Of a stretch of DNA of 32,295 bases, positions 1 to 32,295 are shown in pieces. Positions within the stretch are counted from its first letter, which is position 1. Each line of letters starts with the position of its first letter. The stretch is from a virus, in the IMG/VR virus record IMGVR_UViG_3300042361_000244, positions 1 through 32,295 of that record; one strand, written 5' to 3'. The notes beneath the pieces are model-generated. The model did no database searches and had not been told where the DNA came from. It saw only the letters and a program-made list of their open reading frames with translations. A program made the translations under genes and the position numbers.

Positions 1-26
1 CTACCTATTACAAATTCGTTTGGCAT
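1..26 (-). CDS. 5' end of a further gene, cut by the window edge
   Basis: An ATG on the minus strand at 24-26 opens a frame that reads MPNEFVIG and stays open to the left edge. It begins 10 bases after the stop codon of the giant fibre gene. Short peptides of the MPN-F-(V/K) kind often begin phage tail and fibre proteins, and the position after the fibre fits that, but eight residues cannot identify anything. No Shine-Dalgarno sequence is visible upstream; the leader is AT-rich like others here. Confidence 0.35.
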
Positions 27-36
27 ATTGTTATTT

Positions 37-3000
37 TTATATAAATGTTACTAATGATTTGATTGACCACCCTGATGTATTTGTTTGTATGTTAAATTGT
101 ACATCACTACTAACTATTGATACTGACGCTGTAACATTATTTCTTGTTGATCCTATATCTAATGTTGAAAAATCAGTGTATTGAACTGATGTTCCATTCC
201 ATACCGCCATTACTTCTCCTGATCTAGCATTAGATCCATTAGATACAGTATATTTGAAAAATGCTGATGTGTATGATCCTGTAGCTCTTGTAAATACATT
301 ATTAGATCCTACAACAGATGATGCTACGGTTGCAGCATCACTCAATGTATTTTTAAGTGCTAATGTATTTGTCACTACAAAATTTGATCCGCTAGTAGCG
401 TTTACAGCATTTGTACTGTTTAGAGCATATGATGCTGATGTAGTACTCAGAGCATATGAAGCCGATATAGCGTTTAAAACATATGATGAACTAACTGCAT
501 TTAAAACATAAGATGCTGTTTGTGCATTTTCTACATAGCTTGCCGTTTGAGCATTTACTACGTAAGATGCAGTAGCAACAGACATTGATGATGTCTGATT
601 AGTTAATATTACATCACTATCATCAACAGCTAGTGAACCTGTTATAGAAACACTACCAGTAAACTGATGTGTGTTTGATAATTGACTACCAAACTGAGTA
701 GATCCTGTTACATATTCAACAGATGACGTTATAGTTTGAACTATTATTGTTTGTGCTGTTAAAGTTCCAGCTACAGTAAAACTATCAGCATATGATGATG
801 TTGCCGCATAAGATGCTGATAAAGTATATGATGCGCTTGTGCTATTTACTGCATATGAAGCACTTGTACTGTTTAATGCATAAGATGAACTATTAGCATT
901 GGAAGCATAGGATGCTGTTCCAAATAAAGAGCCAGTATAACCACCGGTAGATATATTACTACCAGATGTTACAACTAAATTATTAGAAAATACTTGAAAT
1001 ATTGTAGTAGAACCTGTAACAACAGATAACAATGAACCAGAGATGGTATCATTTACTTGTAGTAATGTACCTGTAGATCCACTTACATTTAATACGGTTG
1101 ACCCACTACCTATTATAGTAGAATTAGCATTAACTCTAAAACCAAATGCTGGGCTGACTGACGCTGTTACACTTCCTGACGCTATTTGAGATAGATTTAA
1201 ACCTACTATTCCTCCAGCCGGTATATTTGTTAACCCTGATCCATTTCCTTGGAATGATCCACTAAAAGAACCACTAAATATTCCATCCCCCGTTGATGCA
1301 AAAGATGATGATAATGCATATGATGCACTAGTAGCATTAAATGCGTATGATGCGCTTGTGCTATTTAATGAATATGATGCTGATGTGCTATTTAATGAAT
1401 ATGAAGCACTTACTGCATTTAATACATAAGATGCTGTATCACTATTAGATGCATGTGAAGCACTAATAGCATTTAGAACATAAGATGCAGTTGAAGCATA
1501 CGATGCAGTAGTAGCGGTTGCAGCATTTCCACTAATAGAAGCACTAATAAATGATTTATTTTCCCATTTAGCAGCAGTAGAATCCCAAACTAATGCTTGT
1601 CCACTTGTTTGTCCTGATATAGCAACATCCGATAAACCTGATAGTGTTTGTGTTACTACAGAACCTCCACCACCTGATCCTCCTACTTGTCTAAATAGAC
1701 CTCCAGGCTGGATTTTGTATGTATCTGAGTCAGTAAAATCTGCATCGTTTCTTACTATTATAGCTCCAAGATAAACTGCATTGGCTGCTGTATTTGGTGC
1801 CTCTACAAAAGATTCAAAAGATATATTTGCAATAGCTTCTACTTCTGTAGCATAAGTTGCATTACCATAATAAACAACTATCGCTTTAACAACTGAATTT
1901 GGGAACCAGAATACACGCTGTATTGACCATTGCCTATTAGACCCACCACCAGGAACTGCTGTTAATACACCATTATTAGAATAGTTGGCCGGATCTATTG
2001 CTGTATACCCAGCACCTCCATTTGTGTCGTATACCCAACTAGAACCTGACTGTCTGTATCTGAATATTTTAGATACACTAGTTCCGCTATCTACTGTATA
2101 AGATGGCTCATTTGGATCTATAGCGTAATTAGAACCAGGAGCATAAGCTGTACCGCTTCCTACTATTAAACCGCCTATTGAAGAGCCACTTGGTGCTAAA
2201 GTATATCCTGATAATTTTAATGGGCCAAATGCTCTATTAAATACGTTTTGTTGTTGTTCAAAACCATAAGCTACAGAAGGCTGTGTTTTAACAGCATTAA
2301 TTGTAGATCCGTTTTGAAAAAATACCCCACCTATGTTAATTACATTATCGAACTGCCCATTGCTAAAAGGTGTTCCTTGAGCATAAATATTATTTGTTGA
2401 ATCAATACCTACAAACACTTGTTGATAAGAAGATGTGAATGCACTAATACTCCCTGTTAAATTACCCCAGTTTAAGTATTGTATTATTGGGTATGGGTTA
2501 TCCGTTAAACTTGCATTTAGATTAACTATTATACCACTACCACTACTAATATAATATGTAGTAGATCCGGTAGCAGCCGTGATTAAACCACCATTTAACA
2601 ATCCAGTATATAAATTACCTTCTAACCAACGTAAACGAGTTACGTTATTATATCCGCTACCATTTTGACTAAAATATAAGTCGTTTGTAGAACCAGAAAC
2701 ATAAATGTATGAAGCTGATATAGACGTATCTATATTTGTTGTTACTGGATCAAATCTATGGTAACCTGTTTGTCTAATATCCCCATATATTTGAACTGAG
2801 GCTGTAGGCGATCCTGGTGTACTTGATCCTGATATTATTATACTACCTGATAACGTTGTGTTACCTGATAATGTATTATTTCCTATTTGAGTAGTAGAAC
2901 CAGATACATTTAGTGATCCTGTTAATGTAGTAGAACCTACTAATGTGTTTGAGCCGCTAGTTGATAAACTACCAGTTACTGTTTGATTTCCTACAAATGT

Positions 3001-5460
3001 ATTTGATCCTGTAGTAGCATAGCTACTACTTATTATGTTTATTTTATTATCGATTGATGCTGATGTAGTTGCATAATCTGATCCGTTTATGGCTAATGAA
3101 CCTGATATAGATACACTTCCTGTAAATTGATGTGTATTATCTATAGTTGTTCCAAAACGAGTAGAACCTGTTACAAAATCGATTGATGATGTGATTGTTT
3201 GTACTACTATTTTTTGTGCTGTCAATGTACCTCTAACTAAGAAGTCATCAGCTGAAGACGCTGTTGCCGCATACGATGCTGATAAAGTATATGAGGCTGA
3301 GGTAGAATTATCAGAGTACGATGCACTAGTGCTATTTAATGAATAAGATGCACTTGTACTGTTTAATGCATATGATGCTGATGTACTGTTTACAGCATAT
3401 GATGCACTAGTACTACTTAATGAGTAAGAAGCCGTATTAGCATTTGAAGCATATGATGCAGTTCCTAATAGTGATCCTGTGTATCCATTAGTAGATATAT
3501 TACTACCAGATGTTATAACTAATCCACTAGATAATACTTGGAATATTGTAGTAGAGCCGGTAACAACTGATAATAGTGAGCCTGAATTTGTGTCGTTTAC
3601 TTGTAATAGTGTGCCTAATGTTCCGCTCACATTTAATACTGATGATCCACTACCTATTATAGTAGAATTAGCATTAACTCTAAATCCTCCAACAGGACTA
3701 ACAGATGCTGTTACACTTCCTGATGCTATTTGAGATAGATTTAAACCTACAATACCAGATGCTGGTATGTTTGTTAATCCTGATCCATTTCCTTGGAATG
3801 ATCCGCTAAAGGATCCACTAAATATACCATTACCGCTTAAAGCATACGATGCGCTTGTTGCATTTAAAGCATAAGAAGAAGATAATCCACTTAAAGCATA
3901 TGATGACGTAATAGCCCAACTAGATGTCCCAAATAATGATCCGGTAATGCCACTAAGTACGGTTAAACTACCGCTAATACTTAATGAACCAGACATTTGA
4001 TGTTGGTTGTTTGGATTTAGTATTAACTTAGCATGAGCTTCACCATCAAAATTAGGACCTGTAAATATTGTAATTTTACCTTCTGTTGAGCTACCAATCC
4101 AGTGATCATTTGCCACTGATAGTAGGTAAGAATCATTCGCATATCCAACACTATAACCAGGTTGGTGAACAAAATTTTCACCATTAATACCCATATCAAC
4201 ATAGTTGGTAGTTTCTGTACCATTATTTGCAGTAGCTACAACATCTGATGATGCTGTTATTCCAGCATTTAAGTTTTGTATATTAAGTTGTAAATAACTA
4301 TTTAAATTACCTTTACCACTAATTACATTATAAGATGATGTACTTGGCTGGAAAACATATAATGCTTCTGGTGCTTCTGTAGATACTCCATCTTCATTAA
4401 TAGCTATACTATATCCCTGCTCTAAACCATTATCAACTTGAAACATTGCACTATTTGCTAATATTTGAGATGCGCTAAAAAATGGAATATGTGTTGGTGA
4501 TCCTTGTAAATTAGATAAGGAACCAGTAAAAGATCCACTAAATGAACCTGTGTTATATGAAGAGCTAAATGATATAAATGACGATGAAAGTAAACTAATA
4601 CTTCCACTATTATTTAATATTCTGGAATCCAATGATGAAGATAGACTTATATAATCTACTCCATTAACCGCTAATGAACCTGTTATAGAAACACTACCAG
4701 TAAACTGATGTGTATTTGATAATTGGCTACCAAACTGAGTAGATCCACTTACATATTCAGTAGAAGATGTAATAGTTTGAACTATTATCTTTTGAGCAGT
4801 TAATGTACCTGCTACAGTAAAACTATCAGCATAGGATGATGTTAAAGAATATGATGCTGTTGTTGCATCTAAAGCATATGATGCGCTTGTAGAAGTACTA
4901 GAATAAGATGCACTTGTAGAAGTGCTAGAGTAAGATGCGCTTGTAGAAGTACTAGAATAAGATGCAGATAAAGCACTAGGTGCATACGATGCTGTTGTTG
5001 CATTTAAAGCATACGATGCGCTTGTAGCATTAGTAGCATATGATGCACTTGTAGAAGTACTAGAATAAGATGCAGATGTAGCGGTGTCCGCATTACCAGC
5101 ATTGTTAGCGTAATTTGCTATATTGGCTGTACTAGCGTCGTCAGCATAAGAAGAATATGATGCACTTGTTGAATTGTTAGAATAAGATGCAGATGTAGCA
5201 TTATTGGCGCTACCGGCATTTGTAGCGTAAGATGCTGTATTAGCATTGCTAGCATTCAAGGCATAAGAGGCAGATACTACGGATGAACCACTACCAGCTG
5301 TAGTAGCTAATGTTACTATAGTTTCAGTAGCACCAATTTGTTGCTTAAAGAAAGCTTTACCGTCGTATGTATTAAGCGCTAATTCCCCTAATTCTAATTG
5401 AGTTGTAGTGGGGGTGTTGCCAGGAACGGCACTGCGTTTTAATTTAATATTTACTGCCAT
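37..5460 (-). CDS. Giant repetitive tail fibre / adhesin-like structural protein (1807 aa)
   Basis: The product is a low-complexity Ser/Thr/Ala/Gly/Asn-rich protein typical of phage fibres. Arrays of a 7-8 residue unit of the form (S/T)-x-SASYALN occur near residues 60-215, 500-540, 670-750, 1320-1390 and 1520-1690. A block starting GTLTAQ(K/T)I(I/V)VQTITSS and ending near THQFTGSVSI(T/S)GSLA is present three times. A longer module containing GNGSGLTNIP and NANSTIIGSGS is present twice. A central segment (about residues 900-1240) is non-repetitive and probably folds as separate domains. GQALVWDSTAAKW is a common fibre motif. The last 110 residues form a non-repetitive tip, probably for trimerisation or receptor binding. 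It lies downstream of gp15 and a small fibre-like gene. A weak AAAAGGA lies 9 bases before the ATG. Assignment as a fibre is inference from composition and context; a baseplate-attached or whisker protein is possible. Confidence 0.85.
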   Translation of the reverse strand: MAVNIKLKRSAVPGNTPTTTQLELGELALNTYDGKAFFKQQIGATETIVTLATTAGSGSSVVSASYALNASNANTASYATNAGSANNATSASYSNNSTSASYSSYADDASTANIANYANNAGNADTATSASYSSTSTSASYATNATSASYALNATTASYAPSALSASYSSTSTSASYSSTSTSASYSSTSTSASYALDATTASYSLTSSYADSFTVAGTLTAQKIIVQTITSSTEYVSGSTQFGSQLSNTHQFTGSVSITGSLAVNGVDYISLSSSLDSRILNNSGSISLLSSSFISFSSSYNTGSFSGSFTGSLSNLQGSPTHIPFFSASQILANSAMFQVDNGLEQGYSIAINEDGVSTEAPEALYVFQPSTSSYNVISGKGNLNSYLQLNIQNLNAGITASSDVVATANNGTETTNYVDMGINGENFVHQPGYSVGYANDSYLLSVANDHWIGSSTEGKITIFTGPNFDGEAHAKLILNPNNQHQMSGSLSISGSLTVLSGITGSLFGTSSWAITSSYALSGLSSSYALNATSASYALSGNGIFSGSFSGSFQGNGSGLTNIPASGIVGLNLSQIASGSVTASVSPVGGFRVNANSTIIGSGSSVLNVSGTLGTLLQVNDTNSGSLLSVVTGSTTIFQVLSSGLVITSGSNISTNGYTGSLLGTASYASNANTASYSLSSTSASYAVNSTSASYALNSTSASYSLNSTSASYSDNSTSASYTLSASYAATASSADDFLVRGTLTAQKIVVQTITSSIDFVTGSTRFGTTIDNTHQFTGSVSISGSLAINGSDYATTSASIDNKINIISSSYATTGSNTFVGNQTVTGSLSTSGSNTLVGSTTLTGSLNVSGSTTQIGNNTLSGNTTLSGSIIISGSSTPGSPTASVQIYGDIRQTGYHRFDPVTTNIDTSISASYIYVSGSTNDLYFSQNGSGYNNVTRLRWLEGNLYTGLLNGGLITAATGSTTYYISSGSGIIVNLNASLTDNPYPIIQYLNWGNLTGSISAFTSSYQQVFVGIDSTNNIYAQGTPFSNGQFDNVINIGGVFFQNGSTINAVKTQPSVAYGFEQQQNVFNRAFGPLKLSGYTLAPSGSSIGGLIVGSGTAYAPGSNYAIDPNEPSYTVDSGTSVSKIFRYRQSGSSWVYDTNGGAGYTAIDPANYSNNGVLTAVPGGGSNRQWSIQRVFWFPNSVVKAIVVYYGNATYATEVEAIANISFESFVEAPNTAANAVYLGAIIVRNDADFTDSDTYKIQPGGLFRQVGGSGGGGSVVTQTLSGLSDVAISGQTSGQALVWDSTAAKWENKSFISASISGNAATATTASYASTASYVLNAISASHASNSDTASYVLNAVSASYSLNSTSASYSLNSTSASYAFNATSASYALSSSFASTGDGIFSGSFSGSFQGNGSGLTNIPAGGIVGLNLSQIASGSVTASVSPAFGFRVNANSTIIGSGSTVLNVSGSTGTLLQVNDTISGSLLSVVTGSTTIFQVFSNNLVVTSGSNISTGGYTGSLFGTASYASNANSSSYALNSTSASYAVNSTSASYTLSASYAATSSYADSFTVAGTLTAQTIIVQTITSSVEYVTGSTQFGSQLSNTHQFTGSVSITGSLAVDDSDVILTNQTSSMSVATASYVVNAQTASYVENAQTASYVLNAVSSSYVLNAISASYALSTTSASYALNSTNAVNATSGSNFVVTNTLALKNTLSDAATVASSVVGSNNVFTRATGSYTSAFFKYTVSNGSNARSGEVMAVWNGTSVQYTDFSTLDIGSTRNNVTASVSIVSSDVQFNIQTNTSGWSIKSLVTFI

Positions 5461-5478
5461 ATTTATGGATCCTTTTAT

Positions 5479-5520
5479 GAGTATATACTCGGATTCTGCG
5501 ACTTATATAAGTCGAGTATA
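5479..5520 (-). promoter_or_regulatory. Nested palindromes in the leader of the giant fibre gene
   Basis: Three inverted repeats overlap in the 68-base gap before the fibre gene. CGACTTATATAAGTCG at 5499-5514 is a perfect 16-base palindrome and GAGTATATACTC at 5479-5490 a perfect 12-base one. TATACTCG (5484-5491) pairs with CGAGTATA (5513-5520). No T-run follows, so this does not look like an intrinsic terminator. It could be an operator, an mRNA-stabilising structure or a processing site. Confidence 0.4.
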
Positions 5521-5526
5521 AATATA
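5519..5526 (-). promoter_or_regulatory. Candidate promoter box TATATTTA before the fibre gene
   Basis: TATATTTA reads on the minus strand 58 bases before the fibre ATG, just upstream of the palindromes. It resembles boxes at other unit starts in this window. The longer spacing here would leave a structured leader. Confidence 0.3.
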
Positions 5527-5528
5527 AC

Positions 5529-5735
5529 TTAGAATGAACCTCCGTCTACTGGGTTGCCTTCTAGTGAACCTGATTCTACAATATACACAGAACCGGAGGA
5601 TGCTATGGCGAATGAACTAGAATTTGGTTGTAAAAACGTAGCAGAGCCTGTCACTTCAAATGACCCGGACATATATAATCTGCTACCAGATGCTCTTAAA
5701 GGTGATTCTAATTGTTCTAGTCTAATTAATGCCAT
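5529..5735 (-). CDS. Small fibre-like structural protein (68 aa)
   Basis: The product starts MALIRLEQLESPLRASGS and continues with short Gly-Ser-punctuated strands (LYMSGSFEVTGSATF). This is the same style as the GSVSITGSL strands of the giant fibre next door. It lies 4 bases after the gp15-like gene and directly precedes the fibre gene. It has no signal peptide or membrane segment. I infer a small virion component, perhaps a fibre base or connector; the family is not recognised by name. Confidence 0.7.
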   Translation of the reverse strand: MALIRLEQLESPLRASGSRLYMSGSFEVTGSATFLQPNSSSFAIASSGSVYIVESGSLEGNPVDGGSF

Positions 5736-5739
5736 TTTA

Positions 5740-7005
5740 TTATGCGAATTTACCTATTGCTGTGACTTCATCTGTTGGTACTAATGTATATCCTAAATTA
5801 ACAGTGTTTACTACTAATGTAAGATTACCCATACCATCTGATCCAAATCCAGAAATTGAATTTTTAGTTAATGCTAATCCATTTACAAAGAATGAGAAAT
5901 TATCAACGGATGTTAGTGGTAACTGTGAACCAACTGATGGTTCTAGGAATGATGTTCCGTTAAAGGTTGCAGTACTTGTAGTTACTGTATTTGCTACCTT
6001 AGTTATACTAACTGTAAGATAAGCTAAATCTTCTGGTGTTAACCCAGCATACGCTATATTGTTATTAACCACGTTTACACCTCCACCCACAAACGATGTT
6101 TGACTTGTAGCTTGGGATGCTGCTACTTGTGATGCTGCGTTAAATTGTTCATTTACACCATCTACTGTTTCAATACCAAATACAACCTGAGCTGGGGAGT
6201 AGTATATATTTGAATTTGAAAGCGTTTTATTAATGCTTTCAGGTATTAAATAACCGTTTACTTTTAAAGTAATCGTAGTCACCGCAGCCTTATCTTCACC
6301 AGTATTTATAGTATTTGTTGTGCTAAGATTATCAAGCATTGTTCTAAAATGCCATCTGCTTTTATCACCCCAATATGAATCAGAAGCATATTCTATCGCT
6401 TCAATAATTTTGTTGTTTTGTTCTACATAGTTTGTAAATATAGCTACGTCATACGTAATAGTTACATAATCTGGTACTACTGAAACATAGTATTGCTTAC
6501 TAGGAATTCTATTATTTAAAACAGAAAAATTATCATATTGATTACGTTGGTTATATCTAGTTTCAAATATTTGAAACAAAGCAGCATTATTACCATCTAT
6601 TTTATTACCTAAACTACGGTTTTTTTCTATATTAGTTCTTTTATATATAATAAGAGGAATATTAACTTTACCATTAGTATCTCTATAATACCCATCTGCT
6701 TGCACTGATTTCCAACGTTCTGGTGAAGCGTATTCTATAGATACGGGATGTATTTGGCCGTCTTGTATCACTGTGGGTTTAATAATATTATCAAAGTAAT
6801 ACTTAATAGCATAATCTATGTCTTGCAATCCGACAGAGATATCCTTTACCTTATCTGTTTTACGGGTAGTCTTTAAAGATCTATTGGAACTACGATCAAA
6901 GATACTATCATCTACTGGTCTACCCTGATTTAGATAGGGTTGGGCCAGTGCTTCCTTTGTTATTTCGGACTGATTTTTAGGTATTGGTTTTCTATCTCTA
7001 GGCAT
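5740..7005 (-). CDS. 15: Tail completion / sheath stabiliser protein, T4 gp15-like (421 aa)
   Basis: In T4, gp15 caps the tail tube and sheath and joins the tail to the head neck. Three segments line up with T4 gp15 as I remember it: a PVSIEYASPERW stretch near residue 85 (T4 has a similar PITYASKEHF), a DVAIFTNYVEQNNKIIEAI stretch in the middle (T4 ELSIFTRYEDDMFQIVEQI), and TTITLKVNGYLIPE after it (T4 SLTFEVNGWMYP). The N-terminus is charged and extended. About 150 C-terminal residues have no T4 counterpart, making it 421 rather than about 272 residues. It overlaps the previous gene by one base (TAATG), so the two are probably translationally coupled. Its position after gp13 and gp14 supports the call. 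Confidence 0.8.
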   Translation of the reverse strand: MPRDRKPIPKNQSEITKEALAQPYLNQGRPVDDSIFDRSSNRSLKTTRKTDKVKDISVGLQDIDYAIKYYFDNIIKPTVIQDGQIHPVSIEYASPERWKSVQADGYYRDTNGKVNIPLIIYKRTNIEKNRSLGNKIDGNNAALFQIFETRYNQRNQYDNFSVLNNRIPSKQYYVSVVPDYVTITYDVAIFTNYVEQNNKIIEAIEYASDSYWGDKSRWHFRTMLDNLSTTNTINTGEDKAAVTTITLKVNGYLIPESINKTLSNSNIYYSPAQVVFGIETVDGVNEQFNAASQVAASQATSQTSFVGGGVNVVNNNIAYAGLTPEDLAYLTVSITKVANTVTTSTATFNGTSFLEPSVGSQLPLTSVDNFSFFVNGLALTKNSISGFGSDGMGNLTLVVNTVNLGYTLVPTDEVTAIGKFA

Positions 7006-7358
7006 TATTTGCGTTTTCCTTGTAATTCAACCATTTTATCTAAAGCAAATATTAATTTACTTAATTTACCTATACCAGTATTAATTTCTTTAGCAACTGT
7101 TGCTATATCTTCGTTAGATGAATACATAAAAGGTTGAAATGATTCTCTCATTATTATAAGTCTTCTACGAATTTCCTTAAACTCTGGTAAGTATTCTACT
7201 TCAGATGATACTGTTCCTGTTTCAGGATTTACAGTTGATTTTGATATTTTGTATCCTTTTTTCATGAAGTCTTTGTTAGGAGCTTCAGGAGGAGCTACAT
7301 ATTCAGGATTATAAACGTTTTCTGGTTTATCTAATTCTAATAAGTCTAATAATTTCAT
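7005..7358 (-). CDS. Conserved-looking neck-region protein of unknown function (117 aa)
   Basis: I do not recognise this family. The N-terminus MKLLDLLELDKPE is a short amphipathic stretch with an LLE motif. A Pro-rich patch follows, then a charged C-terminal half (EFKEIRRRLIIMRESF to the end) that is probably helical. It sits 10 bases after the preceding gene and overlaps the gp15-like gene by one base, so it belongs to the neck/tail-completion operon. A role in neck assembly or as an adaptor is only a guess from position. Confidence 0.7.
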   Translation of the reverse strand: MKLLDLLELDKPENVYNPEYVAPPEAPNKDFMKKGYKISKSTVNPETGTVSSEVEYLPEFKEIRRRLIIMRESFQPFMYSSNEDIATVAKEINTGIGKLSKLIFALDKMVELQGKRK

Positions 7359-7368
7359 TTTGTATATT

Positions 7369-7710
7369 TTAATATGATCCTGTTTCAGTAATTGTATTAT
7401 ATCTAGGAATAAATTGTAGTAACCCTGGTATTTTATTCTTAGTTACTGCACTTATTCCAATTGCTTTAATTGTTGATTTAGCATCTCCTCTACCAATATA
7501 CTTTATCTTTACTAAAGAATATTCATGTTGTTCTGTAGCTTTACTATCTAAAAATTCACTATGTTCTACAGTAACAACAACTACACCTTCTAAAGCTCTA
7601 ATCTCATTATAAATTTCTACTTTATTTTGCTCAGATTGAGTTTTAATCAATACATCACATCTAAAAACTTTGATGGATTCGTTTAATAGTATTTCACTTA
7701 ATAATCCCAT
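7369..7710 (-). CDS. Small alpha/beta protein in the neck operon (113 aa)
   Basis: Not recognised by name. The N-terminus MGLLSEILLNE resembles the short (I/L)xE-ending leaders of other proteins in this window. The rest looks like a compact alternating beta-alpha-beta fold (FRCDVLIKTQ, helix, GVVVVTVEHSEF, LVKIKYIG, helix), similar to a ferredoxin-like plan. It overlaps the gp14-like gene by one base and lies between it and the gp15-like gene. Function unknown; the context suggests a virion or assembly role. Confidence 0.7.
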   Translation of the reverse strand: MGLLSEILLNESIKVFRCDVLIKTQSEQNKVEIYNEIRALEGVVVVTVEHSEFLDSKATEQHEYSLVKIKYIGRGDAKSTIKAIGISAVTKNKIPGLLQFIPRYNTITETGSY

Positions 7711-8312
7711 TATATGCTATATTTTATCAAATTTAATTTGCTTGTTCTTGTTAAATAAGCTGATAATACATATAGTATAATTTGGCCCGGATTTCCAGTT
7801 GTTGTTGTAGACGTTCCAGCTCCTGGTGTTGTTATATATGATATGTTTATACTGCTTATTTCGTAATATCTATTTTGATCTGATATAATATCTCCAACTT
7901 CAGGAGTAAAATTATATGTTGTTTCAAATTCAGTTTTACTTACTGTTATTTTTAATGTTTGGTTTACGTCAACTCCATATTCAGTATCACTGTTAGTAAT
8001 GTCTCCTCTTTCAAGTAAACATTTTACATTTACTGGTGGGTAATACCATTTTTCTGTTGCTTCACCATACAAATTAGATTTAGTATTGTATAAATCAATT
8101 TTAAAATAATTGATAGACATGTTAGAATAATTAATCTGAGTGTCTACGTTATTTATAACTCCTGGATTTGGTAATACTGTTGGAGTTATTGGTGGAGCTG
8201 GTGGTGGTGGCGGTGGCTGAGCAGGCGCCGTCGGAGGTGCCGGTGGCGCTTGAGGATAACTAGGTGTTGGGCTTCCGCCTGTTGGTGGATATTTTTGTAT
8301 TCCTCCTGCCAT
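7710..8312 (-). CDS. 14: Neck protein, probable T4 gp14-like, with a polyproline N-terminus (200 aa)
   Basis: T4 gp14 forms the neck with gp13 and completes the head after packaging. The segment PEVGDIISDQNRYYEISSI matches the T4 gp14 pattern of a 'GDLIYFPMDNSLFEINWV' stretch, and the protein lies directly after the gp13-like gene, as in T4. The first 45 or so residues are dominated by proline, with a run of six, and are probably a flexible arm. The protein is shorter than the roughly 256-residue T4 protein. It overlaps gp13 by one base. The family assignment rests on one motif plus gene order, so it is moderate. Confidence 0.65.
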   Translation of the reverse strand: MAGGIQKYPPTGGSPTPSYPQAPPAPPTAPAQPPPPPPAPPITPTVLPNPGVINNVDTQINYSNMSINYFKIDLYNTKSNLYGEATEKWYYPPVNVKCLLERGDITNSDTEYGVDVNQTLKITVSKTEFETTYNFTPEVGDIISDQNRYYEISSINISYITTPGAGTSTTTTGNPGQIILYVLSAYLTRTSKLNLIKYSI

Positions 8313-9979
8313 TACATTATATAGATTGGTAAAGGTACTTGTTGTAAAGCATCACGAGTAAACTGAGCCTCTAGTTGTTTTCTTTCTAGTTGGCCTTTAC
8401 GTGATGTTTCATTCAACATTTCCTTTAATTCATTAATAAGGTTTTCTTTTTCTGTTCTAGCATCTGTTATTAACTCAGATCCCTGAAGTGGTCCTACACC
8501 CTGTATGTTAAGATTAGCAAATTGAATACGAATATGTGCTTCAATTTCTCTAGCTAATGCTAATGTATATTTAAATATCCATGTTCTACCAACAGTATTA
8601 ATTCTAGAATACATTGGGTTTCTAAAAGGAGTATTCATTACGTCAGTAACAATATTATTTCTAGTATCAGTTACTGGGTTGAATTTTTCACTTATTTTAA
8701 CATATTCCAAAAATAGAGGTTTATCCATTGTTGGGATAGGAAATATTTTTAGTTTATTATTTACTAAATTAAATGAATACGCTGCTTTTCTAATTTGATC
8801 ATTAAATTCAATTGCCTGCATTCTCTGAACGTCAAAGTTAATAGGCATTAATAAGAAGTTAATACCAGGAGAAAACTGACCAAATCCAAATGATTCAAGT
8901 AATGATTGTATACCAGTACCAGTACCAGCATATGGATCAAAATAACGAACAATAGCTGGTGGTTCTTCATAAAATATTCTTCTAATTTCTATTCTATCAC
9001 CAGGTTCTAATGAAGCCGATTCCGCTGCCCAAACATTTAAATCATAATCTTGTACTCCTACTTTCATAGGTAATGATCCAGTTAGTACATTATAAGTACC
9101 ACCTACACCTGCTTCTGACGCATAGTTTTCTGCTATTGTTGTTGTTAAATTAGCTAAATTATTACTTATTAACTTATTATTTAATGCAGATTCATTACTA
9201 TCTTGAACATAAACTGTTGGAATACTTCCTGTACCAAATACAGGAGACCCACCAGCAATCTGAGGTGACGTTACAAATGTATAAACATAACTACCAGTAG
9301 TAGTAATAACATATGGATTTTCTGTTGTACCAGATCCAGATGTTGCTCCTCCTGTTTTATTGAATTGGTTGTAAACGTATACGCTTAAGTCTAATGTTAC
9401 GTTAAGAACCTTATCTACGTACTCTGTAGCAAAAGTCATTGCTTTAATTTGTTTTTCATCTAAAGCAATAAAATCTGAACGAGATGCTGATATAGCATAT
9501 ATCTCACCATCTACTATAGATTGTGAGTATGCTGGGCTAAAACCAATATCTTCCCATGTAGCTAATCTAGGTCCTGACCAAGTTACAGGTGAATTTATAT
9601 CAATACTATCAACAAAAGTAATAGCACTGTTGTTAAAAGGTAAAGAATCAGAACCTTCAATATTAATGTAGTTATCTCTAATTTTATATTGGTACACTAA
9701 GTTACCATATGTAGTAACGGCTTCTTCAAAAGCAGCATATACTGTTAAATCGCTAATATTAAGTTGAGCAGGGCTAGCTACATATTGACCAGTAGCAACA
9801 TTATATAAAGGACCAGATACACCCAAACGCTGTGCTATAAATTTAGCTGCGCTTTTAGCATCTCTGATAAATTCAGGGTCATTAGTATAGTATTCGAAAG
9901 GAGTATTACCTTTTACGGGGCTTAGGTATGTAGTATCACCAAAGTATACATCGTAAAGGTCTTTTAAATTTATAGCCAT
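8312..9979 (-). CDS. 13: Neck protein, T4 gp13-like, enlarged (555 aa)
   Basis: The C-terminal part gives the family away. RTWIFKYTLALAREIEAHIR, a short linker with GPLQGSELITDAR, then EKENLINELKEML matches the end of T4 gp13 (WVKDYATALAKELNGQI ... [21 protein letters not shown]). Near residue 80, LTVYAAFEEAVTTYGNLVYQ fits the gp13 N-terminal helix. T4 gp13 has about 309 residues, so roughly 240 residues are inserted, mostly between about 100 and 380. The insert contains Gly/Thr/Ser-rich stretches that look like an extra surface domain. A TAATG overlap couples it to gp14. An AATATTTA box lies 24 bases before the ATG. Confidence 0.82.
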   Translation of the reverse strand: MAINLKDLYDVYFGDTTYLSPVKGNTPFEYYTNDPEFIRDAKSAAKFIAQRLGVSGPLYNVATGQYVASPAQLNISDLTVYAAFEEAVTTYGNLVYQYKIRDNYINIEGSDSLPFNNSAITFVDSIDINSPVTWSGPRLATWEDIGFSPAYSQSIVDGEIYAISASRSDFIALDEKQIKAMTFATEYVDKVLNVTLDLSVYVYNQFNKTGGATSGSGTTENPYVITTTGSYVYTFVTSPQIAGGSPVFGTGSIPTVYVQDSNESALNNKLISNNLANLTTTIAENYASEAGVGGTYNVLTGSLPMKVGVQDYDLNVWAAESASLEPGDRIEIRRIFYEEPPAIVRYFDPYAGTGTGIQSLLESFGFGQFSPGINFLLMPINFDVQRMQAIEFNDQIRKAAYSFNLVNNKLKIFPIPTMDKPLFLEYVKISEKFNPVTDTRNNIVTDVMNTPFRNPMYSRINTVGRTWIFKYTLALAREIEAHIRIQFANLNIQGVGPLQGSELITDARTEKENLINELKEMLNETSRKGQLERKQLEAQFTRDALQQVPLPIYIM

Positions 9980-10003
9980 TATTTAAGTAGTATTTAACAC
10001 GTA

Positions 10004-10011
10004 TAAATATT
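10004..10011 (-). promoter_or_regulatory. Candidate promoter box AATATTTA before gp13
   Basis: On the minus strand TTTAATATTTATACG lies 24 bases upstream of the gp13-like ATG, within the 40-base gap after the PhoH-like gene. The same extended sequence, TTTAATA(TA)TTTATACG with a two-base difference, precedes the gene that starts at 27660. Confidence 0.35.
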
Positions 10012-10019
10012 AAATAACT

Positions 10020-10688
10020 TTATTTTCCATACTCGTATTCCAATATTTTACCGACTAGATCGGATCTATGGTTTTCTTTCAGTTTAATCCACTTGATTTC
10101 TTCTATCTTTTTGGATAATTCGATAACGTAAGTTAAGCCGTTTATTTCACCCGTATTTGACTTGATATCGGTCTGTTCGTTGTCACCGTTAACTACTATT
10201 TTACCTGTTTTACCTAAACGGGTTAATATAGCTAACATTTCACCTTTAGTAAGGTTTTGTGCTTCCTCTACAATCAATATATCGTCAATAGTTTTACCAC
10301 GAATGAATTGAACTGGTAGTGCTTTTATTTTATTGTCTATTACAAGTTTTTCTACTTCTTTTTTATCTGAACAGCATTTGCTTAGGTTCTCAATAAAGGC
10401 TTCCATGTATGGATCAAATTTACCATTTATATCCCCAGGTAAGAAACCTAAACTTTTACCTACTTCTACAGCAGCTCGTGTATTATATATACACTCTATC
10501 TGTTTCTTTTTTAAAAAATCTAATGAAGCTTGGGCGCATACTAGTGATTTACCACAACCTGCTCTTCCTGTTATAACAACGATTTGATTTTCTATTATTA
10601 ATCGTTTTGCTTCTTTTTGTTCTTCGTTTAACGTAACAGCATTGATTGATTTAATTTCGCTTTTGCGTTCGCGATTTGGTTCCTTCAT
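10020..10688 (-). CDS. phoH: PhoH-like P-loop ATPase (222 aa)
   Basis: This is a PhoH-family ATPase. Walker A is GRAGCGKS (residues 41-48). The PhoH signature RAAVEVGKSLGFLPGDINGK follows at about 71-90. Walker B is ILIVEEAQN (137-145), and the later GDNEQTD and ENHRSD segments match helicase-like motifs of the family. PhoH proteins are common in phages and bacteria; their role is uncertain (RNA-related ATPase or helicase activity has been proposed). I chose the ATG at 10688 over the GTG at 10694. The gene stands alone between the capsid terminator and gp13, with a TATATTTA box 21 bases upstream, so it may start its own transcript. Confidence 0.9.
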   Translation of the reverse strand: MKEPNRERKSEIKSINAVTLNEEQKEAKRLIIENQIVVITGRAGCGKSLVCAQASLDFLKKKQIECIYNTRAAVEVGKSLGFLPGDINGKFDPYMEAFIENLSKCCSDKKEVEKLVIDNKIKALPVQFIRGKTIDDILIVEEAQNLTKGEMLAILTRLGKTGKIVVNGDNEQTDIKSNTGEINGLTYVIELSKKIEEIKWIKLKENHRSDLVGKILEYEYGK

Positions 10689-10709
10689 AAACACTTATTT
10701 GGTTACATA

Positions 10710-10717
10710 TAAATATA
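10710..10717 (-). promoter_or_regulatory. Candidate promoter box TATATTTA before phoH
   Basis: TTTTTTGTATATTTATATG on the minus strand runs straight from the T-tract of the capsid-gene terminator into this box, 21 bases before the phoH ATG. A terminator followed at once by a promoter-like box suggests a new transcription unit. Confidence 0.4.
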
Positions 10718-10718
10718 C

Positions 10719-10749
10719 AAAAAAGAGACCCGAGCTAAGCTCAGGTCTC
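10719..10749 (-). terminator. Rho-independent terminator after the major capsid gene
   Basis: On the minus strand GAGACCTGAG, a 5-base loop CTTAG, and CTCGGGTCTC form a 10-bp stem with one mismatch, followed by six T. A smaller hairpin (TAGCC/GGCTA, 10756-10771) lies between it and the capsid stop codon. Confidence 0.88.
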
Positions 10750-10788
10750 AATTTATAGCCTTACGGGGCTAAATATGGTTCATCTATA

Positions 10789-12393
10789 TTAGATAGTATT
10801 TAAACCAGCAATATATACTTTACCATAGTAGTCAGGACGGATCATCTTCTTAGCGTAACGAGTCATTAAACCTTTTCTTGGAGTGAAGGTATTAGGATCG
10901 TAAAGAAGTGGAGTCATGATTAATGGAACATATGGAGCAAATACGGCACCACACTCTAAGAATTGAGCACCTTTGTAACCCATTAAGATTACGTTCTCAG
11001 TCATGTAAGGGTTTTTGTAAACCTTGTAACGACTATTTAAAGAACCAACCTTTTGGATACCGAAGTTGAATTCAGATTTTTCACCATCACCATCAGAAGC
11101 AAATCCAGGGATTGATTCTAAGATAGTAGCTACAGAAGGAGAAGTTACTAAGAAATTAGCACCACCTCTTAAAGTTAACTGATGAATTGTGTTTGATACT
11201 TTTTGTAATTTAGTACCTAAAGTTTGGAACCAACCACCTTGAGTGTTAAGGAAACCTAAATCTGCAGTAGTAACACCTGAAGCACCTACAGCTTGGTTGT
11301 TAATTGCTGACCAATATTCAGTTGTATAAGCGTTTTGGATTAACATATCTAAGATCTCTAAATCAATCTCCATAGAGATGTATTGAGATAAGATACCAGT
11401 TAATTCAGCTTCAGCATCAACACTATGGTAAGCGTTAAGATCCTGAGCGAATTCTGGAGTCCATTGTGCTTTTAACTTACGAGTCTTAGCAACGATAGCT
11501 TCAGATTTTAACTGTACGTTAATTTCTGGGATAGCGATTGTAGTTGAACTTTGTGCGTTTGGATAACCAGCACCTGATGCATCTTCGAAATCACCACGAG
11601 CAGCTGGAGTAGGTTGGATGTCATAGTACAATTGTACTGTTTGAGCACCACCAGTTGTAGCAGCAACTAAAGAACCAGTTACAACGAAAGAAGCTGTGTT
11701 GTTAGATACAGTTGTAAATTGTTGTAAAATGTTTGCAACAGTGATAGAACCTGAAGTAAATACGAATGAACGAACAGCGTTCAAATCAGCAGTTGCAGGT
11801 AATGGAACTAAGACAGTCTTATATTGATCAAAAGAAGCACTATAGTTACTATCTAAGTTAAATGTAGCCCAACTAGTAGAACCAGTTAGAGAAGCAATTG
11901 AAGATGAGAATTGGTTGATTGAGTAACCAAATTTACCAGCACCGTAAAGTGATTGAGAGGTAATGTCAGTTACGTTTGTAGTTGCATTAGCACCATATAA
12001 AGATCCACCTGCAGTAAATGGTTTAACACCAGTACCGTATTTGAAATCAAGATAGAATACAAGACCTGAAGGTAAGTTCATTGGTTGTACACTAACGAAT
12101 TCTTTAGCAGCGATTTCACCGAATACACGACGAACTAATGGTAAAGCTACACCAGCCCAGTTTTCACTGTTGTATCCACCACCAGTCATGCTGTTGGTTC
12201 CACCAGTTACACTAGATTCAGTCATTAATTGTTTTGCTTGGTTTTCCAATAGCATAGCCATTGTGTTTTTGTCTGTAGTAGATTTGATACCTTCTAAAAG
12301 GCCAGATTTTGCCCACTTTCCAGACAATCTTTTAGCATCTTCCATTACTACTTTGTATTGGTTAGAGCTTTCTAATAATTGTTGTACGTTCAT
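10789..12393 (-). CDS. 23: Major capsid protein, T4 gp23-like (534 aa)
   Basis: This is the main head shell subunit. The N-terminal delta domain has LLENQAKQLMTE (48-59), then a Gly/Ser/Thr-rich stretch and ALPLVRRVFGEIAAKEFVSV followed by QPMNLPSGLVFYLDFKYGTG (about 83-122), the conserved gp23 core. The length is close to T4's 521. T4 gp23 is matured by gp21 cleavage after residue 65; the equivalent site here is probably LMTE after residue 59, by inference. A strong terminator follows the gene. The leader is A/T-rich without a Shine-Dalgarno sequence, which is notable for what should be the most abundant virion protein. The gene is 35 bases downstream of the scaffold gene and probably on the same transcript. 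Confidence 0.95.
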   Translation of the reverse strand: MNVQQLLESSNQYKVVMEDAKRLSGKWAKSGLLEGIKSTTDKNTMAMLLENQAKQLMTESSVTGGTNSMTGGGYNSENWAGVALPLVRRVFGEIAAKEFVSVQPMNLPSGLVFYLDFKYGTGVKPFTAGGSLYGANATTNVTDITSQSLYGAGKFGYSINQFSSSIASLTGSTSWATFNLDSNYSASFDQYKTVLVPLPATADLNAVRSFVFTSGSITVANILQQFTTVSNNTASFVVTGSLVAATTGGAQTVQLYYDIQPTPAARGDFEDASGAGYPNAQSSTTIAIPEINVQLKSEAIVAKTRKLKAQWTPEFAQDLNAYHSVDAEAELTGILSQYISMEIDLEILDMLIQNAYTTEYWSAINNQAVGASGVTTADLGFLNTQGGWFQTLGTKLQKVSNTIHQLTLRGGANFLVTSPSVATILESIPGFASDGDGEKSEFNFGIQKVGSLNSRYKVYKNPYMTENVILMGYKGAQFLECGAVFAPYVPLIMTPLLYDPNTFTPRKGLMTRYAKKMIRPDYYGKVYIAGLNTI

Positions 12394-12428
12394 TTTAAAC
12401 GAATTTTTAGTTTTGGGTTATTGTTTAA

Positions 12429-13778
12429 TTAAAATTTTGTTATACCAGCTAACATCTTCCATCTAGCAACAGTATCGTCAACTTGTACGATTTGTTTTTG
12501 TGGAGCTACACCAGCTGCTTTTGAAGCAAATCCTAATGATTCTTTGATTGTAGTTTTCTTAGCTACTGCTAATGCACTATTCATTGATTCGTAAAGATTT
12601 TTAGCTTCTTTTGTAGTAGTTGCTTTATCAAATTGAGCAATTACTCTTAGTTTTTGTGATTCAGTTAAGTTTTTATCTTTGAAGATTCTGTTAACGTAAA
12701 GCAACTTAGCATTTAGTAAGTTAGTTTCGTTTAATTCATTACGAAGAGCTTTAATTGTTTTAATAGCTTCGTACATTTCATTATCGTCTTCTTCAGAGAT
12801 ATTAGATGATAATTTAGAATATCCTTTACCAGCAGCTACTGCTTTTTTCATTGCAGCTGGAGAGTATTCGTCTTGGTATGCTTTCTTAACGTTTCCTATA
12901 CCTTTTTTAACGGCGGTGCCTATTTTCTTAACAGTATCACCTATTCCTTCTTCCATATCTTCTTCTTCTTCAAGATTAGACGGTAATTTGGAATATCCTT
13001 TACCAGCAGCTACTGCTTTTTTCATTGCTTCTGGCGAAATTTCATCGTTGTAAAATTTCTTTAATTTAGCTAATTTCTCAGCGCTAAGTGAACCGATTTT
13101 CTTAACGAAATCAGATACACCTTCTTTCATGTCATCAGCATCGTTGTCTTCATTTTCATTTAATGAATCTAATTCAGCTAATAACTCATCTAAATTGAAT
13201 TCTTCATCTTCAGCTCCGATTTCTTCTTCACCACCCATACCGTCTACGTCTAATGACATATCATCTCCACCCATTTCAGCTTCTTCGTCTTCTGAAGTTT
13301 CATACTCTTCAGTTTCTAATTCACTTGAAACGATGTCTTTAATCATGTCTTTTAATTCGTCAACAGTTAAGTCAGTGATTTTTTCATCTTCTTCAGATTC
13401 ATCATCTTTTTTAGATGCTTTTTTGTCATCTTTCTTGTCGTCTTTTTTATCGTCTTTTTTAGCTTCATTCATATCGTCACCGAAATCTAAATCTGCTAAA
13501 ATCTCAGATAAATCAAAATCTTCTTCTAAACCATCATCTTCCATGTCAGAATAAGCCTGTGCTTGTGCGGCGTCATCTGATTCTATATCTTCTAGATCAG
13601 AATAATCGTCGTCATCATCTTCTGGGTCTTCCATTTCTTGAAGTTTTGCTGATAACATAGATTGAAGTTTTGGTGCAAGTGCTTCTTCCAAAGCTACTTT
13701 TGCGTTTGCTAACGCTGCTTCGCGAACTGCTTTGGCGTCGGCGATAGCCTCTTTGAATAAGTCTTTGTTTGTACTCAT
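12429..13778 (-). CDS. 22: Prohead core scaffold protein, T4 gp22-like, acidic (449 aa)
   Basis: This is the internal scaffold around which the prohead assembles, later degraded by the protease. The first part is helical and Ala-rich. A very acidic middle follows, with D/E runs and a KKDD repeat near 105-125. Two copies of a 13-residue motif MKKAVAAGKGYSK lie near 250 and 310, each next to an acidic run and an IG(D/N)-VKK segment. The C-terminal third (LNETNLLNAKLLYVNRIFKD, then LTESQKLRVIAQFDKATTTKEAK) is helical and looks like a conserved scaffold domain. The protein ends VARWKMLAGITKF, a motif shared with other proteins here. It lies between protease and capsid genes as in T4, but is much longer than the 269-residue T4 gp22. 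It has the clearest Shine-Dalgarno in the window. Confidence 0.85.
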   Translation of the reverse strand: MSTNKDLFKEAIADAKAVREAALANAKVALEEALAPKLQSMLSAKLQEMEDPEDDDDDYSDLEDIESDDAAQAQAYSDMEDDGLEEDFDLSEILADLDFGDDMNEAKKDDKKDDKKDDKKASKKDDESEEDEKITDLTVDELKDMIKDIVSSELETEEYETSEDEEAEMGGDDMSLDVDGMGGEEEIGAEDEEFNLDELLAELDSLNENEDNDADDMKEGVSDFVKKIGSLSAEKLAKLKKFYNDEISPEAMKKAVAAGKGYSKLPSNLEEEEDMEEGIGDTVKKIGTAVKKGIGNVKKAYQDEYSPAAMKKAVAAGKGYSKLSSNISEEDDNEMYEAIKTIKALRNELNETNLLNAKLLYVNRIFKDKNLTESQKLRVIAQFDKATTTKEAKNLYESMNSALAVAKKTTIKESLGFASKAAGVAPQKQIVQVDDTVARWKMLAGITKF

Positions 13779-13788
13779 TTTGTTTTTT

Positions 13789-13794
13789 CTCCTT
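13789..13794 (-). promoter_or_regulatory. Strong ribosome binding site of the scaffold gene
   Basis: AAGGAG lies 10 bases before the scaffold ATG. It stands out because most other genes here, including the capsid gene, lack a comparable sequence. Confidence 0.6.
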
Positions 13795-13867
13795 AAATTT
13801 AATTACGGAAATAAGATTATTGAGAATCTTAATAGTGGGGTTTAAAAATTGCCGAGCTACCATGAGG

Positions 13868-13898
13868 ATAAAAATGGGTAGCTATTTAGGCTACCCAT
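13868..13898 (-). terminator. Rho-independent terminator after the prohead protease gene
   Basis: On the minus strand ATGGGTAGC, a 7-base loop, and GCTACCCAT form a perfect 9-bp stem, followed by TTTTATCC. The T-tract is short. The remaining gap to the scaffold ATG (13779-13867) is the scaffold leader. A TATATTTA sequence (13898-13905) abuts the hairpin but is about 120 bases from the scaffold start. Confidence 0.75.
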
Positions 13899-13930
13899 AA
13901 ATATATGTAAATATTAAAAACCGCAATCAT

Positions 13931-14548
13931 TTAACACAATGGACAAACGCCAGTTGCATTACATATAATTTCAGTTATTAAACTATTTATTCTACTATAA
14001 TCCTTAGATGGTTTATATTGTTTACCTTCAGCTAATGACATATACGCCTGTGGTGTACTAGGTACTGATACCAAATCCCAACATAATAATTCAAAATCAT
14101 CTTGTACTTCAACTGTTTCACCTAGTTGTTTAACACTACCCATACCACGTGATGATATACCAAGTGGAATATTAGATAATATTAATGCTTTAGCAATGTT
14201 GCCTGAAGGTGTTGGTAATAACTGTAATTTACCCATTAAATCGTTTCCTTCCCACCATACTTCTGTAATAACGTGAGATGTATTTGATAGGTTAACAACA
14301 GATGCTTCAGGGTGATCTAATTCACCTAGAGCAGTACGTGTTTTTACTGGTCCTTCCATATATTTTTGAACTTCTCTTTCAAGAATTTCACGAGGGTATA
14401 CACGACCATTACCATTCTTTTGTTCAGCTTCTTGTAGTTTACCTACAAGAGTAACAAGAGATTTACCCTCGTTTAACTGTTTGTTTTCAACAATAGTTAA
14501 ATTAGCTAATTGAGGGAGTGTATAATCTATTAATAATGTCTTATTCAT
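13931..14548 (-). CDS. 21: Prohead core protease, T4 gp21-like (205 aa)
   Basis: This serine protease sits in the prohead core and cleaves scaffold, capsid and internal proteins after (I/L)xE-type sites. The herpesvirus-assemblin-like fold is indicated by GELDHP with the catalytic His79, GISSRGMGS with the serine at 132 or 133, and FELLCWDLVSVPSTPQAYM carrying a conserved Asp (158). The length is close to T4 gp21 (212). The C-terminus ends with three cysteines in ten residues (ICNATGVCPLC), which is unusual for a cytoplasmic protease. The stop of the upstream 565-residue gene lies one base before this start region, so the two are probably cotranslated. A terminator follows the gene. Confidence 0.93.
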   Translation of the reverse strand: MNKTLLIDYTLPQLANLTIVENKQLNEGKSLVTLVGKLQEAEQKNGNGRVYPREILEREVQKYMEGPVKTRTALGELDHPEASVVNLSNTSHVITEVWWEGNDLMGKLQLLPTPSGNIAKALILSNIPLGISSRGMGSVKQLGETVEVQDDFELLCWDLVSVPSTPQAYMSLAEGKQYKPSKDYSRINSLITEIICNATGVCPLC

Positions 14549-14549
14549 A

Positions 14550-16247
14550 TTATTTCTTCATTTCACTTAATACTTCGCGTACAAGTGATTCTAATTGTGA
14601 TTTGAATTTATCAAATGAACCACCTAAATCAACGTTAGATCTAAATTTACTTTTTTCACCTAACCCTAATACTTGTTTAACAGCATGTTGAACGGTTTTA
14701 TCATTATATTTTGATGAATATACAGTTGTATATACTTCTTCTTCTTCGTTGTACTCTATTTTAGCATCTGGTATTATTGCTCTTAGTCTATCATCTTCAT
14801 CATTTTTAAAATAACCATAAAAAGTATATTGACCTTCTTTCACACTTATTTTCTTACTTTTTTCACCTGTTGGGTCCATTTTTTTAACACCACGAGATGA
14901 TTTAGCTACTAATGACATTAACTGTACACCAGATACACCTTTATTTGTTTCTTTATGAGCTTTGTTTGCAGACGCTTTTATCTTTTCAACACCCTTAACA
15001 GGTTTCATTTGGTTAGCTTTATCTACAAGCTCAGTTTCGTCTTTTTTCTTAGCAATAGCTTTTTTCTCTTTAGTAGGTAATGCTTTAGTATCTACACCAG
15101 ATAATTTAAGCTGAGTATAGTAGAATGGGTTTTCAGCTAAATGATCCAAAGCAATTTTTTCTGCTTTTTTAGGATCGTCTGTATGTTCCATTTCAACTTG
15201 CATACCCATTCTTAATTCTTGTGGGTGTATTTGGTTTGGATGTAAGCTTTTACCTTTTTTAGATTCATATAACTCTTCATCATGGTATTGTCCTGCTATT
15301 TCTCTAGCAATATCCATATCTACACCTTCATCCCATAATCTATTTACAGCATCTTCAAATGAAGTTGCATTCATTGCTATGTCTTGTGCTGTTTCGTTAT
15401 CAATACCTTCCTCTAATGGATCCCACTGTGATAATATATCTTCCTCCCCTTGCTTTTCAGTATCGTATTTGTTGATAAGATCATCTAATTCATCATCTTC
15501 TAAATCTTGTTTCTTTCTTTTAATAGCCATTGCTCTAGCATCAGCTTCTTTTTCAGGATCACCTGCTATACCATATATATCTGATTCTTTTAACCAATAA
15601 CCTATACCTTTCCAGTTACCAGCATTAAATACATCTTCTTCTTCTTCACCATCATGAATTACTTTTAAGATAATTTTGTTCCATTTGTATTTTCTAATAA
15701 GATCTCCAACTATTTCTAATGTATCGTTGTAATCAAAATTTGATTTTATAGTATCTATTTCATAATCTGTAGATCCATCAGGGCCCCAATGATAATGTTT
15801 ATCTTCAATTTTGGTAATTTCATTATCATAGTCAAGGGTAATAATCATATCTGATTTTCCCGTATATGCTCCTTCAGTCATTCCCATAAATGGAATTTCT
15901 GGGTCATTTGGTAAAGTATTAAAAGGTGTTACACGAACTGGTTGTAAAAATTTATTAGCTGCTTGTTCTGGTGTCATTCCCTCATACTCACCTAAATCAA
16001 TATTATCAGGGATAATAGATTCAGCTCCTCTATCTTTTAAAATATTAATGAATCTTTCAATCCACATAGTGTTAGCTTCATGAGATTCAGCTAATATACC
16101 CTTATTTTTAAGGATTCTAACTGAATCATTGAATGATGTTACATTTGTAACGTATTGAGGCATAGTCATGCGTAAATTTCTCATGAAATTTGCTTGTGAC
16201 ATTCTACCTTCTTTTAAATCACGATATTGATTTTGTATACTTTTCAT
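14550..16247 (-). CDS. Large head-module protein with a DUF5661-like segment (565 aa)
   Basis: The function is unknown. The segment HPNQIHPQELRMGMQVEMEH followed by DDPKKAEKIALDHL (about residues 335-375) matches my memory of the DUF5661 pattern common in phage proteins. The N-terminal part has a short repeat-like idea, (S/T)SF(N/E)D(S/A)V-x-x-L, near residue 38 and again near 292. Lys-rich and acidic linkers separate the blocks. The C-terminus ends LESLVREVLSEMKK, an amphipathic helix with an LSE site like the terminal tags of other proteins here. It directly precedes the protease gene and lies within the portal-to-protease interval, where T4 has core proteins gp67 and gp68. A core or packaged protein is plausible but unproven. 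Confidence 0.75.
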   Translation of the reverse strand: MKSIQNQYRDLKEGRMSQANFMRNLRMTMPQYVTNVTSFNDSVRILKNKGILAESHEANTMWIERFINILKDRGAESIIPDNIDLGEYEGMTPEQAANKFLQPVRVTPFNTLPNDPEIPFMGMTEGAYTGKSDMIITLDYDNEITKIEDKHYHWGPDGSTDYEIDTIKSNFDYNDTLEIVGDLIRKYKWNKIILKVIHDGEEEEDVFNAGNWKGIGYWLKESDIYGIAGDPEKEADARAMAIKRKKQDLEDDELDDLINKYDTEKQGEEDILSQWDPLEEGIDNETAQDIAMNATSFEDAVNRLWDEGVDMDIAREIAGQYHDEELYESKKGKSLHPNQIHPQELRMGMQVEMEHTDDPKKAEKIALDHLAENPFYYTQLKLSGVDTKALPTKEKKAIAKKKDETELVDKANQMKPVKGVEKIKASANKAHKETNKGVSGVQLMSLVAKSSRGVKKMDPTGEKSKKISVKEGQYTFYGYFKNDEDDRLRAIIPDAKIEYNEEEEVYTTVYSSKYNDKTVQHAVKQVLGLGEKSKFRSNVDLGGSFDKFKSQLESLVREVLSEMKK

Positions 16248-16259
16248 TATTGTATTTAT

Positions 16260-16388
16260 TTATCTACCTTGTCCTCTATAAGCCTTTGGACGTGGATTGT
16301 GTTTATTATATGATTTCTTAGCTGCGCCTTGTTTACGTTTACCAAAGTTAACCTTATTATTGGAAGCGGATGATTTTGCTTTTGCCAT
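16260..16388 (-). CDS. Small basic protein in the head module (42 aa)
   Basis: A short frame encodes MAKAKSSASNNKVNFGKRKQ, then a tail rich in Lys, Arg, Gly, Asn and Tyr ending RPKAYRGQGR. Its ATG overlaps the stop of the 481-residue gene by one base (TAATG), as at several gene borders here, and it fills the gap before the 565-residue gene with only 12 bases spare. The strongly positive, disordered composition would suit nucleic-acid or acidic-scaffold contact. No family is recognised. Confidence 0.7.
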   Translation of the reverse strand: MAKAKSSASNNKVNFGKRKQGAAKKSYNKHNPRPKAYRGQGR

Positions 16389-17833
16389 TATTGGTTAAGA
16401 TTTTTAATTTTATTGTTAAGTTGGTTTACCATTTCTGATATATTTGCTACATTTTTCTGTGTTGCTTTCCAATATCTAATACCTTCTTCACCTTCACTCA
16501 ATTCTTGTTTCATACGAGAAGTGTATTCTACTATACGATCAATTTCAGTTAATTTACGTTTTACTTCACGAATAGCTTTATGTAGTTGTTCAGATTTAGT
16601 TCTGAATTTAACATCTTTTTTAAATTTACCGTATGATACTTCATTAAGTAATTCTTCTTTAATGATATCACTCAGTGATTCGTATAACTTAGTGTTAATA
16701 CCACCGTGTACTCTTACTCTATCATATACATCAGCATCTTTATCACTTTTCTTTTTTTGCTTTACAGCAAATGGATTTTTTACATACCATATATCATCAC
16801 TAACAGCAGGCATTAATTTTTCAACATTGATTGCGTTGCTGCTCGCTAACTTATTTGCTATTCTGGAAGCTAATTGTATTGAATTACCAGTATCTAATGA
16901 AAATTGTCTAGGCGTATTTTCTTTATCTTTATTTTTATATAACCAAATTAAGAATTCTAGTTCATTTTCTAAACCTGCTGCTTTACTAGGCTCAGCTTTA
17001 ATAGCTTTTAAAAACTGTATTCCTTTAGGAGCAATACTTACAATATCGTTAGAAACAGAAGAACTAACTGGATCTGGTGTTCTAGATAAAATTAAATCTA
17101 AAGCAATAAAACCATTGCTGGTTATTTTAGCACCTTGAGCTGCTTTTTTAATTTCTCCTCTAGTACCAGCTGGCATTTTTTCTTTTAAATATCTAGTTAA
17201 AGCAGGTAGTAATATTTCTTTATCAAAAGAACTTCTACCCCTTTCAATAGCGTCTAATGCAGTTTTAACTAAAGGATCAATCATTAATATTGTTTCCCCT
17301 TTACTATTGGTAAATATTTTAAAATATATTTTAGATGTTTCCCCTAATTTAATAGGTTCAAGTAAAAATGAAGGAAATTCATATTCAAGTGGAATTCGAA
17401 AAGATTTAGATCCTGCTTTTTTCTTGTTAGGATCATAGAATGAAAATTCTGCTTCGTTCATATCAGTATTGTTTTGGTAATAATTATCACCCTTAATACC
17501 ACCTCCTGTATAACCGCTAGCTGCTGTATAGCCACTAGCTGCTCCATAAGATGATGCTTGATCATAATTACTTTCTTTGTATATATTGTATTTTTTCTTT
17601 TTAGCTGAGGGCCATATAGATTTATAATCTCTCACTTTGGAATCTCCAGGCATTTGTGTTTCGCCTTTTGTTACTTTCCAACCTTCATCTTCAGCTGCAG
17701 CCACTGCTGCATTTTTCTTTTGGCCTTTCTTAGCAAAGGCAAATGGAGTAGAATAACCACCAACACCAGATGTAGATGATTCTTCATCTAACAGTTCTTG
17801 TACTAGTTTTTTGATGTATTCTTTAAATTCCAT
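16388..17833 (-). CDS. Head-module protein with terminal and internal LxE sites (481 aa)
   Basis: No named family recognised. The N-terminus MEFKEYIKKLVQELLDE is an amphipathic helix ending in LDE, then GVGGYSTPFAFAKKG and a Gly/Tyr/Ala repeat (SSYGAASGYTAASGYTGGG near 105). A folded middle region spans about 130-370. Near residue 390 a second helix-like stretch SLSDIIKEELLNE occurs, followed by a Lys/Arg-rich helical domain of about 80 residues to the end. The pattern looks like two mature chains separated by a protease site, if gp21 cuts after LNE. The gene overlaps its upstream neighbour by one base and lies in the portal-to-protease interval, pointing to a prohead core or internal protein. 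Confidence 0.75.
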   Translation of the reverse strand: MEFKEYIKKLVQELLDEESSTSGVGGYSTPFAFAKKGQKKNAAVAAAEDEGWKVTKGETQMPGDSKVRDYKSIWPSAKKKKYNIYKESNYDQASSYGAASGYTAASGYTGGGIKGDNYYQNNTDMNEAEFSFYDPNKKKAGSKSFRIPLEYEFPSFLLEPIKLGETSKIYFKIFTNSKGETILMIDPLVKTALDAIERGRSSFDKEILLPALTRYLKEKMPAGTRGEIKKAAQGAKITSNGFIALDLILSRTPDPVSSSVSNDIVSIAPKGIQFLKAIKAEPSKAAGLENELEFLIWLYKNKDKENTPRQFSLDTGNSIQLASRIANKLASSNAINVEKLMPAVSDDIWYVKNPFAVKQKKKSDKDADVYDRVRVHGGINTKLYESLSDIIKEELLNEVSYGKFKKDVKFRTKSEQLHKAIREVKRKLTEIDRIVEYTSRMKQELSEGEEGIRYWKATQKNVANISEMVNQLNNKIKNLNQ

Positions 17834-18690
17834 TACTTAATTGATTTTAATTCGTCAATCAATTGATAATATTGTAAAAGTGAAATAACATTCTCATCTC
17901 TTACATTTTGAGTTTTATCTAATGGTTTTAACAGTGTTACTACCTCTGTTAATTTAATTTGAGTAGTTTTATCAGATACTGTTGGAATTATTTTGTTAAT
18001 TTCAGAAATTATTGTAATAAAATTTTTATTAACAAATTCTCTTAATTTAACAGTATTAGTAATATTATTGATAAACTCTTTTAATATTAATTTCTGACGA
18101 TCGGATAATGTGGAATATTTGCTGTTGAATTTCTCTAACAACATACGATAAACTAGCAAACGAGAGCCTTTATCCATACTAGAAAATTCTTCCATTACAC
18201 GATCTTTAACACCTTCCTTGTCAATTTCTTTACGAGTGATGTGTTCTAATAATGTAATTTTATTATCAATAATATGTTGAGGTGCTACAAATTCTAGTGA
18301 ATTGTGTGCTTCAATTAAGTTATATACAGCAGCATATTCTTTATAGTTATTGATCTTTGCTTTAAAGAATTCTTCTAAATCGTAATTTTCACGTATATCT
18401 TTAATAAGATTATACTTTTCTTTACGTAGTGCCGTTTTATTTAGACGCAGAGATGCTTCTAACGTAGCATTGATAAATGTTTCAGCTTTACCTTCACTAA
18501 GAGCCCTAGGAGAAATTAACGCTTGGTATAATTTATACTCCTTAGACAACTCAGATTTATTAAAGTACTTTCTAACTAATCCAATAGCTGCTGAGTCTTT
18601 ATTGGATACGGTATCTGATGCTATTTGTCTTACAAGTAGCTCAAATAAAATACCGGTATTTTTGAATTTGCTGTGTTTAATCTTTGTCAT
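17833..18690 (-). CDS. Helical head-module protein of unknown function (285 aa)
   Basis: The N-terminus MTKIKHSKFKNTGILFELLV resembles a conserved phage family that I remember next to portal genes of marine T4-like phages, but I know no function for it. The rest is almost entirely charged helix, with no membrane segment or catalytic motif that I can see. It begins 27 bases after the portal gene stop, with a CATATTTA box 16 bases upstream, and it is coupled to the 481-residue gene by a one-base overlap. A scaffold or core-associated role is an inference from position. Confidence 0.75.
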   Translation of the reverse strand: MTKIKHSKFKNTGILFELLVRQIASDTVSNKDSAAIGLVRKYFNKSELSKEYKLYQALISPRALSEGKAETFINATLEASLRLNKTALRKEKYNLIKDIRENYDLEEFFKAKINNYKEYAAVYNLIEAHNSLEFVAPQHIIDNKITLLEHITRKEIDKEGVKDRVMEEFSSMDKGSRLLVYRMLLEKFNSKYSTLSDRQKLILKEFINNITNTVKLREFVNKNFITIISEINKIIPTVSDKTTQIKLTEVVTLLKPLDKTQNVRDENVISLLQYYQLIDELKSIK

Positions 18691-18706
18691 AGTATTGCAC
18701 TACCTA

Positions 18707-18714
18707 TAAATATG
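18707..18714 (-). promoter_or_regulatory. Candidate promoter box CATATTTA between portal and the 285-residue gene
   Basis: TACATATTTATAGG on the minus strand fills most of the short gap after the portal gene, 16 bases before the next ATG. Confidence 0.3.
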
Positions 18715-18717
18715 TAT

Positions 18718-20598
18718 TTATTTTATGTTCTTGATATTTTTCTCACTTAATAATGACGGTTCTTGTTCAGGTCCTAATACAATCTCTTTACGAGCTATAT
18801 CTATCCCCTCAAGTAAAGTTTTATTTTTCTTAAATTCAAACATGGCTTTTGGTGTACCACTACCTTCAGGAGCAGCATTTGGTTTATATAGTTCACCATT
18901 TTCTTGGCTACCTAATCTATCTTTACCTAATGGATCTTGTTGTGTACCAATAATAGATGCTTTTTGTTTAGGGCGACCGGGTTTTCTTTCATCATATCCT
19001 GCTGGTACAGGTCCATTAACGTCCATTCCTGCTCTACCCTTACCATATAATGAAGCTAAATCATGTGGTGTACCATATGATTTACCAGTTCTAGCTGGGT
19101 CATTACCTTCATTTTCAATTTGGGCTAAGCGGAATGTGCGTTTCTTATCTTCAATTACTAGATCACGGTATTCATCGTATTGATCTTCACTAAACTGGAA
19201 TATATTGTGGTAGATAAAATCTGATGGTAATAGATTAGTGTCTTGTATTGATTTAGCTAATTCTACTTTTTCCTTCCATAATGCTACTTTTTCTTGTTCG
19301 TATATAACAGAAGGAGTAGTTAAAGATAATTCAAAATTAGATAGTCCTTCACCATCATATCCTTGTACATATAAATGTACTAATGCCATCTTATATAGTT
19401 CAGATAAAATAATACGTTGGATACGTTCTACTGTACGAGCAAATCTAATATCTTCAGCAGCTAATGTAGCTTTACCTTGTAAATCTTTTTCAAATCCAAA
19501 ATATGCTTTAGGTATTTTTAATGCAGCTAACATCTCATCACGTAAGAAATTAACGTCTTCTATTGCATTATATTCTAAACCTTTAATTGTATCAATCTTA
19601 GTTGCAGTATCATTACCACGAGTTGGAAGATAATAATCCTCCATCATATTCATCATGTTATAACGCAAATTATATTCACCCGTTTGTTGATCTATGTGAG
19701 GTGTTTTTTTCATTTTTTGCATTACTTTCTGCATATATCCATCAACTTCATGTGGTGGGATATTACCAACATTAATAGTAAATACACGTTTTTCTGGGGC
19801 ACGAGTAATACGATGTAATAACATCGCGTCTTTCATCAGCACATACTGCTTGTAAGTTTTACGAGCAGGTTCAATAAACGAACGTCCATAAGGTAGATAG
19901 TTAGCGTCAGTTAATAACCTAAAATGCGCTATTTCATAGTTTTGGAATGTGATCTTACCCTCTTTATCTTTACGATAATCAGGATAACTAGCACCACCTG
20001 CTGATATTACCATAGGATCAATCCTGAATATTACTAGCGATGGGTTGGAAGGTTCTGTTCCCTCTTCACGCACCATATCATAAACAGACATTGGTGTTAC
20101 ATTGTATATTCCGAATTTTTCTGCAATCTCCATATGTAAATAAAAATCACCATATTTACACATATTACGAGTCCATAACCATAAGTTAAATTCGATGTTT
20201 AATACATCATAAAATAAATTATATAATATACGTTGAATGTTTTCATCGGCACTTCTAATCTGTAGTACCTCACCCATTTCGTTTTTTAAAGTTGATTCAT
20301 CTGCTAAAATATCTAATGCAGATGCTATAATTGATTCGGTATCCATTGCTTCATAGTCAGTATATAATTGAATACGAAGTGTTTGATAGTTCATGGTTGG
20401 GTTGTAAGGCATATTAGCCCCAAACCTATGTAGTTTAGTAAATCTATCTATTAATGCATTTGTCTTTACATTACCGTAAGCTTGAATCCTATCTACGTCT
20501 ATAGATTTTAGTTGATTTCCACCAACGTTTCTGATGATAACATCAGTACTAAATAAACGTGTTAGTCTACCAAATAACCCTGGTTGTTGTTCTGCCAT
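18718..20598 (-). CDS. 20: Portal protein, T4 gp20-like (626 aa)
   Basis: The portal is the dodecameric ring at the head vertex through which DNA enters and leaves; it also nucleates head assembly and docks the terminase. Family features include NYQTLRIQLYTDYEAMDTES and ASALDILADEST near residues 70-100, a DIxxFxxL-type core with RITRAPEKRVFTINVGNIPP (about 265-285), RYNMMNMMEDYYLPTRG (about 315), then TIKGLEYNAIEDVNFLRDEM and ALKIPKAYFGFEKDLQGKAT. The length exceeds T4's 524, mainly through a Gly/Pro/Lys-rich C-terminal tail from about 510. It directly follows the terminase gene; the T4 genes for sheath and tube (18, 19) are missing between them. Confidence 0.94.
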   Translation of the reverse strand: MAEQQPGLFGRLTRLFSTDVIIRNVGGNQLKSIDVDRIQAYGNVKTNALIDRFTKLHRFGANMPYNPTMNYQTLRIQLYTDYEAMDTESIIASALDILADESTLKNEMGEVLQIRSADENIQRILYNLFYDVLNIEFNLWLWTRNMCKYGDFYLHMEIAEKFGIYNVTPMSVYDMVREEGTEPSNPSLVIFRIDPMVISAGGASYPDYRKDKEGKITFQNYEIAHFRLLTDANYLPYGRSFIEPARKTYKQYVLMKDAMLLHRITRAPEKRVFTINVGNIPPHEVDGYMQKVMQKMKKTPHIDQQTGEYNLRYNMMNMMEDYYLPTRGNDTATKIDTIKGLEYNAIEDVNFLRDEMLAALKIPKAYFGFEKDLQGKATLAAEDIRFARTVERIQRIILSELYKMALVHLYVQGYDGEGLSNFELSLTTPSVIYEQEKVALWKEKVELAKSIQDTNLLPSDFIYHNIFQFSEDQYDEYRDLVIEDKKRTFRLAQIENEGNDPARTGKSYGTPHDLASLYGKGRAGMDVNGPVPAGYDERKPGRPKQKASIIGTQQDPLGKDRLGSQENGELYKPNAAPEGSGTPKAMFEFKKNKTLLEGIDIARKEIVLGPEQEPSLLSEKNIKNIK

Positions 20599-20619
20599 TT
20601 TGTTGTTTTATTATATCAA

Positions 20620-20627
20620 TAAATATT
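20620..20627 (-). promoter_or_regulatory. Candidate promoter box AATATTTA before the portal gene
   Basis: AATAAATATTTATTG on the minus strand lies in the 31-base gap after the terminase stop codon, 21 bases before the portal ATG. The site is partly self-complementary (AATAAATATTTATT). Confidence 0.3.
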
Positions 20628-20629
20628 TA

Positions 20630-22219
20630 TTACCCTAACACCCACGTCATATCTTCAAATTGTCCATGACCGTTATTAACCATATATGGATTTTGTTGTC
20701 CATTAGGTAATTGAGGCATAAATCCACCTTCGTATCCTGTTCTAGTTATATTAGATATCATTGCTCTGTTTATGTCCATTCCTTGTTCATAGAATTTCAT
20801 TGCAGTATCTCTGGTGAATAACCCAATGCCCAATGCCATTACTAAGTCATCGTTATATCCATTTTGTGCTTGTGCTTTGCCATTCATCCAAATAAACACA
20901 CGTAATTCTTCTAATAAACGTTTAGAGCGGAAAGTAAATGCCTTCTCCCTAATATACGACTCCATTTTGGATATAACAAGTGGTCTTGTTTTAGTTGATG
21001 TAGTGAAACCAGGAACTGTTTGATCAGATTCCATCTTAGACATCCATTTATCTATATTTACTTCTCCATATGTTCTAGGAGAATAATATAATTTAGGATA
21101 TCCTTTCTCAATTATTGTATTAACTACATCCCAACCTACGTTAGCGTTTTCCACTACTAACAATGCGTTGTTATATTCAGTAGCTACGGCTACTAACATA
21201 TTACCAAAAGTTCTAGTATCTACTTGTGACTTAAATTCAGCCACTTGCTCACAGTTTGTAGTGTCAATAACATGGAATGTCGAGTAGTCCGAACCATCAC
21301 CACGAGCAACGTCAGCACAGACAATATAAGACTTACTATAGTCAGGGTAATTCCATATCCAATAATCTCCACCAAGAAAGCGACGTTCAACAGGATCTTG
21401 TATAAATGTTTCTTCATAAAATGATAATAAATCTGGTTCAACAACTGAGTTACCTGAGCCCAAAAAGTCACAATCATACTCTTGAGCAAATTCACGAGGC
21501 GACATATTCGCTCGTTCGGTTTCTTCCCATTTTTCATCTCTATCTGGATGAAGATTCCATGGCAGTTTTATTGCTTTAAAATCACCTTTTCCTATTTCTG
21601 CATCTGAATACATTTTATGGAACCAGTTACCAACACCATTTGGTGATGATAATGCTATGATACCTCCACCCGTTGCAATTGTAGGTTTAATACTGGTGTA
21701 TATTTTATCAATACCTTCAATGAAGGCTGCCTCATCTACTAATAACAAAGATACAGCGTAAGATCTACCTGCATCTGATGCAGCGGATGTTGCTACTATT
21801 CTAGAATTATTAGCTAACTGAAACGATAGTTTGTTATTTGATATTGGTTTTTGGTTACCCTTCAACCAACTAGGTAGGTTTTCATACATAAATTGTACTT
21901 TCTCCACCATACCACGAGCGGTTTCTTGTTTTGTTGCTATACAAAGTACAGTTTTATCCTTATTGAATAGCATAGTCCATAAAGCAAACCCAGCAGATAG
22001 GGTTGATATACCTAACTGTCTTGATTTATTTATGATACAAAATCTATTGTTTCTAAAATCCGATAGTACTTCTTCTTGAAAGGGATATAAATGAAATAAT
22101 ACTCTACCTTTAACCGGGTGAGTAATGTAGCAGTATTTTCTAAAGAAATGTACAGGGTCCGTAGCACACTTTATGTACTCCTGTTTAATAATTTCTTTAA
22201 TATTTGCTTGTTGAGACAT
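20630..22219 (-). CDS. 17: Large terminase subunit, T4 gp17-like (529 aa)
   Basis: This is the packaging motor ATPase with a headful nuclease. Residues 65-73 read KSRQLGIST, a deviant Walker A in which the usual Lys before Ser/Thr is Ile and a Lys sits at the first position. Walker B is LLLVDEAAF (158-166) and the coupling motif SSPNG is at 191-195. The RNase H-like nuclease has Asp303 (CADVARGDGSDYST), Glu357 (LLVVENANVGWD) and Asp457/458 (GYNDDLVMALG). I chose the ATG at 22219 (MSQQANIKEII). The alternative TTG start at 22255 lies inside the upstream terminator hairpin and adds a hydrophobic leader unlike the family. Confidence 0.97.
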   Translation of the reverse strand: MSQQANIKEIIKQEYIKCATDPVHFFRKYCYITHPVKGRVLFHLYPFQEEVLSDFRNNRFCIINKSRQLGISTLSAGFALWTMLFNKDKTVLCIATKQETARGMVEKVQFMYENLPSWLKGNQKPISNNKLSFQLANNSRIVATSAASDAGRSYAVSLLLVDEAAFIEGIDKIYTSIKPTIATGGGIIALSSPNGVGNWFHKMYSDAEIGKGDFKAIKLPWNLHPDRDEKWEETERANMSPREFAQEYDCDFLGSGNSVVEPDLLSFYEETFIQDPVERRFLGGDYWIWNYPDYSKSYIVCADVARGDGSDYSTFHVIDTTNCEQVAEFKSQVDTRTFGNMLVAVATEYNNALLVVENANVGWDVVNTIIEKGYPKLYYSPRTYGEVNIDKWMSKMESDQTVPGFTTSTKTRPLVISKMESYIREKAFTFRSKRLLEELRVFIWMNGKAQAQNGYNDDLVMALGIGLFTRDTAMKFYEQGMDINRAMISNITRTGYEGGFMPQLPNGQQNPYMVNNGHGQFEDMTWVLG

Positions 22220-22233
22220 ATATTGTTTATATA

Positions 22234-22241
22234 TAAATATA
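22234..22241 (-). promoter_or_regulatory. Candidate promoter box TATATTTA before the terminase gene
   Basis: The box begins right after the T-tract of the upstream terminator and is 14 bases before the chosen terminase ATG. This is the same terminator-then-box arrangement as before phoH. Confidence 0.4.
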
Positions 22242-22242
22242 T

Positions 22243-22271
22243 AAAAAAGGTCCAACCTTGTGGGTTGGACC
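22243..22271 (-). terminator. Rho-independent terminator between the membrane protein and terminase genes
   Basis: On the minus strand GGTCCAACC, loop CACAA, GGTTGGACC make a perfect 9-bp stem followed by six T. It closes the accessory unit upstream of the head module. Confidence 0.93.
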
Positions 22272-22292
22272 TGTATAGTCTGGGTGGCGTGG

Positions 22293-22985
22293 TTATTTTG
22301 CTAGTAATAGGTATGTTAATCCACCTATAATAATGTAGCTAGTTATATTTTTAAATTTAGATTTAAATTTATGTTTTTTATATTCTGTTTCTAATCTACT
22401 GTATTGGTCTTCCCAACTGTTAATAGCATTATCTTTATTTAATATAATGTGTTTGTAATTAAGTTCATTATTAATATGTTTACTTATAATACTATCTTTA
22501 GTAGATATTCTTGATTCAGATAGAGTAATAATACTATCTTGAATTACTAATAATTGTCTGTCACCATCTAGCTCTACTAAATCTTTTATAGTTGATACTA
22601 ATACTGGTTGTGCTACTGGTAATGGGTTTGTTGTGGTATCTGTTGGGTAACGATTATTAAGTGATTGTACTAATTCACTACTGGTGAATTTGTCTACAGC
22701 GTGTTTAGATGAATCTACATATTTGATAATAGGTTTTATTTTAGATTTTTGATGTAATGCTTGATCTTCTAATATAGAATCTTTAACCATTAATATCTCA
22801 ATAACAACATTGTTATCTTTAATAACACTTTGTAATGAATCTGTTACACGATTTAAACTATCTAATTTAGCTCCAAATCCTTTATCAAGACCACTGTTAC
22901 ATTTTTCAAACAAAATACTAGCTATTCCTACAATAAAGACAATAGATAATACTACTGTTAATACATTTTTAATTTTGTTATACAT
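22293..22985 (-). CDS. Membrane protein with two transmembrane segments and a coiled coil (230 aa)
   Basis: Near the N-terminus VLTVVLSIVFIVGIASILF (about 9-27) is a clear membrane segment, and the C-terminus has a shorter one, SYIIIGGLTYLLLAK. Between them is a hydrophilic, helical, Ser/Asp-rich region with heptad-like spacing, for example DSLNRVTDSLQSVIKDNNVV. Cys29 follows the first membrane segment but FEKC is not a proper lipobox. A spanin-like or other envelope role in lysis is possible from architecture alone. No endolysin is visible beside it, so this remains open. The gene begins 7 bases after the 330-residue tagged-protein gene and ends before a strong terminator. Confidence 0.72.
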   Translation of the reverse strand: MYNKIKNVLTVVLSIVFIVGIASILFEKCNSGLDKGFGAKLDSLNRVTDSLQSVIKDNNVVIEILMVKDSILEDQALHQKSKIKPIIKYVDSSKHAVDKFTSSELVQSLNNRYPTDTTTNPLPVAQPVLVSTIKDLVELDGDRQLLVIQDSIITLSESRISTKDSIISKHINNELNYKHIILNKDNAINSWEDQYSRLETEYKKHKFKSKFKNITSYIIIGGLTYLLLAK

Positions 22986-22992
22986 GATTTTA

Positions 22993-23985
22993 TTATTTTA
23001 TAATTCCTGCACGGTATTTTAATTGTTCCATAAACCATTCATCAATTGGCTCTTCTGGTTTTTCTTTAGCCTGATTTGCTTTGGCTTGACGTTTTTGCAA
23101 ATATTCTGATCCTGCTATTAGATCATTTATTCTTTGCTCTAATGAGGCTTTTAAATCTATCAAACGTTGTAATTCAGATGATGGTTTATCTTTGAAATCA
23201 CCAGCTACATTTTTTGATCTTCTTGCTTTAAATATATCACTTTTTACTTTATTTAAACGTGCTTCTAAATCAGATACTTTCATGAAGTTTTGATAATCTT
23301 CATCAGGTATTCCAAGATCAGATGTTTTGCTTACTATTGGTTCTTCTTCACCGGATTGTTTCATTTTAGCAAACATTGCGTCTACTTCTTCATCACTCAT
23401 ATCACCTACGATAAAGTCAAATTCATCGCTTGTTTCTTCTTCTTCATCATCCTCTTCATCATCAGCTACATCGCTCGGTACATCTCCGAAACCACCAATA
23501 TCTCTTTTCTTTATAGTTACGGGTTTAATAGGAGTAAAATCATCAGCGGCTGCTCGTGGTGCTTTTTGTTCCTCAGCAGCTACAATTACACCTCTAGCTA
23601 CCAATTCCATAAAATCTGAGTTTACTGGCTGTTGTTTGTTATATCCTAACTCATATGCTAAGTCTATTTTAGAAATAGGCTCATCAATCTCTTTCATTTT
23701 ACTTACGATACGATTTTTCTTACCAGTAAATTTTCCGGGATCAACATCAGGAGCTAATTCATAACGTAATGCTACGTTAGCTAATTCATCTAATTTATCT
23801 TCAGATACTACTGATGTTCTACCTGATGATAGGTCTGATTTTTTAGCGTTTAATGCCGTTATTTGTTTATTAATAGAATTTAATTCTGCATCTTTAGCTG
23901 CTTTCTCTTGGGGAGTTATTTCAGCTTCGTTCACTACTTCATTTATAGCTTTACGTATAATTTGTCTTAATTCAGATTTTTTCAT
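22993..23985 (-). CDS. Tagged putative internal protein (330 aa)
   Basis: The chosen start is the ATG at 23985, giving MKKSELRQIIRKAINE; a longer frame to 24039 would add 18 residues, overlap the kinase gene and hide the shared leader. The leader ends in INE, a good prohead-protease-type site. Behind it are a coiled-coil-like stretch, a possible small helical domain (LANVALRYELAPDVDPGKFT, about 60-130), an acidic linker with DEEDDEEEE, and a charged helical C-terminal third. The last residues EWFMEQLKYRAGIIK resemble the RWKMLAGITKF end of the scaffold, so both ends of this protein carry shared motifs. The leader has an AATATTTA box 22 bases upstream. No enzymatic motif is visible. Confidence 0.78.
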   Translation of the reverse strand: MKKSELRQIIRKAINEVVNEAEITPQEKAAKDAELNSINKQITALNAKKSDLSSGRTSVVSEDKLDELANVALRYELAPDVDPGKFTGKKNRIVSKMKEIDEPISKIDLAYELGYNKQQPVNSDFMELVARGVIVAAEEQKAPRAAADDFTPIKPVTIKKRDIGGFGDVPSDVADDEEDDEEEETSDEFDFIVGDMSDEEVDAMFAKMKQSGEEEPIVSKTSDLGIPDEDYQNFMKVSDLEARLNKVKSDIFKARRSKNVAGDFKDKPSSELQRLIDLKASLEQRINDLIAGSEYLQKRQAKANQAKEKPEEPIDEWFMEQLKYRAGIIK

Positions 23986-24007
23986 GTGTTGTTGATAGTT
24001 GTGAATA

Positions 24008-24015
24008 TAAATATT
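24008..24015 (-). promoter_or_regulatory. Candidate promoter box AATATTTA before the 330-residue tagged gene
   Basis: TTTAATATTTATATTC lies 22 bases before the chosen ATG and overlaps the stop codon of the kinase gene. It supports the ATG at 23985, because the longer alternative start would lie upstream of it. Confidence 0.33.
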
Positions 24016-24532
24016 AAATATTTTGCAAAATAGTAGCAATACGTTCTTCTGTTGTACCTTTTATATGAACTAGTTTATTAGGTTTATATTCTTCTAATGA
24101 TTCTTTAATAACCCAATCAATTTTATTACGGTATTCAGGATCAACAGTGCGAACACCATTATCCTCAATTTCAACACCCTCTGGTGAAACGTAAAATACT
24201 ACATCATATTGATTGCGAAGTCTCATAGCGGCCTCAACAAATGAATGTTTAGCAAACCAATCAATAGATTTAGCTGAAAATGTAAAGGCGCATACATCCC
24301 ATATTGTTCTATCAGTGATGATATTTGGTTGTAATAATTCAGTAGCTCGTTCTGCTAAAAATACAAACTGACCATTTAATGTAGAATCTGTATTTAGTGG
24401 TATACCTAAATTACTAAGATATTTACTACGTTCAGTTTGTACAACATGATCTTTAAAACGATCAGTTTCACCTAACGCTCTAGCTAATGTAGTTTTACCT
24501 ACACTCATTGTACCTGCTAACCCTATTCTCAT
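24014..24532 (-). CDS. NadR-like P-loop nucleotide kinase (172 aa)
   Basis: The N-terminus MRIGLAGTMSVGKTTLARAL has a Walker A motif GTMSVGKTT (residues 7-15), as in the AAA_28 / NadR kinase-type group. NIITDRTIWDVCAF (about 70-84) fits the DR(T/S)xxD acceptor-site pattern of these kinases, and VVFYVSPEGVEIEDNGVRT is a Walker-B-region strand with a lid-like segment of basic residues after it. A single kinase domain fills the protein; there is no adenylyltransferase or HTH domain as in full NadR. The substrate could be a nucleoside, NAD precursor or another small molecule. It overlaps the next gene's start region only through the promoter box and starts four bases inside the preceding 68-residue gene. 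Confidence 0.85.
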   Translation of the reverse strand: MRIGLAGTMSVGKTTLARALGETDRFKDHVVQTERSKYLSNLGIPLNTDSTLNGQFVFLAERATELLQPNIITDRTIWDVCAFTFSAKSIDWFAKHSFVEAAMRLRNQYDVVFYVSPEGVEIEDNGVRTVDPEYRNKIDWVIKESLEEYKPNKLVHIKGTTEERIATILQNI

Positions 24533-24735
24533 TTGTTATTTTTTTCGTTTATTTTTTTCATTTGACGCGCTACACGACGATCGTCTTTAGCTTCTTTTTG
24601 TATCTTACTCCATTTTTTATCAAAACCATTTTTATACTTAATATCAACACTGATAGGTCCGTTTGCGAACCTATCAGTATCGAATGACCAAACTTCGATC
24701 ATATTTTCATCTTCGTATGTACGTTGAAATTTCAT
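24529..24735 (-). CDS. Small charged protein of unknown function (68 aa)
   Basis: Not recognised. The N-terminal half (MIEVWSFDTDRFANGPISVD) looks like short beta strands; the C-terminal half is a Lys/Arg-rich helix ending KKINEKNNK. Its stop overlaps the kinase start by four bases (ATGA), so the two are probably translated together. A TATATTTA sequence lies only four bases before the ATG, too close for a normal leader. Confidence 0.6.
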   Translation of the reverse strand: MKFQRTYEDENMIEVWSFDTDRFANGPISVDIKYKNGFDKKWSKIQKEAKDDRRVARQMKKINEKNNK

Positions 24736-24762
24736 ATATTAAATATACAAATTAATTTTGCC

Positions 24763-24999
24763 TTATACTCTAGCTCCTGCTGCTTTAGCGGCTGCTGTTT
24801 TATGCCATGGTACACCATTAGTATCTTTTTTAAAGAACTCCCATTGGTCTTTTGAATATTTTATTCCAAATAAATAATATTCAGCTGCTCGTTTATTGCC
24901 TTGGGGTATATAAGCTGGACCATCCCAATTATGCATTTTTCCGTTTAGGTGGTATACTATAGTTTTATCTGCTGTTTTTAGTTTCTTAGTTTCTGACAT
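24763..24999 (-). CDS. Small 'H-x-x-DGPA' phage protein (78 aa)
   Basis: The stretch LNGKMHNWDGPAYIPQGNKR, followed by AAEYYLFGIKYSKDQWEFF, is a single copy of a motif found in many phage proteins of unknown function: H-x-x-(D/W)-GPA, then a strand, then a Tyr pair, 'G' and a Trp. It resembles a MORN-like beta hairpin in plan. The C-terminal tail is Ala/Lys-rich. It follows the FAD-dehydrogenase gene with two bases spacing and so belongs to that operon. Confidence 0.7.
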   Translation of the reverse strand: MSETKKLKTADKTIVYHLNGKMHNWDGPAYIPQGNKRAAEYYLFGIKYSKDQWEFFKKDTNGVPWHKTAAAKAAGARV

Positions 25000-25001
25000 G
25001 T

Positions 25002-26309
25002 TTATTTAATTAATTTTTCTGCAATGTATATTCCGTGTGCTCCTGATACTGTTATTCCTCTAGCTGATAAAGCATCACCAGCAAAATACACATTTGGATA
25101 ATCAGTTAATGATAAATCAGTATAGTTAACTAGTGGTTCAGGTGATAAATACTTTACTTCCGGTAAATATATTCCCCAATCATCTCCAAAGTTAAATACT
25201 TTATTCATATCGTCTATAAAATCTTCAATATAATAGAAATATGATCCCATAGCTTCAATTAATGGTACTAAAGTATCTATTGGATAAGATGTCACTGGAG
25301 TACCTTCTGATGTTAGTCCTGAAATACGAGTACGATTAGGTGAATAGTATAATCCTTTTCCATTGACTTGTAATTTAGAAACAACTTTTCTACTCCATTC
25401 AAATGGATTTTCAATACCTTTAATTTCCATTAAGATGCCAAAATTAGTCATATCGTTTCTAAATTCCTCACCTTTCTTAGCATGACCATTATATGTAATA
25501 TCACCATATGTTTCCTCTACTGCTACATAAGCAGCATTGTTGTTAGTACAGAATGAACGTATAGATACATTTTCAAATTTTTGATATAATTTGAAATCAT
25601 AAGACACATCAATCAATTTTTGGAAATAATGTTGTGGTGCTTCAAAACGAGCTCCTATTTGTACTGATTTGGGTTCAGTTGGTAATTTATATTGGTCTGC
25701 TAATTGTTTACCGAAGTCTATTCCTGATTTACCTACTGCAAATATCAATTCATCATAATTCATCCACCCTCCGATTTCAGAACTAGGATCATCTAACAAA
25801 TATACATTGCTTTGTTCAAATTCAATCTTAGTTACTTCAGTATTCCATTTAAACTTAACACCTTTATCTAACAAATATTGATACCATGTTTTAGCAATCT
25901 CATGTAAGAAATTAGAACCAATGTGCCATACAGGAAACATACGTAATCCAAAATATGGTTTAATAAATTCAGGTTCCTCTTGTGGATTAGATAAGAATAT
26001 TTCATCTGGTTTAGGGTGAAAACGAGTAAAGTTATCTACTACTTGTTTCATCAATTCCATAGCTTTTTCTTCACCACAATATTTTGACAATTGTCCACCA
26101 ATTGATGTGTGGTATGTTAATTTACCATCACTCCATCCACCAGCGCCTAGCATACCAGTCATTACTTCTTCAGGTAAACGACTGTGTGGGTCATTACCTT
26201 TGTCTATGATAGTAATCAGTTCACCAGGATAGCCATTGTCTACTAGCTTAGTAGCAGCATTAATTCCTGCTACTCCAGCTCCAATAATCACAATTTTTTT
26301 ACTTTGCAT
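25002..26309 (-). CDS. FAD-dependent dehydrogenase, COG2509-like (435 aa)
   Basis: A Rossmann dinucleotide-binding start (KIVIIGAGVAGINAA, GxGxxG at 10-15) is followed by an acidic ribose-binding position around IIDKG. Residues 52-63 read GMLGAGGWSDGK, which matches the G-(G/A)-AG-x-(F/W)-SDGKL signature I associate with COG2509 dehydrogenases. The C-terminus NVYFAGDALSARGITVSGAHG (near 409-429) is the second FAD-contacting motif. The length is near that of the family. The protein has no signal peptide and is probably soluble. Its 5' end overlaps denV by 11 bases, so the two are likely coexpressed. The reaction is unknown; an oxidoreductase of this kind is an uncommon phage cargo and may be an auxiliary metabolic gene taken from a bacterium. 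Confidence 0.9.
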   Translation of the reverse strand: MQSKKIVIIGAGVAGINAATKLVDNGYPGELITIIDKGNDPHSRLPEEVMTGMLGAGGWSDGKLTYHTSIGGQLSKYCGEEKAMELMKQVVDNFTRFHPKPDEIFLSNPQEEPEFIKPYFGLRMFPVWHIGSNFLHEIAKTWYQYLLDKGVKFKWNTEVTKIEFEQSNVYLLDDPSSEIGGWMNYDELIFAVGKSGIDFGKQLADQYKLPTEPKSVQIGARFEAPQHYFQKLIDVSYDFKLYQKFENVSIRSFCTNNNAAYVAVEETYGDITYNGHAKKGEEFRNDMTNFGILMEIKGIENPFEWSRKVVSKLQVNGKGLYYSPNRTRISGLTSEGTPVTSYPIDTLVPLIEAMGSYFYYIEDFIDDMNKVFNFGDDWGIYLPEVKYLSPEPLVNYTDLSLTDYPNVYFAGDALSARGITVSGAHGIYIAEKLIK

Positions 26310-26661
26310 TTAGTCTTTCGTTTATACGTTGTCTGATAATTTGTTCATCTTCTATAGTTGGTGTGTAATCACCCATTAGATGTTGTGGTACTGTTTCCCA
26401 AGCATTGCCGTAGTAAGCTACATTGAATTCTCTCGCTTTACATTCAGCATATACTTCTTCGTATCTATTTTTTAGATAGCCTAATTTATCATAGAAAAAG
26501 GCAACATGGCCTTTACCTAATGTAAATCTAGGTGGTACACTTTTCATATTATATCTACCTCTAGACACAACATTGGGTATACGTTTCATTTCACGGTGTT
26601 CAGCTAACAGATGTTTATTTGTTAGTTCTTTTGGTGGGATCGCAACATTTATTCTAGTCAT
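26299..26661 (-). CDS. denV: Pyrimidine-dimer DNA glycosylase, T4 endonuclease V (DenV) type (120 aa)
   Basis: The enzyme removes UV-induced cyclobutane pyrimidine dimers by base flipping, glycosylase and AP-lyase action, starting excision repair. The N-terminus MTRINVAIPPKELTNKHLLA carries Thr2, whose alpha-amino group is the nucleophile after Met removal. H17, then EHREMKRIP with R23 and E24, match T4 H16, R22 and the catalytic E23 with a one-residue shift. FTLGKGHVAFFYDKLGYLKNR is the diagnostic core, also in T4. The C-terminus is shorter than in T4 (120 against 138) and lacks the Trp-Tyr-Lys-Tyr-Tyr end that contacts DNA. It begins after a strong terminator, with a TATATTTA box 18 bases upstream, so it heads its own unit. 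Confidence 0.93.
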   Translation of the reverse strand: MTRINVAIPPKELTNKHLLAEHREMKRIPNVVSRGRYNMKSVPPRFTLGKGHVAFFYDKLGYLKNRYEEVYAECKAREFNVAYYGNAWETVPQHLMGDYTPTIEDEQIIRQRINERLNAK

Positions 26662-26679
26662 ATAATTAAATTAAACGTC

Positions 26680-26687
26680 TAAATATA
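26680..26687 (-). promoter_or_regulatory. Candidate promoter box TATATTTA before denV
   Basis: CGTATATTTAGACG on the minus strand lies 18 bases before the denV ATG and follows the terminator of the preceding unit by about 20 bases. Confidence 0.35.
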
Positions 26688-26705
26688 CGAACTTTATTCT
26701 GACCT

Positions 26706-26741
26706 AAAAAATAAAAGCGCACCTTTATAGAGTGCGCTTTA
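26706..26741 (-). terminator. Rho-independent terminator after the 149-residue tagged gene
   Basis: On the minus strand AAAGCGCAC, a 9-base loop, and GTGCGCTTT form a perfect 9-bp stem followed by TATTTTTT. Confidence 0.9.
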
Positions 26742-26761
26742 ATGTATTGTAATAGATTTAA

Positions 26762-27211
26762 TTACACTTCATCATCCATTTCGAAATCAGCTAAGATATC
26801 ATCAACACTCTTTGTAGCTTTATTAGTTCCACCCATAGAGCTTCCAGCTGTGTACCCAGCTCTACTAGCAAATCCAAGTTCTTCTACTGTGTTAAAGAAT
26901 TTATTAACATCCGGTTGTTTTTTACCTAATAAATTAGCATAGTCTATCTTTTGTACTCTTTTACCATCTTTTTTAGCATTGTATAAGAATTTTAAAATTT
27001 CAAGATGATTAATTCCGATACCCATAGGTAAGGAACCACCAGCTTTTAAACTTCTTAATAATGATTCACCTTCAGGAGTGATAGTGTAGGCACCACCCGT
27101 ACCTGCTGTACGAGCCATTTCGTCCATTTCTTCAGCTTCGTTGAACTGAGATTCGTTAATCATACCAGCTAATAGCTGTAATCTTCTTGTTTCGATTATT
27201 TGTTTTTTCAT
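26762..27211 (-). CDS. RLQxLAGM-tagged protein with a possible winged helix (149 aa)
   Basis: The N-terminus MKKQIIETRRLQLLAGMINE carries the R(W/L)xxLAGI-type motif followed by an INE site. An acidic linker and AYTITPEGESLLRSLKAGGS follow. Residues about 65-120 (HLEILKFLYNAKKDGKRVQK, then YANLLGKKQPDVNKFFNTV and EELGFASR) look like a winged-helix DNA-binding fold: a first helix, a recognition-helix region and a short wing. The acidic C-terminus ends ADFEMDDEV. If both readings are right, this is a DNA-binding protein with a terminal sorting peptide. It is 14 bases downstream of a gene with a similar tag, and a strong terminator follows. Confidence 0.75.
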   Translation of the reverse strand: MKKQIIETRRLQLLAGMINESQFNEAEEMDEMARTAGTGGAYTITPEGESLLRSLKAGGSLPMGIGINHLEILKFLYNAKKDGKRVQKIDYANLLGKKQPDVNKFFNTVEELGFASRAGYTAGSSMGGTNKATKSVDDILADFEMDDEV

Positions 27212-27225
27212 TTTGGGTTTTTATT

Positions 27226-27660
27226 TTATTGTACTTTGTAAACGTTGTTTCCTATTTTTAAATTATTAATTGTGCTAACATTAATCATTCTATATCCTGA
27301 ATCACTACCGCTTTTTGCTTTAGGATCCCATACTGGTATTAATCCTTTAGCTTCTGGGTTGTATGGTAGTTCTCCACCTTTAAGATAAGCTTTAACTCCT
27401 AAACGAGCATTCATTACACGTGTTGTACCATCTTTTTTAGTAAATGTTACAGTGAAGAATTTACCTTTAGTATTTTTAATTAATTCCTTAGCTTTATCTT
27501 TTGATATAGTACCAGATGGTTCTTCAGGAGTACTAGCGTCGCTGTCAGGCTTTACTTCATCCGGTATTTCAGAATCAGGCACGGCTTGTTCATCCTCGTC
27601 TGCTTCTTTTAAAATACCAGCTAGTTTTTGCCAACGTTTAGCCTCTTTTATTAAATACAT
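27226..27660 (-). CDS. RWQKLAGI-tagged protein with an SH3-like beta domain (144 aa)
   Basis: The N-terminus MYLIKEAKRWQKLAGILKEA has the same motif as the C-terminus of the scaffold (RWKMLAGITKF). An acidic Pro/Ser/Asp-rich linker spans about 20-55. The C-terminal 80 residues (FFTVTFTKKDGTTRVMNARL, then LIPVWD and GYRMINVSTINNLKIGNNVY) are predicted all-beta and match a phage family usually described as SH3-barrel-like; I am moderately sure of that name and know no function. A TATATTTA box lies 18 bases before the ATG. Confidence 0.78.
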   Translation of the reverse strand: MYLIKEAKRWQKLAGILKEADEDEQAVPDSEIPDEVKPDSDASTPEEPSGTISKDKAKELIKNTKGKFFTVTFTKKDGTTRVMNARLGVKAYLKGGELPYNPEAKGLIPVWDPKAKSGSDSGYRMINVSTINNLKIGNNVYKVQ

Positions 27661-27678
27661 CTAGTATGTGTTTGCGTA

Positions 27679-27686
27679 TAAATATA
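27679..27686 (-). promoter_or_regulatory. Candidate promoter box TATATTTA before the 144-residue tagged gene
   Basis: TTTAATATATTTATACG lies 18 bases before the ATG and next to the stop codon of the exonuclease gene. It shares extended flanks with the box before gp13. Confidence 0.38.
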
Positions 27687-28448
27687 TTAAATGGTGTCAC
27701 TAGCTAACTTAGTTTCATATATTCTACTAGAAACTGTGTGATAGGTATGACAATTTTTACATTGTAATTGAATTCTTGGTGTTCCTGACGCTGTATACCG
27801 TTTTTGTGAAAACTTCATATCTTCCGATGCGCATTTAGGACATGAATATCTCTCACCCCCATTAGCTACACCGTGGTGTGTTTTGGCAGGAATGTAACTT
27901 GACATTTCATTATATACTTGTTCAAGTATCAATACGTCATTTTTACAATATTCCACCATACTATCTAATGCTTCTTGGTCTTTATCTAGCACTACTTTTT
28001 TCCACAGGTCATAACCTGTTTTAATCTTAGCACCAATACCTAAAAATTTAGCAATATAATCTAACTTATTACTGTTAAATTTAAATTTAGAACGGGCGTT
28101 TTTTAACGTGTCTAATGTAGTGTATGTTGGGAATACTGGTATTCTGTGGTACAGGCATCTAGTTCTAACCCAAGGTAAATCAAATCGATCACCATTGTGA
28201 CCTATTAATTCATCTGCTTCATTAGCTACTTTTATAAACTGTTCTAATAATTTCTTATCATCTTGATTTTTATCCCAGCTTAAAGAATACACTTTATCAT
28301 CACCTGCCCATTTATAGCAAATACAAATAATAGCTCTTTCTTTAATAATGTTATCGGGACTAATAGATAATCTGTAACCAGCTGTCCAAAACAAACCAAT
28401 GTTTGGACTTGTTTCAATGTCAAAAAATAACCTTTTAATTTGACTCAT
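27687..28448 (-). CDS. DEDDy 3'-5' exonuclease with a C-terminal zinc ribbon (253 aa)
   Basis: A ribonuclease H-fold exonuclease of the polymerase-B-like type. Exo I is FFDIETS (Asp10, Glu12), Exo II is IGHNGDRFDLPW (Asp90), and Exo III is EYCKNDVLILEQVY with Tyr167 and Asp171, the DEDDy pattern. A short C-terminal zinc ribbon follows with Cys203, Cys206, Cys230 and Cys233 (CPKC and CKNC). There is no polymerase or helicase domain, so it is a stand-alone nuclease for DNA processing or repair. It could degrade ssDNA or host DNA. It begins 43 bases after a 73-residue gene whose end forms a terminator-like hairpin. Confidence 0.9.
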   Translation of the reverse strand: MSQIKRLFFDIETSPNIGLFWTAGYRLSISPDNIIKERAIICICYKWAGDDKVYSLSWDKNQDDKKLLEQFIKVANEADELIGHNGDRFDLPWVRTRCLYHRIPVFPTYTTLDTLKNARSKFKFNSNKLDYIAKFLGIGAKIKTGYDLWKKVVLDKDQEALDSMVEYCKNDVLILEQVYNEMSSYIPAKTHHGVANGGERYSCPKCASEDMKFSQKRYTASGTPRIQLQCKNCHTYHTVSSRIYETKLASDTI

Positions 28449-28476
28449 AGTATTTTGTTAAGTTAGGGATGAAGAT

Positions 28477-28505
28477 ACAAAAGAGATTTGACTAAGCCAA
28501 ATCTC
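28477..28505 (-). terminator. Terminator-like hairpin at the end of the 73-residue gene
   Basis: On the minus strand GAGATTTG, a 7-base loop GCTTAGT, and CAAATCTC form a perfect 8-bp stem followed by TTTTGT. The stem starts in the coding region and the loop holds the stop codon. The stem is AT-rich and the T-tract short, so it may be leaky. Confidence 0.55.
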
Positions 28506-28713
28506 CAAAATCATCATCTCGATCTAAATAGAAGGTATCTTTATCACCTTCTTCATTAGACAAATGTAATTCAATATCGTTACCAAATGAGCGTACATCA
28601 TCTACAGTGACTTTGTCGCCTTCGTTAAATTTACCTATGCTATTAGATACAGTAAATGTATCTCCTATTTTAATATTAATAGCTTTAATCTCGTCTAATA
28701 TACTTCTATTCAT
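28492..28713 (-). CDS. Small acidic beta-rich protein (73 aa)
   Basis: Not recognised. IKIGDTFTVSNSIGKFNEGD followed by KVTVDDVRSFGNDIELHLSN reads as an SH3- or KOW-like small beta barrel, with an acidic tail DRDDDFGDLA. It starts 7 bases after the stop of the 211-residue gene and ends in a hairpin, so it closes that unit. Confidence 0.62.
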   Translation of the reverse strand: MNRSILDEIKAINIKIGDTFTVSNSIGKFNEGDKVTVDDVRSFGNDIELHLSNEEGDKDTFYLDRDDDFGDLA

Positions 28714-28719
28714 TGTTGT

Positions 28720-29355
28720 TTATTTAAAATCCTCCATGTAAAACAATATGTATGTTGAAAATTCAGAACCATATCCTAAAGTAGCATCTTCAGCACTAGG
28801 ATCATCAACAGTAAAATCATCAATGTTTTCTTTTAGAAAATCTTGGTTTATTTTTTCAAATTCTTCTCTATCTTCTTCATCATCAATACCTTCAAAAGCG
28901 TATTCTCTTAATAAAGCGATATATTTTTTACTAAGTATAAATTTAGAATCAATACATTTAGTAACATAACATATATTACCGGGTCCTGAGAAATAGTCCA
29001 TCATTCTAACATTTTCTACATCATCAGCCCAAAATGTTATTTTACGTTGTGGTTTATAATTGTAAAGAGAAGTAGTAATATATGTTTTGTTTCCATACCA
29101 ATCAGATAAATTGGTTTGTTTTATATTATTATTATCAATACAATCTTTAATAAAATCATATGTTTTATCACTAATTGGGGTACCTCTGTATAGATGTCGT
29201 CCTACAGGAGGTTGTAATAGGGGATTAGATGATTTATATTTTTCTATTTTTTTAATAAAATTATATACTCTATTGTAGTCTATATCTGTTGTCCAGTCAT
29301 GTCCTAGTAATGGAGCTAAAGTATTTGTTATAGTTTTAATAGAAATTTTTTCCAT
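28720..29355 (-). CDS. Possible ADP-ribosyltransferase-like protein (211 aa)
   Basis: The segment GRHLYRGTPISDKTYDFI (about 52-69) resembles the first, Arg-containing motif of R-S-E-type ADP-ribosyltransferases (LYRG). ITTSLYNYKPQRKITFWADD, with ENVRMMDYF after it, could be the Ser-Thr-Ser-like second motif, and a late YGSEFSTYILF (about 195-205) could supply the catalytic Glu. The order and spacing are reasonable, but the second and third motifs are weak and the final E-x-E is not clear. If correct, it would act on a host protein as T4 ModA/ModB or Alt do. It lies just downstream of the tagged-protein cassette but has no obvious tag itself. Confidence 0.6.
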   Translation of the reverse strand: MEKISIKTITNTLAPLLGHDWTTDIDYNRVYNFIKKIEKYKSSNPLLQPPVGRHLYRGTPISDKTYDFIKDCIDNNNIKQTNLSDWYGNKTYITTSLYNYKPQRKITFWADDVENVRMMDYFSGPGNICYVTKCIDSKFILSKKYIALLREYAFEGIDDEEDREEFEKINQDFLKENIDDFTVDDPSAEDATLGYGSEFSTYILFYMEDFK

Positions 29356-29365
29356 TGTATTTTAT

Positions 29366-29929
29366 TTAAGCTTCAGCAGGTGGTGTTTCTTCTTCTTCAG
29401 GTGCGGCTGGTGCTTCAGCTCCAGCTGGTGTTTCTGTAGGGGGCGCAGCAGGTGCTCCACCTGGTATTTCAGCTGGTGGGGCTCCTGTAACAGCATTAAA
29501 TGCTTCAGCTCCAGCATCAGGTGTATTAGTTTCAATCTCTGATGTTTTTTCATCAATTGAATAATTTAATTCTAATAAATCTGATATACCCTGTGATGCT
29601 CTTTCTAGTTCGCCTAAATTTTGAATATTATATCTTTTACCTGCTACTTTAGCGGTATATGTACCTTTTCCATTATATATAATAGTGAAATCTTCATTAT
29701 TAATTAATTTAACAGAAAATGTAGTTGGTTTAGGGGCAACTATTTCAATATCAGAAATGAATCGACCAAATGCCGGAGACATTAGGTCGATCATTACTTC
29801 TTTTAATTTAGGAAAACGATATACTAAATACATTGCTTGTGTAGCACGTTTTTCTTTTTCTTCTTGTTCTTGAAGAGCCTTACGTACTGCTACTTTAATG
29901 TATTTTTCTAATAATAGTTTTTTATTCAT
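29366..29929 (-). CDS. Tagged putative internal protein with a Pro/Ala/Glu-rich tail (187 aa)
   Basis: The first residues, LLLEKYIKVAVRKALQE from position 5, form an amphipathic helix ending in LQE, like others in this cassette. A compact beta-rich domain follows (about 60-130), with PTTFSVKLINNEDFTIIYNG and KVAGKRYNIQNLGELERASQ. The last 50 residues are low-complexity, rich in Pro, Ala and Glu, probably disordered. It begins two bases after the stop of the 377-residue gene. The domain resembles one I remember in other marine T4-like phages, of unknown function. Confidence 0.76.
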   Translation of the reverse strand: MNKKLLLEKYIKVAVRKALQEQEEKEKRATQAMYLVYRFPKLKEVMIDLMSPAFGRFISDIEIVAPKPTTFSVKLINNEDFTIIYNGKGTYTAKVAGKRYNIQNLGELERASQGISDLLELNYSIDEKTSEIETNTPDAGAEAFNAVTGAPPAEIPGGAPAAPPTETPAGAEAPAAPEEEETPPAEA

Positions 29930-29931
29930 TG

Positions 29932-31065
29932 TTATTTTTTAGCTTGACCTTTCCACATAGCAGCAGCTGCTATTTTTTTTCCTTTTTCACCACCACCCGC
30001 AGCAGCAGCTACTTTTTCAAATCCTTTACCTTTTTTACCTATATCTTTACCAGCACGAGCTTTTGTAGCTACAGCTGACTTTTCCTTTTTAGTCATACCA
30101 GCAGATGGCTTTTTCTTCTTAGCTTTAGCTTCTCTTATGAAGTCACTCCAGCTTAAACCTCTAGAAGATAAAGATCCACTATTCCAATCTTGTTCATCGT
30201 AGTAAGTAGTAATCCAATCTGCTATATCGCTTTCAAGTTTTGCATCATTATTTTCATAGTCAGTGTATTTAAATTCACCTAATATAGCATCAATTATATC
30301 TTTAGCTTCTCTAGGAGTTACATCACTCTCACCAACATTAAGATTATCATTTACATACTTTTCAACTTTATCTTCAAAGTCATATTGACATTCTTCACAT
30401 CCAAGATTTTCTCTCATTTGTGGTTTTAATGTTTTAACAGATATAATCTTATTTCCATCTGGGAATTTTACATATATCTTTGCTCCTTCTTTAGCTTGAG
30501 TTACAGGAGATACTGGATCTACTTTAGTTATGGTTCCAGTGCCATATTTTTTATGGTGAAATTTTTGATCTACTCTATAATCTGTTTTAGGAGTGTAATC
30601 GTATTCTTCTCCGTAATCTTTAGATTTAGCGCTGTGTTGTCTTCCTTTATCTCCTCTTACTTCTTCTAATTCTTCTTTAGGTTTTTTATCTTTTTTAGTA
30701 GGTTTAACAGGAGCCTTTTCAATTAAACCAACCATTTCTTTAATCTTTTCAGTTTCAGAAGCAACTTTACCTTCAACTTCAGAAATTTGGTTATCTAACA
30801 TTTCAGATAATTTGGCGTGTGCTACTTTAATTTTTTCTAACTCATTAACAAACTTTTGCATATGAGCATATTCAGCTACAAATGATGATGGGTTTTCTCC
30901 ATTTTCGTTAATAGCATATTGGCCTAAAGATTCTTTCATTTTTCTTAAGCCATTTAATTCTTTTTTAAGGTGTACTAATTTACCACCACTTTTAGGTAAA
31001 CCACCTTCTTTTTTAACTTCTAGTATTACTTGGCGAATAACTTCGCGTACTTCTGATAAATTCAT
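29932..31065 (-). CDS. Tagged protein with a UvrD-Tudor-like segment and a basic tail (377 aa)
   Basis: The leader MNLSEVREVIRQVILE ends in ILE. A coiled-coil region spans about 30-115, then an acidic/Lys linker. VDQKFHHKKYGTGTITKVDP with AKIYVKFPDGNKIISVKTLK (about 165-215) closely follows the pattern of the C-terminal Tudor-like domain of UvrD/PcrA helicases (G-x-x-V-x-H-x-x-F-G-x-G-x-V ... V-x-F ... K-x-L), which binds RNA polymerase in that family. A helical region comes next. The last 60 residues (MTKKEKSAVATKARAGKDIG to AAAAMWKGQAKK) are strongly basic and match a tail found on other phage proteins. No helicase domain is present. Its 5' end lies 11 bases after the 60-residue gene. Confidence 0.76.
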   Translation of the reverse strand: MNLSEVREVIRQVILEVKKEGGLPKSGGKLVHLKKELNGLRKMKESLGQYAINENGENPSSFVAEYAHMQKFVNELEKIKVAHAKLSEMLDNQISEVEGKVASETEKIKEMVGLIEKAPVKPTKKDKKPKEELEEVRGDKGRQHSAKSKDYGEEYDYTPKTDYRVDQKFHHKKYGTGTITKVDPVSPVTQAKEGAKIYVKFPDGNKIISVKTLKPQMRENLGCEECQYDFEDKVEKYVNDNLNVGESDVTPREAKDIIDAILGEFKYTDYENNDAKLESDIADWITTYYDEQDWNSGSLSSRGLSWSDFIREAKAKKKKPSAGMTKKEKSAVATKARAGKDIGKKGKGFEKVAAAAGGGEKGKKIAAAAMWKGQAKK

Positions 31066-31076
31066 TTTTATTATGT

Positions 31077-31259
31077 TTATTTGTATTTATTTGGTTTACC
31101 GATAGTTGCATCTTTATATCCATTAGTGTATCCTTGTTGGTATATTTCTTCAAATTTCTTCCAATTATCTGTTGGTAGATCTAATTCGTTTAATTTCTTT
31201 TCGTTTATTGCTTCTTTTACAAGCTTACGAAGAACTTCTTTTAATTTGTTATTTGCCAT
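31077..31259 (-). CDS. Tagged small protein (60 aa)
   Basis: I chose the ATG at 31259, giving MANNKLKEVLRKLVKEAINE; the longer frame to 31361 overlaps the upstream gene by 80 bases and hides the leader. The leader ends in INE. The remaining 40 residues include DNWKKFEEIYQQGYTNGYKD, a short helical, Tyr-rich segment. If the protease cuts after INE, a mature peptide of about 40 residues would remain. Confidence 0.7.
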   Translation of the reverse strand: MANNKLKEVLRKLVKEAINEKKLNELDLPTDNWKKFEEIYQQGYTNGYKDATIGKPNKYK

Positions 31260-31281
31260 TTTATATTTTTTATTTATTAGT

Positions 31282-31719
31282 TTACCATTTTTTACAAGAC
31301 CAATAATTAGCTTTCCATCTTGGTCCTGGGTTATCACAATTATGTCTTTTACGATATGCACTGCGGCGTTTTGGGTTGTTTACTTTGATGTTCATTCTTT
31401 TACCCTTAGCTGATTTTCCACCAAAACCAAAGTTAACTTTTACAACCTTACCCTTATTATTCTTAACATATACCTTAAACTTTTTAACATCACCTTGCAT
31501 TGGTTTACCTAGTGTAACTTTACGGCCGTGATACTCAGCTTCAAGTAAACAAGGGCAATCAGCTTCCGCTAATACTTGTTTATAATCACGCATAAATTGA
31601 ATGAATTCCTTAAGATCTTGTTCATTTTCAACATCATATTCATCAACTTCATCTTCATTAGTATAAAGTGTTTCTATAATAGCTTTTTTAACTAACTGTC
31701 TTAATTCTGTTATTTTCAT
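31282..31719 (-). CDS. Tagged protein with a conserved basic Cys/Trp C-terminal domain (145 aa)
   Basis: The leader MKITELRQLVKKAIIE ends in IIE, followed by an acidic stretch. From about residue 65, RKVTLGKPMQGDVKKFKVYV and VNFGFGGKS lead into PKRRSAYRKRHNCDNPGPRW and a final YWSCKKW. This Cys-Trp C-terminal block closely resembles a domain I recall at the ends of many marine phage proteins, of unknown function. Paired cysteines (HNC and WSC) suggest a metal site or disulfide. It begins three bases after the stop of the 90-residue gene. Confidence 0.8.
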   Translation of the reverse strand: MKITELRQLVKKAIIETLYTNEDEVDEYDVENEQDLKEFIQFMRDYKQVLAEADCPCLLEAEYHGRKVTLGKPMQGDVKKFKVYVKNNKGKVVKVNFGFGGKSAKGKRMNIKVNNPKRRSAYRKRHNCDNPGPRWKANYWSCKKW

Positions 31720-31722
31720 AAT

Positions 31723-31995
31723 TTATTTGTTAAACTTTACTTTTGCTTTATCAGTATTAGGTACAAATTGTTTACCTTTTTTAGATCCAGCTACTTTTTT
31801 ACGAGATGTTGCAGCGCGTTCTGCTTTAGTTAAGCTATTTGCTTTAGCACGAGGTAAACAACGAGTTGTTGCTTTACCTTTTTTCATTGTACCACATGGA
31901 CCAGCAATATTACCTTGTGTATCTATACGAACCCAATCTTCTTTTTTAAACCAATCACGAAGTGATTCATTTAATATGTCTAATAGTTTAATCAT
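31723..31995 (-). CDS. Tagged small basic protein with Cys pair (90 aa)
   Basis: The leader MIKLLDILNE ends in LNE. DWFKKEDWVRIDTQGNIAGP followed by CGTMKKGKATTRCLPRAKA has the appearance of a conserved phage family (W-x-x-E-D-W, GPCG, CLPRAK); I think it is related to DUF5872 but am not sure. The last half is Lys-rich, probably disordered and nucleic-acid-binding. Its start overlaps the upstream partial gene by 8 bases. Confidence 0.76.
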   Translation of the reverse strand: MIKLLDILNESLRDWFKKEDWVRIDTQGNIAGPCGTMKKGKATTRCLPRAKANSLTKAERAATSRKKVAGSKKGKQFVPNTDKAKVKFNK

Positions 31996-32295
31996 TTTTT
32001 AAATTTAATTCATCTAATGGATATTCTTCCCAATTATCAGATAATCCTTCTACAAATCCTATAAAACTATCTGATAGAGTATTAATATCTGCTTTTATCC
32101 AAGTACCTTTAAGTTTAAGTTTATCTTCATCTGTCATCCAACTTGATTCCCATATATCTGCTAAGTTATCAGTAAAATGTTCTATTAATTGATCTATTTG
32201 GTCATAGGTTAATGATTTATTATTTAAATAATTAGGAAGTAAGGATTTAAAATATGGTTTTATTTTAATTAAATCGCTTTGAAGGTGTTCAATAT
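31988..32295 (-). CDS. 3' part of a gene running off the right edge
   Basis: A minus-strand frame is open from the window edge to a TAA at 31988-31990, giving 101 residues. It includes LTYDQIDQLIEHFTDNLADI, WESSWMTDEDKLKLKG and an acidic end, YPLDELNLKND. It is helical and acidic, with no recognised family. The 8-base overlap with the next gene is typical of coupled phage genes. The start lies outside the window. Confidence 0.7.
   Translation of the reverse strand, partial: IEHLQSDLIKIKPYFKSLLPNYLNNKSLTYDQIDQLIEHFTDNLADIWESSWMTDEDKLKLKGTWIKADINTLSDSFIGFVEGLSDNWEEYPLDELNLKND

Follow-up and report, generated by a model that had tools for sequence, protein, structure and literature searches.

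A terminal peptide shared by the putative scaffold and small cargo-like proteins of T4-like phages is a probable prohead docking tag

The putative scaffold of a set of T4-like phages ends in a short peptide that recurs at the termini of many small, unrelated phage proteins, and this peptide, R-(M/W/L)-Q-x-L-A-G-(I/L), is probably a terminal docking peptide of the prohead, that is, a propeptide that targets cargo to the capsid, reproduces the scaffold tail and is cut at maturation. The DNA in which it was noticed is a 32,295-base IMG/VR virus record, analysed as a whole and called the window here. An initial annotation had pointed to the motif on four of its proteins; that observation is confirmed and proves to be far broader than first noted. 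The T4-type head genes of the window lie on the minus strand, and the nearby order of S77 protease, 449-aa ORF and capsid protein includes an ORF whose position matches the T4 gene order 21-22-23. By capsid protein identity, the closest isolates are Flavobacterium phage immuto (61%), Microcystis phage Mel-JY01 (49%) and Rhodothermus phage RM378 (39%). The features concerned are:

12429-13778, minus strand: putative gp22-like scaffold ORF, 449 aa, acidic and helical, assigned from its position between the S77 protease and the major capsid protein and from a 32-member alignment.
12429-12464, minus strand: putative scaffold C-terminal docking peptide, RWKMLAGI-TKF-stop, a predicted helix conserved in 74/74 loci with the end visible.
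27226-27660, minus strand: tagged putative cargo 1, with an N-terminal tag, an acidic/proline linker and a WYL_2-like body.
27601-27660, minus strand: cargo 1 N-terminal tag, MYLIKEAKRWQKLAGILKE followed by A, with a predicted cut at Leu-Lys-Glu after residue 19.
26762-27211, minus strand: tagged putative cargo 2, its body without an assigned function.
27149-27211, minus strand: cargo 2 N-terminal tag, MKKQIIETRRLQLLAGMINE followed by S, with a predicted cut at Ile-Asn-Glu after residue 20.
22993-23985, minus strand: possible doubly tagged cargo, with a type-1 N-terminal helix, ELRQIIRKAINE, and a weak C-terminal RAGIIK.
13931-14548, minus strand: S77 (gp21-type) prohead protease, the presumed tag remover (Pfam PF03420, E 4.9e-31; phrog_207).
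10789-12393, minus strand: gp23-type major capsid protein, the candidate docking partner (Pfam PF07068, E 1.9e-78).

All four peptides of the initial annotation were found where it had placed them. Cargo 1 carries RWQKLAGI at residues 9-16, cargo 2 carries RLQLLAGM at residues 10-17, and the scaffold has RWKMLAGI 3 residues ahead of its stop. The fourth, EQLKYRAGIIK, does sit at the end of 22993-23985, but as a copy of the motif it is weak, lacking R at position 0 and L at +4, and it scores below the threshold of the scaffold-tail matrix described below; the same C-terminus is identical in a relative (L466) that is itself 80% identical. The three clear copies use different codons. Two other genes of the window were observed in passing: 28720-29355 looks by eye like an ADP-ribosyltransferase, with no Pfam match, and 25002-26309 is FAD/NAD(P)-dependent oxidoreductase-like (Pyr_redox_2, E 3.3e-10), which is unexpected beside head genes.

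The 449-aa ORF matched no Pfam or PHROG family. A profile comparison with T4 gp22 gave a weak match (33 columns, probability 24%, E 8.5e-4), and against four gp22s the probability was 0.3%, in a region other than that of the single-gp22 match. Five of 79 loci (L022, L023, L024, L040, L067) stop before the scaffold end, and in all of the 74 usable loci the ORF that separates the S77 protease gene from the capsid gene has the ending RΦxxLA(G/N/F), where Φ is hydrophobic and the last residue is G in 59, N in 13 and F in 2. The isolates end in the same way (Mel-JY01 ERMKKLAGIVK, immuto RWQKLAGIIK, RM378 ERIKRLAGL), as does a 484-kb uncultured phage (RMQKLADIS), while scaffolds elsewhere end differently (T4 in SVYAKVASRF, Vibrio phage nt-1 in YLNAARKTR, cyanophages in KYVDAIARWSK). 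Ahead of the tail, the 32-member alignment has a linker that varies and, at residue 413, an invariant Glu within IKE-S. AlphaFold2 placed an isolated helix at residues 435-443 after a disordered stretch at 409-428 (pLDDT <50), in a model of low confidence overall (mean 63, pTM 0.27). Pooled over loci, 145 distinct ORFs have the motif at the C-terminus: 128 stand directly upstream of a capsid gene, 5 terminate close to the edge of the locus, and the remaining 12 encode other proteins, not next to a capsid gene. The motif lies downstream of a Φ-x-E, within 12 residues in 133 of the 145 and at the exact usual place in 106, and the window scaffold, unlike most tails, has IVQ rather than IVE just ahead of it. 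By position and tail, immuto gp067 (NC_055915, 125626-126867) is also a scaffold, and its annotation as a 'DNA polymerase phi-like protein' is likely wrong. Elsewhere in the set, two neighbouring major capsid protein genes were seen in L014 and L015 / G002, one of them perhaps coding for a vertex protein comparable to T4 gp24.

We surveyed 1277 ORFs (392,186 aa) around the capsid gene of the 79 T4-like loci and in the window with the pattern R-Φ-x-x-L-A-G-Φ. There were 93 matches, every one within 30 residues of a protein end, although such residues make up only 19% of the surveyed sequence. With redundancy removed, 77 of 77 were terminal (54 C-terminal, 23 N-terminal), the farthest 27 residues from its end. 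Shuffled sequences gave a mean of 3.06 matches and a maximum of 8 in 100 shuffles, and the reversed motif gave 1 match in the survey; a chance origin of the motif is rejected on these numbers. A spacing control, with R one residue closer to LAG, returned 18 matches, all terminal, and all 18 belong to one homologous protein, namely the capsid protein at its own end, mostly YYGK(V/I)Y(V/I)AGL(N/D)T(L/I). The capsid protein of the window likewise ends IAGLNTI, which is kept in close relatives, and its likeness to LAGI is possibly coincidental.

The same placement appears when the capsid gene is ignored. A scan of IMG/VR for RMQ(K/Q)LAGI found at least 137 distinct ORFs, and among the matches listed 135 of 137 were terminal (82 C-terminal, 53 N-terminal) and 2 internal. 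For QxLAGIITE, the matches listed comprise 126 ORFs, of which 109 are N-terminal, 3 C-terminal, 3 at a contig edge and 11 internal. A tag-like motif stands within longer ORFs in L179, L191, L280 and L322, and likewise in L289 and L303 with an in-frame Met directly ahead; several of them look like fusions of two cargo modules, and since L303 resembles L235, whose protein stops at the tag, L179, L191, L303 and L322 may be fusions or polyproteins of this kind. The QxLAGIITE pattern has five more internal matches that seem unrelated (L290, L309, L361, L362, L372) and one, in L371, that is an N-terminal tag barely beyond the cut-off. A complete scan of a bacterial and archaeal genome collection gave 68 DNA matches, of which 28 lie inside ORFs 171-704 aa long; its terminal matches are mostly in very short frames, and the only two clear scaffold-like tails are those of L470 and L531, which are listed as MAG contigs. 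A general protein motif is rejected on this result. The initial annotation had named frequent internal occurrence in unrelated phage proteins as the finding that would tell against it; the motif is nearly always terminal, and the idea survives.

N-terminal copies occur on 194 distinct proteins across the pooled loci; without their tags, these proteins form 118 body clusters of up to 22 members. The bodies are short (median 134.5 aa) and 70% of them are acidic; annotation with Pfam, PHROGs and PADLOC yielded almost nothing, and among 110 tagged-body representatives no Pfam or PHROG family was matched by more than one member. Most tagged proteins have both motif and cut site inside about the first 25 residues, and in 56 of 78 tags that had not been selected for a cut site Φ-x-E stands at one fixed offset after LAG, against a background of 1.96%. 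Scaffold tail and N-terminal tag peptides are both amphipathic. Among 22 viral records that bear the motif and were selected for length (at least about 49 kb), S77 is present in 14 and the scaffold in 13; above 100 kb each is present in 9/9, and the 8 records without S77 are all 84 kb or less.

We trained a ten-column matrix on C-terminal tails alone and ran it on 14 genomes or records, where it recovered 14 scaffold tails (one each, partly training data), 15 N-terminal tags and 2 internal matches barely above threshold. Seven of the 14 have the tail without any N-terminal tag, so the tail cannot exist for the cargo, and its first role must be the scaffold's. The two versions are not quite alike at position +6, which is Gly in 49/49 N-terminal tags (one unrelated match set aside) and Gly in 47, Asn in 12 and Asp in 1 of the tails (p 0.0002), and the Gly of the tags holds even where the phage's own scaffold ends LANI. 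The constraints on tags and tails are thus not identical, and the two cannot be equated residue by residue; the stricter need for Gly in the tags may stem from the adjoining cut site. By eye, W at +1 of a scaffold is no guide to the presence of W in the tags of the same genome.

The relatives of cargo 2 (2 loci) and of 22993-23985 (3 loci) were too few to use. For cargo 1, the body was searched without its tag, and 80 loci with 57 distinct homologues were kept. Their N-termini carry the LAGI tag in 10 cases, another extension in 31 and none in 13, the 3 unclassified being by eye two with an extension and one without. Many of the alternative extensions are an amphipathic helix with Φ-x-E, for example MKKSELKEIIREELKQIFKEQ, and Φ-x-E is present without the LAGI motif in 31/31 homologues bearing the other tag type. 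On a domain-only tree of 43 rows the LAGI label changes at least 5 times, at least 2 of them forced by well-supported branches, though the bootstrap had not settled. S77 was found in 18/35 records with an N-terminal extension and in 0/9 without (44 classed records, p 0.006; 3 records that escaped classification were left out, and 2 of these have S77), a link that is suggestive only, because the record lengths differ. In the AlphaFold2 model of cargo 1, a separate N-terminal helix spans residues 3-17 at low confidence, and a disordered linker joins it to a body that is confident for the most part. A fold search with cargo 1 found WYL-like and unnamed phage proteins, and no solved match under E 0.001.

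These results bear on two other explanations of the peptide. The motif might dock the S77 protease to the scaffold and to cargo pro-peptides, packaging being a by-product, and its place beside Φ-x-E in the tags and shortly downstream of it in the tails would suit such a role; homologues with the other tag type keep Φ-x-E without the motif, however, and the T4 cut site is described as very short, with few other determinants (PMC9026906), so that protease recruitment seems improbable. The peptide could also be a functionless duplicate, the 3' end of the scaffold gene having been copied into other genes and kept by descent. Some tagged genes do lie near the scaffold gene, but the number of body clusters, the added cut site, the terminal-only placement, the switching of tags on one body and the differing codons of the window's copies make this origin scarcely credible. 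That one docking peptide would be common to scaffold and cargo, at either end, is by comparison well supported by the conserved tails, the tail-only matrix and the tag swapping.

A second N-terminal tag type, an amphipathic helix such as ELRQIIRKAINE with Φ-x-E, was noticed by eye on many ORFs of the window (22993-23985, 29366-29929, 29932-31065, 31077-31361, 31282-31719 and 16388-17833). On homologues of cargo 1, a helix of this sort stands in place of the LAGI tag. In L279, L280, L310, L316, L370, L306 and L374, MKL(T/L)DIL near the start is combined with an RMKKLAG-type end, giving one tag type at each end.

That the peptide found at the scaffold end recurs beside a likely cut site at the ends of unrelated small proteins makes it probably an address label for loading the head. 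The home of the peptide would be the C-terminal tail of the gp22-like scaffold, where a short amphipathic helix and hook at the end of a flexible linker would bind a partner inside the growing prohead. Small unrelated phage proteins with a copy of the peptide, mostly N-terminal, could then be drawn into the same binding sites during assembly. In the N-terminal version Φ-x-E follows directly, and the active S77 protease would sever the cargo from its docking peptide. If so, the freed cargo would be left in the head and ejected with the DNA.

The most likely partner, in what is an evenly balanced judgement, is the capsid's inner wall, made of the major capsid protein; we favour it because the closest precedent, 80alpha SP and SaPI1 CpmB, binds the capsid wall. 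A homotypic core contact, the example given in the initial annotation, is one of several possible partners: within the core, and not at the wall, the tags could bind scaffold molecules or else associate tail to tail with the scaffold C-termini. Scaffold and tags do have the peptide in common; in T4, gp22 and the internal proteins co-purify, and the capsid-targeting sequence (CTS) is described as having affinity for the core (PMC9026906). Such a contact would require an identical short amphipathic peptide either to self-associate or to bind elsewhere on the scaffold, and the nearest solved tail shared by a scaffold and a second protein binds the coat protein (PMC5644958); we regard the core contact as possible but rather unlikely.

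Capsid targeting itself is known, and the unusual value of the finding is that scaffold and cargo share a label. According to a 2023 review, the mechanisms by which proteins come to be placed in the T4 scaffolding core 'remain mysterious', the structure of the core being unresolved (PMC9958956). The same peptide on scaffold and cargo turns the docking question into a few peptide-binding and fusion tests, and the sequence rule marks many uncharacterised proteins of aquatic T4-like phages as probably packaged in the virion. The peptide is also a candidate for a modular tag with which proteins could be loaded into heads. Among open-licence PubMed Central papers, we found none on the motif strings, none on the virion proteome of immuto or Mel-JY01, none with a packaging experiment or structure of the tagged proteins, and none linking a targeting sequence to the scaffold tail in T4-like phages.

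The closest parallel to the arrangement is that of 80alpha SP and SaPI1 CpmB, which share a C-terminal RIIK helix-and-hook and the same site on the coat protein (PMC5644958). There, as here, a second protein bears the C-terminal peptide of the scaffold, with an amphipathic helix (here predicted) and a short end, and the 12 C-terminal motif proteins that are not beside the capsid gene resemble CpmB in this respect. RIIK itself is absent here, the tails ending in LAG/LAN-I(I)K and similar. CpmB redirects capsid size and is itself no cargo, its peptide is C-terminal only, and a cleavable N-terminal version is not described in the accessible text of PMC5644958. In phage P1, a DarB N-terminal signal of under 30 residues is enough to bring a reporter into the head (PMC9024508), which is like the N-terminal packaging signal that we infer here. 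P1 differs in that the Dar proteins share no consensus and, as far as the accessible text goes, a separate scaffold is not known (PMC9024508).

Phage T4 has the same gp23, S77 protease and scaffold in the gp22 position. Its CTS is a 10-residue N-terminal sequence in which residues 4 and 7 are critical for targeting, and gp21 cuts at L/I-x-E (PMC9026906). As on T4 IPI-III, the tag here is a short N-terminal propeptide (about 10-19 aa) on unrelated small proteins, with an L/I-x-E end. The sequences are unlike, MKTYQEFIAEA in T4 against RMQKLAGIITE here, and we saw no homology to the T4 CTS (IPII/III MKTYQEFIAEA, IPI MKTFKEFTS), only a hydrophobic i,i+3 spacing by eye. Further differences are that C-terminal cargo versions exist here, that the bodies here are mostly acidic whereas the T4 internal proteins are described as basic (PMC9026906), and that a copy of the targeting peptide at the scaffold C-terminus is not described for T4 in the accessible text of that paper. 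The i,i+3 spacing is common to Y/F of T4 MKTYQEF, Y/V of the gp22 end SVYAKVASRF and M/L of RMQKLAGI, a resemblance too short to be significant on its own. It is conceivable, if unlikely, that T4-type capsid-targeting sequences in general, those of T4 included, are copies of scaffold tails that compete for wall sites, with maturation cutting both. Engineered P22 capsids are loaded with cargo through fusions to the scaffold protein; that loading is man-made, whereas the system described here is apparently natural and cleavable.

Follow-up and report, generated by a model that had tools for sequence, protein, structure and literature searches.

Short leaders at the N-termini of about ten genes in a 32-kb phage fragment are, with good probability, a modular head-cargo tag that is linked to the prohead protease gp21 and corresponds to the capsid-targeting propeptides of phage T4. 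In T4, IPI, IPII, IPIII and Alt, the last an ADP-ribosyltransferase in the head, carry a capsid-targeting sequence that is cut by gp21. An earlier note on the fragment analysed here (32,295 nucleotides, "the window") had proposed a modular prohead-loading tag on varied cargo, and the results described below support that proposal. The cargos are unrelated, a glutamate marks the junction of leader and cargo, leader classes are swapped on one cargo, homologues without any leader exist, and the tags are associated with gp21 (found in 14 of 15 contigs); a modular tag is therefore the best explanation of the leaders. It is further supported by the positions 4, 7, 8 and 10 known from T4, and by a protein cluster detected in purified virions, to which the one T3-type gene of cyanophage S-SM1 belongs.

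Leader classes in the window

The five cassette genes at 29366-31995 are all present on the minus strand with the lengths originally given, and the recurrence of the leader in the genes that start at 23985 and 17833 was verified (Table 1). A single leader type had been assumed for all five genes. This holds for the four longer leaders, which form class T1 (MKKSELRQIIREAI..LxE), but MIKLLDILNE of the 90-aa protein belongs to a separate class, T3 (MIKLxDILxE). A further class, T2 (..RWQKLAGILxE), had been overlooked on 26762-27211 and 27226-27660, as had two T3-like genes (7369-7710 and 7005-7358) and C-terminal copies of T1 (14550-16247) and T2 (12429-13778) on two head-cluster proteins.

Table 1. 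Positions of the head genes, leaders, cargos and C-terminal motif copies in the window
Feature	Positions	Strand	Remarks
90-aa protein	31723-31995	minus	phrog_23735
T3 leader MIKLLDILNE of 90-aa protein	31966..31995	minus	predicted cut E10/S11
Cargo of 90-aa protein	31726..31965	minus	basic GPCGT/RCLP domain, pI about 11, phrog_23735
145-aa protein	31282-31719	minus
T1 leader MKITELRQLVKKAIIE of 145-aa protein	31672..31719	minus
Cargo of 145-aa protein	31285..31539	minus	basic YWSC domain, phrog_7595; starts past second predicted site, LLE60/AEY
60-aa protein	31077-31259	minus	start is an internal ATG within a 94-aa GTG ORF
T1 leader MANNKLKEVLRKLVKEAINE of 60-aa protein	31200..31259	minus
377-aa protein	29932-31065	minus	homologues with leader in G001, G002, G012, G016
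T1 leader MNLSEVREVIRQVILE of 377-aa protein	31018..31065	minus
187-aa protein	29366-29929	minus
T1-like leader MNKKLLLEKYIKVAVRKALQE of 187-aa protein	29867..29929	minus	kept in about ten relatives
T2 leader MYLIKEAKRWQKLAGILKE on 27226-27660	27604..27660	minus	product phrog_2267; weak WYL_2/SH3 match
T2 leader MKKQIIETRRLQLLAGMINE on 26762-27211	27152..27211	minus
T1 leader MKKSELRQIIRKAINE of 22993-23985	23938..23985	minus
T1 leader MEFKEYIKKLVQELLDE of 16388-17833	17783..17833	minus	adjoins portal and protease genes
T1 motif LESLVREVLSE, C-terminus of 565-aa protein 14550-16247	14562..14594	minus	kept in G003, G005, G012, G015; gene adjoins protease gene
gp21-type prohead protease (Peptidase_S77)	13931..14548	minus	PF03420, phrog_207
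T2 motif VARWKMLAGITKF, C-terminus of putative scaffold 12429-13778	12432..12470	minus	final E absent
gp23-type major capsid protein	10789..12393	minus	likely maturation site QLMTE59/SSVTGG; [ILVM]xE retained in close relatives
T3-like leader MGLLSEILLNE on 7369-7710	7678..7710	minus	homologues begin MIKLQDILLE
T3-like leader MKLLDLLE on 7005-7358	7335..7358	minus	homologues begin MIKLSDLLKE

The leaders occupy the N-terminal 10 to about 20 residues and are followed by an independent domain. All three classes share a decapeptide, xxx-hydrophobic(4)-xx-hydrophobic(7,8)-x-E(10), numbered by direct position in T3 and backwards from the E in T2 and most T1 leaders. Among T3 leaders collected by an anchor independent of the E, E10 is present in 66 of 84 and positions 4, 7 and 8 are hydrophobic; E10 and an aliphatic residue at 8 are retained in most T2 and T3 leaders. 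In T1 the cut could fall at either E16 or E20, and a good site is missing from some leaders of this class, for example MKKSQLRQIIKEALDAS of Flavobacterium phage immuto. Because [ILVM]xE specifies two residues only, any single predicted cut site is weak evidence.

PHROGs, Pfam and NCBIfam left nearly all tagged proteins of the window unnamed. Four cassette products (90, 145, 377 and 60 aa) are basic, with a pI of 9-11, and that of 187 aa is acidic (4.8); the majority of the cassette cargos resemble small, basic internal proteins more than they do enzymes. Basic charge does not serve as a rule for the class, which is mixed, its members being only slightly more basic than other proteins. A core or structural role is probable for some tagged proteins: the product of 22993-23985, acidic and conserved in 16 relatives, has a C-terminus (..KYRAGIIK) similar to that of the scaffold and is probably a core component. 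The untagged gene at 28720-29355 (LYRGTP..TTSLY) was considered as an ADP-ribosyltransferase, which we do not claim because it has no family match and its single-sequence model reaches a pLDDT of 33.

N-terminal enrichment of the leaders

Leaders aligning no better than random amphipathic helices had been named beforehand as an outcome that would count against the tag; what we found was an N-terminal excess of 12-27-fold per position. A PSSM built from six window leaders was scanned over 2950 proteins. These came from 24 sequences: the window, immuto, the 20 relative contigs, and portions of Mel-JY01 and RM378. With a score threshold of 16, N-terminal matches occurred in 18 families compared with 6 internal ones, a 25-fold excess per position, and the excess was 12.7-fold at score 14 and 26.6-fold at score 18. 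With an anchor free of E, [ILVM]xE followed N-terminal cores at +4, +8 and +12 in 36, 37 and 28% of cases, compared with 12, 2 and 4% after internal cores. In the gp21-bearing relatives, class counts exceeded those from shuffled N-termini for T1 (88 vs 10), T2 (32 vs 0.1) and T3 (73 vs 1.9). The T2 motif is confined to protein termini (32 N-terminal, 27 C-terminal, 1 internal), and the 222 genes of the crAss-like phages crAss001 and phi14:2 contained no T2 or T3. An unsupervised EM motif search gave a blurred motif because its mixing weight reached its limit; the seeded PSSM and anchored counts were used in its place.

Exchange of tags on common cargos

The tags are modular. Cargo homologues in phages without gp21 begin exactly where the extension ends (bare cargo occurs in the records of Aegir, CRP-902, C75C1 and S-EIVl, none with detectable gp21); in T4-type phages the cargo is preceded by an extension whose closing [ILVM]xE falls precisely on the domain boundary. 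The E stands at 119 of 123 extension-cargo junctions overall. For the cargo of the 90-aa protein it precedes SLRDWF in 54 of 55 extended homologues, the leaderless ones beginning MG(E/K)LxxW..WVRI, and at YWSC junctions E occupies -1 in 65/68 and L/V/I/M occupies -3 in 66/68, while bare YWSC homologues from phages without gp21 begin MA(K/T)Y.G. Bare homologues have M or G at the junction position, not E. Boundary E sites also recur tens to hundreds of residues downstream of the leader.

Leader classes are exchanged on an identical cargo type across phages: the product of 27226-27660 has a T2 leader, and its homologues in G007, G009, G010 and G011 have T1 leaders. That the downstream domains are unrelated, as the earlier note held, is borne out by the many unrelated cargos on which tags were found. 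Named domains among them include NUDIX, a zeta-toxin-type kinase and a nucleotidase, and the cargo repeats of one polyprotein (L204) match PF19197 (DUF5872) at its cut-off. Tagged YHFT-type proteins of the relatives had no Pfam match. The YWSC domain was modelled by AF2 with a pLDDT of 85.5; against the PDB it gave no fold match (best E 1.0) and no sequence match, and its relatives are unnamed viral proteins.

Association with gp21 and the T4 head

The gp21 homologue noted earlier at 13931-14548 was confirmed by its PF03420 match (E 7.6e-33) and phrog_207, and gp21 was found in the window and all 20 relatives. When IMG/VR was searched by tag alone, T3 returned at least 120 stretches compared with 6 for a reordered control, and T1 at least 120 compared with 0; 133 of 151 T3 matches opened an ORF. 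Past the tag, single linkage gave 60 and 68 families in the two scans among the matches listed, with clusters of sizes including 27 and 40. The protease was present in 14 of 15 T1-tag contigs of at least 60 kb and 6 of 7 T3-tag contigs of at least 100 kb; a neutral pattern run for the base rate of gp21 in long IMG/VR contigs returned one match. A strict rule of "no gp21, no junction E" fails, since ten contigs with YWSC junctions and no detected gp21 retain E or D. These ten had no gp23 or Peptidase_S78 matches either, and may be either fragments or genomes that rely on a different protease; several junction-E contigs without a PF03420 match span 60-125 kb.

The decapeptide also fits the T4 record: MKTYQEFIAE (IPII, IPIII), MELITELFDE (Alt) and MAKINELLRE (gp24). 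In the capsid-targeting sequence of T4 IPIII, positions 4 and 7 serve targeting and positions 8 and 10 processing, and the two sets of residues are separable (PMC9026906). The sole T3-type gene of S-SM1, SSM1_190, encodes an enzyme in cluster T4-GC190 and begins MKKFSAFLNE/AERSF; this cluster was detected in purified S-SM1 virions (PMC3037559).

A model for head loading and its alternatives

Packaging and gp21 trimming of the tagged proteins are most likely in these phages. The hydrophobic face of the leader would dock a tagged protein onto the prohead core. T1 and T2 appear to reproduce the end segments of two head-cluster proteins that the same phage encodes, suggesting that the tags use the scaffold's own contacts. 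Judging by position and conservation, gp21 would cut the chain after E10 and also at the [ILVM]xE sites on cargo-domain boundaries, freeing the cargo in the head. DNA would then be packed around the cargo, which, as in T4, would enter the next host with it.

It is unlikely, in our view, that the leaders are instead head-assembly docking helices that mostly stay uncut, their E belonging to the docking helix or to the domain boundary. The scaffold's T2 copy without a final E, the T1 leaders without a clean site, the junction E that persists in contigs without detected gp21, and the separability of targeting from processing in T4 (PMC9026906) would all fit such helices. However, most T2 and T3 leaders retain E10 and the aliphatic residue at 8, both of which recur at downstream cargo boundaries, where bare homologues have M or G; docking alone is disfavoured because it does not predict E and aliphatic residues at distant boundaries. 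There is still less to recommend a role elsewhere in the virion or at a different step (tail, baseplate, portal or ejection) in place of the prohead core: some tagged genes do lie near baseplate genes (immuto gp114; immuto 81525-81944), and the 7005 and 7369 genes sit between capsid and tail modules, but the motifs also form the C-termini of proteins encoded next to gp21 and gp23, and both the gp21 association and the match to T4 head propeptides point to the head.

Shared ancestry, with one old diverged family or common N-terminal domain and no targeting role, is very improbable. Some families are indeed related (the clusters of 27 and 40), but the 60 and 68 families that follow the tag, whose named domains already indicate distinct folds, and the identical cargo types with differing tags or none, argue against it. 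Finally, amphipathic, lysine-rich N-termini might be ordinary in an AT-rich genome, and the loose T1 pattern does catch false positives such as a terminase N-terminus (about 10 of 88 expected from shuffling); the shuffled, internal, reordered-pattern and crAss-like controls leave chance almost no room and have already refuted it for T2, T3 and the T1 core.

Comparison with known systems

As in the T4 IPs and Alt, the tag described here would be a short propeptide at the N-terminus, ending in [IL]xE, in which positions 4, 7, 8 and 10 are critical; it is borne on unrelated cargo, some of it small and basic, in a phage that encodes a gp21-type protease. The T4 case differs in that packaging and cutting are here predicted from sequence alone. 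Several other points set the system apart from T4: it has three tag classes, in which aliphatic side chains mostly replace the aromatic ones at positions 4 and 7; the 32-kb fragment contains about ten tagged genes, and the relatives together have dozens of cargo families; some cargo is polyprotein-like and includes internal sites; and head-cluster proteins carry C-terminal copies of the tags. In SPN3US and phiKZ, many head proteins, the ejection proteins among them, likewise lose propeptides to a gp21-like protease that cuts at xxE, and two paralogues have identical N-termini (PMC5694885); their propeptides, however, mostly exceed 100 residues, the motif is S/A-x-E and no modular decapeptide is shared. 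In phage P1, at most 30 N-terminal residues of DarB suffice to load a reporter into the head, but the study detected no consensus common to the Dar proteins (PMC9024508). Small Cys/Lys-rich phage domains such as DUF5872 (PF19197), which the L204 cargo repeats match, form another parallel; the DUF5872 entry covers cargo only, tag and head packaging being absent from it.

Implications

As a rule, the proteins that a phage delivers with its DNA come to light only once it has been cultured and analysed by proteomics. If our reading of the tag is right, the head-packaged proteins of uncultured T4-type phages could be listed from their genomes alone; the two scans already yield about 130 cargo families among the matches listed. 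The chances seem to us evenly balanced that a widespread, mostly uncultured T4-type branch has a pan-genomic head-cargo system, in which exchangeable, scaffold-mimicking tags load scores of injected cargos (small basic domains, zeta-toxin-like kinases, NUDIX hydrolases, nucleotidases and kinase-like proteins), some strings of domains being made as one chain that gp21 cuts inside the prohead. The capsid-targeting sequence, long suspected to be a general recruiting device (PMC9026906), would become testable as such at scale. Phages besides T4 and P1 would gain new packaging tags for protein delivery, candidates for early anti-defence or host takeover would get a recognisable address label, and tags read from metagenomes would allow the proteins injected by these phages to be catalogued.

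The window and its relatives

Recognisable head and packaging genes (table below) identify the window's 32,295 bases as those of a T4-type myovirus. Among cultured phages it is closest to Flavobacterium phage immuto (capsid protein 61%, gp21 51%), Microcystis phage Mel-JY01 and Rhodothermus phage RM378; 20 related IMG/VR contigs formed the comparison set. Contigs G004 (60985-62652, 62727-64433) and G018 (25541-27238, 27292-28896) each carry two gp23-type capsid genes in tandem, their N-termini almost identical.

Head and packaging genes of the window
Feature	Coordinates	Basis
Terminase	20630-22255	recognisable
Portal	18718-20598	recognisable
gp21	13931-14548	recognisable
Putative scaffold	12429-13778	position and conserved neighbours
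gp23-type capsid protein	10789-12393	recognisable

Three leader classes share one decapeptide

The five cassette ORFs and their leaders are present as the earlier note described. Using a PSSM built from six window leaders, N-terminal matches occurred at 12.7 to 26.6 times the internal rate per position for scores of 14 to 18. When cores were defined without the glutamate, [ILVM]xE followed at +4, +8 and +12 in 36, 37 and 28% of N-terminal cores (within the first 15 residues; n=108), against 12, 2 and 4% of internal cores (n=222). The leaders therefore align more closely than random helices from these genomes, the comparison by which the earlier note had proposed that its reading could be overturned.

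The leaders fall into three classes, T1 (MKKSELRQIIREAI..LxE), T2 (..RWQKLAGILxE) and T3 (MIKLxDILxE), found 88, 32 and 73 times in gp21-bearing relatives against 10, 0.1 and 1.9 in shuffled N-termini; T2 and T3 were absent from 222 genes of two crAss-like phages of Bacteroidota. Aligned on the glutamate, all classes have hydrophobic residues at 4, 7 and 8 and E at 10, T1 least strictly; for T3, E stands at position 10 in 66 of the 84 cases found with an anchor that omits it. At the sequence level this decapeptide fits the T4 head propeptides (IPII and IPIII, MKTYQEFIAE; Alt, MELITELFDE; gp24, MAKINELLRE). In T4 IPIII, targeting depends on positions 4 and 7 and processing on 8 and 10; with D at 10 the protein is still targeted but no longer processed (PMC9026906). 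On this likeness, the leaders would be functionally equivalent to the T4 capsid-targeting sequence.

Tags are modular and sit at domain boundaries

The YWSC domain, cargo of the 145-aa cassette protein, stands alone in Pelagibacter phage Aegir (MAKYQGRTV..) and Roseobacter phage CRP-902 (MATYKGKSV..), neither of which gave a gp21 match, and lies behind an extension in C48C1 (MKKFKQYIDE..LTE/AEYQG, the slash marking the predicted cut) and HTVC008M, both with gp21. Among 68 non-redundant YWSC junctions from IMG/VR, -1 is E in 65 and D in three, and -3 is L, V, I or M in 66. Similarly, the GPCGT domain, cargo of the 90-aa protein, occurs without an extension in C75C1 and in short contigs (MGELKKWLKQDWVRI), while 55 extended homologues have E at -1 in 54 and I, V, L or M at -3 in 53. 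Bare forms have M or G in place of the junction E, which is therefore not demanded by the domain itself. A YWSC junction with D replacing E, LFD/AEY, occurs in L276 and L278, on contigs G036 and G037, where gp21 was looked for and not found; in T4, D at the equivalent position prevents processing.

The same cargo can follow different tags: GPCGT follows T1 (MDKEKLRELIRE/SLRDWF) or T3 (MIKLLDILNE/SLRDWF), YWSC follows T1 or T3, and the phrog_2267 protein of the window follows T2, those of G007, G009, G010 and G011 T1. A P/E-rich linker from tag to SH3-like domain is kept between window 27226-27660 and its G009, G010 and G011 homologues despite their differing tag class.

Several homologues are chains of small domains separated by leader-like or xxE segments, such as L336 (tag, SAY domain, ..EEQIRDVIKE/SLRDWF); another is L204, with repeats matching DUF5872 at the cut-off. 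Such chains may be polyproteins cut apart inside the prohead. One ORF from the T1 scan, L604, contains T1 twice (MKKSELKQIIREEV..cargo of ~35 residues..NNMKKSELRQIIKEEV), either as tag-cargo-tag or through a second start inside the ORF.

T1 also ends a 565-aa protein encoded beside gp21 (..LESLVREVLSEMKK) in the window, G003, G005, G012 and G015, and T2 minus its final E ends the putative scaffold (RWKMLAGITKF, RMQKLANIIK); across the full protein set, T2 is N-terminal 32 times, C-terminal 27 times and internal once. Given this recurrence at C-termini, the tags may imitate the segments through which core proteins dock.

Tags alone retrieve varied cargo, with gp21 on most long contigs

IMG/VR was searched for the tags alone with degenerate DNA patterns, using reordered codons and a neutral pattern as controls. 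The T3 pattern hit at least 120 stretches, with 133 of the 151 matches listed beginning an ORF of at least 50 residues; its reordered control gave six matches, none starting such an ORF. T1 likewise hit at least 120 stretches, against none for reordered T1 and one for the neutral pattern. In the much larger cellular collection, T3 hit 40 stretches, 19 matches resembling N-terminal ORFs. Among the matches listed, gp21 accompanied T1 in 14 of 15 contigs of at least 60 kb and T3 in six of seven of at least 100 kb; about 5% of all phage records, genomes of any length, match the window gp21 by tblastn (2,511/50,697).

Stripped of tags, proteins among the matches listed form 60 (T3) and 68 (T1) single-linkage families, and named cargo includes NUDIX, a zeta-toxin-type kinase, a kinase-like protein (weak) and a 5'-3' deoxyribonucleotidase. 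A YHFT..IL motif recurs in T3-tagged L401, L403, L429, L485, L492, L472 and G003 72758-73201; it resembles an ART/DarT-type start, and those tested had no Pfam match. The C-terminal parts of T3-tagged L441, L454, L467 and L489 are leucine-rich-repeat-like, L489 with weak LRR and DUF5649 matches.

Virion data and a proposed mechanism

Purified virions of the T4-like cyanophage S-SM1 contain T4-GC190, a putative cytidylyltransferase (Sullivan and co-workers; PMC3037559). This cluster is SSM1_190 (N-terminus MKKFSAFLNE/AERSF), the only T3-type gene of S-SM1, as its counterpart is of Syn9. Its detection supports a head or virion location, cleavage being a separate matter, for a tagged enzyme of a related group. 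Two small proteins annotated 'major head protein', L369 (Syn9 gp190) and L375 (S-SM1 SSM1_197), have at their N-termini the part of the capsid protein downstream of the maturation site (TTGYTGGDAATGPTAGYDPV in Syn9), joined to a different domain; this may be a further means of acquiring a head address.

Tagged proteins need not all be effectors. The 22993-23985 product, acidic, head-cluster-linked and kept in 16 relatives, looks like a core part; within the cassette, basic products (pI 9-11) outnumber acidic ones four to one. Adjoining the cassette, 28720-29355 encodes an untagged 211-aa protein whose LYRGTP..YITTSLY is reminiscent of ADP-ribosyltransferases; it gave no family match and no usable structure model.

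The principle is the same as that of the T4 capsid-targeting sequence, which a review has already suggested as a possible general recruiting device (PMC9026906). Our literature search, thin on subscription journals, found no paper dealing with this clade or these tag classes, or with cargo strings or catalogues built from tags. The comparisons establish that the tags exist, fall into classes, are modular, lie at domain boundaries and go together with gp21. Most likely, the tag would dock onto the prohead core, the shell would then close, and gp21 would cut after E10 and at domain boundaries, leaving the cargo with the DNA, to be delivered with it.
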